The notes under the pieces: model-generated
What the model was told of the DNA's origin: nothing
Seen by the model: the letters and a program-made list of their open reading frames with translations, nothing else
Databases searched by the model: none
Assembly (NCBI RefSeq): GCF_006440675.2
Contig: NZ_CP083951.1
Span: 1,631,001-1,695,000, forward strand
DNA length: 64,000 nucleotides
Source of the DNA: Mesorhizobium sp. B2-8-5
GTDB lineage: Bacteria > Pseudomonadota > Alphaproteobacteria > Rhizobiales > Rhizobiaceae
Direction of reading: 5' to 3'
Part shown: positions 1 to 64,000 of the stretch, in pieces
How positions within the stretch are numbered: position 1 is the first letter of the stretch
How the letters are laid out: each line of letters begins with the position of its first letter
Program-made: the position numbers and the translations under genes

Positions 1-1
1 T

Positions 2-730
2 GTGCACGATCTCCGGCCCTGGTTTCAGCTTCGACACGATGCCGCCCGCCTGAAGCCGGGCGAGCTGCGCCTGATAGTCAGCGCGGTGGACGGAATTCTC
101 GACATCGATGTTCTTCAGGAACCAGGGCAGGCCGTTGCTGGCGATCTTCGACGTTACCGGTCCCGGCTCGATGAGGGAAAGGTGGATGCCGCTGCCTTCG
201 AGCTCCTGGCGCATGCACAGCATCAGGCCTTCGATGGCGTGCTTGGAGGCCGAATAGGCGCCGCGGAAGCGGACCGGAGCCAGCCCGAGGATCGAGGAGC
301 AGTGGACGAGCCGGCCGTGCCCCTGGCGACGCATGACCGGCACGATGCGCCGGGTAAGATCATGCCAGCCGAAGAAATTGGCCTCGAACTGCTCGCGAAG
401 TGCCGCGACCGGCAGATCCTCGACGGCGCCGGGCTGGGCGTAGGCGCCGTTGTTGAACAGCGCGTCAAGCGCGCCGCCGGTACGCTCCAGCACCGCATCG
501 ACCAAGGCGGCGATGGATTGAGGTTCTCGATAGTCAAGGTAGAACGCCTCTATGCCGTCCGCCTCGAGGACCGAAATATCGGCGGGCTTGCGCGCCGTGG
601 CGAACACCCGCCAGCCCTCCGCCTTCAACGCCCGCGCGCAATAGGCGCCGATGCCGGAGGAGGCGCCGGTGACGATGACGGTGCGCAACTCCTTGGCGGC
701 GGGGCGCGTTGTGGGACCTGGGGTTGCCAT
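2..730 (-). CDS. SDR family oxidoreductase (3' end beyond window)
   Basis: Reading leftward from the ATG at 730 gives an open frame of 243 codons that runs off the left edge, so the C-terminus is missing. The N-terminal half carries the Rossmann dinucleotide-binding motif TGASSGIG near residue 22, an NNGA motif near residue 94, a catalytic serine in HCSSILG, and the YSASKHA (YxxxK) active-site pair. This is the classical short-chain dehydrogenase/reductase pattern, so it is an NAD(P)-dependent cytosolic oxidoreductase of unknown substrate. It is divergent from the BrkB-like gene, with about 58 bp between the starts. The family is certain; the substrate cannot be inferred. Confidence 0.9.
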   Translation of the reverse strand, partial: MATPGPTTRPAAKELRTVIVTGASSGIGAYCARALKAEGWRVFATARKPADISVLEADGIEAFYLDYREPQSIAALVDAVLERTGGALDALFNNGAYAQPGAVEDLPVAALREQFEANFFGWHDLTRRIVPVMRRQGHGRLVHCSSILGLAPVRFRGAYSASKHAIEGLMLCMRQELEGSGIHLSLIEPGPVTSKIASNGLPWFLKNIDVENSVHRADYQAQLARLQAGGIVSKLKPGPEIVH

Positions 731-788
731 TTGCCGCAATCCCTTCCCATATTCGCGGCGTCGACACAATCGAGCGGAGCGCGGGTCC

Positions 789-1640
789 TTGCTGCGGAAT
801 ATCGTTGCCCTCAAGCGCGTGCTCTACGATGCGATTGGACATTTCAACACCGATGACGGCTGGGCAATGGCCAGCCATCTGGCGATCACCTCGCTGATGG
901 CGCTGTTTCCGTTCCTGATCTTCGCCACGACGCTCGGCAGCTTCCTCGGCGCACGCGCCTTCGCCGACACGGCCGTGCATCTGGTCTTCGACACCTGGCC
1001 CGAGCAGATCGCCAAGCCGATCGCGCATGAGGTGCAGAACGTGCTCACCGTGCGGCGCACCGACCTTCTGACCTACGGCGTGCTGCTTGCGGCCTATTTC
1101 GCCTCGAACGGCATCGAGGCGCTGCGCACCTCGCTCAACCGCGCCTATCGCGTCACCGAGACGCGCGGCATCGTCCATCGCAGGGTGCAGAGCATCATCT
1201 TCGTCCTGATCGCCACCGCCTGCTTCCTCGCAATCAGCGTGCTTCTGGTGTTCGCGCCGCTGCTCGCGCGGCTGGCGGAAGCGCATCTGGAATGGATCAA
1301 GCCCTATATGGGAACGATCACCATCTGGCGTTACGTGATCGCCTCGACGGTCATCGTCATCGGGCTGTTCTCGGTGCATATCTGGCTGCCGGCCGGCAAG
1401 CGTCGCTTCGTCTCGATCATACCGGGCATCGTCTTCACGCTGGTCGCCTGGCTGGTCGGGTCGACGATCTTCGCCACCTATCTCGACCATTTCTCGTCCT
1501 ATGTGACGACCTATGCCGGGCTCGCCTCGATCATGATCGCGGTCGTCTTCCTCTACATCATCTCGGCGATCTTCATCCTGGGCGGCGAGCTCAACGCCGC
1601 AATCAGCCGCTATCTGGAGGCGCGCGCGCGCGTCGGTTGA
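789..1640 (+). CDS. YihY/BrkB family inner-membrane protein
   Basis: About 283 residues with roughly six hydrophobic segments. The N-terminal stretch DDGWAMASHLAITSLMALFP and the C-terminal LGGELNAAISRYLEA are typical of the virulence factor BrkB/YihY family, which are polytopic membrane proteins of uncertain, possibly transport, function. The frame is open from 651, but family similarity begins around LLRNIVALKRVLYDAIGHF, so the TTG at 789 (or a GTG at 819) is the likelier start; the upstream part overlaps the divergent SDR gene. The 3' end overlaps the convergent EamA gene by 31 bp. Confidence 0.85.
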   Translation: MLRNIVALKRVLYDAIGHFNTDDGWAMASHLAITSLMALFPFLIFATTLGSFLGARAFADTAVHLVFDTWPEQIAKPIAHEVQNVLTVRRTDLLTYGVLLAAYFASNGIEALRTSLNRAYRVTETRGIVHRRVQSIIFVLIATACFLAISVLLVFAPLLARLAEAHLEWIKPYMGTITIWRYVIASTVIVIGLFSVHIWLPAGKRRFVSIIPGIVFTLVAWLVGSTIFATYLDHFSSYVTTYAGLASIMIAVVFLYIISAIFILGGELNAAISRYLEARARVG

Positions 1641-2512
1641 ACCCCGTTAGATCTGGCGGTTGCCAGGGCGACGCCGAGCGTGGCGATCGCCATGCCGGCG
1701 ATCTGCAGCAGGTTGAGCCGCTCGTTGAAAAGCACCCAGGCGATGACCGCGGTTACGGCCGGCACGAGGTAGAACAGCGAGGCGACCTTCGACATCTCGC
1801 CGTCCCTGATCATCACCATCAACAGGAATATGGCGCCGACCGACAGCACCAGGACCAGCCAAGCCATGGCGAAGATCAGCTCGCCATTGACGGTGACGGC
1901 GCGGGTCTCGAAAGCGAGCGAGCCCAGGATCATCACCGCGGAGCCGCCGACATACTGCCACATCGTCGCCGACACCAGATCGCCGCCGGAGGCATAGCGC
2001 TTCTGCCAGATGGTGCCGGCGCTCATGCCGAGCACGGAGACAAGCGAAGCCGTCAGCGTCGCCGGCGTGACGCCGCCGCCCAGTGCGCCGAGCTTCGGCC
2101 AGAGCACGATGACGACGCCAAGCAGCCCGACCGCAAGGCCGGCCCAATGGCGCGGCAGGATCGCCTCGCCGAGGAATTTGCCGGCAAGCACCGCCGTGAT
2201 CAGCGGCTGCAGGCCGACGATCAGCGCCGATAGACCCGCCGGCATGCCCCTGTGGATCGCCCAGAAGACGGCACCGAGATAGACGCCATGCATGAGGACG
2301 CCGGCCACCGTTGCGTGCAGCGCCTCTTCGCGCGTCGCCTTGCGCGAGCCGAGCAGCACGGTCAGCCCCGCAAACAGGATCGCCGCTATCACGAAGCGGA
2401 TGGCAAGGAAGGTAAAGGGTTCCGCCCAGGGCATGGCATAGCGCGCGCCGATGAAGCCGGTCGCCCACAGAACGACGAAGGAGGCGGGGATGAACCGCTT
2501 GATGCTCTGCAT
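1610..2512 (-). CDS. EamA/DMT family transporter
   Basis: A 300-residue protein with about ten hydrophobic helices in two repeats of five, the layout of the EamA (DUF6, drug/metabolite transporter) family. It begins FIPASFVVLWATGFIGARYA, as RhaT/YdcZ-like permeases do, and the second half has YLVPAVTAVIAWVLFNERL, a hallmark of the repeated EamA domain. It is probably an inner-membrane exporter of a small metabolite; the substrate cannot be told. The gene converges on the BrkB-like gene and overlaps its end by 31 bp. No regulator is adjacent. Confidence 0.88.
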   Translation of the reverse strand: MQSIKRFIPASFVVLWATGFIGARYAMPWAEPFTFLAIRFVIAAILFAGLTVLLGSRKATREEALHATVAGVLMHGVYLGAVFWAIHRGMPAGLSALIVGLQPLITAVLAGKFLGEAILPRHWAGLAVGLLGVVIVLWPKLGALGGGVTPATLTASLVSVLGMSAGTIWQKRYASGGDLVSATMWQYVGGSAVMILGSLAFETRAVTVNGELIFAMAWLVLVLSVGAIFLLMVMIRDGEMSKVASLFYLVPAVTAVIAWVLFNERLNLLQIAGMAIATLGVALATARSNGVQPTRARASR

Positions 2513-2665
2513 GGGGGAGGCTGCCAGGATGAACGGTTGATGACGGCAATTGCTCTAAAGCCGTTCAATCCCGCAAGCAAAACGAAACGGTTGATCCATA
2601 AGCTAAGTCGAATTCAACAAACCGTGCCAAGAGGGGCATGGCGCGTGGTCGCGCCATGGTGAGGC

Positions 2666-2953
2666 ATGTTTTTGCATCTCGACACGACCTGGCTTCTGTT
2701 CGCCTTCGCGATCATCGCCGGCTTCGGCTTCTTCTTCGGCACGGCGCTCGACGCGATCATGAAGGAGAGCGGTTTCGGCCCGACCGGCAATACGCTGCTG
2801 TTCATCTTCGGCTTTTTCGTCGCGGTGGCGGTCGCCAACAAGCATGGCATCAGCCTGAGCGATCTCAAGCTGGCGGTTGCCTGCGGGCTGGGCGGCGCCT
2901 TTGTCTTCATCAGCGTGCTGGCGCTGATCAAGGCTGGGATGGCCCGACTTTAA
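2666..2953 (+). CDS. Small three-helix membrane protein, unknown function
   Basis: A 95-residue protein with three hydrophobic stretches (about residues 8-28, 43-60 and 68-90) joined by short polar loops (KESGFGPTGNT, NKHGISLSDLK). I do not recognise a named family. Its hydrophobicity pattern and the alphaproteobacterial codon use argue that it is real. The stop overlaps the 3' end of the convergent gluQ gene by 4 bp. It has no clear operon partner: a 150-bp gap separates it from the divergent EamA gene. Confidence 0.6.
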   Translation: MFLHLDTTWLLFAFAIIAGFGFFFGTALDAIMKESGFGPTGNTLLFIFGFFVAVAVANKHGISLSDLKLAVACGLGGAFVFISVLALIKAGMARL

Positions 2954-3822
2954 TCAAGTCCGATAAGACGCCTGACGTCCCGTACCGGCACGCCCGCGTC
3001 TCGGAGCGCGGCAAGACCTGTGTCCTTGAAGCTCTTGGACAGTTTCCGGCCATCCGTGCCAAGGATCACGCGGTGGTGGAAATAGCGTGGCTGAGGCAGG
3101 TCGAGCAGTTCTTGCAGCAGGCGCTGCACCCCGGTCGCCGAATAAAGGTCCTGGCCGCGCACGACATGGCTGACATCCTGCAGCGCGTCGTCGACGACGA
3201 CGGCGAGATGGTAGCTGGTCGGGATGTCGCGGCGGGCGACGATGACGTCGCCCCAATCCTGTGGTCGTGCTGCGACGGTTCGTGTCGCCGACATCGTCTC
3301 ATCGATGAACTCCGCCCATGACAGGCCGGCCGCGAAGCGCGCCATCGCCGCTTCGACGTCGAGCCGCCAGGCAAAAGGCATGTTCTCGGCAATCCGCCGC
3401 TTGCGCTCCCTGGCGGGCAAGGCCTTGTCGAGCGGCGGGTAGAGCGGCACGCCGTCGGGATCGCGCGGCCAGTCGCGGCCGCCGGTCTCGGCGATGAAGG
3501 CGCGGATCTCGCCGCGGCTCATGAAAGCGGGATAGACGAGTTCCTCGGCGATCAGCCGGTCGAGCACCGCCCGGTATTCGGCGAAATGCTCGGACTGGCG
3601 GCGCACCGGCCGCTCCCAGTTCAATCCCAGCCATTCGAGGTCGCGGAAAATGCCGGCCTCGAATTGCGGCGTGCAGCGGGCGACGTCGATATCCTCGATG
3701 CGCAGCAGCAGGCGTCCGCCCGCTTGCGCCGCCATCCGCTGGTTGAGCAGAGCCGAGTAGGCGTGGCCGAGATGCAGTTCGCCATTGGGGCTCGGCGCGA
3801 AGCGGAATGTCAGGAGCGTCAT
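2950..3822 (-). CDS. gluQ: Glutamyl-Q tRNA(Asp) synthetase
   Basis: A 290-residue protein that looks like a glutamyl-tRNA synthetase catalytic core without the anticodon-binding domain. It has the class I HIGH signature as HLGH (residues 17-20), the FAPSPNG lead-in, and the KLSKS motif near residues 260-264, followed only by a short tail. Full GluRS is about 470 residues, so this length and layout identify the GluQ-RS (YadB) paralogue, which attaches glutamate to queuosine at position 34 of tRNA(Asp). It is divergent from the AlkA-like gene; the convergent neighbour overlaps its stop by 4 bp. Confidence 0.93.
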   Translation of the reverse strand: MTLLTFRFAPSPNGELHLGHAYSALLNQRMAAQAGGRLLLRIEDIDVARCTPQFEAGIFRDLEWLGLNWERPVRRQSEHFAEYRAVLDRLIAEELVYPAFMSRGEIRAFIAETGGRDWPRDPDGVPLYPPLDKALPARERKRRIAENMPFAWRLDVEAAMARFAAGLSWAEFIDETMSATRTVAARPQDWGDVIVARRDIPTSYHLAVVVDDALQDVSHVVRGQDLYSATGVQRLLQELLDLPQPRYFHHRVILGTDGRKLSKSFKDTGLAALRDAGVPVRDVRRLIGLD

Positions 3823-3913
3823 CTTTCAGGCGGCATTCGGGTTGAAAGGCGCGTTTGCCAATTGGTATTTAGCCCTCCATTGCCACTTCGCGGGCGCCCT
3901 GGGAACCAGCAAC

Positions 3914-4573
3914 GTGCAACGCATCGCCTCGCTCGACGACATTGCGGCAGGGCTCGACGCGCTCTGCCGGATCGATCCGCGGCTGGAGACCATACGCGGC
4001 AAAGCGGGCGAAGTGCCGCTTCGGCTGTCGGAGCCAGGGTTCAGGAGCCTCGCTTCCATTATCGTTTCACAGCAAGTTTCCCGCGCGAGCGCCGACGCCA
4101 TCTTCGGGCGGCTGGTGAAATTGGTCGATCCGCTGACGCCGCAGGGGATCCTTGCCGCCGGTGAAGGGATTTTTCGCGAGGCCGGGCTGTCGCGGCCGAA
4201 GCAGCGCGGGCTGCTCGCCGTCGCGCAAGCCGTGGCCGGCGGGCTCGATCTCGATCACCTGTGCACGCTGGACGCCGGCGAGGCGATCGCGGCTATGACG
4301 GCCGTGCCCGGCATCGGCCCATGGACGGCCGAATGCTACCTGCTGTTTGCCGCCGGCCATCCCGACGTGTTCCCCGCGCGCGACGTCGCTTTGCAGACGG
4401 CGGTTGGCCATGCGCTCGGCATCGACCCGCGTCCGCCGGAGAAAATGCTTATCCGGCTGGCCGAATCATGGAGCCCGTGGCGGGGTGTCGCGTCGCGGCT
4501 TTTTTGGGCTTATTACCGGGAATTGAAGGGCAGGGATGCGGCGCCGCCTGTCGAAATGGCCAAAAAAGCATGA
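3914..4573 (+). CDS. DNA-3-methyladenine glycosylase (AlkA/HhH-GPD type)
   Basis: About 219 residues with the HhH-GPD base-excision fold: the helix-hairpin-helix VPGIGPWTAECYLL near residues 131-144 and the catalytic aspartate in PARDVALQ (about D157). VSQQVSRASADAIFGRL is the conserved helix of AlkA-type enzymes. It removes alkylated purines such as 3-methyladenine from DNA. The frame is open back to 3785, but that part overlaps gluQ and lacks similarity, so I prefer the GTG at 3914. There is no Ada-like regulator nearby. Confidence 0.87.
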   Translation: MQRIASLDDIAAGLDALCRIDPRLETIRGKAGEVPLRLSEPGFRSLASIIVSQQVSRASADAIFGRLVKLVDPLTPQGILAAGEGIFREAGLSRPKQRGLLAVAQAVAGGLDLDHLCTLDAGEAIAAMTAVPGIGPWTAECYLLFAAGHPDVFPARDVALQTAVGHALGIDPRPPEKMLIRLAESWSPWRGVASRLFWAYYRELKGRDAAPPVEMAKKA

Positions 4574-4684
4574 AAATCATGCGTTTTTGGCGGCTTCGGC
4601 GAGAGACAATCCGCTTCACATCCCTGTCATGTCGGGCTTACAGTATCCGCGCCGTTCGGTTCTAGAAGCAAGGAGGCGAAGGAC

Positions 4685-5242
4685 GTGACGGTTGCCGTAT
4701 CTCCGGATGGGCTTCCCGCGCTGGTGCTGAATGCGGACTACCGTCCGCTCAGCTATTACCCCCTGTCGCTCTGGTCGTGGCAGGACGCCATCAAGGCCGT
4801 CTTCCTCGACCGGGTCAACATCGTCGCCGAATACGAGCACGCCGTCTCCTCGCCGACCTTCTCGATGAAGCTGCCGAGCGTGGTGAGCCTGAAAGCCTAT
4901 GTGAAGCCGTCGCGGCATCCGGCCTTCACCCGCTTCAACGTCTTCCTGCGCGACCGCTTCCAGTGCCAATATTGCGGCACGCCGGAGGATTTGACGTTCG
5001 ACCATGTCATCCCGCGCCATCGCGGCGGGGCGACGACCTGGGAGAATGTCGTCGCCGCCTGCTCGCCTTGCAATCTTCGCAAAGGCGGCATGATGCCGGC
5101 CCAGGCCAAGATGTGGCCGCTGCAAAAACCCTATCAGCCGACGGTACACGACCTGCACAACAACGGCCGCCTGTTCCCGCCCAACCATCTGCATGAAAGC
5201 TGGATGGATTATCTCTACTGGGATGTCGAACTCGAACCTTAG
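4685..5242 (+). CDS. HNH endonuclease family protein
   Basis: A 185-residue protein with a zinc-ribbon-like HNH core: CQYCG near residue 98, the metal-binding FDHVIPRHRGG, then ENVVAACSPCN. The N-terminal LVLNADYRPL and the C-terminal HESWMDYLYWD belong to the widely conserved alphaproteobacterial HNH protein found as a chromosomal single gene, not in a restriction system. It is probably a DNA nuclease or nicking enzyme of housekeeping type. The start has a GGAGGCGAAGG ribosome-binding stretch 4-14 nt upstream. No methylase is adjacent. Confidence 0.85.
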   Translation: MTVAVSPDGLPALVLNADYRPLSYYPLSLWSWQDAIKAVFLDRVNIVAEYEHAVSSPTFSMKLPSVVSLKAYVKPSRHPAFTRFNVFLRDRFQCQYCGTPEDLTFDHVIPRHRGGATTWENVVAACSPCNLRKGGMMPAQAKMWPLQKPYQPTVHDLHNNGRLFPPNHLHESWMDYLYWDVELEP

Positions 5243-5398
5243 AGTTCGGCAGAAATCCGCGAGCCCGGCCGTCTGCCGCAGCTTTCTGCGCTTCCGGTGC
5301 TCACGTACCTGACAGACCGTGATTATCAGACACACCCTGATATCGGACCAACTCGGTCATCCCTACTTGTCAATGGCTTCGCGTTTAAGGACGGGCTT

Positions 5399-5557
5399 CC
5401 CCCACTCCGTCGCTGCTTCGCAGCGCCACCTCTCCCCCCTCCGGAGGGAGAGGAAGGGAGCCTGCTTGAAGGAGCGCTGGCTACTAGGCTCGCGCCGTTC
5501 CTCTACCCCGTCGATCGGGGGAGAGGTGGCTCGGCGAAGCCGAGACGGAGTGGGGGG
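5399..5557. repeat. 159-bp rhizobial-type inverted repeat in a gene-free gap
   Basis: The 408-bp gap 5243-5650 holds one clear structure. The left arm (5399-5440; CCCACTCCGTCGC then CCACCTCTCCCCC) is mirrored by the right arm (5516-5557; GGGGGAGAGGTGGC then GACGGAGTGGGG). Inner hairpins (GCTGCTTCGCAGC, CTCGGCGAAGCCGAG) lie within the arms. Such large palindromic units are typical of dispersed intergenic repeats in Mesorhizobium and relatives. It sits between two convergent genes and would form a long hairpin in either transcript. I see no gene in the rest of the gap. Confidence 0.8.
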
Positions 5558-5650
5558 TCGACCTGGCTCGGACGTCGAAAGCCGCGCCATTCGACTCAGC
5601 CTGCCGAATTTTTGCTCGAACCCTGCGCCGCTGAATCCAATCAATCTCGC

Positions 5651-6169
5651 TCAATCCCGCGCGAGCGCGCTGCGGAAGGCGACGGCGGCGAGGATGAGGC
5701 TGGCGATGGCGTTCCAGCCGGCGAGCGACAGGCCGAGGATGCGCAGCGCCGCCTTGTCGCAGGAGGGCGGCACGAACTTGTCGAGCGCGTCGAGCACGCC
5801 CTTGCCGCCAGTGTCGACCGGGCCGGCGCCGGCGGTGCAGTCGGCCGGACCTTGCCACCAGGCCCATTCGACGCCCGAATGGTAGACGCCGAGATAAAGG
5901 CCGTAGAGCATCAAAAGGCCGCCGATCGCCAGCAGGCCGCGCGTCACCCAGGCCGGCGCGCGCAGCATCGAGGCGATCACCGCCAGCACCATCAGCGGCA
6001 CGCCGATATAGTAGGGGGTGCGCTGCTCGAGGCAGAGGTGGCAGGGGATGTAGCCGCCGATATATTGAAAGGCCAGCGCCGAGCCGACGGTCGCCGCCAT
6101 GGCGACGGCAAGAAAGAGCGCCGCGCGCGTGCGCTGGCGTCCAGTGTCGGCAATCATGGTCGCTGTCAT
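5651..6169 (-). CDS. dsbB: Disulfide bond formation protein B
   Basis: A 172-residue protein with four predicted membrane helices and both DsbB cysteine pairs: CHLC at residues 43-46 in the first periplasmic loop, and C111 with C137 (PADC and PPSCDK) in the second. It passes electrons from DsbA-type oxidases to the quinone pool. LGLSLAGWNAIASL at the C-terminus is typical of alphaproteobacterial DsbB. It follows the yqaA-like gene on the same strand with a 24-bp gap, so the two are probably one transcript. Confidence 0.92.
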   Translation of the reverse strand: MTATMIADTGRQRTRAALFLAVAMAATVGSALAFQYIGGYIPCHLCLEQRTPYYIGVPLMVLAVIASMLRAPAWVTRGLLAIGGLLMLYGLYLGVYHSGVEWAWWQGPADCTAGAGPVDTGGKGVLDALDKFVPPSCDKAALRILGLSLAGWNAIASLILAAVAFRSALARD

Positions 6170-6193
6170 CGATGGAAATCCGTTGTTGCGTCG

Positions 6194-6781
6194 CTATCCG
6201 TGGGCGTATCTGACGAGGATATAGAGCAAAATCAGGGCAGCGGCGCCGGCGCCGACAATCAATCCCAAACGCTTTTCGATGAACTCCCTGATCTCTTCGC
6301 CATAGCGGCGCAGCAGCCAGGCGAGCAGCAGGAAACGGGCGCCCCGCGCCACGATCGCCGAGACGATGAAGACCAAAAGATTGACGTGAAGCGCCCCGGC
6401 CAGAATGGTGACCACCTTGATCGGCGGCAGGTGCGCGGCGCCGGATGTGACGAGCAGCACCAGCATCAGCCCGGCGCCGGACGACTGCCATTTCTCGAAC
6501 GTGGATAGGCCGCCGAAATGCTCCAGGATCGGGCGTGCTATCGTGTCGTAGGCATAGTAGCCGATCAGCCAGCCGGCTATGCCGCCCAGCACGGACGCAA
6601 CAGTAGCCGTCAACGCGTAGCGATAGGCGCGTTTGGGCGCCGCCAACGCCATGGGCAGGAACAGCACGTCGGCCGGTATGAAGAACACGGAGCTTTCGAC
6701 GAAGGCGATGAAGGCCAGCCACCATTCGGCGGATTTGCGCGCCGCCAGCGACAGGGTCCAGTCGTAAAGTCCGCGAAGCAT
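6194..6781 (-). CDS. YqaA/DedA-like membrane protein
   Basis: About 195 residues with a SNARE-associated/DedA-type core: FFIPADVLFLPMALAAP near the N-terminus, GGIAGWLIGYYAYD in the middle and a C-terminal amphipathic tail. YqaA proteins are short relatives of DedA lipid-scrambling proteins of the inner membrane. The frame extends to 6844, but the ATG at 6781 has an AGGAGA ribosome-binding site 5 nt upstream, which fixes the start. It lies just upstream of dsbB, in the order often seen in rhizobia. Confidence 0.87.
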   Translation of the reverse strand: MLRGLYDWTLSLAARKSAEWWLAFIAFVESSVFFIPADVLFLPMALAAPKRAYRYALTATVASVLGGIAGWLIGYYAYDTIARPILEHFGGLSTFEKWQSSGAGLMLVLLVTSGAAHLPPIKVVTILAGALHVNLLVFIVSAIVARGARFLLLAWLLRRYGEEIREFIEKRLGLIVGAGAAALILLYILVRYAHG

Positions 6782-7053
6782 CGGCTCTCCTGATTTGGTT
6801 CCGAACGGCGGAGTGGTTTTCGGGCACCGGCATGCACGAAACAAGGACCCAAAGCGCCGCAGCCGGCGTTTCCAGCCAGACGCGATAAGTTTCGTTTCTC
6901 TAGAAAGATTTTACGCGCCGCACAATGGCGGCGCCCTTACGGAACCGTAAGGCGAGGTCCGGGCGCGGCTACCACTGGTAAATCGGCAACAGGCCAGTTG
7001 ACGAAAGCCCGTCCAACCGTATAGTCCGCGCCCATCCAGGCCGTCCGGTCTGA

Positions 7054-7138
7054 GCCCCTATGGCGGAATTGGTAGACGCGCTCGACTCAAAATCGAGTTC
7101 CGCAAGGAGTGCTGGTTCGATCCCGGCTAGGGGCACCA
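7054..7138 (+). tRNA. tRNA-Leu (anticodon CAA)
   Basis: An 85-nt cloverleaf. The acceptor stem GCCCCTA pairs with TAGGGGC and is followed by A-CCA, which is encoded. The D-arm contains GGTAGAC. The anticodon stem-loop is CTCGA-CTCAAAA-TCGAG, giving anticodon CAA for UUG codons. A long variable region (TTCCGCAAGGAGT) and the T-arm GCTGG-TTCGATC-CCGGC complete it. The long variable arm fits class II tRNA-Leu. It lies 90 bp before the left boundary repeat of the ars islet. Confidence 0.97.
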
Positions 7139-7187
7139 TCCTTCGCTCTGCGAGCTTCGGGTGGCAGGCCATCCTTCGCTCTGCGAG
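7136..7187 (+). repeat. 19-bp direct repeat immediately after tRNA-Leu
   Basis: CCATCCTTCGCTCTGCGAG occurs at 7136-7154, where it includes the tRNA CCA end, and again at 7169-7187, 33 bp later; a partial third copy (CTATCCTTCTCC) starts at 7196. The repeats lie between the tRNA and the ars islet. They might be remnants of repeated insertion at the tRNA end, but no integrase or distant copy of the tRNA 3' end is present in the window. Confidence 0.6.
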
Positions 7188-7230
7188 TTGGCAGGCTATC
7201 CTTCTCCAATCTTTCGGGTTTTGACGACTG

Positions 7231-7329
7231 GCGCAGGCCGACGACGGCCAGCCTGCGCCGTCTTATGCGATCAGAGCGAGTGCTTGTAGCCGATCGCGAT
7301 GTTGAGCTTGTCGCCGGCGAGATCGTCGT
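7231..7329. repeat. Left direct repeat bordering the ars islet
   Basis: This consists of a 29-bp hairpin-forming segment at 7231-7259 (starting GCGCAGGCCGACGACG, ending GCCTGCGCC), identical to 12148-12176, followed after 7 bp by the 63-bp perfect repeat 7267-7329, identical to 12239-12301. Recombination between the 63-bp copies would release 4,972 bp containing all six ars-related genes. In the right copy the two segments are separated by a 62-bp mobile-repeat sequence that is missing here. Confidence 0.92.
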
Positions 7330-7393
7330 TCGCGTCGGCGTCCTTGACGATGCCGGTGTCGTGCCAAGTGTAGCCGAGAGCAACCCTGGAGTG
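7267..7393 (-). pseudogene. Deleted fragment of the outer-membrane protein gene at 12243-12923
   Basis: Positions 7267-7329 are identical over 63 bp to 12239-12301, which is the 3' end of the intact gene including its stop codon. Positions 7330-7393 then match an internal part of the same gene (about 12524-12588) with a few mismatches and a 1-bp deletion. About 222 bp between the two parts are missing, and everything 5' of them is absent. It is therefore a broken, internally deleted remnant in the same orientation as the intact gene. Together with the hairpin at 7231-7259 it forms the left border of the ars islet. Confidence 0.9.
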
Positions 7394-7411
7394 ACAGCCG
7401 GTCGCTATGCA

Positions 7412-8611
7412 TTACTGCATCTGAACCTGCAGTGTTCGACGACGGAAGATCAGCCAGCCCAAGCTGCAGGCGAGCCCGACGTTCAGCAACGCCAAAGCGG
7501 CGAGAGCTGCAAGGGTGCCACGAGGGCCGGCTTGCTCCAACAACAACGCTCCCACGGACGGCGCTGCTGCCTGAGCGATCAAGCTGGGCATAGCGAGACG
7601 CCCCATGAGCCTCGCATATCCCGCAGGGCCAAACAGAGCCAGCGGCAGCGTGCCCCGCGCTATCGTTTCGAGGCCGATACCAGCCCCGTAGAAGGCAAGC
7701 GCCACAGCCACAACCGGAACCCCGACCCAGAGCGCACCAATGCCGATGGCGACGAATGTCACGGACGCGAACTTGGTCCAGATGGGATGATGGTAGCGGG
7801 CGATGAACATCTCGACAGCACGCGCCGACACTTGAGCGGGGCCGACGAGTGCCCCGAGCCCAACGGCGGCGGCGAGCGCCATGCCGCCAGCCTGCAAGAT
7901 GGTGAGCAGATGAACTGACACTGTCGACGAAATGGCCGCCGCCAACGTCAGCGTGGCAGCCAGGAGAACCATGATCGGAACCGAGGTCGCCGCAGAAGGG
8001 ACCGCAGCCTGTGTCTTTCCAGGCCGGTCCGGGACGCTCGGCGGAGGCACCCCACGCGGCAGCATTGCGAGATAGAGGGGGAGGGCGAACAACAACTGTA
8101 CCGCGGCATAGACGAGGCAGGTGCCGCGCCAACCCGTCTCGCCAATCAGGAAGGCCGAGATCGGCCAACAGATGGTGCTGGCGAACCCGCCGAACAACGA
8201 GAGGGTTGTGATAGCGGAGCGCGCGCCGTGCCCATAGAGCCGACCGAGGGTGCCGAAGGCGGCGTCGTACAAGCCTGCACCCATGCCAAGTCCCACAACG
8301 ACCCATGCCGCGATGTAGGCGACGAGGTTTGGGGCGGCCGCAAGCCCGATCTGGCCGACGCCGATCGAGCACGCGCTGAACGCAAGCACGTTTCGGCCGC
8401 CGTGCCGTTCAATGGATGAGCCGACATGAGGCGAGATCAAGCCGGCGACGAGCAAGCCGAGCGACAATCCGCCAACGACCCAAGTCAGCGGCCAGCCAGT
8501 GTCGGCGGCTACCTTCGGTGCGATGACCGCCGGCAAGTAGTAGGTGGACCCCCAAGCCATGATCTGGGTCAGTCCAAGGACGGTTATGATCGTTCGCCGA
8601 CTGCGCTCCAT
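7412..8611 (-). CDS. MFS transporter in the ars islet, possible arsenical exporter
   Basis: A 399-residue protein with about twelve hydrophobic helices, the major facilitator layout. It begins with TIITVLGLTQIMAWGSTYYL and has WVVVGLGMGAGLYDAAFGTL in the middle. It is the last gene of a leftward cluster after the Cys-tailed flavoprotein (15-bp gap), so it is very likely co-transcribed. MFS exporters of arsenite or organoarsenicals (ArsK, ArsJ or ArsP-like roles) are known from such clusters. Since no ArsB or Acr3 pump is present here, this is the best candidate efflux step. ArsJ is unlikely because its GAPDH partner is missing. The substrate is inferred from context only. Confidence 0.82.
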   Translation of the reverse strand: MERSRRTIITVLGLTQIMAWGSTYYLPAVIAPKVAADTGWPLTWVVGGLSLGLLVAGLISPHVGSSIERHGGRNVLAFSACSIGVGQIGLAAAPNLVAYIAAWVVVGLGMGAGLYDAAFGTLGRLYGHGARSAITTLSLFGGFASTICWPISAFLIGETGWRGTCLVYAAVQLLFALPLYLAMLPRGVPPPSVPDRPGKTQAAVPSAATSVPIMVLLAATLTLAAAISSTVSVHLLTILQAGGMALAAAVGLGALVGPAQVSARAVEMFIARYHHPIWTKFASVTFVAIGIGALWVGVPVVAVALAFYGAGIGLETIARGTLPLALFGPAGYARLMGRLAMPSLIAQAAAPSVGALLLEQAGPRGTLAALAALALLNVGLACSLGWLIFRRRTLQVQMQ

Positions 8612-8626
8612 CGCGGTTTGTTTCGT

Positions 8627-10021
8627 TCAAGCCGCTGCGTTGCAACCGCAGCCGCTCTTGCCAGCGGCTTTCGCTTCAGCGTCGGCGACACAACAGGCGT
8701 CAGCCTCGGAAGGAGCTGGGCCACCACAACACCCGCCACCCGTCGCGCGTATGGTTGAGGGAGGGACCGTGCAGACGCCTGTTTCGGGTAGCACCAGTTG
8801 CACGGCATCCGCAGCCGCCATCTCGCCAGCGAGGGCTGCCGCGACCGACCGTACCTGTTCATACCCGGTCAGCAGCAAGAAGGTCGGAGCGCGGCCGTAG
8901 CTCTTGACGCCGACAGTGTAGAAGTCCGGCTCGGGATGACTCAGTTCGCGATGGCCGTGCGGGGGAACGTCGCCGCAGGAGTGCTCGTTGGGGTCGATCA
9001 GAGGCCCCAGCGCCTTGACGCTCTCAAGCCACGGGTCAAGGTCCAGCCTAAGTTCGCGCGTGAGCGAGAGATCGGGCCGCTGGCCGGTCGCGGCGATGAT
9101 ACGGTCAACAGGCCCCAGCACTTGTAAGCCGTCCCGCGTTTGACCTTCAACGGTCAGGCGGCCATTTGAGCCGCGGATGGCCAGCGTTGCGAAGCCGGTG
9201 ACCATCGTTGTGCCGCCACTTTCCACCAGCTCGCGAGCATCGGCACCCAGCTCGCCACGAGCGGGAAGTTGGTCGGCGTCTCCACCACCGTAGATGCGAA
9301 CAAGATCGGTACTGCGTGTCACCCAGAGAGAAGCGGTGCCCGGCTCGTCAGCAGCCAGTCTATCGAGTTCCAGCAGAGCGTTGGCGGCCGAAAGGCCGGA
9401 GCCAGCAACCAGCGTCGTGCGACCGGCATAGAGGTTGCGGTCGCGGCCGAGAATGTCGGGGATGCCGTAAGCGATCTTGTCAGCGAACTCCGCTTCACCC
9501 TCCGCCGTGATACCACCGCCCCCAAGTGGGTTTGGCGTCTGCCATGTCCCGGACGCATCAACGACGGCGCGCGCGCGGTCGCTCCTGATCCCGTCGGCGG
9601 TCTTCACGACCAACATGAAGGGCCTTGCCTGTCGATCCTTGCTCAATACCTTGTCCGCACCCCAGCGGGAGATGCCGATCACGTTGGCGTTGGTCTCGAT
9701 AGACGTTGAGAGTTCAGGCAGCCTTGCGAGCGGTTCAAGGTAGTGCGCAATCAGCTCGTCAGCGGTTGGGAACGCCTCAGGATCGGGCATCGTCCAGCCA
9801 TTGCGCTCAAGAAACCTTACCGCCGTCCGATCCACACAGTAGCGCCAAGGCGTGAACACCCGAACATGACCCCAGTCGCGGAGATTGGTGGCGACTTCCG
9901 CGCCGGCCTCGTAGACCTTCACGGGGAGCCCACGCTGAACGAGCTGAACTGCAGCCGCCAAGCCGACCGGGCCGGCTCCGATGACGGCAACAGGGAGATC
10001 GTCATGGTCATTCATCGGCAT
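8627..10021 (-). CDS. Flavin-dependent monooxygenase-like protein with Cys-rich tail, ars-linked
   Basis: About 464 residues. VAVIGAGPVGLAAAVQLVQR at the N-terminus is a FAD-binding GxGxxG fold, and LVAGSGLSAANALLELDRL near the middle is a second, NAD(P)H-type nucleotide site, with IIAATGQRPD later. This is the flavin-containing monooxygenase/oxidoreductase architecture. The last 35 residues are unusual: GGGCCGG, then ACC and SGCGC, seven cysteines in all, suggesting thiol binding of arsenite or another metalloid. Related flavoproteins (sometimes called ArsO) occur in ars operons, but their reaction is not settled. Three nearby ATGs (10030, 10021, 10015) could start it; AGGATGG lies 5 nt before 10021. 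Confidence 0.8.
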   Translation of the reverse strand: MPMNDHDDLPVAVIGAGPVGLAAAVQLVQRGLPVKVYEAGAEVATNLRDWGHVRVFTPWRYCVDRTAVRFLERNGWTMPDPEAFPTADELIAHYLEPLARLPELSTSIETNANVIGISRWGADKVLSKDRQARPFMLVVKTADGIRSDRARAVVDASGTWQTPNPLGGGGITAEGEAEFADKIAYGIPDILGRDRNLYAGRTTLVAGSGLSAANALLELDRLAADEPGTASLWVTRSTDLVRIYGGGDADQLPARGELGADARELVESGGTTMVTGFATLAIRGSNGRLTVEGQTRDGLQVLGPVDRIIAATGQRPDLSLTRELRLDLDPWLESVKALGPLIDPNEHSCGDVPPHGHRELSHPEPDFYTVGVKSYGRAPTFLLLTGYEQVRSVAAALAGEMAAADAVQLVLPETGVCTVPPSTIRATGGGCCGGPAPSEADACCVADAEAKAAGKSGCGCNAAA

Positions 10022-10070
10022 TGTTTCCATCCTTCCGGGATCATCGAAATACGAAACAAAAAAATATGCG

Positions 10071-10391
10071 CTATGCCGCTGCTTCGCCATCGACGGCACC
10101 GCAAGCGGCGTCAGCGCAGCACTCGTCAGCCAAGAAGCCGATCAGCTCCCTCATGATAGGGTAGTTGGCCCGACAGATCAGGGTCGTTGCCTGCCGCTCC
10201 TGCGTCACGAGGCCGGTCAGAATGAGGCGATGCAGATGGTGGGACAGCGTCGAGGCCGCGATGCCAAGGCTGTCCTGCAAGTACCCCACGGGCCGGCCTG
10301 CTTCGCCGGCTCTGACCAGTGTGCGATAGAGCTTGAGCCGTGTCGGGTTGCCGATGGCTTCGAGCTGTTTTGCTGCTTGTTCGAGTTTCAT
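10071..10391 (-). CDS. arsR: ArsR family transcriptional repressor (second copy)
   Basis: About 106 residues with a winged helix: NPTRLKLYRTLV is followed by the recognition helix SLGIAASTLSHHLHRL and a wing around QERQATTLICRA. Cysteines sit after the wing (C73) and in a C-terminal ECCADAAC cluster (C91, C92, C97), which may bind As(III). The start is taken as the ATG before KLEQAAKQLEAIG. The longer frame from 10427 begins in promoter-like DNA. A palindrome just upstream (10432-10453) is a good operator candidate, suggesting that this gene, the flavoprotein and the MFS gene form their own transcription unit. Confidence 0.9.
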   Translation of the reverse strand: MKLEQAAKQLEAIGNPTRLKLYRTLVRAGEAGRPVGYLQDSLGIAASTLSHHLHRLILTGLVTQERQATTLICRANYPIMRELIGFLADECCADAACGAVDGEAAA

Positions 10392-10431
10392 GGAAATAAC
10401 ACTACACCCGCCGCCGGCACAGGTCAATACC

Positions 10432-10453
10432 TATTTCGACAAAGATCGAAATA
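10432..10453. promoter_or_regulatory. Candidate ArsR operator
   Basis: TATTTCGA-caaaga-TCGAAATA is a perfect 8-bp inverted repeat with a 6-bp spacer in the short gap between arsC (ends 10457) and the second arsR (starts 10391). AT-rich inverted repeats of this size upstream of arsR are typical ArsR operators. A partial half-site (TCGAAATACGA) lies at 10046-10056, before the flavoprotein gene. Confidence 0.7.
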
Positions 10454-10456
10454 TGA

Positions 10457-10879
10457 TCAAACGACCCGTTTACCGGTCGCGTCGATAACGACCTCGCCGT
10501 CTTCCTTGGTGAAGGGGCCGATGTCGGGATTGGGCAAAATCGAGAGGACCGCCTCAGAAGGTCGCGCAAGGACCGCGCCCAGCGGGGTCACCACGATTGG
10601 GCGGTTGATCAGGATCGGATGGTTGAGCATGGCGTCGATCAGATCGTCGTCTGACCACTTCGGGTCCGCGAGCCCAAGCTCCTCATAGGGCGTTCCCTTC
10701 TCCCGAAGCAGCGCACGGGTAGTGATCCCCATGGCTGCGATCAGCTCAACCAGCTTTGCACGTGAGGGAGGCGTCTTGAGGTATTCGATGATCTCGGGCT
10801 CTTCGCCGCTCTGCCTGATCATGGCCAGCGTGTTTCGCGAGGTGCCGCACTGGGGGTTGTGATAGATCGTGATGGTCAT
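10457..10879 (-). CDS. arsC: Arsenate reductase, glutaredoxin-dependent
   Basis: A 140-residue protein of the E. coli plasmid ArsC family. The catalytic cysteine is C11 in NPQCGTSR, and the arginine-containing NRPIVVTPLGAVLARPSEAV in the second half supplies the substrate-binding arginines. It reduces arsenate to arsenite in the cytosol using glutaredoxin and glutathione. Its start overlaps the aqpS stop by 4 bp (ATGA), so the two are translationally coupled. Full family length and all key residues are present. Confidence 0.96.
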   Translation of the reverse strand: MTITIYHNPQCGTSRNTLAMIRQSGEEPEIIEYLKTPPSRAKLVELIAAMGITTRALLREKGTPYEELGLADPKWSDDDLIDAMLNHPILINRPIVVTPLGAVLARPSEAVLSILPNPDIGPFTKEDGEVVIDATGKRVV

Positions 10880-11565
10880 TCGGCGGGTTCCTCATTGGTG
10901 ATGGCTTGGGGTTCCGCAAGCAGCCAGCCGGCAAGCGCCATTGCCACCAGAGCCCCGGCAAGCTGGGCGGCGATGAAGGCCGGGACATCGAGCGGCCGGA
11001 TGCCCGCGAAGGTATTGGAGAGGGCGCGGGCCACGGCCACGGCCGGGTTTGCGAACGATGTCGAGGCAGTGAACCAGTAGGCGGCCACGATGTAGAGGCC
11101 AACCAGCCACGGGATGGCATCAGAGCGAAAGCGGAGACCGGCAAGGATGGTGAAGACGAGGCCGAAGGTCGCAACCGCCTCAGCGATCCACAGACCAGAC
11201 CCCGAGCGCACCGTGGTCGAGAGACTGAAGAGCGGCATATCAAACATGGCATGAGCCGTCAGTGTGCCGAGTATGCCTCCCGCGAGCTGGGCTGCCACGT
11301 AGGTCAGGGCCACATCGCGGGCCATTTGATGCCTCAGGCTGAACACGAGCGTGACCGCTGGGTTGAAATGCGCACCGGAAATCGGACCGAGGATGGTGAT
11401 CAAAACGATCAGTATCGCGCCGGTCGGCAAGGTGTTGCAGAGCAAGGCGAGCGCCACATCATGGGTCAGCCGGTCGGCCATGATCCCGGAACCGACCACG
11501 GTGGCGACCAGCATCGCAGTTCCAAGTCCTTCGGCAGCTAGCCGTCGCGGCAGGTCAGCTGACAC
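10876..11565 (-). CDS. aqpS: Aquaglyceroporin of the ars operon
   Basis: A 229-residue membrane channel of the MIP/aquaporin family with six helices and two NPA half-helices: HFNPAVT (N68) and FANPAVAVAR (N173). In Sinorhizobium meliloti an aquaporin, AqpS, replaces the usual pump in the arsR-aqpS-arsC operon and lets arsenite made by ArsC flow out of the cell down its gradient. Gene order and coupling here match that arrangement, so the symbol is given by analogy. It lies 24 bp after arsR. Confidence 0.93.
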   Translation of the reverse strand: MSADLPRRLAAEGLGTAMLVATVVGSGIMADRLTHDVALALLCNTLPTGAILIVLITILGPISGAHFNPAVTLVFSLRHQMARDVALTYVAAQLAGGILGTLTAHAMFDMPLFSLSTTVRSGSGLWIAEAVATFGLVFTILAGLRFRSDAIPWLVGLYIVAAYWFTASTSFANPAVAVARALSNTFAGIRPLDVPAFIAAQLAGALVAMALAGWLLAEPQAITNEEPAE

Positions 11566-11589
11566 GGTGCCGAGCCTCCATTGAGATCG

Positions 11590-11922
11590 TTAGCACTTAC
11601 AGGTCACCGCCTGGATGACCGGCCGGCAAAGCTCCGGGGCGCCCCTGCAGCAGTCTTCCATCAGGTAGGCCAGCAGATCGCGAAAGGCGTTCATGTCGAC
11701 GACATACCGGATGATCCGCCCCTCCCGTTCGGCGCGAACAAGCCCGGCGCGGTCGAGGACCTTCAGATGCGCAGACATGGTGTTCTGCACCGTTCCCAGT
11801 TGCGATGCGATCTCGCCGGCTGGAACGCCTTCGGCACCCGCTTGCACGAGCAGCCGGAACGTCTCTAACCTTGTGTCCTGACCAAGCGCGGCCAGCGCCA
11901 GCAGAGCAGTAGTCTTGTCCAT
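11590..11922 (-). CDS. arsR: ArsR family transcriptional repressor (operon head)
   Basis: About 110 residues. A winged-helix core (ALGQDTRLETFRLLVQAG, then QLGTVQNTMSAHLKVL) is followed by five C-terminal cysteines (C91, C92, C99, C108, C110; EDCCRG and CKC), probably the arsenite sensor. It heads the leftward arsR-aqpS-arsC operon. The start is ambiguous because ATGs at 11922 and 11934 both lie in a four-unit ATCC repeat. The longer frame back to 12048 reads through the likely promoter. It should repress its own operon until arsenite binds. Confidence 0.9.
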   Translation of the reverse strand: MDKTTALLALAALGQDTRLETFRLLVQAGAEGVPAGEIASQLGTVQNTMSAHLKVLDRAGLVRAEREGRIIRYVVDMNAFRDLLAYLMEDCCRGAPELCRPVIQAVTCKC

Positions 11923-11936
11923 CCATCCATCCATCC
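11921..11936. repeat. Tetranucleotide repeat (ATCC)x4 over the arsR start
   Basis: Four perfect ATCC units on the plus strand cover both candidate start codons of arsR (in the coding sense ATGGATGGATGGATGG). A change of one unit would shift which ATG is in frame and alter spacing to the promoter. Just beyond it (11937-11958) GGATTTGTGGATGTGTAGATG loosely mirrors the repeat, so the region may also contain the operator. Confidence 0.6.
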
Positions 11937-12147
11937 GGATTTGTGGATGTGTAGATGGGCAGCATGACGGTTGGATGACAGGCTGATGGGGGTCGGAATT
12001 TTTTGGCCAAAGATTTGCGCGCCCAATCCGATTATCAGCACGCGCCACGTTCCCCTGCCGGGTCTCCGGCCTATTAGGAGCGCATCGCGGTCCTGAGACA
12101 TTCTGGAGGCGGCCTCAGAGCCGCAAGAGCTGCCTTGCGGGCGTGAG

Positions 12148-12176
12148 GCGCAGGCCGACGACGGCCAGCCTGCGCC
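12148..12176 (+). terminator. Hairpin with T-rich tail, possible terminator; right islet border
   Basis: GCGCAGGC and GCCTGCGC pair around a GC-rich loop, and TTTGTTGTTTT follows on the plus strand at 12177-12187. As a terminator it would act rightward, where no upstream rightward gene exists, so it may simply be part of the repeated border sequence. An identical hairpin lies at 7231-7259 without the T-rich tail. Confidence 0.45.
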
Positions 12177-12182
12177 TTTGTT

Positions 12183-12240
12183 GTTTTCACGCAATTCCGG
12201 ACGAAAAACCGCTACACACTTTTCCTGGAATTGCTCTAGC
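12183..12240. repeat. Short dispersed palindromic repeat (copy next to OMP gene)
   Basis: GCAATTCC (12191-12198) and GGAATTGC (12227-12234) form the arms around AAAAACC and ACACTTTTCC, ending CTCTAGC. A close relative lies at 48313-48365, and the same layout recurs at 40510-40563 and 30179-30238. The left islet border lacks this sequence between otherwise matching flanks, which shows it as an insertion relative to that copy. Confidence 0.8.
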
Positions 12241-12242
12241 GA

Positions 12243-12923
12243 TCAGAGCGAGTGCTTGTAGCCGATCGCGATGTTGAGCTTGTCGCCGGCGAGATCGTCG
12301 TAAGGTGCCGACGTCGTATCGGTCTTTTTCCACGAATAGCCGAGGCTGGCATAGACGGCATTGGTGGGATCGATGTTGTAGGTCACGCCTGTGGCCAGCT
12401 TCGGCGTTTCCCAGGTGGTGTTGAAGGCGTTGCGGTAGCGGAAGTTGAAGACATTCCACGTCCATTGCTTGGACAGTTTCCAATCTCCGGCGAGATACAA
12501 GGCGTAGTAGGGGATCTGCGCATTTGCGTCGGCGTCCTTGACGATGCCGGTGTCATGCCAAGTGTAGCCGAGGGCAACGCTGGGAGTGAAGGTGAAGGCG
12601 TCCGTCAGCTTGATCTTGTAGCCGAGACTCGCCTCGCCGTAATATTGTGTCTTTCCACCGGTCTTGAAGGTCGGCTGGATGAATATCCCGCCGACGAAAT
12701 TGTCGGCGAAATTGTGCGAGACGCTGAACTTGAAGTAGGTGTCGGCGAGCGATCGCGCTTTGTTGCTGCCATTGTCGATGGCGTAGAACTCGGGACTTCC
12801 CTCAATCCCCAGAGTCCAGGTCGGTGCTGCCGGCGGGGGTGCTTCGACAAGGTCGGCGGCGAAGCTGGATGATGCCATGGACAGTGAGATGCCCAGTGGC
12901 GCGATAATGGCACGAAAAAGCAT
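12243..12923 (-). CDS. Outer-membrane beta-barrel protein, unknown function
   Basis: A 226-residue protein with a signal peptide (cleavage expected after SSSFA, near residue 23) and alternating aromatic/polar strands such as WTWNVFNFRYRNAF and SLGYKIKLTDAFTFTPSVAL, ending LNIAIGYKHSL. This is the pattern of a small outer-membrane barrel of about 8-10 strands, typical of alphaproteobacteria. The ligand or role is unknown. Its 3' end is duplicated at 7267-7393 as a broken copy, so the ars islet lies exactly between two versions of this gene. It may have been the insertion or duplication site. Confidence 0.78.
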   Translation of the reverse strand: MLFRAIIAPLGISLSMASSSFAADLVEAPPPAAPTWTLGIEGSPEFYAIDNGSNKARSLADTYFKFSVSHNFADNFVGGIFIQPTFKTGGKTQYYGEASLGYKIKLTDAFTFTPSVALGYTWHDTGIVKDADANAQIPYYALYLAGDWKLSKQWTWNVFNFRYRNAFNTTWETPKLATGVTYNIDPTNAVYASLGYSWKKTDTTSAPYDDLAGDKLNIAIGYKHSL

Positions 12924-13254
12924 GGTCTTTCCTCGATGTAGGAAGTGGCGGGAGATGTGCCGGCGATGCGGCGAGGAACCCGCTAGGCGCGCCGGATTTC
13001 AGTTGTGTGACGATGTGCCATTTGTGCAGACACAAGGACATCACGAAGTTGGGATCGTCGGATTGCCCGCCTTGGTCAGCTCGATGGGCACCCTGATCGG
13101 TCGGACGAAACAGTCGCCATTTCGACGCCATGTCGGCGGCATTCCTGGCTGGGCATCCCGCAGGAGCTCGTCCGGCCCGGCGGGCTCACCAGCAATCTCA
13201 TGCCGATCGGGCATCGGCGCAGCCCGGCCTGAACTGCTGTGTTGGAGCCGGCTG
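12924..13254. other. Gene-free stretch between two leftward genes
   Basis: This 331-bp gap should hold the promoter of the outer-membrane protein gene at its left end (TTTCCTCGATGTAGG lies just before the start). Open frames crossing the rest have no recognisable family pattern, and I see no strong hairpin or repeat. Confidence 0.4.
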
Positions 13255-14415
13255 CTACCGCATATTCCCCGTGTGCCCCTGCGAGTAGCGCCCCGGCTGT
13301 GGCCACACCGTAAGCCCGTGCGGCTCGACGCCGACGCGGATCTTGGTCACGGCGCCGCACGTCGTGTCGATCATGTAGACGTCGCTGTCGAAGCGGCCGG
13401 ACAGCCATAATTGCCTGCCGTCGGCGCTGACATTGCGCATGTCGGGGCTGCCGCCGCCCGGGATCGGCCATTGCGCGACCACGGCGCGGGTGGCGAAGTC
13501 GATCACCGTCACGCTGCCCGGGCCGTTGGCCTTGCCCTGCTCCATCTTGTGCGAGCCGCGGTTCGAGACATAGAGCCGCTTGCCGTCGCGGCTGACGACG
13601 AAGCCGTGCGCGCCGATGCCGGTCGGGATGAAGCCGATTTCCCGAAAACTGTCGCCGTCGACCAGGAGCACGCCGTCATTCATCATGTCGGCGACGTAGA
13701 AGACCTTGCCGTCGGGCGACAGGCGGATGTCCTGCGGCATGCCCATCTTGGAGAGGTCGAGATGGCCGAGCAGCTTCTGGTTCTTCAAGTCGATCTTGGC
13801 CAGGCCGCCGTCGCCATATTCGCAGGTGAAGATCGCGTAGGAACCGTCGGCAGAGAAGTCGGCATGGTTGATGCCCGGGCAAGTCGGCGTCGGCAGGCTC
13901 GATTTCAACGTCATGGTGTGCGGTTCGCGGAAATCGAGCTGCTCCATCGCCTCGTCGACGACGATTGCCGCGCTGCCGTCCGGCATGAAGTAGAGATTAT
14001 AGGGGTCGTCGACCGGGATCTGCTGGCCGGGCCTGGCCGTCATCGGGTCGATCGGCGGCAAGCTGCCGTTCCTGCCGGTGCCGTTGTTGGCGACCCAAAG
14101 CGTCTTGAGGTCCCAGGACGGCACGACGTGCTGCGGCTTGCTGCCGACCTGGAACCGGCCGACCTCCTTCAAGGTGACGGTGTCGATCACCGAGACGCTG
14201 TTGGAGGAGCGGTTCGGCACATAGACGCGCGGCAGCGCGCCGGCGGTGGCGGGGCTCAGATGGCCGGCCGCGGTCTGGCTGTAGATGTTGACAGGCGCGG
14301 GTGGCGGATCGGAGCAATCCTCCGGACAGGTATCGGCCCAGGCCCGGGCAGGCATGAGCGCAATCAGCAGCACGGCCGCACGGAAACTGGTGTGACGCAA
14401 ACGACTTCTGATCAT
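13255..14415 (-). CDS. Secreted YVTN-type beta-propeller protein
   Basis: A 386-residue protein with an N-terminal signal peptide (hydrophobic AAVLLIALMPARAWA, about residues 13-27) and repeated propeller blades: RVYVPNRSSNSVSVIDT, KTLWVANNGTG, GKVFYVADMMNDGVLLVDG, KRLYVSNRGSHK and SPDMRNVSADGRQLWLSGR. These are YVTN/lactonase-like blades, expected in the periplasm. Several conserved cysteines in the N-terminal part (DTCPEDCSD) may form a disulfide. The substrate or partner is unknown; family members often serve in metal or redox contexts. No operon partner is close on the same strand. Confidence 0.83.
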   Translation of the reverse strand: MIRSRLRHTSFRAAVLLIALMPARAWADTCPEDCSDPPPAPVNIYSQTAAGHLSPATAGALPRVYVPNRSSNSVSVIDTVTLKEVGRFQVGSKPQHVVPSWDLKTLWVANNGTGRNGSLPPIDPMTARPGQQIPVDDPYNLYFMPDGSAAIVVDEAMEQLDFREPHTMTLKSSLPTPTCPGINHADFSADGSYAIFTCEYGDGGLAKIDLKNQKLLGHLDLSKMGMPQDIRLSPDGKVFYVADMMNDGVLLVDGDSFREIGFIPTGIGAHGFVVSRDGKRLYVSNRGSHKMEQGKANGPGSVTVIDFATRAVVAQWPIPGGGSPDMRNVSADGRQLWLSGRFDSDVYMIDTTCGAVTKIRVGVEPHGLTVWPQPGRYSQGHTGNMR

Positions 14416-14483
14416 CTGGATGGTTTCGTGTAGGCCGGCCCGAGTTCGCCGCGCGGACCCATAGCTTGTGTCCCGCCGTTGAT

Positions 14484-15764
14484 CTAGCGCCTTTTCAAAA
14501 GACTCCGCATGCGGTTGCGCAGGATGCGCGCCATGTTGCGGGTCTCACGGTAGAGATGCAGTTGCGAGGCCGCCTGACGGGCCAGCCGGTCGGCATCCGG
14601 CGTCAGCCCGACCACCAGCGTGCCCATCGGCTTGCGCTCGCTCCACAGCCGGCTCATCACCGGATGGTCCGGAACCGCGCAGGAATCGGTCATGACGATG
14701 TTGGGATCGTCGAGATGCTGCTTGGTCACCTCGATCATCAGCAGCGTGCCCGGCGAATAGGCGGAAAGCGCCTCGTCATAGGCCGTCTTCCAGGTGTAAG
14801 CGACGCCGGCCTCGACGAAGACGACCAGGCAGGCGACGGTGCGGCCGTCGAGCGTCAGCAGATGGATACGGCACATGTCCTGCTCGGCCAGCCTATGCAC
14901 GGCTTCGCGGGCGAAGGCGGCGCGGTAACGGTCGATCGCCATCGCGGTGCGCTCGCGGCCTTTCCAGCCGGCCGCTTCAAGCGTCAGGAAGCTTTCGATG
15001 GCGTGGCGTATCTCGTCCTGCCCGCGTGCCACGATGTGCTCGAGCTTGCCTTGATCGGCGAGGCGCCGCTTCAGCCGGCGGAATTCGCGATAGTGATGCG
15101 CGCGCAGCGAGGCCTTGAGGTAGTCCTCGCCGTCGGCATCGCTTTCAAGCACCGGGCGCTCGACCTTGCCGGTGGTCACCATGGTCAGGCCGCGGCTGTC
15201 GGCAAACGAGGTCATGAGGCTCGCCACCGGACCGTCGAGCTTGATGTCGGGCAGCACGAAGACCTTGGGCAGCTTGAGATGCGGCCGCGACAGCATCGAG
15301 AAGAAATCCTCGATGACGCCGACCGGATCGTCGCGATCGACCAGCGGCGTTCCGAGCGGGCCGAACGGGCTCGACCATGTGCGCATCACCGGGACGCCGA
15401 GCGGGATCGCCGGCCGCTCGACCGAGAACGGCACCAGAAGCCGCAGCCGGTTGCGGTATTCGTCGCCGTCGCGGATGACGGCAAGCCGCACCTCGCGGTC
15501 TTCCAGCCGGGGCATCGCCGGCGCCAGGAAGCGCGGGTTGAAGAAGACGTTCGGCTCGATCGTGCGGGCGCTGAGATAGTCGAGTTCCTCGACAAGTTCG
15601 AAGCCCGCCGAGGCTGGGTAGATGGCGAGCTTGCGCTCCGGCCGGTTGCTGGCGAAGAGCTCGATATGGGCGGGGTCGACCTCGCGCGCCAGGCCGGCAA
15701 GGTTGGAGACCATGGCGCCGGCGGTGCCGCCGCTGGTCTCTTCGAGCAACGGGACGGCGGCCAT
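14484..15764 (-). CDS. GNAT-fold acyltransferase (BioF2/CelD-like), paired with flippase
   Basis: About 426 residues. The C-terminal half has the GNAT fold seen in CelD/FemAB-like proteins: LKASLRAHHYREFRRLKRRL, RIHLLTLDGRTVACLVVFVE, AYSPGTLLMIEVTKQHL and a final arginine-rich tail. Relatives act in polysaccharide or lipid modification. The start codon overlaps the flippase stop as TGATG, so the pair is translationally coupled. An open frame continues upstream through the flippase gene in another frame, but its composition is that of a shadow. The acceptor is unknown. Confidence 0.8.
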   Translation of the reverse strand: MAAVPLLEETSGGTAGAMVSNLAGLAREVDPAHIELFASNRPERKLAIYPASAGFELVEELDYLSARTIEPNVFFNPRFLAPAMPRLEDREVRLAVIRDGDEYRNRLRLLVPFSVERPAIPLGVPVMRTWSSPFGPLGTPLVDRDDPVGVIEDFFSMLSRPHLKLPKVFVLPDIKLDGPVASLMTSFADSRGLTMVTTGKVERPVLESDADGEDYLKASLRAHHYREFRRLKRRLADQGKLEHIVARGQDEIRHAIESFLTLEAAGWKGRERTAMAIDRYRAAFAREAVHRLAEQDMCRIHLLTLDGRTVACLVVFVEAGVAYTWKTAYDEALSAYSPGTLLMIEVTKQHLDDPNIVMTDSCAVPDHPVMSRLWSERKPMGTLVVGLTPDADRLARQAASQLHLYRETRNMARILRNRMRSLLKRR

Positions 15765-17167
15765 CAGGCGATTTCCTTGTTTGCGGGCACGAAGATCGCC
15801 ATCACGATGCCGAGCTTGCGCCAGACGGTGAAGGACAGCGCACTGGCCTCGAAGACCATGGCGAGGCTGGTGGCGATTGCCGCGCCCCAGAGGCCGAACA
15901 GCGGGATCAACAGCACGTTGAGGCCGATGTTCAGGGCAAGCGTCATGGCATAGACGGCGGCGCAGATGTTCTGGTTGCCGCTCATGGTGAGCAGGCTTTC
16001 GCAGGGGCCGACGGCGGCGCGCGCCACGACGCCCAGCACAAGCAGGAAGAGCAGCGGGTAGCCAGCGGTGAATTCGGGACCGAACAGCATCAGCATCGGC
16101 TCGCCCAGCGCCAGCACCATGAGCGCCATCAGCAACGAGGGCCAGAAGGTCCAGGACACGGTCTCGCGAGCGAAGGCGGCGAGCTTGTCCGGTTCGCCAT
16201 GGGTGAACTGCGCGTAGCGCTGGGCAACGCCGGCCTTGACCGCGAAATAGACGAAATGCACCAGCGCCAGCGTCTTCACCGTGGCGAAATAGACGGCGAC
16301 ATCGTTGGGGTTCATATAGGCGCCGACCATCAGCACGTCGGCATTGGTGAGCAGGAAGAAGAAGCTCTCGACCAGGAATATCGGCAGCGAAACGAGGATC
16401 CACTGGCCGAAATGCACCGCCATCGGCCCGGCCGGTATCTTTTTCTCCATGCGCGAGGTGACGGCCATCAGCTGGCCGAGCGTCGTGACATAGGTGGCCG
16501 CGATCGAGGCGAAGATCGCGGTCTTGGCGTCGGGCACGTAGTGCAGGCCAAGCATCAGCGCCATGAACGCCAGAATCAGCACCGGCCGCACCAGATAGGT
16601 GGGCGAGAGCGCCAGCAGCGCCCAGGAATTGGCGCGCGCCAGCCCCTGCAGGAGATCGCCGAGCGCGATCATCGGCAGGCAGATGACGCCGAGGATGAAG
16701 GGGATGACGTAGTAGTTCTCGATCCAGTCCGAGGCGAGCCACACGCCAAGGGCGCCGAGGCCCGCGATCAGCGTCGAAGCAGCGAGCACGAACAGGCGGC
16801 TGGCGAGCACGATGCCGCGCAGTTCGGCCAGCATGCCGCGTTCGCGATATTCGGGAATGAAACGAATGACCGAGGTGTGGAAGCCGAGGCAGGCGAGGTT
16901 GCCGACGATGACCATCGTCACCCAGACCAGCACCGAGATGCCGTATTCGAACGAGCCCATCCAGCGCGCCATCAGCACCTGGCTGACGAAGGCGATGAAG
17001 GCGCTGATGATACGGATCGAAAAGGCGATCAGCGACATGCGCCCGGCTTCGCCGCGCTCGTCGGCGGTGAACAGCACTGCGTCGATGCGGCCAAGCAACG
17101 GACGCATGCGCAGCGCCCAGCGCTGCGGCAGGAACCGCCCGGCAGTCGTCGCCGCGGAAAAGCGCAC
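15764..17167 (-). CDS. Polysaccharide (Wzx-type) flippase family protein
   Basis: A 467-residue protein with 12-14 hydrophobic helices, consistent with the MOP superfamily of oligosaccharide-lipid flippases. It shows ISAFIAFVSQVLMARWMGSF in the first helix pair, where MARWMG is typical, and IPLFGLWGAAIATSLAMVFE near the C-terminus. It probably moves a lipid-linked sugar across the inner membrane. The given start is the GTG at 17167; the ATG at 17107 is also plausible. Its only visible partner is the coupled GNAT-fold gene: no glycosyltransferase or polymerase is nearby. Confidence 0.83.
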   Translation of the reverse strand: MRFSAATTAGRFLPQRWALRMRPLLGRIDAVLFTADERGEAGRMSLIAFSIRIISAFIAFVSQVLMARWMGSFEYGISVLVWVTMVIVGNLACLGFHTSVIRFIPEYRERGMLAELRGIVLASRLFVLAASTLIAGLGALGVWLASDWIENYYVIPFILGVICLPMIALGDLLQGLARANSWALLALSPTYLVRPVLILAFMALMLGLHYVPDAKTAIFASIAATYVTTLGQLMAVTSRMEKKIPAGPMAVHFGQWILVSLPIFLVESFFFLLTNADVLMVGAYMNPNDVAVYFATVKTLALVHFVYFAVKAGVAQRYAQFTHGEPDKLAAFARETVSWTFWPSLLMALMVLALGEPMLMLFGPEFTAGYPLLFLLVLGVVARAAVGPCESLLTMSGNQNICAAVYAMTLALNIGLNVLLIPLFGLWGAAIATSLAMVFEASALSFTVWRKLGIVMAIFVPANKEIA

Positions 17168-17619
17168 CCAGAACTCTCCGTTTTCCGCCTCTTTCCAAGG
17201 TTTCGGTCTATCCGAAACACCTTAAGAAAGGGTGGGTGGGGTGCCGGCGGGCGTATGAGGGGCAGCGCGGGCTTTCGGAAATTGCGCTGAAGTGCGCAAG
17301 CCGTAGAAAGCTAAAAAGCTGCGCGGGCATGATAGCAAATAAGCAGACATCTCGTACGGGAATTCGCGCTGAATTTTCCCGTGTCGGGACAAGATTTTTG
17401 GGAATATCTGGGAGGTCATTCTCGAATTAAGGGTGACGGAATAACCTTTCTCCAGATTGCCTACGCCATGATTGCGGTCTCGTACCTTGTTGCCGTTTTG
17501 GCACTAATTTCAGGTCACTAGCTGCGAAACGCGGCCAATCGCAATCGCCGGCGCTGCCCCTCATCCGGCCCTTCGGGCCACCTTCTCCCCGTCAAACGGG
17601 GAGAAGGCAAGGGCGCTGC
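17168..17619. other. 452-bp intergenic stretch, upstream region plus repeat
   Basis: The left part is the promoter region of the flippase gene and is comparatively AT-rich around 17320-17460. The right part contains a palindromic repeat (17556-17608). Short open frames here lack any family pattern. I see no RNA gene. Confidence 0.5.
17556..17608. repeat. Rhizobial intergenic palindromic repeat
   Basis: GCCCCTCATCCGGCCCTTCG is followed by the hairpin CCTTCTCCCCG-tcaaa-CGGGGAGAAGG. The GGCC-cttc-GGGCC and CTTCTCCCCG palindromes are the common RIME-like intergenic unit of Rhizobiales. It lies just after the stop of the leftward gene at 17620 and could fold in its transcript. Confidence 0.75.
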
Positions 17620-18123
17620 TTACATCCCCTTCATAGCGTCGCAGGACACATTCGGGTTCATGTCGGCGAAGGCGCCGGTGGGGTTCTGCTTCCAGGCCCA
17701 GACATGCAGCTCGTAGAACGGGCCGAGGCCGTAGCGGTTGGGGGCGCTGTTGAAGTTGAACAGCTGGCCTTCGAGCGAGGCCGGACCCTTCGAAGTGATA
17801 TATTCGACGGCGACCAGCTTCAGCGTGCCGTCGGCCATCGGCTCGTACATGACCGCCTCCGGCTTGGCGACGTCGACGGCGTCGTCCTTGAGGTAGGTCG
17901 CATTGACGTAGTGGATGCCCATGGCGCCGCCGGTGATGCCGCTGGCGCAGGGGATCGGCGCGTAGCCTTCAGCTTTCGCCACCGCGACGTCCTCGAAGCG
18001 GCTGTCCAGCGCCCGCACCTTTTCGGCAAGCGGATTGACGGTTTCGGCGTGGGTGGCGCTTGCCGCCATGACGGCCAGGGCCGATGCGCCGATGAAATAT
18101 CTGGTCAGGCTGGGGATGCTCAC
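17620..18123 (-). CDS. Secreted/periplasmic protein of unknown function
   Basis: About 167 residues from the GTG at 18123, which has GGAGAGAA just upstream. A signal peptide (YFIGASALAVMAASATHA) is followed by a compact domain with AEGYAPIPCASGITGGAMGI, MYEPMADGTLKLVAVEY and GPFYELHVWAWKQNPTGAFA. Similar small proteins are common in rhizobia and other proteobacteria but have no assigned role. Two cysteines (in IPCAS and NVSCDAM) may form a disulfide. It is monocistronic as far as can be seen. Confidence 0.75.
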   Translation of the reverse strand: MSIPSLTRYFIGASALAVMAASATHAETVNPLAEKVRALDSRFEDVAVAKAEGYAPIPCASGITGGAMGIHYVNATYLKDDAVDVAKPEAVMYEPMADGTLKLVAVEYITSKGPASLEGQLFNFNSAPNRYGLGPFYELHVWAWKQNPTGAFADMNPNVSCDAMKGM

Positions 18124-18258
18124 TGTTCTCTCTCCAATTCCGTTAAGCGCGCGCGCAAGGGCAGGGCCGGTCTTTTTCAAGGCCGGGCCTGCGACGCTTG
18201 GCGCGCGTGTCATTCGAAGGGCGAGACCGCGAGGTCCCGCCAGGGCCGGTATGGAACA

Positions 18259-18465
18259 TCAGTAATGCCACCAATATTCCCAGTATTCGCGCGGCAATTC
18301 CCGCTCACGGAGGCCGATGTCGCGCCTCAGATGGTGATCCTGCGGGAGAGGCCGGCGGCGCCTGTTTCGCACAGGCGAAAACAGTGCCGACACGAGCCGC
18401 CGCATGAAGCCGCGCCGCGGTGCGAGAGTATCCGCCGCGGCGGATACTCCCTCGCTGTCCGGCAT
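18259..18465 (-). CDS. Small DUF1127-like protein
   Basis: A 68-residue Arg-rich protein from the ATG at 18465. The C-terminal PQDHHLRRDIGLRERELP resembles the DUF1127 signature (…HLLRDIGL), found in short alphaproteobacterial RNA-linked or phosphate-regulated proteins. The tail EYWEYWWHY is extra. The longer frame from 18633 overlaps the DUF4242 gene and has no similarity there. It lies 61 bp after that gene on the same strand. Confidence 0.55.
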   Translation of the reverse strand: MPDSEGVSAAADTLAPRRGFMRRLVSALFSPVRNRRRRPLPQDHHLRRDIGLRERELPREYWEYWWHY

Positions 18466-18526
18466 GACAACAGGTCCGCCATCGACAAGGACGATCGTCT
18501 CATCGTTTTGTCGTTCATCTGCCCGA

Positions 18527-18799
18527 TCAGCGATAAAAGTAGGGGTCAAGGACCCGCACCTCCGTGATCTTGTCGACGGGAAGCGCATTCTTCTGCGCGG
18601 TGCTGCGGATCGCCTCCGGCGAGGGCGCGTCATAGATGCAGAAGCTCTTCGACTTGTCCGGCGAGACGAAGGATTGCACCCAGGTTACGCCTTTCTCGGC
18701 GTTGCGGGCGATGACGCCGCCCATCGCGGTCGCGCCGGCGTCGTTCATCGGCACATGAAGCCCATCGGGAAAGGTACGTTCAATCAGGTAACGAGGCAC
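18527..18799 (-). CDS. DUF4242 domain protein
   Basis: A 90-residue protein spanning one DUF4242 domain: MPRYLIERTFPDGLHVP at the start, VTWVQSFVSPDKSKSFCIYD in the middle (a typical aromatic/acid pattern of this ferredoxin-like fold) and ITEVRVLDPYFYR at the end. Some family members bind nickel. It starts at a GTG with AAGGAACCCC upstream. It stands directly opposite the LuxR-type regulator gene, whose start is about 240 bp away. Confidence 0.8.
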   Translation of the reverse strand: MPRYLIERTFPDGLHVPMNDAGATAMGGVIARNAEKGVTWVQSFVSPDKSKSFCIYDAPSPEAIRSTAQKNALPVDKITEVRVLDPYFYR

Positions 18800-19037
18800 G
18801 ATAGGGGTTCCTTTCGTTGGTGAGTTGCGCTCGGTTCAAGCGCGACCCAGCAGAAATCACCTTCGCGGAAGGCGCGCATCGGCACCTTTCCCCATATTTG
18901 ACGGGACGATTCCCTATCTTTGGAGCGTTCTATGTGGAAGCAGGCACTGGAACGTGTGGAAGGTCACATTTCCACAGCTTCGTACCGACTATCCAGCGGC
19001 ATCCGCCGCGCCAACAATCCCATTCGCGAGAGTGACG

Positions 19038-21623
19038 ATGCTTCTGGAAAGACAGACGCAACTGAACCAACTGGAGGCCGTGCTGGCCGGCACCGTGCGA
19101 GGCCACGGCCGCGTCGTGGCGCTGTCCGGCGAAGCCGGCGCCGGCAAGACGACGCTGGTCGAGGCGTTCACGGAGCGGATGACGGCAGGCGTGAAGCTGT
19201 TGCGCGGTGCCTGCGAAGACCTCTCGATTCCCGACCCGCTCGGCGCGCTCTACGATCTTGCGCGCGAGGCGGGATGGGAGTTGCCGCAGGCGATCGATGC
19301 CCGTCAGGGGCAAAGGCTGCCGTTCTTTTCCGACGCGCTCGACGTTTTCGAGACGAAGGGTCCAAGCGTCCTGGTCATCGAGGATCTGCACTGGGCGGAT
19401 GATGCGACGCTCGATTTCGTGCGCTTCCTGGGCCGGCGTATCGCGAGCACCCACATCCTGCTTCTGATCACGGCGCGCACCGACCGCAGCGAGGGGCAGA
19501 TGCGGGTGCGCCGGGCGCTCGGCGAAATCCCGGCCGGCAACGTCCATCGTATCGAGGTCCCTTTGCTCAGCGAGACGGCCGTCCTGTCGCTCGCCGAGGC
19601 CGCCGGCCGCGACGGCGGCGCCATCTACCGCGCCACGGCAGGCAATGCCTTCTTTGTGACGGAGTTGCTGGCCGGCGAGAAAGACGGCCTGCTGCCGGTC
19701 AGCGTGCGCGACGCGGTGCTCGCGCGCGCCGAGCAGCTCTCCTCCGGCGCCCGCTCGATGCTCGACGCGGTCTCGGTGTTCCCGCGCCGCGCCGACGCCT
19801 GGGCGCTCAGCGGCCTTTGCGGAATTGCCGCCGCCGGCCAGCTCGCCGAATGCGTCGCCAACGGCCTGCTCGAGGATTTCGGCGACGGCTATGCCTTCCG
19901 CCACGAGATCGCCCGCACGGCGATCGAGATGGCGCTGACGCCCAGCAAGAGACGGGAGTACAACGAGCGCGCCTTGGCAGCGTTGCGGGAAAATCCGCAA
20001 GTCGCCACCGCAAGGCTGGTGCATCATGCCGTGGAGGCGCAAAGCCTGGACGTGGTGCGCGAGCTGGCGCCGGTCGCCGCGCGCGAGGCTTCCCGCGTCG
20101 GTGCCCATCGCGATGCGGCGGGTTACTACGAGGTCGCCCTGCGCCACGCGGATATCCTGCCGATCGAGAAGCGGGCGGAGCTTTATGAAGGCCATGCCTT
20201 CGAGTGCCATCTGATCGGCCGCATCGACGCGGCGATGGAAGCGCAGGACCGGGCGCGCCAGCTGCGCCGGGCGCTGGGCGATCGGCTCAAGGAAGGCGAC
20301 TGCCTCAGGTGCCTGTCGCGCTTTGCTTATCTGCTCGGCGATCGCGAGGCAGCGGACCGTTTCGGCGAGCAGGCCGTGGAGCTTCTGGAGACCGCTCCCG
20401 ACAGCGCCGAGCTGGCGATGGCCTACTCTAACCTCTCGCAACTGGCGATGCTGGCCGAGCGGCTCGAGGACACGCTTTCGCTCGGCGGCAAGGCGGCCGA
20501 ACTGGCGGAGCGGCTCAACCGGGCGGACATTGTCTGTCATGCGCTGAACAATGTCGGCGCCGCCGGACAATGGCTGGATTTTGCCAAAGGGCGGCGCGAT
20601 CTCGCACGCAGCCTTGGGATTGCGCTGTCGGGCAACTTCCAGGAGCATGCGGCGCGCGCCTTCACGAACTGCGCCTGCGTCGAGATGAATAGCCTCAGCT
20701 TCAAGGAGGCGGCGTCGTTCCTGGATCGCGGCATTGGCTATTGCGTCGAGAACGATCTCGCGACATGGCGCGACTACATGCGCGGCGTGCAGGCGCAGCT
20801 TTTGCTTCGGCGCGGCTTTTGGGACGACGCCGCGACAATGGCGCATGAGGTTGTCGACGACGACGCAACGACGCCGCTCGTGCGCTATCCGTCGCTGGTG
20901 GCTCTGGCGAGGCTGCGCATCCGCCGCGGCGACCCATCGGCCGAGCCGATCGTCGAAGAGATGAGGCGGTTCCTGGACAAGGGCATGGAGCTGCAGCGCC
21001 TTGTGGCGTTTGCCGAGGTGCTGGCTGAGTTGGCCTGGCTTGGACAAGCCGACAGGCAGGAAGCCTTGCGCCTGATCGCGGTTGCCGAAAGCCTCGCGCC
21101 GACGCCGGCCGTGTTCGGCGAACTTGCCACCTGGCGGCAGCTGTTGTCGCCCGGATCCGACCCCGGCGATACGAACGGCATGGCGGAGCCGCACCGCCTG
21201 CAACTGACCGGCGACTGGCGCGCCGCCGCAGCGCTATGGGCCGAAATGGGGGCGCCTTTCGAACAGGCAATGGCCTTGCTGCTCGGCGACGAAGCGGCGC
21301 AGCGCGAAGCGCTTGCCATTTTTGAGGACCTTGGCGCGAGGGCGGTCGCGCAGCACGTCCGCGGCCTTATGCGGGAAAGCGGCGTCAGCCACATCGCGAG
21401 AGGACCGCGACAGGCGACGCGCGCCAACCAGGCCGGCCTCACGCAGCGCCAGATGGAGGTGCTGCAGCTGATCGAACGCGGCTTTTCCAACAAGAAGATC
21501 GCCGCGCATCTGACCATCTCGCCAAAGACGGTCGATCATCACGTGTCGGCGGTGCTGGACAAGCTGGAGGCCGTCTCGCGCGGCGAGGCGACGGCGGCCG
21601 CGCGCGATTCGGGATTGATCTAA
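19038..21623 (+). CDS. LuxR-type transcriptional regulator with AAA ATPase domain (MalT/LAL-like)
   Basis: About 861 residues. A P-loop (GEAGAGKTT, residues 31-39) and a Walker B-like VLVIEDLHWADD (111-122) form an STAND-type ATPase. A long helical repeat region follows, then a C-terminal LuxR-type HTH: LTQRQMEVLQLIERGFSNKK and HLTISPKTVDHHVSAVLDKL. Such large ATP-binding LuxR regulators sense a ligand or partner and activate transcription. The frame is open back to 18825; the start at 19038 (or GTG 19032) follows a GAGAG site. The next gene (Ldh2-type dehydrogenase) begins only 29 bp downstream and is a possible target. Confidence 0.87.
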   Translation: MLLERQTQLNQLEAVLAGTVRGHGRVVALSGEAGAGKTTLVEAFTERMTAGVKLLRGACEDLSIPDPLGALYDLAREAGWELPQAIDARQGQRLPFFSDALDVFETKGPSVLVIEDLHWADDATLDFVRFLGRRIASTHILLLITARTDRSEGQMRVRRALGEIPAGNVHRIEVPLLSETAVLSLAEAAGRDGGAIYRATAGNAFFVTELLAGEKDGLLPVSVRDAVLARAEQLSSGARSMLDAVSVFPRRADAWALSGLCGIAAAGQLAECVANGLLEDFGDGYAFRHEIARTAIEMALTPSKRREYNERALAALRENPQVATARLVHHAVEAQSLDVVRELAPVAAREASRVGAHRDAAGYYEVALRHADILPIEKRAELYEGHAFECHLIGRIDAAMEAQDRARQLRRALGDRLKEGDCLRCLSRFAYLLGDREAADRFGEQAVELLETAPDSAELAMAYSNLSQLAMLAERLEDTLSLGGKAAELAERLNRADIVCHALNNVGAAGQWLDFAKGRRDLARSLGIALSGNFQEHAARAFTNCACVEMNSLSFKEAASFLDRGIGYCVENDLATWRDYMRGVQAQLLLRRGFWDDAATMAHEVVDDDATTPLVRYPSLVALARLRIRRGDPSAEPIVEEMRRFLDKGMELQRLVAFAEVLAELAWLGQADRQEALRLIAVAESLAPTPAVFGELATWRQLLSPGSDPGDTNGMAEPHRLQLTGDWRAAAALWAEMGAPFEQAMALLLGDEAAQREALAIFEDLGARAVAQHVRGLMRESGVSHIARGPRQATRANQAGLTQRQMEVLQLIERGFSNKKIAAHLTISPKTVDHHVSAVLDKLEAVSRGEATAAARDSGLI

Positions 21624-21652
21624 ACTTGATTGTACCGCACAAACCAATGGTC

Positions 21653-22750
21653 ATGGAGGAGCCAACTTACGTCATTCCTGCCGCGCGGCTGAAAGAGTTC
21701 GTCGCGACTATTTTCGCGACCGCCGGCTGCGCGCGGGACGAAGCGGATCGGATCGGACACTACCTTCTGTCGGCCAATCTAGCGGGCCATGACAGCCACG
21801 GCGTGATACGCACTCCGCGTTATCTCTATTGGCTGCGGCAGGGTTATGTCCGACCGGGGCAGACGCTGACGGTGGTCTCGGAGGGTCCCTCCTTCGCCAC
21901 AGTGGACGGCAATTGGGGCTTCGGCCAGACAATCGGTCCGTTGGCCGTCGACACAGGCGTGGAGAAAGCCAGGGCCGCGGGCGTTTCGATGATCGGCCTG
22001 CGAAACTCCAGCCATCTCGGCCGGATCGGCGACTGGGCAGAACGGGCCGCCGATGCCGGTCTGGTTTCGTTGCATTTCGTCAATGTGGGCGGCGGTGAGC
22101 TGGTTGCGCCGTTCGGTGGGATCGATCGACGGTTTTCCACGAATCCCATCTGCATAGGCGTTCCGTCGGACGGCAAGGAACCTATGTTCCTGCTTGATTT
22201 CGCGACGTCGCTTGTTGCCGAAGGCAAGGTACTGGTCGCATCGAACGGCGGCAAGCCAGTGCCGGAGGGAGCGCTGGTCGGGCTCGACGGAAAGTTCACC
22301 TCGGACCCGTCGGCACTTTACGGACCGATCGTGCCGGGCGGCGTTCGGGACTTAGCGCATGGCGAGGGCGCTCTCGTCGCTTTCGGTCTGCACAAGGGCT
22401 CCGGCCTTGCCTTCATGTGCGAAATCCTGGCGGGCGTCCTGGCTGGAGGCGCGACGTCCGGTCCTATCCCTGGCGGTAAGCGCGGCCGCATAAGCAACGG
22501 CATGCTGTCGATCTACCTCGACCCGGCCCGCTTTGGAGAGCCGGATTTCCTGCAGAGAGCGCGCGCTTACGCCAACTATGTGAAGGCCTCGCGACCGACC
22601 ACGCCCGGTACTCCGGTCCTGGTTCCAGGCGAGCCGGAAGCCCGGTCCCGCGAGGAGCGCCTGCGCTCCGGCGTTCCGCTGCAGAAGCAGACATGGGATG
22701 CGATCTGTGCAGCCGCGTTGTCGCTCGGGGTCCAGCCTCCGACGTTGTAG
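21653..22750 (+). CDS. Malate/L-lactate/ureidoglycolate dehydrogenase family oxidoreductase
   Basis: About 365 residues of the Ldh_2 family (NAD(P)-dependent 2-hydroxyacid dehydrogenases with a non-Rossmann fold). Conserved features include ANLAGHDSHGVIRTPRYLYW near the N-terminus (catalytic HDSHG), GLRNSSHLGRIGDW, and FGLHKGSGLAFMCEILAGVL. Substrates in the family are malate, sulfolactate, ureidoglycolate or delta-1-piperideine-2-carboxylate; which applies here cannot be told. Three starts are possible (TTG 21626, ATG 21647, ATG 21653). It directly follows the LuxR-type regulator and may be controlled by it. Confidence 0.87.
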   Translation: MEEPTYVIPAARLKEFVATIFATAGCARDEADRIGHYLLSANLAGHDSHGVIRTPRYLYWLRQGYVRPGQTLTVVSEGPSFATVDGNWGFGQTIGPLAVDTGVEKARAAGVSMIGLRNSSHLGRIGDWAERAADAGLVSLHFVNVGGGELVAPFGGIDRRFSTNPICIGVPSDGKEPMFLLDFATSLVAEGKVLVASNGGKPVPEGALVGLDGKFTSDPSALYGPIVPGGVRDLAHGEGALVAFGLHKGSGLAFMCEILAGVLAGGATSGPIPGGKRGRISNGMLSIYLDPARFGEPDFLQRARAYANYVKASRPTTPGTPVLVPGEPEARSREERLRSGVPLQKQTWDAICAAALSLGVQPPTL

Positions 22751-22931
22751 GACGCGATCTTCGATAGAATTGTTTGCCGCGTCGTGTCGATATCCGACAC
22801 CATGACTGCAGGCTTTATGGATGAATTGAAGTTAAGGTCGTGCAGTTGGAAGTAGTCGGGCACGCCGGGCACGGCTTTGGACCTGTTCAGCCCCTTGCGA
22901 AAGTTGTCTGGGACTGGGGTCATATCCGTTG

Positions 22932-22955
22932 AAAAGTCCCGGCGAAAGCCGGGAC
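22932..22955 (-). terminator. Rho-independent terminator of secA
   Basis: On the minus strand GTCCCGGC-tttc-GCCGGGAC is followed by TTTTC, 12 bp after the secA stop at 22967. The 8-bp GC stem and T-tail are a standard intrinsic terminator. Confidence 0.85.
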
Positions 22956-22966
22956 TGAAGACCTGC

Positions 22967-25699
22967 TCAGGCGAACGTGCCGTGGCAGTGCTTGTACTTC
23001 TTGCCGGAGCCGCAGGGGCAGAGCTCGTTGCGGCCGACCTTGCCCCAGCTCGCGGGGTTCTTCGGGTCGCGGTTTTCCGGCGCGACGACGGCGCTGGTGT
23101 CCTGACGCATAAGAAGCGCGGTCTCGCCGCCCAGGAAATCATCCTCGCCGGTGGAGCCGTCGATATGGCTGCCGAACATCTCGGGGGCTTCGGGCGGCGG
23201 CGCGTCCGCCGCCTGGCGCACCAGCTCGACGCGCATCAGCTGCGCGGTGACGGCCTGGCGCAGGTTGCCGAGCATGCCCTGGAACAGCTCGAAGGCCTCG
23301 CCCTTGTATTCCTGCAGCGGGTCGCGCTGGGCGTAACCGCGGAAGCCGACGACCGAACGCAGGTGGTCGAGATTGACGATGTGCTCGCGCCACAGATGGT
23401 CGAGCGTCTGCAGCACCACCGAACGTTCGACATAGTTCATCACGTCGGGGCCAAAGCGATCGGCGCGCTCCTTGGCGGCGGCGTCGGCCGCGGCCGCGAT
23501 GCGCTCGCGGATGTCGTCCTCGGCGATGCCCTCTTCCTTGACCCATTCCTCGATCGGCAGGTCGAGGTTGAGAAACTGCGCCGCTTCCTCCTTGAGGCCG
23601 GCGACGTTCCACTGCTCGGCATAGGCGTTTTCGGGGATGTTCTTGGCGACGATCTCCTCGATGACGCCCTCGCGCATCTCGGCGATCGTCTCCGACAGGC
23701 CTTCGCCGTCCATCAGCTCGATACGCTGCTCGAACACCACCTTGCGCTGGTCGTTCGAGACGTCGTCATATTTCAACAGGTTCTTGCGGATGTCGAAGTT
23801 GCGCGCCTCGACCTTCTTCTGCGCCTTCTCCAGCGCCTTGTTGATCCAGGGATGGATGATCGCCTCGTCTTCCTTGAGGCCGAGCTTCTGCAGCATGCCA
23901 TCCATGCGCTCGGAGCCGAAGATGCGCATCAGGTCGTCCTGCAGCGACAGGAAGAATTTTGACCGGCCGGGATCGCCCTGTCTTCCTGAACGACCTCTAA
24001 GCTGGTTGTCGATGCGGCGCGATTCGTGGCGTTCGGTGGCCAGAACGTAAAGGCCGCCGGCGGCCAGCGCCTTTTCCTTCAGGCGCTCGACGTCGTCGTT
24101 AATCTCTTTTTCCCGAGCCTCGCGCTCGGGTCCGGGCGGCATGTCGCCAAGCTCTTCGGCGATGCGCATCTCGGCGTTGCCGCCGAGCTTGATGTCAGTG
24201 CCGCGGCCGGCCATGTTGGTGGCGATGGTGATGGCGCCGGGCTTGCCGGCCTGGGCGACGATAGCCGCCTCGCGCTCATGGTGGCGCGCGTTCAGGACTT
24301 CGAAGTCCTTGAAGCCATCCTTGCGCAGGCGTTCGGCCAACTGCTCGGATTTCTCGATCGAGGTGGTGCCGACCAGCGTCGGCTGGCCTTTGGCGCTGGC
24401 CTCGCGGATTTCCTTGACGATCGCCTTGTACTTCTCTTCGACCGTACGGTAGACCTCGTCGTCCTCATCCTTGCGGATGACCGGCAGGTTGGTCGGGATC
24501 TCGGTGACCTCGAGGCCGTAAATGTTGCCGAACTCCTCGGCCTCGGTCAGCGCCGTGCCGGTCATGCCGGCAAGCTTCTTGTAGAGGCGGAAATAGTTCT
24601 GGAAGGTGACGGAGGCCAGCGTCTGGTTCTCCGGCTGGATCTGCACATGCTCCTTGGCCTCGAGTGCCTGGTGCAGGCCTTCGGAGTAGCGGCGGCCCGG
24701 CATCATGCGACCGGTGAACTCGTCGATGATGACGATCTCGCCATTGCGCACGATATAGTCGCGGTCCTTCTGGAACAGAAGATGCGCCTTCAGCGCATTG
24801 TTGACGTGATGGACGATGGCGACGTTCTCCACGTCGTAGAGCGACTCGCCTTTCAACAGGCCCGCGTCGCGCAGCATGTTTTCCAGCTTCTCGGTGCCGT
24901 CCTCGGTGAAGATCGTCGTCTTCTGCTTCTCGTCGACCTCGTAGTCGGCCGGGCCGAGCTTCAGCATGAAGGCGTCGATGGTGTTGTACATTTCCGAGCG
25001 GTCCTCGAGCGGACCGGAAATGATCAGCGGCGTGCGCGCTTCGTCGACCAGGATGGAATCGACTTCGTCGACGATGGCGTAGGCATGGCCGCGCTGCACC
25101 ATCTGCGAGCGCTCATACTTCATGTTGTCGCGCAGATAGTCGAAGCCGAGCTCGTTGTTGGTGGCATAGGTAACGTCGGAGGCGTAAGCCTCGCGGCGCT
25201 CGTCGTCGGAAAGGCCGTGGACGATGATGCCGACGGTCAGGCCGAGGAATTTATAGACGCGGCCCATCCATTCGGCGTCGCGGGTGGCGAGATAGTCGTT
25301 GACGGTGACGACATGGACGCCCTGGCCGGCAAGCGCATTGAGATAGACCGGCAGAGTGGCGACCAGCGTCTTGCCCTCGCCGGTGCGCATCTCGGCGATG
25401 CCGCCATTGTGAAGCACCATGCCGCCGATCAATTGTACGTCAAAGGGACGCATGCCAAGCACGCGGCGGGCCGCCTCGCGCACCGTGGCGAAGGCTGGAA
25501 CCAGCAGGTCGTCGAGCGCGGCGCCGTTGGCGAGATCCTGGCGGAATTTTTCAGTGCGGCCCGAGAGCTCGGCGTCGGAAAGCGCCCGCATCTCGTTTTC
25601 CATGGCGTTGATGGCTTCGACCCTGGGCCGGGTCGACTTGACACGGCGGTCGTTGGAAGAACCGAAAACCTTACGGGCGAGACCGCCGAGACTGACCAT
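22967..25699 (-). CDS. secA: Preprotein translocase ATPase SecA
   Basis: A 910-residue full-length SecA. The Walker A motif MRTGEGKT is at residues 104-111, followed by [20 protein letters not shown] (Walker B and DEAD-like region) and [10 protein letters not shown], then [18 protein letters not shown] in the second motor domain. The C-terminus ends in the zinc-binding [14 protein letters not shown], which contacts SecB and phospholipids. It drives protein export through SecYEG. The start is the ATG at 25699 with AAAGGA upstream; frame upstream of it lies in the divergent promoter region. A terminator follows at 22932-22955. Confidence 0.98.
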
Positions 25700-25960
25700 C
25701 CAATGGTCCTTTCGATAGCAATTTAGCCGTTTGCGACAGGCGCCTGGCGGGCCCATCAAATCCGCGTGAATGCGGACAAACGCAAAAAGCGCCCGGAAAA
25801 CGGTTCTGGACGCCAAGTCGATGGACAGATAAGAGGGGGCTCAATCGATGTCAACGCCGCGTTAGCCCTATGGGCAGCGCCAAATTCCGCCACAATCCGA
25901 CTGATTTGGAACCCTTCCGCTCACGCGGTCCTTATTGGCAATCCCATTGGAGTTATCTTG

Positions 25961-26875
25961 ATGTCCCTGTCGTTCCGCCGCGCCTCGCTCGCCAGCCTCG
26001 GTCTGGTCTTCGGGCTCTCGGCTCTTAGCCTGTCGCCGCTGATGGCGCAGGAGACCAAGCCCGCCCAGGACGCCACAGCGCCGGCGGCGGCTCCGGTCGA
26101 TCCCAATGCTGTGGTCGCCACCGTCAATGGCGAGAAGCTGACCGAGGCCGATCTTCAACTCGCCGAAGGCGAACTGTCGCAACAGTTCGCGCAGATGCCG
26201 CCCGAACAGCGCCGCGCGGCTGCCCTTTCGGCCGCGATCGAAATCCGCGTCATGGCCAAGAAGGCGGTCGACAGCGGCCTCGACAAGGACGCCGACTTCC
26301 AGCGCCGCATGGCGTTCCTGCAGGCTCGCGCCCTGCATGGCGAGGTGGTCGAGAAGGAAGTGGTCGACAAGGTGACGGACGCAGAAGTGCGCGCCCGCTA
26401 CGACCAGGAGATCGCCAACACGCCGCCGGTCAACGAAATCCACGCCCGTCACATCCTCGTGAAGACGAAGGAAGAGGCCGAGGCGATCATCAAGCAGCTC
26501 GACGGCGGCGCCGACTTCCAGAAGCTCGCCAACGAACACACCAGCGATCCGAGCGGCAAGACCAGTGGCGGCGACCTCGGCTGGTTCGGCCCAGGGCAGA
26601 TGGTGCCGGAGTTCGACAAGGCGGCCTTCGCGCTCGACGTCGGCAAATATTCGAAGGAGCCGGTGCAGTCGCAGTTCGGCTGGCACGTCATCAAGGTCGA
26701 GGACAAGCGCGCCAAGCAGCCGCCGGCCTTCGACGACGTCAAGGATCAGGCCAAGCAGGCGGTGATCCGCGACAAGTATTTCGCCATGGTCAAGGAGCTG
26801 CGCGCGGCCGCCAAGGTCGAGATCCCGGACGAGAAGCTCAAGAAGGACATCGACACGCTGGAAGCCGGCAAGTAA
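25961..26875 (+). CDS. Periplasmic parvulin-type peptidyl-prolyl isomerase
   Basis: About 304 residues: a signal peptide (ASLGLVFGLSALSLSPLMA, cleaved near MAQ), a helical SurA-like N-domain (ATVNGEKLTEADLQLAEGEL) and a parvulin domain beginning HARHILVKTKEEAEAIIKQL with SGGDLGWFGPGQMVPEFDKA and FGWHVIKVEDKR. It helps fold exported proteins in the periplasm or outer membrane. The start at 25961 is chosen because the signal peptide begins there. It is divergent from secA (262 bp between), so export and folding genes share a control region. A terminator follows. Confidence 0.93.
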   Translation: MSLSFRRASLASLGLVFGLSALSLSPLMAQETKPAQDATAPAAAPVDPNAVVATVNGEKLTEADLQLAEGELSQQFAQMPPEQRRAAALSAAIEIRVMAKKAVDSGLDKDADFQRRMAFLQARALHGEVVEKEVVDKVTDAEVRARYDQEIANTPPVNEIHARHILVKTKEEAEAIIKQLDGGADFQKLANEHTSDPSGKTSGGDLGWFGPGQMVPEFDKAAFALDVGKYSKEPVQSQFGWHVIKVEDKRAKQPPAFDDVKDQAKQAVIRDKYFAMVKELRAAAKVEIPDEKLKKDIDTLEAGK

Positions 26876-26898
26876 TCCGCTTGCGGCTGGATAATTCT

Positions 26899-26924
26899 AA
26901 AAGGGCGCCTTCGGGCGCCCTTTC
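26899..26924. terminator. Bidirectional rho-independent terminator
   Basis: AAAGGGCGCC-ttcg-GGCGCCCTTT is a 10-bp stem with a UUCG tetraloop. A/T runs on both sides let it serve both the rightward parvulin gene (stop 26875) and the leftward TetR gene (stop 26936). Confidence 0.93.
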
Positions 26925-26935
26925 GCTTTCGGGGG

Positions 26936-27529
26936 TCAAGCGTTCATTATACCCCGCGTGATGTAGCGTATGGCGGCGCGGATCAGCGCGTCGTCCTCGT
27001 CGAGCCGTCCGGCCAGAAGATGCCGCCAGGCGAAGGAAGCGATCAGATCGGCGACGATCCCGGCATCGATATCGGCCGCCACCTCGCCCCGCGCCTTGGC
27101 GCGCTCGATCATCCGACCGGTATGGCTGCGGCGTCCTTTCGAATATTCTGCAAGGGCGGCCGCGGCTGTCTCGTCCGATTGCGCCTCCGCGATCAGCGAG
27201 CGGAAGATGTTGCCCGACGGGGTGTCGCGCCAATGCGCGAAAAGGTTCTGAAGGAAGCCGGCCAGATCGTCCTCGATGTTCCCGGTGTCGGGCGTCTCGA
27301 CGCGCTTCTGCCGCTGGTAGACCTCGATCAGCAGCGCCGCCTTGCTCGGCCACCAGCGATAGATGGTCGGCTTTCCCGCGCGCGCCCGCCGGGCGACGGC
27401 CTCGATCGAGAAGCCGGCATAGCCCGCTTCGCGCAACACCGCCTCGGCGGCCTTGACGATGGCATCGGCGCTCTCGGGATTGCGTTTCGCGCCGATCGAC
27501 TTGCGCCCGCGAGCGGCGGCTTCGTCCAT
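26936..27529 (-). CDS. TetR/AcrR family transcriptional regulator
   Basis: A 197-residue protein with an N-terminal HTH ([18 protein letters not shown], then [20 protein letters not shown] and [14 protein letters not shown]) and an all-helical ligand-binding C-domain (TetR_C-type, [15 protein letters not shown]). [14 protein letters not shown] is the usual TetR recognition helix. It has an AAGGAAG ribosome-binding site. The target is not adjacent: the divergent side leads to argJ. The ligand is unknown. Confidence 0.88.
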
Positions 27530-27717
27530 CGAGGTCTTCCTTAGCCAGTGAATCTGGCGCCGATCATATTGGCTTCGGCGACGAAACGAAACGACGCGTT
27601 TCCAACTGCCAAGCCGCCGGCCAGGCCGGGAAGGCGCGGCCAGAACGCCCCTTGCGCCGACGCGCGCTATCGGGCAAACCGGCCTTCCTTTCGCGTTCTT
27701 GCCGCTCCGGGGTTCCG

Positions 27718-28959
27718 ATGTCCGCTACGATTTCGCCGCTTGCACCGAAGAAATATCCAAAGATGCCGGTCATCGAGGGTGTGCGCATCGCGACCGCCGA
27801 AGCCGGCATCAAATACAAGAACAGAACCGACCTCTTGGCCATGGTCTTCGATCCGGGCACGGCTGTCGCCGGCGTGTTCACCAAGTCGAAATGCCCGTCG
27901 GCGCCGGTCGACTTCTGCCGTCAGAACCTGCCCGCCGGCAAGGCGCGCGTCCTGGTGGTCAATTCCGGCAACGCCAACGCCTTCACCGGCAAGAAGGGCA
28001 AGGCTTCGACCGCGCTGACCGGCGAGGCGGCGGCGAAGGCCGCCGGATGCTCGCAGAGCGAGGTTTTCCTGGCCTCGACCGGCGTCATCGGCGAGCCGCT
28101 CGACACCACCAAATTCAGCCATCTGCTCGCCGGCCTGGCCAAGGACGGCAAGCCGGATCTGTGGACCGAGGCGGCCAAGGCGATCATGACCACGGATACC
28201 TATCCGAAGGTGGCGACGGCGACGGTCAAGCTCGGCGACGCCGACGTCACCATCAACGGCATCGCCAAGGGCGCCGGCATGATCGCGCCCGACATGGCGA
28301 CGATGCTTTCCTTCATCGCCACCGACGCGCCGATCGCCGCCCCCGCACTGCAGGACCTGCTTTCGCGCGGCACGGCCAAGACCTTCAATGCGGTGACCGT
28401 CGACAGCGACACCTCGACCAGCGATACGCTGCTCATCTTCGCCACCGGCAAGGCCGCCGCCCGCGGCGCGCCGGCGATCAGCGATCCCAAGGATGCGCGG
28501 CTTGGCGCCTTCCGCCGGGCGCTCGGCAAGGTGCTGAAGTCGCTGGCGCTGCAGGTAGTGCGCGACGGCGAGGGCGCGCGCAAGCAGGTCGAGGTCACGG
28601 TCACCGGCGCGAAGTCCGCCCGCTCGGCCAAGCGCATCGCGCTTTCGATCGCCAATTCGCCGCTGGTCAAGACGGCCGTCGCCGGCGAGGACGCCAATTG
28701 GGGCCGCGTCGTCATGGCGGTCGGCAAGGCAGGCGAACCGGCCGACCGCGACCGGCTGTCGATCTGGTTCGGCGACAATCGGCTCGCGCATGAGGGCGAA
28801 CGCGATCCGACCTATTCGGAGGAAGCGACCTCGGCCTATATGAAGCGCGACGATATCCGCATTCGCGCCGATCTCGGCATCGGCCGCGGCAAGGCGACGG
28901 TGTGGACCTGCGACCTCACCAAGGAATATGTCGCCATCAATGGCGATTATCGGAGCTGA
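27718..28959 (+). CDS. argJ: Bifunctional ornithine acetyltransferase / N-acetylglutamate synthase
   Basis: A 413-residue ArgJ proenzyme. The self-cleavage site is in [14 protein letters not shown], where T195 becomes the N-terminal nucleophile of the beta chain. [13 protein letters not shown] and [17 protein letters not shown] are conserved substrate-binding segments, and the C-terminal [11 protein letters not shown] is typical. It recycles acetyl groups in arginine biosynthesis (acetylornithine plus glutamate). The ATG at 27718 is chosen over the longer frame from 27652. The following GNAT gene overlaps its stop (TGATG), and mutT follows by ATGA, forming a three-gene operon. Confidence 0.96.
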
Positions 28960-29738
28960 TGGCGCCGGTGTCCGGGCATCCGGCAAGCGTGTTGGCGGTC
29001 GTGCGCCGCTACGAGGCGGCGGGCTTTCGCGCCTGGCCGGCGGCCGCCGTCCTTTATGACGGGACCTGGGTGGTACGGCTCACGGCAGGACACCCCGCCA
29101 AGCGCCTGAACTCGGTCAATCCGCTCGATCCGGGCGACACGCACGCCATCGAAGAGCGCATCGGCCGCGCCGCGCGGCGCTTCGACGCCTATGGCCGGCC
29201 GCTGACCTTTCGCATGTCGCCGCTGTCGGGACGGGTTCTGTCCACGCATCTCGACAAGGCCGGCTGGAACAGGTTCGACGAATCCCTGGTCATGCGGCTG
29301 CCGCTGAAGGAGGTCGGGCTCGGCGCGGCCATGGACCAGATTCCGCTCAAGGACATCAGCCGCTTCATCGGCGCGTCGCTGAGGACGAGCGGCTCGGACG
29401 CCTCGCTGCGGCCCGGCCTGTCCGAGGTCATCGGCGCGATCCAGCCGGAAGCGGGGCTGTTCGCGCTCGAGGAGGGCAACGAGCCGGTGGCGACGCTGAT
29501 CTGCGTGCATGACGGCGATCTCGCGGGTCTGTTCGAGGTTGCCACCGAAGAATCGGCGCGCAAGAAGGGCCATGGCCGCAATCTCATCCTGTCGGCGCTG
29601 AAATGGGCCCGGCTGCGCGGCGCGCGCGAAGCCTGGCTGCAGGTCGAGGCCAGCAACGAACCGGCGCTCTCGCTCTACCGGTCGCTCGGCTTCGACGAAG
29701 TCTATCGCTACCATTATCGACGGCCGCCGGGCGCATGA
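28959..29738 (+). CDS. GNAT family N-acetyltransferase
   Basis: About 259 residues. The C-terminal half holds the GNAT fold: LAGLFEVATEESARKKGHGR (motif A, acetyl-CoA loop), ILSALKWARLRGAREAWLQV and NEPALSLYRSLGFDEVYRYH (motif B). The N-terminal half is a less conserved domain with GTWVVRLTAGHPAKRLNSVN. It is translationally coupled to argJ upstream (TGATG) and mutT downstream (ATGA), an arrangement conserved in rhizobia. The substrate is unknown; the link to argJ does not by itself prove a role in arginine metabolism. Confidence 0.87.
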   Translation: MAPVSGHPASVLAVVRRYEAAGFRAWPAAAVLYDGTWVVRLTAGHPAKRLNSVNPLDPGDTHAIEERIGRAARRFDAYGRPLTFRMSPLSGRVLSTHLDKAGWNRFDESLVMRLPLKEVGLGAAMDQIPLKDISRFIGASLRTSGSDASLRPGLSEVIGAIQPEAGLFALEEGNEPVATLICVHDGDLAGLFEVATEESARKKGHGRNLILSALKWARLRGAREAWLQVEASNEPALSLYRSLGFDEVYRYHYRRPPGA

Positions 29739-30157
29739 GCGAGAGCAAGCCAACCGGAAAGCGTCTGCTGCTGGTCGCCGCCTGCGCGCTGGTCGACACC
29801 GACCGGCGCGTGCTCCTGGCGCAGCGTCCGGAAGGAAAGCAGCTTGCCGGCCTGTGGGAGTTTCCAGGCGGCAAGGTCGAGCCCGGCGAGACGCCGGAGG
29901 AATGCCTGGTGCGCGAATTGCATGAGGAGCTCGGCATCGAGACGGAGATCCCGTGCCTGGCGCCGCTCACCTTCGCCAGCCACTCCTATGACGATTTCCA
30001 TCTCCTGATGCCGCTTTATGTCTGCCGCCGCTTCCGCGGGATCGCGCAGCCTAAAGAAGGGCAGGGACTCAAATGGGTCAGGCCCCGGCAGATGCGCGAC
30101 TATCCGATGCCGCCGGCCGACGCGCCGCTGATCCAGTTCCTCATCGACCTTCTGTAG
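29735..30157 (+). CDS. mutT: 8-oxo-dGTP diphosphatase (Nudix)
   Basis: A 140-residue MutT-type Nudix hydrolase. The Nudix box GGKVEPGETPEECLVRELHE continuing to ELGI has every catalytic glutamate. GKQLAGLWEFPGG before it is the MutT hallmark, and WVRPRQMRDYPMPPADAPLI at the end is typical. It cleans 8-oxo-dGTP from the nucleotide pool. The start codon overlaps the GNAT stop as ATGA. It is the last gene of the argJ operon; a palindromic repeat follows. Confidence 0.94.
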   Translation: MSESKPTGKRLLLVAACALVDTDRRVLLAQRPEGKQLAGLWEFPGGKVEPGETPEECLVRELHEELGIETEIPCLAPLTFASHSYDDFHLLMPLYVCRRFRGIAQPKEGQGLKWVRPRQMRDYPMPPADAPLIQFLIDLL

Positions 30158-30178
30158 TTTCGCGGTTTGCCCTTGCGA

Positions 30179-30238
30179 CAGCTCACCGTTTCCTGGAGAC
30201 GGTGAATGTTCCGCACGTTTCCCGGGAGCTGCTTTAGC
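30179..30238. repeat. Short dispersed palindromic repeat (variant)
   Basis: CAGCTCACCG begins the unit, CACCGTTTCctggaGACGGTG forms an inner hairpin, and GTTCCGCACGTTTCCCGGGAGCTG closes it before CTTTAGC. The arrangement (arm, ...CCGCAC-TTT..., arm, T/CTAG) matches the repeats at 12183 and 40510, with diverged arms. Confidence 0.6.
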
Positions 30239-30325
30239 CAGCGTTAATGGAAGATTTATCTCGATGTGAAAAATTGCACGAGGCCGTTTCGCGCGGCGAT
30301 ATCGTCGATGACTGGGAAACACGGC

Positions 30326-30646
30326 ATGAGCCTCGAAAGAGACTGGGACTCGATCCGGCCCGACCGCGGCTTCCGCGCGGTGGACGCCGGCATGGGCATC
30401 CTGCGGATCACGCTTCTCTTCGGCTCGGCCGCGGTGGCGCTGGCGCTGATCGCAACGCCTTTCCTGGACAGCCAGACCCGGCCGCAGAGCGCTCGCGACG
30501 GCTTTCCCGGCGGGCTCGACATGACGGCGACCGGATCGATCGGTCATCGCCCCAATACATATACGCTGCGCCGCAGCGTGCTGCAGCCTTTGCCCAGTTC
30601 AATCTGCGTCATCCGCAATGACGGCAGCCGCAGCGGCGAGTGCTGA
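30326..30646 (+). CDS. Single-helix membrane-anchored small protein
   Basis: About 106 residues from the ATG at 30326. A polar N-terminus (SLERDWDSIRPDRGFRAVDA) is followed by one membrane helix (ILRITLLFGSAAVALALIAT) and a C-terminal, probably periplasmic, tail with two cysteines. No known domain is evident. Short anchored proteins like this are common beside pilin genes in rhizobia; the flp pilin gene follows 105 bp downstream, but no functional link is shown. Confidence 0.6.
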   Translation: MSLERDWDSIRPDRGFRAVDAGMGILRITLLFGSAAVALALIATPFLDSQTRPQSARDGFPGGLDMTATGSIGHRPNTYTLRRSVLQPLPSSICVIRNDGSRSGEC

Positions 30647-30751
30647 CTTGGTTAATGATTTCGCGGCACGGCGGCGTTTCACTCGCTGTTAAGCTTTTGC
30701 CGTTAACCTTTCTTAACGGGTAAGACATTAGAGTTTCTGCATGAGGGATCG

Positions 30752-30937
30752 ATGATCATGAAAAACCTGCTGCAGCAATTCATTAAAGATGAAACGGGCG
30801 CCACGGCCGTCGAATATGGCCTGATCGTCGTGGTTTTGTCGCTCGCCATCATCGCCGGGGTCAAACAGGCGGCCGATGGCCTCGTATGGCTGTTCACCGA
30901 CAACAACAGCAAGCTGGCCAACGCCTTCGCTCACTGA
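30752..30937 (+). CDS. flp: Flp/Fap-type pilin
   Basis: A 61-residue class IVb pilin precursor. The prepilin peptidase site and pilin signature read GATAVEYGLIVVVLSLAIIA, where glutamate and tyrosine follow the cleavage point and lead into the hydrophobic assembly helix. The short C-terminal part is polar. Assembled Flp pili mediate tight adherence. No cpa/tad assembly genes lie in the window, so this is an isolated pilin gene depending on machinery elsewhere. ATGs at 30752 and 30758 are both possible, with GAGGG upstream. Confidence 0.93.
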   Translation: MIMKNLLQQFIKDETGATAVEYGLIVVVLSLAIIAGVKQAADGLVWLFTDNNSKLANAFAH

Positions 30938-30949
30938 CGACGGGTGCGC

Positions 30950-31822
30950 TCAAATCTTAGGCGGGTTCTCCAGGACAGCCTTTAGCGAGACCTTGGCCGA
31001 TCCGGGTCTGAGCGGTTTTTGCTGCGAGGCGTCTGGCGCCCAGCCGGACATCCAAACAATCGAAAAACTTGCGCGGATACGGCCGTCCGGATCCGAGAAT
31101 CGCTCGGCATAGATTTCGGCCGCGCGGGCAAACAGGCGTCTGCCGGCCGACCGGCGGCTGCGATCGATGAGCACGTTGGTTTCGCCCATGGCGCGGAGAT
31201 CGGCCGCGAGATCGAACAGCGTATCGTAGCGCACCGCGACCGTTTCGACATCGGCGACCGGCAATGCCAGGCCGGCGCGCTGCAGCAGCGCGCCCGCGTC
31301 GCGCACGTCGGTGAAAGGAAGGATGCGCGGGCTCGCGCCGCCGTAAAGCTCCGTCTCGGCCGCAAGCATGCTTTCGCGTAGTTCCGCCAATGTGCCCGTG
31401 CCGGTAAGAGCGCCGAGGAACAGCCCGTCCGGTCTCAGTGCCCGGCGGATTTGCGCGAGCACGCCGGGAATGTCGTTCACGGCGTGCAGCGAGAGCAGGG
31501 AGACAGCGAGGTCGAGGCTGCCTTCCTCGAACGGCACGGTCTCCGGCGGCGCCACCAGGCCGGGGCCGCCGGCCAGAAGCGCTTCGTCCATCTCGACGCG
31601 TACGACCTCGCCGACCTTGCCGCTGCCGGCGAGCACGTCCGCCGCCGCCGACGTCTGACAAAACAGCGCGGCCGCCTTGCCGAAGCGGCGTTCGACGGCA
31701 CCCAGCCGGTCGGCAAGGTCTTCCGCGGCGCGCCGCATCAGGAAATCGGCGCCTTCGACGGGGCGGGCGAGAGCCCTGCGCTTGCGCGCGAGCCAGAGCT
31801 CGGTGTCGATCAAGGGCTGCAA
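30950..31822 (-). CDS. SAM-dependent methyltransferase (BioC/NDUFAF5-like)
   Basis: About 290 residues from a TTG at 31822. The class I fold is visible: FEEGSLDLAVSLLSLHAVND (motif post-I to II), LAQIRRALRPDGLFLGALTG (motif III) and a C-terminal helical part. The same architecture occurs in BioC and in the mitochondrial complex I hydroxylase NDUFAF5, whose alphaproteobacterial relatives are often annotated this way. Motif I is weak, so the role is uncertain. It is divergent from comF with 63 bp between starts, as in other rhizobia. Confidence 0.82.
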   Translation of the reverse strand: MQPLIDTELWLARKRRALARPVEGADFLMRRAAEDLADRLGAVERRFGKAAALFCQTSAAADVLAGSGKVGEVVRVEMDEALLAGGPGLVAPPETVPFEEGSLDLAVSLLSLHAVNDIPGVLAQIRRALRPDGLFLGALTGTGTLAELRESMLAAETELYGGASPRILPFTDVRDAGALLQRAGLALPVADVETVAVRYDTLFDLAADLRAMGETNVLIDRSRRSAGRRLFARAAEIYAERFSDPDGRIRASFSIVWMSGWAPDASQQKPLRPGSAKVSLKAVLENPPKI

Positions 31823-31885
31823 CGAAAAGCTTCCTGTTGTCCGCGCGTGCCGGAGTGGTGTTAAGGTGCGCCGGGTTCCAATCAC

Positions 31886-32686
31886 GTGGCCGATCCGGTG
31901 CACAAGATCAAGACCATAGCGGTCCAGGATATGGCCCGGCAGGCACTGGCCTGGCCGGCGCGCCTGTTGTTTCCGCCGGTTTGCGCCGGCTGCCGTCGCC
32001 ATGTGTCGCAGCCTGGCGTGCTGTGCGGCGCCTGCTGGCCGAAGCTGAGGCTGCTGGAGAAGCCCTGGTGCCCGGTGATGGGCACGCCCTTCACCCACGA
32101 CATGGGCGAGGGGTTTCTGTCCGCCGAGGCGATCGCCGATCCTCCGCCCTTCGAGAGGGCGCGGGCGGCCGTCGTCTATTCAGGCGTCGCGCGGCAGATG
32201 GTGCAGGGGCTGAAATATCAGGATCGAACCGACCTCGCGCCGTGGATGGCGAACTGGATGATGCGCGCCGGCGCGGAGCTGGCCGCGGAGGCCGACCTGG
32301 TCGTGCCGGTGCCGTTGCACTGGCGGCGCTTCTTCCGGCGCCAATTCAACCAGTCGGCAGAGCTCGGACGGGCCGTTGCAAAGCTCGGCGGGCTGCCCTT
32401 CTCGCCATCCGCGATCAGGCGCGTGAAGCTGACGCGCCAGCAGGTCGGGCTCGAACGGCACGAGCGCGAGGAGAATGTGCGCGCCGCCTTTCGCGTCCCG
32501 CCGGAAGCCGAAATCGAGATAGCCGGGCGCCGGGTGCTCGTGGTCGACGATGTTTACACCACCGGCGCAACGGTGCGGGCGGTCGCCAAGGCGCTGAAGA
32601 GGGGTGGCGCCGGAGCCGTCGACATCCTTACTTTCGCCCGCGTCCTGCCTGGGGACTTTCGGCCCGATGAGTCCGCGACTATATAG
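31886..32686 (+). CDS. ComF family phosphoribosyltransferase-like protein
   Basis: A 266-residue protein with an N-terminal zinc-ribbon-like segment (CAGCRRHVSQPGVLCGACW) and a C-terminal PRT domain, whose signature is VLVVDDVYTTGATVRAVAKA. Competence protein ComF (GntX in enteric bacteria) has this layout and is implicated in DNA uptake. It starts at a GTG at 31886. It leads a set of four rightward genes (comF, glutaredoxin, amidase, DUF1178) conserved in Rhizobiales. Confidence 0.9.
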   Translation: MADPVHKIKTIAVQDMARQALAWPARLLFPPVCAGCRRHVSQPGVLCGACWPKLRLLEKPWCPVMGTPFTHDMGEGFLSAEAIADPPPFERARAAVVYSGVARQMVQGLKYQDRTDLAPWMANWMMRAGAELAAEADLVVPVPLHWRRFFRRQFNQSAELGRAVAKLGGLPFSPSAIRRVKLTRQQVGLERHEREENVRAAFRVPPEAEIEIAGRRVLVVDDVYTTGATVRAVAKALKRGGAGAVDILTFARVLPGDFRPDESATI

Positions 32687-32756
32687 GTTTTAATTGTTGT
32701 TTGCCGCATGTCGCTTTCGTACCTCTCTGGACGGCATGCATGAGGACTGCCGGCCA

Positions 32757-33020
32757 ATGGCTGATGTGACGATCTACACCCGCATGATGTGCGGCTACTG
32801 CAACGCCGCCAAGCGGCTGCTCGACCGCAAGGGGGTAGCCTATACCGAGCACGACGCCTCGTTCTCGCCGGAGCTGCGCCAGGAAATGATTTCCAAGGCG
32901 CATGGGCGAGCCACCTTTCCGCAGATTTTCATCGGCGACACGCATGTCGGCGGTTGCGACGACCTCCACGATCTGGAGTCGCGGGGCCGGCTGGACGCGA
33001 TGCTCGCCAACGGGAGATGA
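32757..33020 (+). CDS. grxC: Glutaredoxin 3
   Basis: An 87-residue dithiol glutaredoxin with the active site CGYC in YTRMMCGYCNAAKRLL, the cis-proline segment ATFPQIFIGD, and GGCDDLHDLE for glutathione binding. It reduces disulfides and glutathione adducts in the cytosol, and is the usual donor for glutaredoxin-linked ArsC, though the ars islet is 22 kb away. Its stop overlaps the first ATG of the next gene (ATGA). The ATG at 32757 is chosen because the fold starts there. Confidence 0.95.
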   Translation: MADVTIYTRMMCGYCNAAKRLLDRKGVAYTEHDASFSPELRQEMISKAHGRATFPQIFIGDTHVGGCDDLHDLESRGRLDAMLANGR

Positions 33021-33022
33021 CC

Positions 33023-33889
33023 ATGGGTAGTTTCAAGGCCGCCGCCGTGCAGATGCGTTCGGGCACGAGCCCGGAACGCAACGCCGCCGACATGGAGATC
33101 CTGGTCCGCCAGGCCGCCGGCCAGGGCGCCACCTACGTCCAGACGCCGGAAATGACCGGAGCGCTGGTGCGCGACAAGGAAGCCGGCGCGGCCGCTTTTA
33201 CCGCGGAGGATAAGGACATCGTCGTCGCGACCGCGCGCAGGTTGGCGAAGGAGCTCGGCATTCACCTGCATATCGGCTCGACGGCCATTCGCCGCGCCGA
33301 CGGGAAGCTCGCCAACCGCGCTTTCCTGTTTTCGCCAGACGGCGCCGTGATCGCCGGTTACGACAAGATCCATATGTTCGACGTCGATCTCGACAATGGC
33401 GAGAGCTGGCGCGAATCCGCGTCCTACGAGCCAGGGACGGAAGCGGCCGTGACCGACATCGAAGGGACGAAGCTTGGCTTTGCCGTCTGCTACGACCTGC
33501 GCTTTCCGCAGCTGTTCCGCGCCGAGGCGATGGCCGGGGCCGAAGTGCTGACGGTGCCGGCCGCCTTCACGCGCCAGACCGGCGAAGCGCACTGGCAAGT
33601 GCTGCTGCGCGCCCGCGCCATCGAGAACGGCGCCTATGTTATCGCCGCCGCGCAGGGCGGCCTGCATGAGGACGGGCGCGAGACATATGGCCATTCGCTG
33701 ATCGTCGATCCGTGGGGGCGCATCATCGCCGAGGCCGCGCATAACGAGCCCGGTGTGATCTTCGCCGAGATCGACCCGGCCCAGTCGCTGGCCGCGCGCC
33801 GCAAGATCCCCAATCTGAAAAATGCGCGGGATTTCACCGTCAAAGCCGGGACAAGCGAAGCGCCGCGTCTCAGGGGTGCCGCCTCTTGA
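33023..33889 (+). CDS. Carbon-nitrogen hydrolase (nitrilase/Nit family amidase)
   Basis: About 288 residues. The nitrilase catalytic triad is visible: glutamate in VQTPEMTG, lysine in AGYDKIHMFDVDL, and cysteine in FAVCYDLRFPQLFR. The length and LRARAIENGAYVIAAAQGGL fit Nit1/Nit2-type amidases, which hydrolyse deaminated glutathione; next to a glutaredoxin gene this is a plausible metabolite-repair role. GGAG lies 6 nt before the ATG at 33023; an ATG at 33017 overlaps grxC. Confidence 0.92.
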   Translation: MGSFKAAAVQMRSGTSPERNAADMEILVRQAAGQGATYVQTPEMTGALVRDKEAGAAAFTAEDKDIVVATARRLAKELGIHLHIGSTAIRRADGKLANRAFLFSPDGAVIAGYDKIHMFDVDLDNGESWRESASYEPGTEAAVTDIEGTKLGFAVCYDLRFPQLFRAEAMAGAEVLTVPAAFTRQTGEAHWQVLLRARAIENGAYVIAAAQGGLHEDGRETYGHSLIVDPWGRIIAEAAHNEPGVIFAEIDPAQSLAARRKIPNLKNARDFTVKAGTSEAPRLRGAAS

Positions 33890-34311
33890 TCCGTTTCTCC
33901 CTGATCTGCGAACACGAGCACGAGTTCGAAGCGTGGTTCCGCAACAATGATGATTTCGACGCCCAGAAGAAGCGCGGCTTCGTCGATTGCCCGAGCTGCG
34001 GCTCGCACAAGGTCGAGAAGGCGTTGATGGCGCCCGCCGTCTCCACATCCCGCAAGCAGGAGAAGGTGGCCTTGGGCATGGGCGAGGCGCAGAAGCAGGC
34101 GTTGGCGCAGCTCAAGGCGCTGGCCGAGAAGGTGCGCGAGAATGCCGACTATGTCGGCGACAAGTTCGCCGAGGAAGCGCGCAAGATCCATTTCGGCGAG
34201 GCCGATCCGCGCGGCATCTACGGCGAAGCGACCCCCGAAGAGGCGCAGAGCCTCGCCGAGGACGGCGTCGAGTTCATGCCAATCCCGAGCTTTCCGGACG
34301 ACCGGAACTGA
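33886..34311 (+). CDS. DUF1178 family protein
   Basis: A 141-residue protein of the alphaproteobacterial DUF1178 family. The N-terminus MIRFSLICEHEHEFEAWFRN leads into a CPSCGSH zinc-knuckle-like segment, followed by a charged helical region and EDGVEFMPIPSFPDDRN at the end. Function is unknown. The start TTG overlaps the previous stop (TTGA), so it is the last gene of the comF group. Confidence 0.87.
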   Translation: MIRFSLICEHEHEFEAWFRNNDDFDAQKKRGFVDCPSCGSHKVEKALMAPAVSTSRKQEKVALGMGEAQKQALAQLKALAEKVRENADYVGDKFAEEARKIHFGEADPRGIYGEATPEEAQSLAEDGVEFMPIPSFPDDRN

Positions 34312-34370
34312 GCGGGCGGCGGCGAGAAATTTTTTCGGGCCTCGTAGAGAGGTTCTTTCAGTGGATTTGG

Positions 34371-34958
34371 TTGAAGACCTCGGACAGTCTGACAGTGGAC
34401 GGTTTGCTGGTTGTTGGAGATCAGCAAGAGATTGATCGGGTGGTCCAGGCCCTGTCGCTCATTCGCCAACACGATCCAATCCGCTACCGTAGGCTTGCAA
34501 GAGACCTCAGTCGTATTTGGATTTTGGCAATCCCCTATCGCGGACAGTTCAGCGTAGGTACCTGGACTTGCCAGCTCGATCAACGGTTCGTGCTCGACAA
34601 AAAGACGTCGTGTGAGCTCATTGCCTCAGTGATCGTGCATGAGGCAACACATGCGCGTCTCGCACGGTTCGGCATCGAGTATCGCGAAGAATTGCGCCAG
34701 CGTATTGAACAGACGTGTATCCGGCGCCAAATGGCTTTCACCAAAGCACTTCCCGGGGCAGCTGAAGCATTTGACGAGGCCGACAGGATGCTGAACGCTT
34801 TGCCCGACATGAGCGATACCGCAATGGCCGAGCAAGCCTTAGCGGCAGAGGTCGAGGCCGCGCGTTATGTCGGCGTTCCCGAGTGGTTGCTGCGAAGAAT
34901 GATCGCCCTCCGAAGATGGCGCAACAGGAGATTGGCTGCGAAGTCGAGGCGGAATTGA
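34371..34958 (+). CDS. Putative HEXXH metallopeptidase-like protein, unknown
   Basis: About 195 residues. The central VIVHEATHARLARFGIEY contains HEATH, an HEXXH zinc-binding motif, with further acids after it (EYREELRQRIEQ). The N-terminal part has LVVGDQQEIDRVVQALSLIR and a strand-like IWILAIPYRGQFSVGTWTC. I do not recognise a named family. Local base composition is less GC-rich than the neighbours, which may mean recent acquisition. The start is unclear: TTG 34371 and GTG 34395 are candidates. It sits between the comF set and the marR gene. Confidence 0.6.
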   Translation: MKTSDSLTVDGLLVVGDQQEIDRVVQALSLIRQHDPIRYRRLARDLSRIWILAIPYRGQFSVGTWTCQLDQRFVLDKKTSCELIASVIVHEATHARLARFGIEYREELRQRIEQTCIRRQMAFTKALPGAAEAFDEADRMLNALPDMSDTAMAEQALAAEVEAARYVGVPEWLLRRMIALRRWRNRRLAAKSRRN

Positions 34959-34973
34959 TCCTCTCGTCAGGTG

Positions 34974-35459
34974 TCAACTCATGCTGCCAATCAATTTGCC
35001 GAGCAGCTTCGCCAGCATTTCCCGGTCCTCGCGTGTCAGGCCAGCAAGGATTTCGTGCTCGTTGGCGACGTGGGCGGCAAGCGCTTCGTTGATGAGCTCA
35101 AGCCCTTTCTCGGTCAATTGCACCACCACACCGCGCCGGTCGCTGGGGTGCGGCGCGCGCCGGGTCAGACCGGCCTTTTCCAGGCGGTCGAGGCGGGCGG
35201 TCATGGCGCCCGACGTCACCATCGTCGCCTCGTAGAGCTCGGTCGGCGTCAGCGCATAGGGCGCGCCGGAACGGCGCAGCGTCGCCAACACGTCGAATTC
35301 GCCGGACTGCAGCCCGAAGCGGGCGAATACCGGCGCGAGCCGGTCGCGCGCAATGAGCGCCGAGGCCTCGTTGAGCCGCCCGATGACGCCCATCGGCGAC
35401 ACGTCGAGATCCGGTCGTTCCCGTCGCCACTGTTCCATGGCCCTGCCCGCTCGATCCAT
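34974..35459 (-). CDS. MarR family transcriptional regulator
   Basis: About 161 residues with the winged-helix MarR core: FGLQSGEFDVLATLRRSG, then LTPTELYEATMVTSGAMTAR (recognition helix) and DRLEKAGLTRRAPHPSDRRG (the wing, with the conserved DxRxxxV pattern). It starts at the ATG at 35459; the longer frame to 35531 runs through an operator-like site. Divergent to it lies an EamA-type transporter, the probable target. Confidence 0.91.
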   Translation of the reverse strand: MDRAGRAMEQWRRERPDLDVSPMGVIGRLNEASALIARDRLAPVFARFGLQSGEFDVLATLRRSGAPYALTPTELYEATMVTSGAMTARLDRLEKAGLTRRAPHPSDRRGVVVQLTEKGLELINEALAAHVANEHEILAGLTREDREMLAKLLGKLIGSMS

Positions 35460-35475
35460 ATTGCTCACCGTAAAG

Positions 35476-35493
35476 TATCTTGACATAAAGAAT
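35476..35493. promoter_or_regulatory. Candidate MarR operator between marR and eamA
   Basis: TATCTTGACATAAAGAAT is an imperfect inverted repeat of the ATCTTgacatAAGAt type bound by many MarR proteins. It lies between the divergent marR (starts 35459) and the EamA transporter (starts 35559), where it could control both. TTGACA within it also resembles a -35 box. Confidence 0.55.
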
Positions 35494-35558
35494 CTTTGCA
35501 TTATCTTACTGCAACAAGAACTGGCCGCCAAGCGGTCTCGCAGCGACAGGACGAACCA

Positions 35559-36491
35559 ATGAGATTTCTCTGGGATTCAGCGATCTGGCTTCTGGTCGTG
35601 ACGGGCGGCCTGCTTGGCATGACGCTGCCGTTCGGCAAGCTCGCCACCGCCGCCGGGGTACCGGCCACGGTCTGGGCCTTCGTCATTTCGCTGGGCGCAG
35701 GCGGCGTGCTGTTTCTGGCGCTTCTGCTGCGCGGCGAGCGGATCCGGCTGACGCCGCACAAGCTGCGCTATTTCTTCGTCACCGCGGCGATTTCCTATGC
35801 CGTCCCCAATCTTTTGATGTTCTCGGCCATCCCGCATCTCGGCGCCGGCTACACCGGCATCATGTTCACGCTGTCGCCGGTGATCACGCTGGTGTTCTCG
35901 ATCCTGCTCGGTGTCAGGCGCCCCAACCTGCTCGGCGTCATCGGCATCGCCGTCGGTTTCGTAGGCGCGGCGATGGTTGCGCTGACGCGCGGCGAGGCCG
36001 GCCAGCCGGCCGATTATTTCTGGGTGGCGATCGGACTGCTCATCCCGGTCAGCCTCGCCGCCGGCAACATCTACCGCACCGTCGACTGGCCGCAAGACAC
36101 CGGCCCGATCGAGCTTGCAGTCGGCAGCCACCTGGCCTCGGCCACGCTGCTTCTCATTGGCATCCTCGGCCTTCTGGGCACGCATGCCTTCGCCCCGCTG
36201 GGCGCCGTGCCCCTCGTCGTCGTCGGTCAGGTTGTGTCGGCCTCGGCGATGTTTGCCTTCTTCTTCCGCCTGCAGGCGGTCGGCGGGCCGGTCTATCTCA
36301 GCCAGATCGGCTATGTGGCGGCGGCCGTTGGGTTGTTCGCCGGCACGCTCTTCCTCGGTGAGCATTACCAGCTTCTGACCTGGCTGGGCGCCGCCATCAT
36401 CACCGCCGGGGTTTTCATCACGACCAAGGCGCAAAGCCAAGCCGGCGCGCCGGCGCCGGTTCGGGTCGAGCCGGCGTCGTCCCGGAGCTAA
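35559..36491 (+). CDS. EamA/DMT family transporter
   Basis: A 310-residue protein with about ten hydrophobic helices. ISYAVPNLLMFSAIPHLGAG and LSPVITLVFSILLGVRRPNL in the first half are mirrored in the second by YLSQIGYVAAAVGLFAGTLF and LGEHYQLLTWLGAAIITAGV, the twin EamA domains. It is probably a metabolite or drug exporter. Its divergent MarR regulator and the operator-like site between them suggest ligand-induced expression. Its 3' end overlaps the next, convergent, gene by 4 bp. Confidence 0.9.
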   Translation: MRFLWDSAIWLLVVTGGLLGMTLPFGKLATAAGVPATVWAFVISLGAGGVLFLALLLRGERIRLTPHKLRYFFVTAAISYAVPNLLMFSAIPHLGAGYTGIMFTLSPVITLVFSILLGVRRPNLLGVIGIAVGFVGAAMVALTRGEAGQPADYFWVAIGLLIPVSLAAGNIYRTVDWPQDTGPIELAVGSHLASATLLLIGILGLLGTHAFAPLGAVPLVVVGQVVSASAMFAFFFRLQAVGGPVYLSQIGYVAAAVGLFAGTLFLGEHYQLLTWLGAAIITAGVFITTKAQSQAGAPAPVRVEPASSRS

Positions 36492-37069
36492 TCCTCCTTG
36501 CCGGAGGGTTCCGGCCGCGGGTGGCGGCGGCGATGGGTGGCGGCGGCGCGCGCCGCCTGCTCATAGATGCCCGTCATCAACTCCAGCGTGCGCGCGACGT
36601 CCCCGAGTTTCTCGGCCATCTCGGGAATGCGCTTCACCGCTTCGATGAGCAACACCGAACGGATATCGGCATAGCGTTCCGTCACCCGATGCCCCAGCGG
36701 CGTCACCTCGTAGGTCACGCCGGCCCTGCCGCTGCCGGTGCGCGTGATCAGCCCGCCCTTCAACAGCTTGCGCAGGCTGTACTGGATGTTGGGAATGTCG
36801 TCGCGATTGGTCATCTGGGCGAGGTCGCGGACGCTTTTGGGCCGGTCGTTCATCCTGATGATGTGGAGCAGCGCGTTTTCCGGCCCGCTGGCCGAAAACT
36901 CGATCACGGTGGCGAGGCACTCCGCCTGCCAGTGGCCGAACGCCTCGTAGGAGCGCATCAGCGCATATTCGACCTCGGTGACGTCGATCTCGAGCGGCGT
37001 GCGCGCCAGATGCCAGCCGCGGTCGAGCAGTTCTTCCTGTGTTTCCAGCGATTTGCGACGCTCGTTCAT
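36488..37069 (-). CDS. Winged-helix (MarR-like) regulator
   Basis: About 193 residues. The core EVEYALMRSYEAFGHWQAEC is followed by SVRDLAQMTNRDDIPNIQYS and LRKLLKGGLITRTGSGRAGV, a winged helix-turn-helix with a dimerising tail. Its start at 37069 has an AGAGG site. The divergent LLM-type monooxygenase gene lies 111 bp away and between them is a perfect 11-bp inverted repeat, so this is the likely regulator of that gene. An open frame continues upstream to 37627 but reads across the operator. Confidence 0.86.
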   Translation of the reverse strand: MNERRKSLETQEELLDRGWHLARTPLEIDVTEVEYALMRSYEAFGHWQAECLATVIEFSASGPENALLHIIRMNDRPKSVRDLAQMTNRDDIPNIQYSLRKLLKGGLITRTGSGRAGVTYEVTPLGHRVTERYADIRSVLLIEAVKRIPEMAEKLGDVARTLELMTGIYEQAARAAATHRRRHPRPEPSGKED

Positions 37070-37124
37070 CAGCCTCTCCCTTGCCGCGAGGATGCGCCGA
37101 TCCACGCGATTGCGTCCACATGAA

Positions 37125-37149
37125 TTTATGATAGACTTTCTATCATAAA
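37125..37149. promoter_or_regulatory. Perfect palindromic operator, winged-helix regulator / LLM gene
   Basis: TTTATGATAGA-ctt-TCTATCATAAA is an 11-bp perfect inverted repeat with a 3-bp spacer, centred between the divergent regulator (starts 37069) and the LLM monooxygenase (starts 37181). It is AT-rich against a GC-rich background, as expected for a promoter-overlapping operator. Confidence 0.8.
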
Positions 37150-37180
37150 TTATAATCAAAAATGTGAGGAGAACATCGTC

Positions 37181-38305
37181 ATGAGCATGCTCGACAAGTT
37201 CGCGCCTGGCACACAGCCTTTCTTTCTCGGCACCTTCGCGTCCAACTGTTCCGGCGGCATGACCGTCACCAAGGTCGCCGAGCGCTGGGACAATTCCTGG
37301 GACAACAATCTCAAGCTCGCCCGCCTTCTCGATGAAGCCGGCATCGACTTCATGCTGCCGATCGCGCGCTGGATCGGTTACGGCGGCGAAACCAATTTTC
37401 ATGGCAACGTGCTTGAGACGATCACCTGGGCAGCGGGGCTGCTGGCGCTCACCCGCAACATCACCGTCTTTGCCACGACCCATACGGCGGCGAACCATCC
37501 TGTCGTCGTCGCCAAGCAACTGGCCACCATCGACCAGATCAGCCGCTGCCGCATCGGCCTCAACGTCGTCGCCGGCTGGAACAAGCCGGAATACGAGGCA
37601 CTTGGGCTGGCGCTGCCCGACGACCACACCACCCGCTACGGCTACGCGCAGGAATGGTTCGATATCGTGCGCGCCCTGTGGAGCCGCACGGAGGCCTTCG
37701 ACTGGGACGGAACCTGGTTCAAGCTCAGGAACGTGCTCGGCGATCCGCGCCCGTCATCGCCGTTGCCGATCCTCAACGCGGCCGGCTCGGACGAGGGGCG
37801 GAAATTTGCCGTCCGCAACGCCGATTTCCTGTTCACGCCGGCGATCGACCTCTCGCGCTCGAAGGACGAGCTCGCGGCGCTGAAGGAGCAGGGCAAAGCG
37901 GCGGGCAGGGACGTCGATGTGCTGACCTTCGCCCATGTCGTGTGCCGACCGACGGAAAAGGAAGCCAACGACTATCTTGAGCATTTCGGCCGCGCCAATG
38001 CCGATTGGGCGGCGGTGGACAATCTGGTGCGGCTGCAATTCGCCCACGCGCAATCCTTCCCGCACGACCTTCTGGCGCTCATCCGCGACCGCATGGCGGC
38101 GGGCCATGGCGGTTTTCCGCTGACCGGCACGCCCGAGCAGGTGGCCAACGGCATCACCCAACTGCACCAAGCCGGCTTCCGCGGCTCGACCTTGTCCTTC
38201 GTCGATTATGTCGAGGAATTCCCCTATTTCCGCGACACGGTCCTGCCTATTCTCGAAGAAAGAGCCATTCGCGTCGCGCCGGCCGCGATGCAGTCGGCGG
38301 CTTAG
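37181..38305 (+). CDS. LLM class flavin-dependent monooxygenase
   Basis: A 374-residue bacterial-luciferase-like TIM-barrel protein. GTFASNCSGGMTVTKVAERW at the N-terminus, RIGLNVVAGWNKPEYEALGL in the middle and GFRGSTLSFVDYVEEFPYF near the end are typical of the group including RutA and related FMNH2-dependent oxygenases. It would use reduced flavin supplied by the next gene, a flavin reductase 14 bp downstream. The substrate is unknown: pyrimidine, sulfonate or another compound. The palindrome upstream suggests inducible control. Confidence 0.91.
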   Translation: MSMLDKFAPGTQPFFLGTFASNCSGGMTVTKVAERWDNSWDNNLKLARLLDEAGIDFMLPIARWIGYGGETNFHGNVLETITWAAGLLALTRNITVFATTHTAANHPVVVAKQLATIDQISRCRIGLNVVAGWNKPEYEALGLALPDDHTTRYGYAQEWFDIVRALWSRTEAFDWDGTWFKLRNVLGDPRPSSPLPILNAAGSDEGRKFAVRNADFLFTPAIDLSRSKDELAALKEQGKAAGRDVDVLTFAHVVCRPTEKEANDYLEHFGRANADWAAVDNLVRLQFAHAQSFPHDLLALIRDRMAAGHGGFPLTGTPEQVANGITQLHQAGFRGSTLSFVDYVEEFPYFRDTVLPILEERAIRVAPAAMQSAA

Positions 38306-38319
38306 ACAAGGAGATGGCA

Positions 38320-38841
38320 ATGTCCACGGCAGAAGGTCAGTCCACGCCAGAAAATCCGGTCAGCGTCGCTGATTTCCGCGCCGCCATGCGGCTCATCGTC
38401 GGCAATGTCAGCGTCATCACCGCCGGCGTCGGCGATGACCGTACCGGCCTCGTCGTCATTTCCGTGGTGTCGCTGTCGGCCGAGCCGCCGAAGGTGATCG
38501 CCTGCGTCAACCGCTCCTCATCGACCTGGCCGATCATCGAGCGCTACCGGCATTTCGGCGTCAACTCGCTCGGGCCCCAGCACCAGCAGGTTGCCGAGCG
38601 CTTCTCCGGCTTCGGCGGCATCAAGGGCAAGGATCGTTACAAGGGCGCCGAATGGACGACGCTGAAGACGGGCGCGTCGCTGCTGTGCGACGCGGTGGCC
38701 GCTTTCGACTGCAGCCTCGACGAGATGATCGATCGCGGCACGCATTCGATCGTCATCGGTTCGGTCGAGGCGGTGAGGACGCAGGATGCCGGACAGGCCC
38801 TGATCTATTGGCGCGGCGGCTATCGGCCGTTGGAAGCCTGA
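38320..38841 (+). CDS. Flavin reductase family protein
   Basis: About 173 residues with the FMN-binding split-barrel fold: FRAAMRLIVGNVSVITAGVG, TGLVVISVVSLSAEPPKVIA and FGVNSLGPQHQQVAERFSG, and the C-terminal IYWRGGYRPLEA. It should provide FMNH2 to the LLM monooxygenase upstream as a two-component system. GGAG lies 6 nt before the ATG at 38320. It ends 12 bp before the convergent ubiG gene. Confidence 0.91.
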   Translation: MSTAEGQSTPENPVSVADFRAAMRLIVGNVSVITAGVGDDRTGLVVISVVSLSAEPPKVIACVNRSSSTWPIIERYRHFGVNSLGPQHQQVAERFSGFGGIKGKDRYKGAEWTTLKTGASLLCDAVAAFDCSLDEMIDRGTHSIVIGSVEAVRTQDAGQALIYWRGGYRPLEA

Positions 38842-38852
38842 GGACCCATTGA

Positions 38853-39602
38853 TCAGACCGAGGCTTTCTCGGCCAGCACCATGTAGTTGACGTCCATGTC
38901 CTTCGAGCGCTGCCAGCGGTCGGCCAGTGGGTGATAGATGACGCCGGTGCGGTCGATCACCGTGAGACCGGCCGCGCCCAGTGCCTTTGCCAGCTCCTCC
39001 GGCCGCACCAGCTTGCCGAACTGATGCGTGCCGCGCGGCAGCCAGCGCAACACATATTCGGCGCCGATGATGGCAAGGCCAAGCGCTTTCAGCGTGCGGT
39101 TGATGGTGGCGACGAACATGATGCCGCCGGGGCGGACCATCTGCCCGCATTTGGCGACGAACAGGTCGACATCGGCGACATGCTCGACCACTTCCATGTT
39201 CAGGATGACATCGAAGACCTCGCCGGCATCGGCTAGCGCCTCGGCCGTGGTGGCGCGGTAGTCGACGCTGACGCCGGCCTCCGCCGCATGTAGCTTCGCC
39301 ACTTCGATGTTGGTCGCGGAAGCATCGGCGCCGACCACTTCGGCGCCAAGCCTGGCCATCGGCTCGCACAAAAGCCCGCCGCCGCAGCCGATATCGAGGA
39401 AGCGCAGGCCATCGAAAGGCCGCGCCGCGCGCGGATCGCGGCCAAAACGCGCCGCCACCTGGTCGCGGATATAGGCAAGCCGCACCGGGTTGAACTTGTG
39501 CAGCGGACGGAACTTGCCGTTCGGATTCCACCATTCGGCGGCAAGGGCGGAGAAGCGCTCGACTTCTCCGGCATCGATGGTCGATCGGCGGGGCTCTGGC
39601 AT
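38853..39602 (-). CDS. ubiG: Ubiquinone biosynthesis O-methyltransferase
   Basis: A 249-residue class I SAM methyltransferase. [20 protein letters not shown] is the UbiG N-terminal hallmark, [20 protein letters not shown] is motif I, and [19 protein letters not shown] follows. It catalyses both O-methylations in ubiquinone biosynthesis. The start at 39602 is chosen; the longer frame to 39662 lies in a repeat. It is divergent from the glycolipid-binding-like gene. Confidence 0.96.
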
Positions 39603-39617
39603 AGGCGGGTCTCCAGC

Positions 39618-39660
39618 GCATGATCCCGAAAATTGGAATCGATTTCGGAAAGGATCATGC
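39618..39660. repeat. Mesorhizobial palindromic repeat (GATCATGC type)
   Basis: GCATGATCC at 39618-39626 pairs with GGATCATGC at 39652-39660, and an inner hairpin CCGAAAattggaatcgaTTTCGG lies between. Repeats of this kind are frequent in intergenic DNA of Mesorhizobium. It sits 16 bp upstream of ubiG, in the ubiG promoter or leader region. Confidence 0.75.
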
Positions 39661-39878
39661 ACAAAGTCAAAGTGCTACAATGTCCTGCGTCCCAAAGGAC
39701 GCGCGGCGCTGACGTTAGGAAGTCGGGCGCGGGGGAGGGAATGTCAAGGCAGGTTTTTTCAGCTGCCGCCAAGCTCTCGTGCTGTCAGCACGTGGCAGCT
39801 TGGTCGGGCAGATGGTGAAACGGGATTGTGACTTCGCGCGAATGGGACGGCATAGACTGTTCGAAAAGGAACGCGATC

Positions 39879-40442
39879 ATGCGACCTCACACGTCGATCC
39901 TCTGGCGCCGTCTCGACCTTGAAGGCCACGATGCCTGCCTGCTTTGTGCGACCCAGAGCGGTTGGCGGCTCAAGGGCCATGCCCTCTTCCTCCATGACGG
40001 CCAGCCCTGCAGCCTTGCCTATGCGGCGGATTGCGATGCCGGCTGGCGCACGCGTTTCGCAAGTGTCGACGGGTTTCTCGGCACGCAAACCTTGCGCTAC
40101 GAGGTCGAACGGCTGGCCGACGGCCGATGGACGCTGAATGGCGCGGAGCAGGCGGAGGTTGCCGGGCTTGTCGATGTCGACCTCGGCTTCACGCCGGCAA
40201 CGAACCTGCTGGCGATCCGCCGCTTCGACCTTGCCGTCGGCGCTGCGGCGCCTGCCCCGGCGGCCTATCTGGCCTTTCCGGAGCTAAGGCTTGAACGTCT
40301 GGACCAGACCTACCGTCGCCTCGACGACAGCCGCTACGCCTATGCCGCGCCGAAATTCGGCTACGACCAGGTGTTGGACGTCTCGCCGTCCGGCTTCATT
40401 GTCGACTATCCAGGACTGTGGAAGGCCATCGCGCTGCGTTGA
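39879..40442 (+). CDS. Putative glycolipid-binding domain protein
   Basis: About 187 residues matching the PF06475-type putative glycolipid-binding domain: MRPHTSILWRRLDLEGHDAC at the start, GRWTLNGAEQAEVAGLVDVD and LGFTPATNLLAIRRFDL in the middle, and FGYDQVLDVSPSGFIVDYPG near the end. The family is soluble and widespread in bacteria; the binding partner is not known. The start ATG at 39879 is chosen over the frame from 39828. Confidence 0.85.
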   Translation: MRPHTSILWRRLDLEGHDACLLCATQSGWRLKGHALFLHDGQPCSLAYAADCDAGWRTRFASVDGFLGTQTLRYEVERLADGRWTLNGAEQAEVAGLVDVDLGFTPATNLLAIRRFDLAVGAAAPAPAAYLAFPELRLERLDQTYRRLDDSRYAYAAPKFGYDQVLDVSPSGFIVDYPGLWKAIALR

Positions 40443-40458
40443 GCATCCTCGACCGGCT

Positions 40459-40563
40459 AAAGCGCGTCGCGCTGAAGCGGATTCAGGCGACGCGCTTTAA
40501 GGCTTTGTTTCCATGCATGTCGTTATCGCAAAACCGCCGCACACTTTTGCGCGACATGCATTA
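40459..40563. repeat. Intact dispersed repeat (family R1)
   Basis: It starts AAAGCGCGTCGCGCTGAAGC and ends TTGCGCGACATGCATTA. First hairpin: AAAGCGCGTCGC with GCGACGCGCTTT. Second: GCATGTCGTTATCGCAAAAC with TTTTGCGCGACATGC. It provides the TAA stop of the leftward gene at 40561. An interrupted copy lies at 51582-52880, and related shorter units occur elsewhere in the window. Confidence 0.9.
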
Positions 40564-40851
40564 GATTTTCGACAGCGCGACCGCCGCGTGCCTCATGTCG
40601 ACGCTGGCCGGGTCGATCGCCTGAACCGCCTCGCTGGCGCCGATCTCGGCCATGATGCGGTCCGCCGCCGCCTGGGCCTGTTCCAGGCTCTGCCAGCGCA
40701 CGACGTCCACCCAGCTTCCATCCTCGCACCTGCCGAGCTGCCGGCTTAGGAAGCCCGGCTGCCGGGCAAGCCAATCCGTCATGACCCCGACAAAGCCGGC
40801 TTCGGTGCCGGGCTTCAGGCGGAAGGTGACGATTTCCAGGGTCTCGGACAT
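40561..40851 (-). CDS. Small antibiotic-biosynthesis-monooxygenase-like (dimeric alpha/beta barrel) protein
   Basis: About 96 residues: SETLEIVTFRLKPGTEAGFV, MTDWLARQPGFLSRQLGRCE, WVDVVRWQSLEQAQAAADRI. This strand-helix pattern with a final helix is the ferredoxin-like ABM/dimeric alpha/beta barrel fold. Such proteins act as small oxygenases or as unknown stress proteins. GGAG precedes the ATG at 40851. The stop codon is provided by the dispersed repeat. Confidence 0.75.
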   Translation of the reverse strand: MSETLEIVTFRLKPGTEAGFVGVMTDWLARQPGFLSRQLGRCEDGSWVDVVRWQSLEQAQAAADRIMAEIGASEAVQAIDPASVDMRHAAVALSKI

Positions 40852-41064
40852 GAGAATCTCCAACGGGCCGTTTCGGCAGTCTTGTGGCATGACCGGCGAC
40901 AGGAATCCGTCAGGATGAGTGGTGCCGGGCCGGCTAATAAGTGCGCTCGCTTGCGAAGCCTTGCTGTTTTGGCTAAGGAGGCCGCGCATTTCCGCGCTTG
41001 GTCACCCTGGCGTTTCCTCCCGTTCCGGCCTTGAGCCGGCTTGAGTCAAAGGCATTTCGCTTCC

Positions 41065-42318
41065 ATGGCGCGTATCGTGATGAAATTCGGCGGAACCTCG
41101 GTCGCCGACATCGCCCGCATCCGCAATGTGGCGCGCCATGTCAAACGCGAGGTCGATGCCGGTCACGACGTCGCCGTGGTGGTCTCGGCCATGGCCGGCA
41201 AGACCAACGAGCTGGTCGGCTGGACCCGCGAAGCCTCGCCCATGCACGACGCGCGCGAATATGACGCCGTTGTCGCTTCGGGCGAGCAGGTCACGGCCGG
41301 CCTGTTGGCGATCACGTTGCAGAACATGGGCATTCATGCACGATCCTGGCAGGGCTGGCAGATCCCGATCAAGACCGACAATGCCCATGGCGCGGCGCGC
41401 ATCCTCGACATCGACGGCGCCTTCCTGATCAAGCGCTTCGGCGAGGGCCAGGTGGCGGTCATCGCCGGGTTCCAGGGCATCGGGCCGGACAACCGTATCG
41501 CGACGCTTGGCCGCGGCGGCTCCGACACCAGCGCCGTGGCGATCGCCGCGGCGGTCAAGGCCGACCGATGCGACATCTATACCGACGTCGACGGCGTCTA
41601 CACGACCGACCCTCGCATCGAGCCGAAATCCCGGCGTCTCGCCAAGATTTCGTTCGAGGAAATGCTCGAAATGGCTTCGCTCGGCGCCAAGGTGCTGCAG
41701 GTGCGCTCGGTTGAGCTTGCCATGGTACACAGGGTGCGTACCTTCGTGCGGTCGTCCTTCGACGATCCCGATGCGCCCGGAATGGGGGATTTGCTCAATC
41801 CGCCCGGAACGCTCATTTGCGACGAGGAAGAGATCGTGGAACAGCAGGTCGTCACCGGAATTGCCTACGCCAAGGACGAAGCGCAGATTTCGCTGCGCCG
41901 CGTCGGCGACCGTCCAGGCGTCGCCGCCGGCATCTTCGGTCCGCTGGCCGAGGCCAACATCAATGTCGACATGATCGTCCAGAACATTTCCGAGGACGGC
42001 AAATTCACCGACATGACCTTCACCGTGCCGTCCGGCGACGTCGACAAGGCGCTTGGCGTGCTGGAGAAGCTGAAGCCCGAAGTCGGCTACGACGTCGTGC
42101 AGTCGGAAGCCGGCATGTCGAAGGTTTCGGTCATCGGCATCGGTATGAGGAGCCACGCCGGCGTCGCCGCCACCGCCTTCAAGGCGCTGGCCGACAAGGC
42201 GATCAATATCCGCGCCATCACCACGTCCGAGATCAAAATTTCGATACTGATCGACGGTCCCTATACGGAACTGGCGGTTCGCACTTTGCATTCCGTCTAC
42301 GGTCTGGATAAGCAATAG
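41065..42318 (+). CDS. lysC: Aspartate kinase
   Basis: A 417-residue aspartokinase. The N-terminal MARIVMKFGGTSVADIARIR is the kinase signature (KFGGTS), RIATLGRGGSDTSAVAIAAA binds aspartate and ATP, and two C-terminal ACT domains (ISLRRVGDRPGVAAGIFGPL, then SKVSVIGIGMRSHAGVAATA) allow feedback control by lysine or threonine. It phosphorylates aspartate at the start of Lys, Met and Thr synthesis. The start at 41065 is 24 nt into the open frame. ptsP follows after 83 bp. Confidence 0.97.
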   Translation: MARIVMKFGGTSVADIARIRNVARHVKREVDAGHDVAVVVSAMAGKTNELVGWTREASPMHDAREYDAVVASGEQVTAGLLAITLQNMGIHARSWQGWQIPIKTDNAHGAARILDIDGAFLIKRFGEGQVAVIAGFQGIGPDNRIATLGRGGSDTSAVAIAAAVKADRCDIYTDVDGVYTTDPRIEPKSRRLAKISFEEMLEMASLGAKVLQVRSVELAMVHRVRTFVRSSFDDPDAPGMGDLLNPPGTLICDEEEIVEQQVVTGIAYAKDEAQISLRRVGDRPGVAAGIFGPLAEANINVDMIVQNISEDGKFTDMTFTVPSGDVDKALGVLEKLKPEVGYDVVQSEAGMSKVSVIGIGMRSHAGVAATAFKALADKAINIRAITTSEIKISILIDGPYTELAVRTLHSVYGLDKQ

Positions 42319-42401
42319 CAAGAACTGAGTCAGTTGTTGCGTGAACGCCGGCCGCAGGAGAAACTGCGGCGGGCGAGATGGCCATTGGAGAACAAGCCGC
42401 G

Positions 42402-44672
42402 ATGCGTGATACGGCCAGTGGCCCGCGCGTTCTGCTCAAACGGCTTCGCGAGCTCATGCAAGAGCCGCTGGAGCCGCAGGAGCGGCTCGACCGCATCGTG
42501 CGCGACATCGCCTCCAACATGGTCGCCGAAGTCTGCTCGCTCTATGTGCTGCGCGCCGACTCGGTGCTCGAACTCTACGCCACCGAAGGTCTGAACCCGA
42601 ACGCCGTCCACCTGGCGCAGCTCAGGCTCGGACAGGGCCTGGTCGGCACAATCGCCGCCAGCGCGCGGCCGCTCAATCTCTCCAACGCGCAGGAACATCC
42701 GGCCTTCGCCTACCTGCCGGAGACGGGCGAAGAGATCTACAATTCCTTCCTCGGCGTGCCGGTGCTGAGGGCAGGGCGCACGCTGGGCGTGCTGGTGGTG
42801 CAGAACAAGACCATGCGCCACTATCGCGACGACGAGGTCGAAGCGCTTGAAACGACGGCGATGGTGATCGCCGAGATGATCGCCACCGGCGATCTTGCCC
42901 GCCTCACCAAGCCGGGGCTGGAGCTCGACCTGCGCCGCCCGGCGAGCTTCACCGGCGTCTCCTTCAACGATGGCGTCGGTCTCGGCCATGTCGTGCTGCA
43001 CGAGCCGCGCATCGTCGTCACCAACCTGTTCAACGAGGACAGCGAGGAGGAGGTGCGCCGGCTGCAGTCCTCGCTCGGCTCGCTGCGCCTCTCCATCGAC
43101 GACATGCTGGAGCGGCGCGAGGTCGCCTTCGAGGGCGAGCACCGCGAGGTGCTCGAAGCCTACCGCATGTTCGCTAATGACAGTGGTTGGGTGCGTCGGC
43201 TGGAAGAGGCGATCCGCAACGGCCTGACGGCGGAAGCCGCGGTCGAAAAGGTGCAAAGCGACATGCGCGCGCGCATGCTGCACATGACCGATCCCTATCT
43301 GCGCGAGCGGATGAGCGATTTCGACGATCTCGCCAACCGGCTGTTGCGCCAGCTGATGGGGCGCGGGCCGGAGGATGTCGCGGCCGCGCTGCCCAAGGAC
43401 GCCATCATCGTCGCCCGCTCGATGGGCGCGGCCGAACTGCTCGACTATCCGCGCGACAAGCTGCGCGGCCTGGTGCTCGAGGACGGCGCCGCCACCAGCC
43501 ATGTCGTGATCGTCGCGCGCGCCATGGGCATTCCGGTCGCCGGACAGGTGAAGGGCGCCGTTTCCATGGCGGAAAACGGCGACGCCATCATCGTCGACGG
43601 CGAGGAAGGCACCATCCATCTCAGGCCGCAATCCGACCTGGAAGCCGCCTATGCCGAAAAGGTCCGGTTCCGGGCCCGACGGCAGGAAGTCTACCGTGAG
43701 CTGCGCAAGAAGCCGTCGCTGACCAGGGACGGGATTCCGGTCGATCTCCTGATGAATGCGGGCCTTGCCGTCGACCTGCCGCAGCTTACCGAGTCGGGCG
43801 CCGCCGGCATCGGCCTGTTCCGCACCGAGCTGCAGTTCATGGTTGCCTCGACCTTCCCGCGCGCCGAGGCGCAGGAGCGGCTCTATCGTGATGTGCTCGA
43901 CGCCGCGCGCGGCAAACCGGTCACTTTCCGCACCATCGACATCGGCGGCGACAAGGTGCTGCCTTACTTCAAGGGCGCGATCCAGGAAGAGAACCCGGCG
44001 CTGGGCTGGCGGGCGATCCGGCTGACGCTCGATCGTCCTGGCCTGCTCAGGACGCAGATCCGGGCGCTGCTCAAAGCCAGCGGTGGCCGCGAACTGAAGC
44101 TGATGCTGCCCATGGTCACCGAGCTGTCGGAAGTCGCGCAGGCGCGCGAGATCATCGACCGCGAGGTCCGGCATTTGTCGCGCTTCGCGCACCACCTGCC
44201 CACCAGCCTCAAGCTCGGCGCGATGCTGGAAGTGCCCTCGCTCCTGTTCCAGCTCGACGAATTGATGAAGGCGGTGGATTTCGTCTCGGTCGGCTCCAAC
44301 GACCTCTTCCAGTTCGTCATGGCGGTCGACCGCGGCAATACGCAGCTTGCCGACCGCTTCGACACGCTTTCGGCGCCGTTCCTGCGGGTGCTGAAGACGA
44401 TCGCCGATGCCGGCGCCCGCAATCACACGCCGGTGACGCTTTGCGGCGAGCTGGCCGGCAAGCCGATCTCGGCGATGGCGCTGATCGGCCTCGGCTTCCG
44501 TTCGATCTCGATGTCGCCGGCCTCGATCGGCCCGGTCAAGGCGATGCTGACCGAACTTCCGCTGCAGGAACTGCAGGCCTTCTTCAGGGACAATCTGATG
44601 GCGCCCGCCCAGGGTACGCCGATGCGGGCGCTGCTGCAGGCCTTTGCCGACGATCGTTCGATTCCGCTCTAG
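42402..44672 (+). CDS. ptsP: Phosphoenolpyruvate-protein phosphotransferase, nitrogen PTS (EI-Ntr)
   Basis: A 756-residue enzyme I(Ntr). It begins with a GAF domain (ERLDRIVRDIASNMVAEVCS to about residue 165, absent from sugar-type EI). The phosphohistidine loop GAATSHVVIVARAMGIPVAG follows, then the PEP-binding TIM barrel with GIGLFRTELQFMVASTFPRA and VSVGSNDLFQFVMAVDRGN. It phosphorylates NPr and, through it, EIIA(Ntr), linking nitrogen and potassium status to regulation. Linkage to lysC and prfA is conserved in Rhizobiales. Confidence 0.95.
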   Translation: MRDTASGPRVLLKRLRELMQEPLEPQERLDRIVRDIASNMVAEVCSLYVLRADSVLELYATEGLNPNAVHLAQLRLGQGLVGTIAASARPLNLSNAQEHPAFAYLPETGEEIYNSFLGVPVLRAGRTLGVLVVQNKTMRHYRDDEVEALETTAMVIAEMIATGDLARLTKPGLELDLRRPASFTGVSFNDGVGLGHVVLHEPRIVVTNLFNEDSEEEVRRLQSSLGSLRLSIDDMLERREVAFEGEHREVLEAYRMFANDSGWVRRLEEAIRNGLTAEAAVEKVQSDMRARMLHMTDPYLRERMSDFDDLANRLLRQLMGRGPEDVAAALPKDAIIVARSMGAAELLDYPRDKLRGLVLEDGAATSHVVIVARAMGIPVAGQVKGAVSMAENGDAIIVDGEEGTIHLRPQSDLEAAYAEKVRFRARRQEVYRELRKKPSLTRDGIPVDLLMNAGLAVDLPQLTESGAAGIGLFRTELQFMVASTFPRAEAQERLYRDVLDAARGKPVTFRTIDIGGDKVLPYFKGAIQEENPALGWRAIRLTLDRPGLLRTQIRALLKASGGRELKLMLPMVTELSEVAQAREIIDREVRHLSRFAHHLPTSLKLGAMLEVPSLLFQLDELMKAVDFVSVGSNDLFQFVMAVDRGNTQLADRFDTLSAPFLRVLKTIADAGARNHTPVTLCGELAGKPISAMALIGLGFRSISMSPASIGPVKAMLTELPLQELQAFFRDNLMAPAQGTPMRALLQAFADDRSIPL

Positions 44673-44880
44673 ATTCACGTGAGGGCGGTCTGCAAATGGC
44701 GATTTTCCGCGCTTCCGGCCTTCGCCGGCCGAAGCATTCATGAGTGGCGTGGCAGTTGAATTAAGGCTATGGCCGGCGCAGGCCGGTGCTCATGTACCTA
44801 AATGTACATTCCGCTCCGGTACTCGAAACTCGCTATTTTCCGACCGGCCCTGACGTGAATTTCATTGAAGTTCCAAGACC

Positions 44881-45960
44881 ATGATCAACCTGCCCCGCGA
44901 CCGTATGGATCAAGTCGTCAAGCGTTTCGACATGCTCGAGGCGCAGATGTCGGCCGGGCCCGCCGCCGATCAATACGTCAAGATGGCCTCCGAATATGCC
45001 GACATCCAGGAGATGGTGGGCAAGATCCGGGCATTGCGCGCCGCCGAGCAGGAGCAGACGGACCTCGAGTCGATGCTGGCCGACAAGGCGACCGATGCCG
45101 ATATGCGCGCGCTGGCCGAGGCGGACCTGCCGGAAGTCGAGAGCCGCATCGAAGCGCTGCAGAAGGACATCCAGATCCTGCTTCTGCCCAAGGATGCGGC
45201 CGACGAGAGGAACGCCATCCTCGAAATCCGCGCCGGCACCGGCGGCGACGAAGCGGCCTTGTTCGCCGGCGATCTGTTCCGCATGTATGAGCGTTATGCC
45301 GCCTCGCGTGGCTGGCGCTTCGAGACGGTGTCGGCGAGCGACGGCGAGGTAGGCGGCTATAAGGAAATCATCGCCTCGGTGTCGGGCAAGGGCGTGTTCG
45401 CGCATCTGAAGTTCGAATCCGGCGTGCACCGCGTCCAGCGTGTGCCGGAAACCGAGGCCGGCGGACGCATCCACACCTCGGCTGCGACAGTGGCGGTGCT
45501 GCCGGAGGCCGAAGAGGTCGATATCGAGATCCGGGCCGAGGATATCCGCATCGACACGATGCGGGCCTCGGGTTCGGGCGGCCAGCACGTCAACACCACC
45601 GATTCGGCGGTTCGCATTACCCATTTGCCGACCGGCATCATGGTGGTGCAGGCGGAAAAGTCGCAACACCAGAACCGGGCACGCGCCATGCAGATCCTGC
45701 GCGCGCGGCTCTACGACCTGGAGCGCAGCCGGGCCGACGAGGAACGCTCGTCCTCGCGAAAGTCGCAGGTCGGCTCGGGCGACCGGTCGGAGCGCATCCG
45801 CACCTATAATTTCCCGCAAGGGCGCGTCACCGACCACCGCATCAACCTCACGCTCTACAAGCTCGACCGGGTGATGATGGGCGAGCTCGACGAGGTGGTC
45901 GACGCGCTGATCGCCGACCATCAGTCGAAGCTGCTTGCCGATATGAGCCTCGATGGCTGA
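44881..45960 (+). CDS. prfA: Peptide chain release factor 1
   Basis: A 359-residue class I release factor. [20 protein letters not shown] holds the catalytic GGQ at residues 233-235. The stop-codon recognition region contains the PxT motif in [21 protein letters not shown]1 reads UAA and UAG. The 3' end overlaps prmC, which methylates the GGQ glutamine, by 8 bp. The start at 44881 follows AAGTTCCAAGACC. Confidence 0.97.
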
Positions 45961-46822
45961 CCAACTGCCCGCGGCGCTCGGGCCGCTGCTCAGGGTGGCG
46001 CGCGGGCGCCTGGCCGCCGCCGGCATTGCCGATCCGGCGCTCGATTCCCGGCTGATCGTCGAGCATTTCTCCGGCACGACCCGCACCCAGGCCATTGCCG
46101 AAGCGGAGCAAAAGGTGGGTTCCGCGGCGCTTTCGGCCATCGAAGCGGCCCTCAGGCGTCGCATCGCAGGCGAGCCGGTACACCGTATCCTCGGCTACCG
46201 CGAATTCTACGGTTTGCGCCTGTCGCTTTCGCCGGAGACGCTGGAGCCCCGGCCGGACACCGAGACGCTGGTCGACGCCGTCCTGCCGTTCGCCCGGGCA
46301 ACGGCCGAAAGGCTCGGGGAATGCCGTATTCTCGATCTCGGCACGGGCACCGGAGCCATCGCGCTGGCCCTGCTCGGCGCCGTTCCGGCCGCGACTGCGA
46401 CAGGCGTCGATATTTCGCCCGATGCATTGGCGACCGCGGCCGGAAACGCCCGGGACCTGGGGTTCGGCGAGCGCTTCAAAGCCTTGCATTCCAACTGGTT
46501 CGAAAAAGTTTTGGGCCGTTACCATGTAATTGCCTCGAACCCTCCCTATATACCCAGTGGAGACATTGGAAATCTGCAGGACGAGGTCCGCGATTTCGAC
46601 CCGCGCCCGGCCCTTGATGGCGGCACGGACGGTTTGGACCCTTACAGGGTCATCGCCGCCGAAGCGGCTGCATTTCTGGAAGCGCAAGGCAAGGTAGCGG
46701 TCGAGATCGGCTACACGCAGAAAAACGAGGTCAGCGGAATATTCGCGGCAGCCGGCTATGTGTTAACCGGGACACATCGCGACCTCGGTGGCAATGACAG
46801 AGTTCTGGTGTTCGAGCGTTGA
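45953..46822 (+). CDS. prmC: Release factor glutamine methyltransferase
   Basis: A 289-residue enzyme (HemK/PrmC). [20 protein letters not shown] is SAM motif I, and [14 protein letters not shown] carries the glutamine-amide NPPY motif at residues 196-199. [20 protein letters not shown] and [12 protein letters not shown] close the protein. It methylates the GGQ glutamine of release factors. It overlaps prfA by 8 bp, indicating coupled translation. Confidence 0.95.
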
Positions 46823-47135
46823 AAGCCCTGATGCAGTGCGAAAAAACCGCTTGGCAACACCGGGGAATGCAGTTAGGGTCCGGCTCAACCGGATGAGACG
46901 AAGCAGGCAGTGCTCCCAGCGATTCGGTTTTCCTTGGAAATAGCTGCCTTCTTGCGCAAACGACGCCCAAGCTTCGTGCGGGAATCATCTGGCAAGTGAT
47001 GTAACCGGAACAGGATGGCACGTGGCGCCAACGCAATTGATGCGGGCGAACGCCAGTGAAGAAACGAAACGGCTGGCCGCATGAGCGCCTCCGTTCGTGA
47101 AGAGTTTTTCGAAAATTCACTATGAAGAGAGTCTA
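46823..47135. other. 313-bp gap between prmC and the DUF4167 gene
   Basis: The right end must hold the promoter of the DUF4167 gene; TATGAAGAGAGTCTA lies before its start and provides the ribosome-binding site. I see no RNA gene, repeat or convincing open frame on either strand; base composition is slightly lower in GC. Confidence 0.45.
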
Positions 47136-48170
47136 ATGAGGCCACAACAGCAGAACAGGCGCATGCGCGGTCGCAACAACAATGGCGGCGGTGGCAACAA
47201 CAACAACAACCGCAAGGGGCCGAATCCCCTGACCCGCACTTACGAGAGCAACGGCCCGGACGTGAAGATCCGCGGGTCGGCTCAGCAGATCGCCGAGAAA
47301 TACGCCACGCTCGCCCGTGACGCGCAAAGCTCCGGCGACAGGGTGATGGCGGAAAACTATCTCCAGCACGCCGAGCACTACAATCGCATCATTGCCGCCG
47401 CGCAGGCGCAGATGCCGATCCAGAATGTCCAGCAGAACCGCGACGACTTCGATGACGATCTCGACGAGGATCGCGAAGAGTTCGACAATAACGGCGGCAA
47501 TGGCGCCGACGCGCCGGCCGCGGCGAACGGCTCCGGACCGCAGCCGGTGATCGAAGGCACGCCGGCGGAACTCGCCTACAACCAGGAAAGCGGCCGCGAC
47601 AACAACAATCGCCGCGACAGTGGCCAGCGGGATGGGGGGCAGCGCGACAACAATGGCCGCGACCGCAATCGCGACCGCCGCAACGGCGGCTTTGGCCAGA
47701 ACGGCCAGCGCGGCGAAAATGGCCAGCGCGGCGAGCAGGGCGGCCAGCAGTTCGACCAGAACCGCCGCAATGAGGCGCAGCCTGAGGCAGCCGGCGAGGC
47801 TGGTTCACAGGCCGAGCAGACGCCGCAGTTCGACAGCTTTTCGCCGGCAGCCCTTGCCGCCCAGGCCGAGCTCAACGAAGCCGCCATGGACAATGGCGGC
47901 GGTCGCCGGCCGCGGCGCCCGCGCCGCCCGCGCGGCAGTTATGCCGATCAGGCGGGCAGTGGCGAACAGGGCGGTCAGCCAGAAGGTGCGAGCCCCGAAG
48001 GTTCGAGCGCCGAAAAGTCAGCTGAAGCGCATAGCGCCATGAACAATGGCGACGAGGCCAGCGCCAGGCCCGCCGAAGAGGCAAGGCCGGCGAGCGAGCC
48101 TGCCGCCGGCGAGCCGGCGCCGGTTGCCAGCGAAGCAGGCGAGCCTGTTGCCGCCGACGCGAACAACTGA
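47136..48170 (+). CDS. DUF4167 domain protein (Asn/Gln/Arg-rich)
   Basis: About 344 residues. A basic N-terminus (MRPQQQNRRMRGRNNNGGGG) leads into the conserved DUF4167 core: NPLTRTYESNGPDVKIRGSA, then AQQIAEKYATLARDAQSSGD and ENYLQHAEHYNRIIAAAQAQ. The remaining 230 residues are low-complexity, rich in Asn, Arg, Gly, Glu and Gln, with repeated GQRGENGQRG units and a basic GGGRRPRRPRRPRGSY. This suggests an RNA- or nucleoid-associated disordered protein. The family is typical of alphaproteobacteria. A terminator follows. Confidence 0.9.
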   Translation: MRPQQQNRRMRGRNNNGGGGNNNNNRKGPNPLTRTYESNGPDVKIRGSAQQIAEKYATLARDAQSSGDRVMAENYLQHAEHYNRIIAAAQAQMPIQNVQQNRDDFDDDLDEDREEFDNNGGNGADAPAAANGSGPQPVIEGTPAELAYNQESGRDNNNRRDSGQRDGGQRDNNGRDRNRDRRNGGFGQNGQRGENGQRGEQGGQQFDQNRRNEAQPEAAGEAGSQAEQTPQFDSFSPAALAAQAELNEAAMDNGGGRRPRRPRRPRGSYADQAGSGEQGGQPEGASPEGSSAEKSAEAHSAMNNGDEASARPAEEARPASEPAAGEPAPVASEAGEPVAADANN

Positions 48171-48194
48171 TCCAGAAGCCATTTCGGATATTGC

Positions 48195-48224
48195 AAACGG
48201 CGGAGAGCATTCTCCGCCGTTTTT
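48195..48224 (+). terminator. Rho-independent terminator
   Basis: AAACGGCGGAGA-gcat-TCTCCGCCGTTT with following TTGTTTTT, 25 bp after the DUF4167 stop. A 12-bp perfect stem and T-rich tail. Confidence 0.95.
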
Positions 48225-48260
48225 GTTTTTGCGGGCGGTGGAATAATATGGCGTGCCGAT

Positions 48261-48365
48261 AGAGCGTTTCACCGTTTCACGAAAACGGCGAACTGCTCTC
48301 TCTTTTTTGCTTTACGCAATTCCGAACGGAAAACCACATCACACTTTTCCTGGAATTGCGCTAGC
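48261..48365. repeat. Dispersed palindromic repeat (family R2, full-length form)
   Basis: AGAGCGTTTCACCGTTTC and GGCGAACTGCTCT form a first hairpin. GCAATTCC and GGAATTGC then flank GAACGGAAAACC and ACACTTTTCC, ending GCTAGC. The second half matches 12190-12240 closely. The two-hairpin layout equals that of the R1 repeats at 40459 and 51582. Confidence 0.8.
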
Positions 48366-48372
48366 CAGACGT

Positions 48373-48401
48373 CTTGAGAGCCTGCCGCCCGCGCACCATA
48401 T
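48373..48401 (+). promoter_or_regulatory. RpoH (heat-shock sigma)-like promoter of clpB
   Basis: CTTGAG at 48373-48378, a 17-bp spacer and CCATAT at 48396-48401 match the alphaproteobacterial RpoH pattern (CTTGAA, 17-18 bp, CCATAT). The site is about 96 bp before the clpB start, in the only intergenic region upstream, and clpB is a classical heat-shock gene. Confidence 0.7.
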
Positions 48402-48497
48402 CTCGCCAGGAAACAGGGTTCGGCTCTTATGGGCGGGCCCGTCACCGCAATCTGATCCGGTGCCGCAAAGCGGGCCGGTGATGGAAGGAGACAGAGA

Positions 48498-51104
<2,607 letters not shown>

Positions 51105-51123
51105 CTCCGGGCAAGTTGAAACG

Positions 51124-51162
51124 AAAGGGCGCGTCGCATCGGACTGGTGCGGCGCGCTTTGT
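51124..51162 (+). terminator. Likely terminator of clpB
   Basis: AAAGGGCGCGTCGCATC and GGTGCGGCGCGCTTT pair with small mismatches around a short loop, and TGTTATT follows, 20 bp after the clpB stop. Confidence 0.7.
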
Positions 51163-51218
51163 TATTCCCGGCGACCGCGCATAATCGGCTGCCGATTCGA
51201 ATGGCTGGGAAGAACTCG

Positions 51219-51584
51219 ATGAAGCTCGACGACTATAACGGCTTCTGCGCCTCGCTGCCCGCTGCGACGCATGTGGTCCAGTGGGGCGGGGCCCATGTCT
51301 GGAAGGTCGGCGGCAAGGTGTTTGCCATTGGCGGCTGGAACGAGGGCGGCCAGCTTTTCGTCACCTTCAAATGCTCCGAGATGGCCTATGACGTGCTGAA
51401 GGATCAGCCGGGCTGCCGGCCGGCGCCTTATCTTGCCTCGCGCGGCATGAAATGGATCCAGCGTCAGACAAGCCAAAGCATGGATGATGCGGCGCTCGAG
51501 GACTATCTGCGCGAGAGCCATCGCCTGGTCGTCCTCAAGCTGACCAAACAGGCACGTAACGAATTGGGGCTTGCCAAAGACTAA
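51219..51584 (+). CDS. MmcQ/YjbR family protein
   Basis: A 121-residue protein: MKLDDYNGFCASLPAATHVV, WGGAHVWKVGGKVFAIGGWN, LFVTFKCSEMAYDVLKDQPG and a final HRLVVLKLTKQARNELGL. This is the MmcQ/YjbR double-wing fold, found across bacteria and thought to bind DNA. The start is taken at the ATG at 51219. Its stop (TAA) lies in the first bases of the interrupted dispersed repeat. Confidence 0.85.
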   Translation: MKLDDYNGFCASLPAATHVVQWGGAHVWKVGGKVFAIGGWNEGGQLFVTFKCSEMAYDVLKDQPGCRPAPYLASRGMKWIQRQTSQSMDDAALEDYLRESHRLVVLKLTKQARNELGLAKD

Positions 51585-51608
51585 AGCGCGTCGCGCTGAA
51601 GCGGATTC

Positions 51609-52791
51609 CACAGTACACGACGCAAGGGTGAGGACGGCTTGAAGTGATTTGATTGGAGGATTCTTCGCCAAAAGGATCCGCCGATGCCGATCACGATTCA
51701 CACCGCCCTCATCGAGACCCTAAGCCGTCATTTTGCACTGCGCAATTCGCGCCTGGAAACACTCGCGGTTCTGATCATCGGCATGGTTCAAGGCCGCACG
51801 GTCAATCTGAGCCATGTGGCGAGCCAGTTTCCGGGGGCCGCGCAACACGGGTCGAACTATCGCCGCCTGCAGCGCTTCTTCCAGTCGATCCGGCTGGATC
51901 AGGCACTCGTCGCGCAGCTCGTCGTGCGCATGCTGAACCTGTCGCGGCCCAAATGCCTGGCGCTCGATCGCACCAGCTGGAAGGTCGGCTGCAAGGACAT
52001 CAACATTCTCATGCTGGCCATCGTGACGCGACGCTTTCGCGTACCGCTGCTGTGGACGGTGCTCGACCACCAGGGCAACAGCAATACGCACCAGCGCATC
52101 GAGTTGATGCGGCGCTATCTCGACCTGTTCGGCGCGGCTTCGATCGAACTGCTGCTCGCCGACCGCGAGTTCATCGGCGCCGATTGGGTCAAATTCCTGA
52201 TGCAAAACAAGGTCCCGTTTGCCATTCGCGTCAAGGTCGGCCAGTGCGTCGCCCTGGCCGATGGAAAGCTCTGGACACTCCAGACCCTGCTGAGAAAGCG
52301 CCGCAAGAGCCGCAGCGTCACGACGCTTGAGGCCGGCCTGCCGGCTGCATCCGTCCGTTTATCCTTCGCTGCCAAATGGATCGACGGCAGAAAAGGCCAG
52401 CAGGGCGAATGGCTCATCGTCATGACCAACAGCCAGGACGCCAAGGCCGCCATCATAGCCTACAAGAGCCGTTGGGCCGTCGAATGCCTGTTCGGCGATG
52501 CCAAGACCCGCGGCTTCAACATCGAAGACACCAGAATGACCGCGCCAGACAAGATCGATACCCTGACAGCCATTCTCGCCATCGCAATCACATGGGCCTA
52601 TCGATGTGCAACCCAAACCATGGGTATGAAGGCCATCAAGCGAAAGGCCCACGGCCGACGCGAAAAGTCATGGTTCCGCATCGGACTAGACGCCCTCAGG
52701 GCATGGATCAACTTCTCACCCCAAAACGCTCTAACCGCATGGCTCAGCGCTTTCCCTAAGACCATCAAAACCCAATGAGTCGTGTACTGTG
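51609..52791 (+). mobile_element. IS4-family insertion sequence, 1183 bp
   Basis: The element is bounded by perfect 13-bp terminal inverted repeats (CACAGTACACGAC on the left, GTCGTGTACTGTG on the right) and flanked by a 9-bp direct target duplication AGCGGATTC (51600-51608 and 52792-52800). It carries one intact transposase gene. With perfect ends, a perfect duplication and an open frame it looks complete and recent. It entered a dispersed repeat. Confidence 0.96.
51684..52778 (+). CDS. IS4-family DDE transposase
   Basis: A 364-residue transposase. The first Asp is in KCLALDRTSWKVG, the second in IELLLADREFIGADW, and the Glu is in the YREK signature YKSRWAVECLFGDAKTRGFN (Y..R...E......K), diagnostic for the IS4 group. 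An N-terminal helical domain (LSHVASQFPGAAQHGSNYRR) resembles related elements. The frame is intact from ATG to stop within the element, so it is probably active. AGGATCCGCCG lies before the start. Confidence 0.95.
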   Translation: MPITIHTALIETLSRHFALRNSRLETLAVLIIGMVQGRTVNLSHVASQFPGAAQHGSNYRRLQRFFQSIRLDQALVAQLVVRMLNLSRPKCLALDRTSWKVGCKDINILMLAIVTRRFRVPLLWTVLDHQGNSNTHQRIELMRRYLDLFGAASIELLLADREFIGADWVKFLMQNKVPFAIRVKVGQCVALADGKLWTLQTLLRKRRKSRSVTTLEAGLPAASVRLSFAAKWIDGRKGQQGEWLIVMTNSQDAKAAIIAYKSRWAVECLFGDAKTRGFNIEDTRMTAPDKIDTLTAILAIAITWAYRCATQTMGMKAIKRKAHGRREKSWFRIGLDALRAWINFSPQNALTAWLSAFPKTIKTQ

Positions 52792-53013
52792 AGCGGATTC
52801 GGGCGACGCGCTTTAAGGCTTTGTTTTCATGCATGTCGTTATCGCACAACCGCTGCACACTTTTGCGCGACACGCATTAGCTGATATTCCTCAAGGCACC
52901 GGAAGACCGCCATCTTCATGCCCGGTTCATGTTGGAACCTTAACTTGGGTAACTGGTTTGCTGGCGAAGGGTTCGCCCGCCAGAAGCCCAGTCGACCGGA
53001 GAGCTTGACCCGC

Positions 53014-54525
53014 ATGCTGCGCTTGATCTTTTCCCTTTCGGCACTCGCGGCCGGGCTGGTGTCTTCCTGTGCGTTCGCCACGCCGAGCGTGGATGGCGCG
53101 CAGAGCGCGCGCCCGACCGAGCGCGGCGCGCTGATGCTGGCTCAGGAAGGCAATATCGACATCTACTACGACGCCAGGGGCAACCGCGTCCTGGTCGATG
53201 CAGATACCGGCAAGGTCATCGCCATCCAGCCGCCAGGCAGCAAGCTCGATCGCCGCGCGCTTCGCCGGCAGATGCGCATGCAGGAACTCGGCCGCGCGCC
53301 GGCCGAGGACGACGACCGCTACTATCTCGACAATCCCGAGGACATGGCCCGCTTCCGCCGCCGGCAACTGGAGGAAAACGGCCGCGTCATCCCGCCACCG
53401 GTCGATGAGTACGACCCCAACGACGACAATTCCGTCGATGCCTATCCGCCGGCGCCCAACAACGATGAAGGCTATGCGACCACCTATCCGGAGGCGCCGA
53501 AGTCCAACACCATCAAGCGCCAGCCGCTGAACGAGGCGTCGATCGACCCGGAGCAGCCGGGCCAGGGCGAAGTGCTGCAGACCAATCCCGACGCCCAGCC
53601 GTCGCCGGACACCGGCGGCAAGGCCACCGTCGATCCATCGCTGTCGCTCGGGGTGCGCCAGGACGTCGCCGCGCTGCAGGTGCTGCTCGACCGCGGCGGC
53701 GCCTCGCCGGGCGTGATCGACGGGCGCTTCGGCTCGAATGTCGACAAGGCGCTGGCCGCCTACAACGAGATCAACGGCACCAGTTTGAAATCGACCGATG
53801 AAGTCGGCATCCAGGCGGCGCTTGCCCAGTCGGGCGGCGACGCCTTTGCCTCCTACACGATTACGCCGGAGGATGCGGCCGGCCACTATCTCGCCTCGAT
53901 CCCCGAGGACTACAGCCAGAAGGCCAGGCTCGACTGCATGTGCTACACCTCGGTCACCGAGGCGCTGGCCGAGCGCTTCCACATGGACGAGACCTATCTG
54001 AAGTCGATCAACAAAGGGGTCGACTTCAATCGCCCCGGCACGATGATCAAGGTCGCCAATTTCGGCAAGCTGGTGTCGACGCCGGTGGCGCGCGTTGTCG
54101 CCGACAAGACCAAGAAGGAAGTCTACGCCTATGATGCGGGCGGCAAGCTGGTCGCGGCCTATCCGGCGACCATCGGCTCGGCCGACACGCCTTCGCCGAC
54201 CGGCATTCACGCCGTCTCGCGCGTCGCGCTCGATCCGAACTACACCTACAACCCGAACATCAATTTCAAGCAGGGCCAGAACGACAAGATTCTCATGATC
54301 CCGCCGGGGCCGAACGGTCCGGTCGGCTCGGTGTGGATCGCGCTCGATAAGCCGACCTACGGCATCCACGGCACGCCCGATCCCTCCAAGATCGGCAAGA
54401 CCGAGAGCCATGGCTGCGTGCGCCTGACCAATTGGGATGCGCGAGAGCTTGCCAAATTGGTGTCGCCTGGTGTGACCGTCGAATTCGTCGGCGGCTCTTC
54501 AGCCGACTATGTGGCGCAGCAGTGA
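53014..54525 (+). CDS. L,D-transpeptidase (YkuD) with peptidoglycan-binding domain
   Basis: About 503 residues. A signal peptide (LRLIFSLSALAAGLVSSCAF) precedes a long acidic, proline-rich linker, a peptidoglycan-binding-like helix set (VAALQVLLDRGGASPGVIDG RF) and the C-terminal YkuD domain: GSADTPSPTGIHAVSRVAL, YGIHGTPDPSKIG and the catalytic SHGCVRLTNWDA. It cross-links peptidoglycan or anchors lipoprotein in the periplasm. The start at 53014 is chosen because the signal peptide begins there. The 3' end overlaps the convergent TMEM175-like gene by 27 bp. Confidence 0.93.
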   Translation: MLRLIFSLSALAAGLVSSCAFATPSVDGAQSARPTERGALMLAQEGNIDIYYDARGNRVLVDADTGKVIAIQPPGSKLDRRALRRQMRMQELGRAPAEDDDRYYLDNPEDMARFRRRQLEENGRVIPPPVDEYDPNDDNSVDAYPPAPNNDEGYATTYPEAPKSNTIKRQPLNEASIDPEQPGQGEVLQTNPDAQPSPDTGGKATVDPSLSLGVRQDVAALQVLLDRGGASPGVIDGRFGSNVDKALAAYNEINGTSLKSTDEVGIQAALAQSGGDAFASYTITPEDAAGHYLASIPEDYSQKARLDCMCYTSVTEALAERFHMDETYLKSINKGVDFNRPGTMIKVANFGKLVSTPVARVVADKTKKEVYAYDAGGKLVAAYPATIGSADTPSPTGIHAVSRVALDPNYTYNPNINFKQGQNDKILMIPPGPNGPVGSVWIALDKPTYGIHGTPDPSKIGKTESHGCVRLTNWDARELAKLVSPGVTVEFVGGSSADYVAQQ

Positions 54526-55131
54526 GCTGCGTGGCGCGGTGGCGTAGACGAGCTGCACAACCAGGATGAAGCCGACGCTGAGCAGCGGGCTGATGAGACA
54601 GAGCGCCGCGCCGATCGCCCATAGGATCTGCGCCTTGACGATGCGCAGGTAGACAGTACGCGTCGTTTGCGCATCGACGCCTTCGGCCAGGAAGCCGTTT
54701 TTCTCGGCGTAACGCCAGCTGGCAAGCAAGGTGAGACCGAGCATCAGCAGGTTCAGCCAGTAGACAAGCACCGCAAGCCTGAATTCGAGGAAATCGGCCA
54801 GAAGGTCGGTGGAGAACGGCAATAGCGCGATGAAGGCTAGAAAGCAGAGGTTCAGCGTCGCCAGCCGCCGGTCCGACTTTGCGATCAGCCCATGCTGCGC
54901 CTGCTGGCCGAACCAGAAGATGGTCAGCGTCAAAAAGCTCAGCGCGTAGGTCAGGAAGCGCGGCGCCAGCGCCAGGATTGCCGAAAGCAATTCACCTTCG
55001 GAATGGACCGCCTCATGCGATGGCACCCTGATCTCCAGCACGATGAGCGTAAGCGCGATGGCGAAGACGCCGTCGGTGATGCCGACGATGCGTCCGCGCG
55101 ATTCGGCCGACGGTTCAAGCGGTCGTTTCAT
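54499..55131 (-). CDS. TMEM175-like (DUF1211) membrane protein, putative K+ channel
   Basis: About 210 residues with six hydrophobic segments. RIVGITDGVFAIALTLIVLE near the N-terminus is the family signature (R...FxD-like helix 1), and FLTYALSFLTLTIFWFGQQA follows. Bacterial TMEM175 proteins are tetrameric leak potassium channels. The ATG at 55131 is chosen over the frame to 55218. It converges with the L,D-transpeptidase gene and overlaps it by 27 bp. Confidence 0.87.
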   Translation of the reverse strand: MKRPLEPSAESRGRIVGITDGVFAIALTLIVLEIRVPSHEAVHSEGELLSAILALAPRFLTYALSFLTLTIFWFGQQAQHGLIAKSDRRLATLNLCFLAFIALLPFSTDLLADFLEFRLAVLVYWLNLLMLGLTLLASWRYAEKNGFLAEGVDAQTTRTVYLRIVKAQILWAIGAALCLISPLLSVGFILVVQLVYATAPRSSLLRHIVG

Positions 55132-55300
55132 GCGGGCGTCCCCTTTGCCTGGCGGCTCTCTGCGGAACGTTAACATGCCATGTGCCGTTTGCATCCGGGC
55201 AGATGTCACCCTGCCCATGCGGCCAGCTCGAAACTGGGTTCAAACACAGCAAGGTGCTGGCCGGTTGTTGCGGAAGCATTGGAGGTTTAAGCAGGCTGTC

Positions 55301-56845
55301 ATGAAATCTCCAGGCGAAGCTGCCGCTATCCCGCTGACCGGATCCGCTCAGAACGGCACGTTCTGTCCGCAATCTCAACGCCGGTATGTGCTGATCGCGG
55401 CGATCCTGGCTTCGGCGCTCGGCTTCATCGACGGTTCGGTCCTGGCGATTGCAATGCCCGCGTTACGCGTCGATCTCGGCGCCAGCCTGGCGCAGGCGCA
55501 GTGGATCTCCAACGCCTATGCGCTGACGCTTTCGGCGCTGATTCTGGCGGGCGGTGCTGCCGGCGACCGGTTTGGCCTGCGGCGTGCCTTCGTGACCGGG
55601 ATCGCGCTGTTCGTCGCCGCGTCGCTTGCCTGCGCCCTGGCGCCCAATCCCACCGTGCTGATCGCCTTCCGCGCCATCCAGGGCATCGGTGCGGCGATCA
55701 TGGTGCCGGGCAGCCTTGCCATCATCGCCAAATCCTATCCGAAAAAGGAGCGCGGCCGGGCGATCGGCATCTGGGCGGCGGCCTCGGCGCTGACGACGGC
55801 GCTTGGCCCGGTGCTGGGCGGCTTTGTGCTGTCGGCCTTCGGCAACGGCATCTGGCGTGCGATCTTCGCCATCAACCTGCCGCTCGGGCTGGTTTCCATC
55901 TATCTGCTTTTGGCCAAGGTCCCGGCCGACCAGCCGACCGAAAAGCGCAGCCTCGATCTCGGCGGCGCCGGGCTGGCGACGCTCGCTTTCGGAGCGCTGG
56001 CCTACGGGCTGACGGCGATGAACGCCGAGGGCGACGGGCTGATACCGGTCCCGGCGATCGTCGCCGGGGCGGTCCTGCTTGTCGTCTTCGTCCTCTATGA
56101 GCGCTGGCAGCGCGAGCCGATGATCGATCTCAGCCTGTTTGGCATCAAGGCTTTCGCCGGCGCCAACCTGGCGACGTTCTTCCTTTATTTCGCGCTGTCG
56201 GCCAATCTGTTCTACCTGCCGATGCTGCTGATCGCCGGCTGGGGGCTGAGTTCGGCCGAGGCCGGTTTCATCTTCCTGCCGCTATCGGTATTGATCGCGT
56301 TGCTGTCAGGACCGGTCGGCCAATGGTCGGACCGGATCGGGCCGCGCCTGCCGATCGCCGGCGGCAGCCTTGTCGTGGCCATCGGCTTTGGCGGCCTCGC
56401 GCTGCTCACCTATGCCGGGATCCACAATTTCTGGACCGGCATCTTTCCGCTGATGGGGCTGATGGGGCTCGGCATGGCGCTGGTCGTGTCGCCGCTGTCG
56501 ACGGCAGTCATGACATCGGTCGAGGACAAGGACACGGGTGCGGCGTCCGGCATCAACAATGCCGTCTCTCGCGTTGGCGGCCTGATCGCGGTGGCGGCGA
56601 TGGGATCGCTGGCTGCAATCGTCTATGCGCGGATGACCGGCGGCGTCTCCGGAATTCCCGGCTTTGGCGAACCGCCGGCGTCCGGGCTCGCTGCCAATGT
56701 CGATGCGGCGAGGATTGCGGCAAGCGATTGGGCTTTTGCTGTGGTCGCCGCGGTCACGGCGCTGCTTTGCGTTTTATCGTCGGTCATCGCCTGGTTCACC
56801 GCATCCGGGCAGGCATCGCCCTGGCCCCAGCAGGCAGCGGATTAG
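55301..56845 (+). CDS. MFS multidrug exporter (DHA2/EmrB-QacA type)
   Basis: A 514-residue protein with about 14 hydrophobic helices. LGFIDGSVLAIAMPALRVDL and QAQWISNAYALTLSALILAG mark the DHA2 group, GDRFGLRRAFVTGIALFVAA is motif A, and the motif C-like ALGPVLGGFVLS lies in helix 5. It is a proton-driven exporter of drugs or metabolites. GGAGG lies 16 nt before the ATG at 55301, rather far. No regulator is adjacent; a MITE-like element follows. Confidence 0.9.
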   Translation: MKSPGEAAAIPLTGSAQNGTFCPQSQRRYVLIAAILASALGFIDGSVLAIAMPALRVDLGASLAQAQWISNAYALTLSALILAGGAAGDRFGLRRAFVTGIALFVAASLACALAPNPTVLIAFRAIQGIGAAIMVPGSLAIIAKSYPKKERGRAIGIWAAASALTTALGPVLGGFVLSAFGNGIWRAIFAINLPLGLVSIYLLLAKVPADQPTEKRSLDLGGAGLATLAFGALAYGLTAMNAEGDGLIPVPAIVAGAVLLVVFVLYERWQREPMIDLSLFGIKAFAGANLATFFLYFALSANLFYLPMLLIAGWGLSSAEAGFIFLPLSVLIALLSGPVGQWSDRIGPRLPIAGGSLVVAIGFGGLALLTYAGIHNFWTGIFPLMGLMGLGMALVVSPLSTAVMTSVEDKDTGAASGINNAVSRVGGLIAVAAMGSLAAIVYARMTGGVSGIPGFGEPPASGLAANVDAARIAASDWAFAVVAAVTALLCVLSSVIAWFTASGQASPWPQQAAD

Positions 56846-57201
56846 AGTGTGTACCCATAAAATCGAGGCTCGCGAGCGCGGCTTGACCCATATCCGCTAT
56901 CCGGCTGTCATCACAGCATCTGAGACGAAGAGCCGCTCAGGGCAGATATTGTTGCAAAAGTCTTTTTTGGGGTGGCGAAGGAAAAATCCCAGAGCCGCTG
57001 ATGCCTTTTGGGCGCGACGATATGAGGGACCGTATCGTTTCACCTAAAATCGCTCACGGATCTTCGTCGTAGCCTTGAAAAGCGATGCAGCAGCGGGCAG
57101 ATCCAACAATCGACTTTCGCGAGATTTTTAGGGTCGTTCGATTTTCGACTTTTGCAACAATATTGGCAAGTTGCAGATATGGCGAAGGCGCTTGTTCGAG
57201 G
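56846..57201. other. 356-bp gap holding a MITE-like element
   Basis: Apart from the inverted-repeat element described separately, this stretch has no convincing gene. It separates the MFS exporter from the leftward AraC-type gene, whose C-terminal end is at 57202. Confidence 0.55.
56941..57168. mobile_element. MITE-like element with 17-bp inverted repeats
   Basis: ATATTGTTGCAAAAGTC at 56946-56962 is exactly mirrored by GACTTTTGCAACAATAT at 57147-57163. The outermost bases (GGC on the left, GCC on the right) extend the symmetry with small gaps. The TGTTGCAAA core resembles ends of IS6-type elements. The interior of about 184 bp has no transposase, so it is a short non-autonomous element or an IS remnant. 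Confidence 0.65.
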
Positions 57202-58164
57202 TCAATCGGATACTTGTACTTCCGAGCCGTCCGACCGCGCGCGGCCTCCGCCGGCGCGTCGAGCGGCCCGGTAACGGCCTGGAGACTGTTCGTTATATCG
57301 ATGAAACAGCTTCGAAAACGCCGCCGCTGTCTCGTAGCCGACCCGGTTCGCAATCCGTGCGATGGACTCATCGCTGGTTTCTAGCAGGAACGCCGCCTCC
57401 GCCATCCGGCGTTCGATCACATAACGTTGCATGGACTGGCCGACGAGCTTCGTAAAACGCGCCGCAAATGCCGAGCGGCCGAGCCCGACGCGACGGCCAA
57501 GGTCGCTCAGGGTCCAGGGCCGCTCCGGGCTTTCGTGAATCAGCTTGAGCGCCGGTCCGATATGCCGATCAGATATAGCCCCGAGCCAGCCGCCTTGTCC
57601 GGGACCGAGGGACGCGATCCAGCTTCGGAGCGCCTCGACAAAGAGCACTTCCGTCAGTCGTGAAAGCGCGACGCGTTGGCCGGGACGCTCGAGCGCGGAC
57701 TCGCTGACCATGCGGCGCAGGATGGCTTCGAGCCAGCCACCGTCCGCCGTCGGCTTCAGCAGGAGCACAGGCGGAAGCAGCTCCAGCACGCTGCCGAACA
57801 TCGGCCGGGACACTGTGAAATTGCCGCAGATCATGGTCGAGAGCGGCTTTGCGCGGCTGCCGTGACGAATGACGCCAAACCGCGACGACGCTCGATCGAT
57901 ATCCACGATCCGCAAAGGCTCGGCCCGGCGATCCGAATAGAACACATGGGGCTCGCCGCGTGTGATGACGACGAAATCGCCCTCGGTCATCTGGATTTCC
58001 TCTCCCTGTTCGAGCGCAAGCGTCGCCGAGCCCCGGCTGAGATAGTGAAACAACGCGTAAGGGCGCGCCGGCAGCTCCAGATTCCAGGGATGGCCCAGCT
58101 CGAAGTGATACAGCAGCGTCCCGCCGAGACGAACACGATCGAGCACCTGGGCGAGGATATCCAT
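57202..58164 (-). CDS. AraC family transcriptional regulator
   Basis: About 320 residues. An N-terminal cupin-type sensor (LFHYLSRGSATLALEQGEEI) leads to a C-terminal pair of HTH motifs: WTLSDLGRRVGLGRSAFAAR and SIARIANRVGYETAAAFSKL with FHRYNEQSPGRYRAARR, the AraC/XylS signature. The start is the ATG at 58164. It is divergent from two secreted or cytosolic hydrolase genes, its probable targets. Confidence 0.9.
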   Translation of the reverse strand: MDILAQVLDRVRLGGTLLYHFELGHPWNLELPARPYALFHYLSRGSATLALEQGEEIQMTEGDFVVITRGEPHVFYSDRRAEPLRIVDIDRASSRFGVIRHGSRAKPLSTMICGNFTVSRPMFGSVLELLPPVLLLKPTADGGWLEAILRRMVSESALERPGQRVALSRLTEVLFVEALRSWIASLGPGQGGWLGAISDRHIGPALKLIHESPERPWTLSDLGRRVGLGRSAFAARFTKLVGQSMQRYVIERRMAEAAFLLETSDESIARIANRVGYETAAAFSKLFHRYNEQSPGRYRAARRAGGGRARSDGSEVQVSD

Positions 58165-58379
58165 GCCGCCCAGATTAGACCGGTGGACGATCGGACACAA
58201 CATGCGGACGATTGATCCCTACCGTCCGGAATGCCTGCAGACTACTTCATGCCGCGGCGGGCCGACGTCACGTGCGGCAACCATCTCGCCAACGGCAGAT
58301 GGAAGAACCGCGACCTTGTGGAAACGCCTGCCCATTTCCCTACGGACCTCATTCCGTCCGATACGCAAAGGACCATTCA

Positions 58380-59147
58380 ATGCGAAATATCCTCTTCTCA
58401 GCCGCCGCACTCCTGGCCGGATCGACATTGGTCGGCTCAGCCAATTCTGCCGAACTGCCCAAGGGAGCAGCCCACAACATCGTGCTCGTGCACGGCGCGT
58501 TCGTGGACCAGACGAGCTGGCAGCCCGTCGCCGATATCCTCACGAAAAAAGGCTACAACGTCACGCTTGTCGAAAATCCGCTCACCTCGCTCAACGCCGA
58601 CGTCGATGCCACCAAACAGGCGCTCGCGAAGCAGGCCGGCAAGACCGTTCTGGTCGGCCACTCCTGGGGCGGCGTGGTGATCACGCAAGCCGGCGACGAT
58701 CCCAAGGTTTCGGCGCTGGTCTACGTCTCCGCCTTCGCGCCCGATGTCGGCGAATCCCTGGCATCGCTGTCAAAAGCCGGCCCGCCGACTGAAGGCGGCA
58801 ACGCGATCCATCCCGACGCGAAGGGCAATTTGTACATTGACCCGAAGGTGTTTCCATCGGCGGTCGCGGCTGACCTTCCGCCCGAGATCGCCGAGCACCT
58901 GGCCAACGCGCAGATACCATTGGGTCTCGCTGCGTTCGAGGCTCCCGTGACCATTGCAGCCTGGCGTGACAAGCCGACGTTCGATGTCATCACCACGAAG
59001 GACAAGGTCATCGCGCCCGATGCCCAGAAGTCGTTCGCAGCCAGGATGAAGGCTCAGACGACGGAAGTCGCCGGCAGCCATGCCTCGCTCGTCGTCCATG
59101 CGAAGGAAGTCGCCGAGGTCATCGCAAAGGCAACGCTCGCGAAGTGA
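58380..59147 (+). CDS. Secreted alpha/beta hydrolase
   Basis: About 255 residues with a signal peptide (ILFSAAALLAGSTLVGSANS). The fold is an AB_hydrolase: IVLVHGAFVDQTSWQPVADI (oxyanion HG), VLVGHSWGGVVITQAG (nucleophile elbow GHSWG) and a final histidine in VAGSHASLVVHAKEVAEV. It resembles esterase- or haloperoxidase-like proteins in which the substrate cannot be told. It lies opposite the AraC-type regulator, 216 bp between starts. Confidence 0.89.
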   Translation: MRNILFSAAALLAGSTLVGSANSAELPKGAAHNIVLVHGAFVDQTSWQPVADILTKKGYNVTLVENPLTSLNADVDATKQALAKQAGKTVLVGHSWGGVVITQAGDDPKVSALVYVSAFAPDVGESLASLSKAGPPTEGGNAIHPDAKGNLYIDPKVFPSAVAADLPPEIAEHLANAQIPLGLAAFEAPVTIAAWRDKPTFDVITTKDKVIAPDAQKSFAARMKAQTTEVAGSHASLVVHAKEVAEVIAKATLAK

Positions 59148-59330
59148 CGATACCGCTCCCGGCGCTTCCGCGCCGGGAGCGTGCACGCTCGCTCAGAGGA
59201 ATCTGGAACGCCTCGGACCGCGATGGCGCAAACGCGGCGAAGCGCCGGCGACATCCTGGAGAAGGCCTCGGTCGCGGCGCTACGACGATCCCTCACTCGA
59301 TCATTTTATGCCAAGCATCCGGAGGATGAC

Positions 59331-60206
59331 ATGACTCAACTCGACATCACAGGCCAGGACGCCGCCACACTCGAAACGGCGCCGACCCGTTACATCGAAG
59401 GCAACGGAATTCGCTTCGCTTATCGCCGTCTCGGCCCCGCGACCGGAACTCCGCTGATTCTTCTGCAGCACTTCTCGGGCAACATCGATGCGTGGGATCC
59501 CGCCGTCGTCAACGCTCTGGCCGCTGATCGCCCCGTGATCGCGTTTGACAATGCAGGGGTCGGCCGCTCGACCGGTCAAACGCCCGACAACGTCGCGGCG
59601 ATGGCGCGAGACGCTGTCGATTTCGTCGACTTGCTCGGTCTCTTCGAAGTGGACCTGCTCGGCTTTTCTCTCGGCGGCTGCGTCGCTCAGCAGATCGCCG
59701 CCGAGCACGGACAACTGGTCCGCAAGCTCATACTCGTCGGTACTGCGCCGAAAGGCGGAGAGGAACACCTGTTAGCGGTTCTGCAGGACGCGTTTTCCCA
59801 AACCGATGCGCCGGACCCCCGTCTGCCGCTGTTCTTCACGAACTCACCCGCCAGCCAGTCCTCCGGCTTGGCTTTTCTGAAGAGGACGAAGGTGCGTCAG
59901 GACGATCGGGACACCGACAACGGCAGCGCGGTCACCGATCCGCAGGCCAAGGCTCTGATCACCTGGTGCGCCACGCCTGATCCCGGGCACGCCGTTTTGC
60001 GCGCCATCCGCCAGCCCACTCTTGTTGTCAGCGGCAGCCGCGACACCATGCTGCCCGCGAGCAACGCCTACGCAATGTTCAAGCAACTCAGCAACGCTCA
60101 GTTAATCCTCTATCCCGATTCAGGGCACGGCTCCCTGTTTCAGCACCATGAGATGTTCGTCAGCCACGTCCGGACCTTCCTAGAAGCGCAGCCCGCGACT
60201 GCATGA
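59331..60206 (+). CDS. Alpha/beta hydrolase
   Basis: A 291-residue cytosolic hydrolase: PLILLQHFSGNIDAWDPAVV, VIAFDNAGVGRSTGQTPDNV, the nucleophile elbow LLGFSLGGCVAQQIAAEHG, the acid near VVSGSRDTMLPASNAYAMF and the final histidine in YPDSGHGSLFQHHEMF. It is an epoxide-hydrolase or esterase-like enzyme. GGAGG precedes the ATG at 59331 by 5 nt. It follows the secreted hydrolase and may belong to the same response. Confidence 0.91.
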   Translation: MTQLDITGQDAATLETAPTRYIEGNGIRFAYRRLGPATGTPLILLQHFSGNIDAWDPAVVNALAADRPVIAFDNAGVGRSTGQTPDNVAAMARDAVDFVDLLGLFEVDLLGFSLGGCVAQQIAAEHGQLVRKLILVGTAPKGGEEHLLAVLQDAFSQTDAPDPRLPLFFTNSPASQSSGLAFLKRTKVRQDDRDTDNGSAVTDPQAKALITWCATPDPGHAVLRAIRQPTLVVSGSRDTMLPASNAYAMFKQLSNAQLILYPDSGHGSLFQHHEMFVSHVRTFLEAQPATA

Positions 60207-60269
60207 TCCAGGCGCGTTCCGACGCCATCGGACGCACCCTTATCAATGAGAGTTGTTACAGAGGATAAA

Positions 60270-60764
60270 ATGACAATCGCCAAAGTCGAGGTGGAACGTT
60301 TCAGCCTCACGAGCTCAAAACCATTCGACGTTGTTGTGGCCGCCTTCAAGTCCGCGGTCGGACAGCCTGACATAGTCGAATTTTTCAAAGAGACGAGAGC
60401 GACCAATTCCTTCCCGGATTTGGAGCGCGTTGTACAACGCAGCCTCGGCCGAACGGACCTTATGCTCTTCGTGCAATTCGACCTGGGCGATATTCTGCGT
60501 CGCGAAACCGGATCCAAGACGCCTAACATCATGCGGTTTGTGGTCGGCAATCCACTCATCATGAAAGAAATGGTCAAGCACGTGCCCGAGGCTGGATCCT
60601 ACGCTCCAGTCACAGTGCTTATTGATGAGCGTACCGACGGGGTGCACGTCTCTTATGACAAAATGGAGGGTTATCTGCTGCATTATGGCAGTTCGGAAGC
60701 CCTTACCGTCGCTCGAGCTCTCGATACGAAAATCATAGCCTTGCTGCGCGAATGCGCGAGCTAA
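60270..60764 (+). CDS. DUF302 domain protein
   Basis: About 164 residues. The region RETGSKTPNIMRFVVGNPLI to VSYDKMEGYLLHYGSSEALT matches the DUF302 fold, found alone or in redox-linked proteins, and the N-terminal part (VEVERFSLTSSKPFDVVVAA) precedes it. Function is unknown. GAGGATAA lies just before the ATG at 60270. It belongs to the accessory islet 57.2-61.8 kb. Confidence 0.8.
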   Translation: MTIAKVEVERFSLTSSKPFDVVVAAFKSAVGQPDIVEFFKETRATNSFPDLERVVQRSLGRTDLMLFVQFDLGDILRRETGSKTPNIMRFVVGNPLIMKEMVKHVPEAGSYAPVTVLIDERTDGVHVSYDKMEGYLLHYGSSEALTVARALDTKIIALLRECAS

Positions 60765-60873
60765 ATCGTCCTGAGGACGTCTTCGGTCGATCGAAGCGGG
60801 TAAGTCATATCAATCGCGGAACGCGAAGGGCGTTATCATGACGCGAGCCAGACGTTGGAAGGGAAATTCCCGC

Positions 60874-61401
60874 ATGTACAAGACACTTCTTGTCGCCCTC
60901 GCTGCCTCAGCTTTTTCTATCGGAGCCGTCGCAGCAGCTCCCGCCGTCAGGAAAGAGCCGCTGGATGCTGCGAGCCTCAGTGCGATAAAATCGAGGTTCG
61001 GCAGGCTGATGGAACTGGCCAACAACCACGATTTCAAGGCTCTGCATGGGATGTTCTGGCAATCGCCCTCGACTTTATTGGTGGCTAAGAGCGCGATCCA
61101 GTCCGAGGGAAACTGGGCCGGCTTTTGGGGCAACGAGGCGGTTGATCAAAAGCTGCATGATATCGGTAGCTCCGGTCCGGTCGTGCTCGAGCCGGATTAT
61201 TCGAAGTTCAAGGTTGTCGGCCTGACGCGCGACGTCGCAGAGTCCTATGTGCCGATGAACATCGCGGTCTCTTATGCAGGGCAGGACGGAACAGCCAGAC
61301 CGTTTCTAATGATCATCAATTGGCTTCGCGTCGGGAAGGACTGGAAGGTCGCCTCCGAAATCATTCTGCCGGTGCCGCCTGTACCCGCCACAAAGGGCTA
61401 A
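60874..61401 (+). CDS. Secreted NTF2-like/SnoaL-type protein, unknown function
   Basis: About 175 residues with a signal peptide (YKTLLVALAASAFSIGAVAA) and a compact domain: RFGRLMELANNHDFKALHGM F, then EGNWAGFWGNEAVDQKLHDI and FLMIINWLRVGKDWKVASE. The helix-then-strand pattern with a closing DWKV resembles the NTF2-like superfamily, whose members are small-molecule enzymes or binding proteins. The assignment is by fold pattern only. The start is the ATG at 60874. Confidence 0.65.
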   Translation: MYKTLLVALAASAFSIGAVAAAPAVRKEPLDAASLSAIKSRFGRLMELANNHDFKALHGMFWQSPSTLLVAKSAIQSEGNWAGFWGNEAVDQKLHDIGSSGPVVLEPDYSKFKVVGLTRDVAESYVPMNIAVSYAGQDGTARPFLMIINWLRVGKDWKVASEIILPVPPVPATKG

Positions 61402-61420
61402 GTGCGTCGATACTGGCGGA

Positions 61421-61804
61421 TTGCCCGTTCGCCTCGAACCGACGATCGGTGAGGCTCATGATAACCGGCTCGTCGCCGAGCTGCTATCTGATCTGAAATC
61501 AGGGGCTCTGTTGCTCGCTGATCGTGGAGACGATGCAGATTGGATCAGAGAATTTGCCGGGGAGCGCGGGGCATGGCCAACATTCCACCAAAACGCAACC
61601 GCAAAGAACCCCACCTGCTTTAGCCCCTATCTTTACCGGGCACGCAATCTGGTCGAGCGGTTCTTCAACCGGATCAAGCAATGTCGGCGGGTCGCCACGC
61701 GATATGACAAACTCGCGGCCAACTGCCTTGCGTTCATCAAGCTCGCAGCCATTCGGATTTGGCTACGCGCCATTTGGCTACGCGCTTATGAGTCCACGCC
61801 CTAG
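61421..61804 (+). pseudogene. Decayed IS5-family transposase, 3' part
   Basis: Only the C-terminal part of an IS5-type transposase remains: LLSDLKSGALLLADRGDDAD (second Asp) and SPYLYRARNLVERFFNRIKQ then CRRVATRYDKLAANCLAFIK (the Glu region). The expected stretch ANIPPKRNRKEP sits in another frame (about 61575-61610): a missing base after the GCATGG at 61571-61576 and an extra C in GAACCCC at 61607-61613 shift the frame and then restore it. The tail has a duplicated WLRAIWLRA. There is no 5' half or clear terminal repeat. It is not functional. Confidence 0.85.
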
Positions 61805-63840
61805 TTCGGAAGCTGCGAATCAGTCTTGGCGCTGGCAACCTTCAGCGAGTTGCCGTCTTCCTGCTTCAGGAGATCGTCGATGCGCTCGCGCTCGCGCTTG
61901 AAGGCAACGAGATCGTCGCCCTTCAGCACCTTGCCGACCGGCAGACGCACACGCATCGGGTCGACCTTGGTGCCGTTGACGATCAGCTCGTAGTGAAGAT
62001 GCGGGCCGGTGGCGAGGCCGGTCTGGCCGAGATAGCCGATCGTCTGGCCCTGGCGCACGCGCACTCCCGGCTCGATGCCTTTGGCGAAAGCGCTCTGGTG
62101 ATTGTAGGAGGTCTCGTAGCCATTGGCGTGGCGGATGATGATCTGCTTGCCGTAGCCGCCGGCCCAACCGACCTTTTCGACGACGCCGTTGCCGGCGGCG
62201 ATGATCGGCGTGCCGATGGGCGCTGCCCAGTCGACGCCGGTATGCATGCGCACATAGCCCAGAATCGGGTGCCGGCGCGCGCCGAAGCCGGAACGGAATT
62301 TGCCGGCGGGCAGCGGATTGCGCAGCAGGAACTGCTCGGCGCTCGAACCATTTTCGTCGAAATAGTCGGTGCCGCCGTCCTGCATCTGGAAGCGGTAGAA
62401 ATTGCGCGTCTGGCCGCCGAAGGTCGCCGATACATAAAGAAGCTCGGAATCGTCGGAGGTCTGGTCGTCGCCATCAGGCTGCGAGAACAGGACCTCGAGG
62501 CGGTCGGCCGGTGAAATCCGCGACTGGAAGTCGACGTCGGAGGCGAGAAGCTTGATCAGCTTCTGCGTCATCGCTTTCGACATGCCGTAGGAATAGGCGG
62601 CGCGGTAGATGCCGTCATAGACATTTGGCAGGTTGCCGCGCACCACGATGGGCTGCGAATCGTCGAACGCCGTCAAAAGCTCGGGATTGCCCTCCGGCTC
62701 CTGCGCCGGCACATACTGGCCACGGTCGTCGAGTGCTATGGTGACGATGTGCGTGGTCTTGTCGTAGACGCTGGTGCGCACGACCTTGGCTATGTCGCCG
62801 CGCACCTCGAGGCCAACGCGCAGCACCGTTCCGGCCTTCAGCGCCGGGGCGTTCAAGAGCTTGCCGATCGCCTCCGCCATGCCGGTGGCGTCGTCGCCGG
62901 TGTAGCCCGAATCGGCATAGGCCTCGGCGATATCGGTATCCTTGGTGAAGGGAATGATTTCCTCGGCGAAGGCCGGCGTCTGATCGTCGGGCGTGGCGCG
63001 CGGCGCCACCGAAACATTTTCCTGCGTGATCTTCACGTCATAGGAGCCGGCCATCGACTCGGCGAAGGCATCGCCGAATCGCTGCGGATCGATATAGTGC
63101 AGCGCGGCCACCTGGACGGCGCCGTCGCTCAAACCGTTGCCGGCGTCCCGCACTACCTTTTCAACCTCGTCGGCGGAAAGATCGCTCTTTTCGTCGAAGG
63201 AAGCCGTCTCGATCGGGAAATCGACCGTCTTCAGGCTCATCTCGCTTTCGACCTTGGCGCCGTAGATCTGCCCGGCGACCGCGGTGGCCGTTGCGGGCTG
63301 CGCATTGTCGTCGCTGTCGTCGCCGAACACCTGCATCGGGTCGAACGGCGGGTAGGGGCGGTTGGTGGTGTGGCCGGCGGCCAAGGCCATCTTGATCTGC
63401 ACGAAGGGCATGGTGTGGATAACGTCGCGGTCGCCGACCTTGGTGACCATCGACACTTCCATGCGCCGTCGGTCCTTTGCGCGGGCGATCTGGCGGGGTG
63501 CTACCAGCCTTGTGGTCTTTGCCTGCTCGCCGGAATCGTCGCCGCCGCTGGCAAGACCGATGAGCTCGGCGATTTCCGGCGGGGTCGCCAGTTGCTGGCG
63601 CCCGTCAAGGGCGGCGAACAACGCCACGCCCATCAGCACGCTCGAGGTCACGCCGGTAAGGAATGTGCCCGACAGCCAGCGGGCCGAGACCTCGCGGCGG
63701 TCCGGCGGACCGCTGCGGCCGTCCGCGATCAGCGGCGGCTCGTTGCCGAGTTCGGCTATGACATCTTCCGTGTCTGGCATCCAGAAAGGCTGCTTCTTCC
63801 CCGGGCGAACGGCTTGTCGTTCTCGTTGCGGCCATGACAT
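61801..63840 (-). CDS. M23 family peptidoglycan endopeptidase, membrane-anchored
   Basis: A 679-residue protein. One membrane helix (LTGVTSSVLMGVALFAALDG, about residues 60-80) leads to a long periplasmic region and the C-terminal LytM/M23 domain: GFGARRHPILGYVRMHTGVD (HxxxD), YNHQSAFAKGIEPGVRVRQG and GPHLHYELIVNG (HxH). These are zinc ligands of an active peptidase that cuts peptide cross-links in peptidoglycan. The start is taken at the ATG at 63840. The stop overlaps the IS5 remnant by 3 bp. It is the last gene in the window; 63841-64000 shows no further gene. Confidence 0.93.
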   Translation of the reverse strand: MSWPQRERQAVRPGKKQPFWMPDTEDVIAELGNEPPLIADGRSGPPDRREVSARWLSGTFLTGVTSSVLMGVALFAALDGRQQLATPPEIAELIGLASGGDDSGEQAKTTRLVAPRQIARAKDRRRMEVSMVTKVGDRDVIHTMPFVQIKMALAAGHTTNRPYPPFDPMQVFGDDSDDNAQPATATAVAGQIYGAKVESEMSLKTVDFPIETASFDEKSDLSADEVEKVVRDAGNGLSDGAVQVAALHYIDPQRFGDAFAESMAGSYDVKITQENVSVAPRATPDDQTPAFAEEIIPFTKDTDIAEAYADSGYTGDDATGMAEAIGKLLNAPALKAGTVLRVGLEVRGDIAKVVRTSVYDKTTHIVTIALDDRGQYVPAQEPEGNPELLTAFDDSQPIVVRGNLPNVYDGIYRAAYSYGMSKAMTQKLIKLLASDVDFQSRISPADRLEVLFSQPDGDDQTSDDSELLYVSATFGGQTRNFYRFQMQDGGTDYFDENGSSAEQFLLRNPLPAGKFRSGFGARRHPILGYVRMHTGVDWAAPIGTPIIAAGNGVVEKVGWAGGYGKQIIIRHANGYETSYNHQSAFAKGIEPGVRVRQGQTIGYLGQTGLATGPHLHYELIVNGTKVDPMRVRLPVGKVLKGDDLVAFKRERERIDDLLKQEDGNSLKVASAKTDSQLPN

Positions 63841-64000
63841 TTGCCTGTCACGGCGGTTGAAGTCAACGAAACGGCATGCCGGGGCCGATATCCCCAATCA
63901 TGCGTTCTGCGCACGGCGCTCTTGTCGTCTGTCGTGGGGGCGCCTCACACATACGCGCGCGCCTTCTTTATATGGGCTGGTTTCACGCCTCAATGCGGCG

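Follow-up and report, generated by a model that had tools for sequence, protein, structure and literature searches.

In Mesorhizobium, 79 tRNA-associated ICEs/IMEs have been described at 16 sites in 41 genomes, beside tRNA-Phe, -Ser, -Met, -Arg and other tRNA genes (PMC8627217). An element that has kept attL and attR and has lost its integrase and transfer genes is called a cis-mobilizable element, or CIME (PMC5704250). Small cargo islands of varying content, some of them integrase-less, are found at the ssrA gene of Dehalococcoides, where they are flanked by a repeat of the RNA-gene end (PMC3146451). With regard to cargo, Sinorhizobium meliloti has an ars operon that includes a MIP channel, AqpS (PMC4435449, citing Yang 2005).

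The locus described here lies in a 64,000-nt stretch (the window) of the chromosome of Mesorhizobium sp. B2-8-5; this genome is denoted G000, and the other G numbers refer to the Mesorhizobium genomes compared. It holds an arsenic islet which is probably a decayed tRNA-site islet with a recombination scar, a kind that is already known; no islet of this sort was named in the titles or abstract openings found in the literature. What it has in common with the Mesorhizobium ICEs/IMEs (PMC8627217) is insertion at the 3' end of a tRNA gene, the involvement of tyrosine recombinases and, in two islet relatives, tRNA-end repeats. However, the islet measures about 5 kb, transfer genes were not noticed in it, its window copy lacks an attachment repeat, and tRNA-Leu and tRNA-Ala are not among the tRNAs named in the part of that source drawn on here. 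In sequence, the relatives in G070 and G105 can be compared to CIMEs (PMC5704250), as attL/attR-like repeats surround the cargo and no integrase was seen; the window copy lacks the attR that a CIME retains. As in Dehalococcoides (PMC3146451), several small variable cargos, some without integrase, occur at one RNA gene, but the host, the cargo and the RNA gene are different and a second tRNA site is involved. The operon shares with that of S. meliloti (PMC4435449) the combination of a MIP channel and ArsC; beyond these it has another ArsR, an FAD oxidoreductase bearing a Cys-rich tail and an ArsK-like MFS transporter.

Genes of the arsenic islet

The islet occupies 7397..12090 on the minus strand, with limits set by homology to G127 (L102:4258-8946, 90.0% nucleotide identity). 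A preliminary description of this DNA had placed six ars-type genes between a broken fragment of an outer-membrane gene and the intact gene, and six ars-type ORFs were indeed found between the repeats, all on the minus strand and in the order arsR-MIP channel-arsC-arsR-oxidoreductase-ArsK-like MFS. The two ArsR-family regulators (11590..11940 and 10071..10427; NF033788, 60.6 and 59.8 bits, cut-off 55) and ArsC, an arsenate reductase of the glutaredoxin type (10457..10879; TIGR00014, 149 bits, cut-off 106), exceed the curated cut-offs, which identifies the cluster as an ars operon. The MIP channel (10876..11565; PF00230, 86.5 bits, cut-off 25) is AqpS-like by neighbourhood. The MFS transporter (7412..8611) is ArsK-like but falls short of the ArsK equivalog cut-off (NF033733, 211.8 of 400 bits), and the FAD-dependent oxidoreductase (8627..10099) is distantly ArsO-like, far below the ArsO cut-off (NF040505, 31.9 of 425 bits). 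The coordinates of the latter are those of its longest ORF; the start codon is uncertain, and an ATG at 10013-10015 is possible. Its Cys-rich tail (CCG..CC..CGC) was present in all 19 homologues with a readable tail among the 30 looked at.

By family alone, the predicted function of the operon is arsenate reduction with arsenite export: ArsC would reduce arsenate, the MIP channel and the MFS transporter would release arsenite, and ArsR would de-repress the genes. The oxidoreductase, which scores so far under the ArsO cut-off, may perhaps belong to an unnamed metalloid-linked family.

Outer-membrane gene and border repeats

To the right of the islet lies an intact gene for a predicted outer-membrane beta-barrel of 226 residues (12243..12923, minus strand). 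The protein has no Pfam or NCBIfam match over cut-off. Its structure model, of modest confidence (pLDDT 64, from an alignment of 15), consists of one N-terminal helix and ten strands, and the structural matches include porins at low TM-scores; the predicted ten-strand fold and the porin matches fit an outer-membrane barrel. Matches to the gene were found in 24 of 146 genomes, of which 21 are close (the window's own included) and three remote (34-36%), and the gene is therefore accessory. The genome, a single contig of 6.46 Mb, has one full-length copy and, to the left of the islet, a piece of another.

This left piece (7267..7389, minus strand) is a broken 3' fragment of the same gene, as had been proposed. 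The first of its two repeat blocks is the 63-bp direct repeat already reported (7267-7329 and 12239-12301, 63/63 identical, spacing 4972), and an exact 63-mer occurring twice within 9.5 kb is far above chance according to an arithmetic estimate. The second block (7329-7389 and 12523-12583) is identical in 57 of 61 positions (93%) with a spacing of 5194. The unequal spacing means that the left copy comes from the 3' end of the outer-membrane gene and, relative to the intact gene, has an in-frame internal deletion of 222 bp (74 codons). A hairpin is present on both sides in the same orientation (7230..7259 and 12147..12176, spacing 4917), although with a length of 30 bp, all identical, and not the 29 bp given before. 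In total, the left and right copies show no differences in 93 bp and four in 61 bp. An unrelated gene as a better match for the left fragment had been named as the outcome that would speak against its origin; among 19 outer-membrane genes compared, own gene included, the window's own gene aligns best (57/61), followed by that of G132 (53/61).

The two sides differ in the gap between hairpin and gene end, which is 7 bp on the left (7260-7266) and 62 bp on the right (12177..12238). A genome repeat search identified the right-hand 62 bp as an interspersed repeat element of this genome, with 40 places scored and listed of 186 candidates. The element is common to the right copy and G105, at the same spot, and is missing from the left copy and from G112. 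It follows that simple copying of the right gene does not account for the left piece.

The gene end was also sought at the tRNA site of other genomes, and only G118 gave a true match to the left fragment there: in that genome, too, the outer-membrane gene is represented by a broken 3' end, which has a hairpin (L243:2093-2122), lies beside tRNA-Leu and is followed by other DNA. Apparent matches in G067, G071, G091 and G111 were dropped as unrelated, being about 12 kb from the tRNA and of 28 bp at 89%.

The tRNA-Leu site

The preliminary description overlooked a tRNA-Leu(CAA) gene at 7054..7138 on the plus strand (ARAGORN; Rfam RF00005, 57.1 bits), besides which an Rfam search of 5000-15000 gave nothing. 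It lies 258 bp from the islet, which is thus adjacent to a tRNA gene in the way of genomic islands. The other marks of a tRNA island, a tRNA 3'-end repeat at the far border and an integrase of its own, are absent from the window: only the tRNA itself matches its tail (up to 3 mismatches), and neither a Pfam search of ten proteins nor comparison with the integrase of G105 revealed an integrase. Two copies of a 19-bp repeat (7136-7154 and 7169-7187) stand at and after the tRNA end. The first part of the sequence downstream of the tRNA (7139..7229) is like that of empty sites, for instance G117.

The gene left of the tRNA has a weak VTT-domain match (23.6 bits, cut-off 33.9) and is matched in 145 of 146 genus genomes. 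The contents of the site were surveyed in 144 of these 145, that is the window and 143 stretches, all scored by one script; G079 was excluded, as its contig ends at the site. The right flank is a YncE-like beta-propeller gene (13255..14415, minus strand), which is within the stretch in 58 of the 144 genomes. A site was called empty when less than 200 bp separate the tRNA from the YncE gene, and was placed in the integrase class when a match to the integrase of G105, which carries Pfam PF00589, lies no more than 300 bp after the tRNA. Empty sites numbered 27 (in G117 the two genes are 49 bp apart), and three sites had ars genes only (G127, G070 and G069), while ars genes and the outer-membrane gene together were seen in one of the 144, the window. 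Matches to the G105 integrase lay beside the tRNA in ten, many of them partial or broken; those in G045 and G137 are short or weak. In 17, cargo of another type was found and the YncE gene was inside the stretch; content was other or unknown in 65, and ten lacked a full tRNA in the stretch, including G017, in which the tRNA is split and the outer-membrane gene present. The tRNA-Leu site of G105 itself is interrupted by contig ends. The 14-bp tRNA tail recurs downstream in seven genomes (G037, G056, G070, G075, G107, G129 and G143). Between tRNA-Leu(CAA) and the YncE-like gene there is thus a hot spot of integration. Genomes with the outer-membrane gene and no ars genes, which the preliminary description had recommended looking for, amount to 11 of the 144 at this same tRNA site, and its expectation of gain and loss among strains is borne out in that both islet and outer-membrane gene vary between the genomes surveyed.

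Some further variation was observed at the site. In G017 (L115:7453-11474), tRNA-Leu is split by about 4 kb that contain a further tRNA-Leu(CAA) together with the gene of a single-subunit RNA polymerase of phage type (PF00940, 170 bits; PF14700, 77.8 bits), and this insert is probably a prophage remnant at the same tRNA-Leu. The tRNA is inverted relative to the left-hand gene in two of 134 stretches with a full tRNA (G112, L108:4481-4565; G129, L252:1842-1926), the copy in G129 being merely 87% alike. The VTT-like gene (6194-6790) falls into two allele classes, of 88-100% and 73-82% identity, while its DsbB neighbour is 91-97% identical across the 18 loci compared, a contrast that suggests allele exchange beside the tRNA.

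Related islets

In the 146 genomes, the oxidoreductase is matched most closely by those of G127 (94%), G070 (89%), and G105 and G069 (85% each). These four nearest ars islets are all at tRNA genes, three at the same tRNA-Leu and one at a tRNA-Ala. In G127, G070 and G069 the islet lies between this tRNA-Leu and the YncE gene, and the outer-membrane gene has no match in any of these three genomes. In G070, the far side of the islet bears 17 bp that repeat the tRNA end perfectly (spacing 5239). The islet of G105 lies at tRNA-Ala(GGC), flanked by 26-bp repeats that are likewise perfect (spacing 4917), in the orientation opposite to its tRNA. No tRNA-end repeat was found at the far side in G127 and G069, and tail repeats are seen in only two of the five related islets. 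Inspection of the islet ORFs of G070 and G105, as distinct from a profile search, brought no integrase to notice. The islet ends of G105 differ, homology to the window spanning 7416-11983 only, and these ends and the opposite orientation do not support a common attachment unit. The spacing of 4917 which the G105 repeats have in common with the window hairpins is taken to be a coincidence, because the ends are not homologous. The islet of G069 (L104:5942-9002) is without the first arsR, the channel and arsC and retains arsR2, the oxidoreductase and the MFS gene.

A trace of an integrase-bearing element may be present in G127. The 266 bp between its tRNA and MFS gene resemble the tRNA-proximal start of an island in G107 (tblastx E 5e-5), and also the island starts of G027 and G144 (E 0.001 and 0.002). 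The matches are short, and one aligned piece of the comparison with G107 crosses a stop codon, so that this piece lies upstream of the G107 integrase gene. The tRNA-proximal ORF of G107 is a phage integrase (PF00589, 29.5 bits, cut-off 27.1), and a second tRNA tail follows 13 kb further on. To a moderate degree, this supports arrival of the islet lineage at the tRNA-Leu site inside an integrase-bearing element. Since the window has neither integrase nor tRNA tail, we infer entry by an integrase from its relatives.

The tree built from 30 oxidoreductase proteins unites those of the five tRNA-sited islets in one group (100/99), with the pairs G000 and G127 (100/99) and G105 and G069 (100/97); the latter pairing nests the tRNA-Ala copy among the tRNA-Leu copies. 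Twenty further Mesorhizobium ars loci, with oxidoreductases at 77-81%, have a tRNA in the stretch in three cases and a tRNA-end repeat in none. Eleven of them have the six genes in the order of the window and a close MFS, and in the other nine the MFS match is merely 29-33%, three of these also being without a MIP match. Compared with G127, the islet is 90.0% identical and two flanking stretches 90.6% and 92.0%; islet and flanks have thus diverged alike and the islet is no fresh arrival relative to that split. Against G105 the islet is 86.1% identical, while the flanks left of the tRNA (853-6794) are at 92.7-95.1%. The gene trees fit both an old residence with losses and transfer within the genus, and cannot tell between them. 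A plasmid origin was considered and rejected, there being no megablast match among 72,556 plasmid records, and no donor outside the genus was found, the best oxidoreductase match after the own one being 71% in 247 family genomes, a few of them of the genus.

Origin of the layout

From what is observed, namely the anatomy of the window, the alternative contents of the site, the tRNA-end repeats of two relatives and the left/right difference in the 62-bp element, it is most likely that the islet lineage spread by tRNA-directed integration, and the tRNA-side end of the islet was probably replaced by exchange with an allele bearing the outer-membrane gene only. An element with a tyrosine recombinase would have integrated at the tRNA end and brought the compact ars islet into this lineage of sites, and would later have lost the integrase, leaving a CIME-like remnant; the outer-membrane gene would be a second, separate cargo of the same site. 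A later homologous exchange, with its anchor on the tRNA side and an illegitimate joint at the left end of the islet, would have swapped the tRNA-proximal end of the islet for tRNA-downstream DNA, the hairpin and a 3' gene piece. The direct repeats would be the scar of this event, and could let RecA remove the islet. The order of events, the donor allele and the RecA excision are what we infer, and we give the account as a whole a somewhat better than even chance.

The exchange step is suggested by the left border. The DNA next to the tRNA is like that of empty sites and is followed by hairpin and gene end, which is the layout of the outer-membrane-gene-only loci (7229-7329 aligns with G112 at 84%), and the islet's own tRNA-side end, seen in G127, is absent. 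Exchange with another allele would be the simplest reading of the left piece; gene conversion of the left copy, or loss of the 62-bp element, is possible. Against the account, the genomes compared yielded, outside the window, no allele whose gene end is near-identical and free of the element, and the 56 bp at 12091-12146 do not find an explanation in it. Joining the sequence in silico at the 63-bp repeat gives an outer-membrane gene that is intact and lies 132 bp from the tRNA, in agreement with the earlier proposal that recombination there would excise 4,972 bp and leave that gene whole. The joined sequence is collinear with all four loci to which it was compared (G112, with its tRNA inverted, G132, G135 and G020), and recombination between the 63-bp copies could therefore remove the islet and restore the layout of other species.

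The preliminary description had instead proposed that the islet entered at the outer-membrane gene by duplication or homologous recombination without a classical integrase, doubling the gene end. The identical 63-bp and 30-bp repeats in the same orientation around the islet, and the fact that the own gene is closest to the left fragment, would be expected from this, and it is correct that the window has neither integrase nor tRNA tail. Orthologous islets are, however, found at the same site without the outer-membrane gene (G127, G070, G069), tRNA-end repeats are present in G070 and G105, and the left copy differs from the right in the missing 62-bp element, the in-frame 222-bp deletion and four of 61 positions, so that entry at the gene appears quite improbable. 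If integration at the tRNA had instead placed the islet ahead of a resident outer-membrane gene, local duplication, deletion and conversion of the gene end could have produced the left piece with no foreign allele. The 93 bp identical between the copies would then be easily understood, and the decay of the same gene at this site in G118 is a parallel, but empty-site-like DNA lies beside the tRNA where the end of a tRNA-integrated islet is expected, and the 62-bp element is again missing from the left copy; we consider such a local origin unlikely. Successive integration of a unit with the outer-membrane gene and one with the ars genes, the left fragment being the remnant of the first gene unit, is suggested by the presence at the site of several cargos unrelated to one another and of tRNA tails, and by the extra DNA beside the outer-membrane gene in G024, G027, G025 and G007. 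Against accretion of this type, the window has no tRNA tail between units, and ten of the 11 outer-membrane-gene-only loci show just the tRNA's own tail, while the eleventh, G112 with its inverted tRNA, shows no tail on the strand searched, and we regard it as rather improbable.

Tyrosine-recombinase-mediated entry at the tRNA followed by allele exchange thus remains our preferred reading. If it is correct, a chromosomal hot spot swaps small adaptive cargos, a recombination scar can mask an earlier tRNA-directed integration, and an arsenic-resistance block may be lost again in a single recombination step. The 62-bp interspersed repeat could serve as a marker for dating alleles. The relatives at two tRNA genes, in which no integrase was seen, offer material on mobilisation in cis or in trans in a soil bacterium. 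It is tempting to regard the five related islets as copies of an integrase-less arsenic cassette of about 5 kb which moves, satellite-like, between tRNA-Leu-CAA and tRNA-Ala-GGC by means of resident integrases, but the differing ends and orientations in G105 and G070 argue against a single attachment unit for such a cassette, and the idea seems to us unlikely to hold. In G117 (C1:510830-535876) the tRNA-Ala and the flank that follows tRNA-Ala in G105 are about 24.5 kb apart, so that the tRNA-Ala may be a second hot spot.
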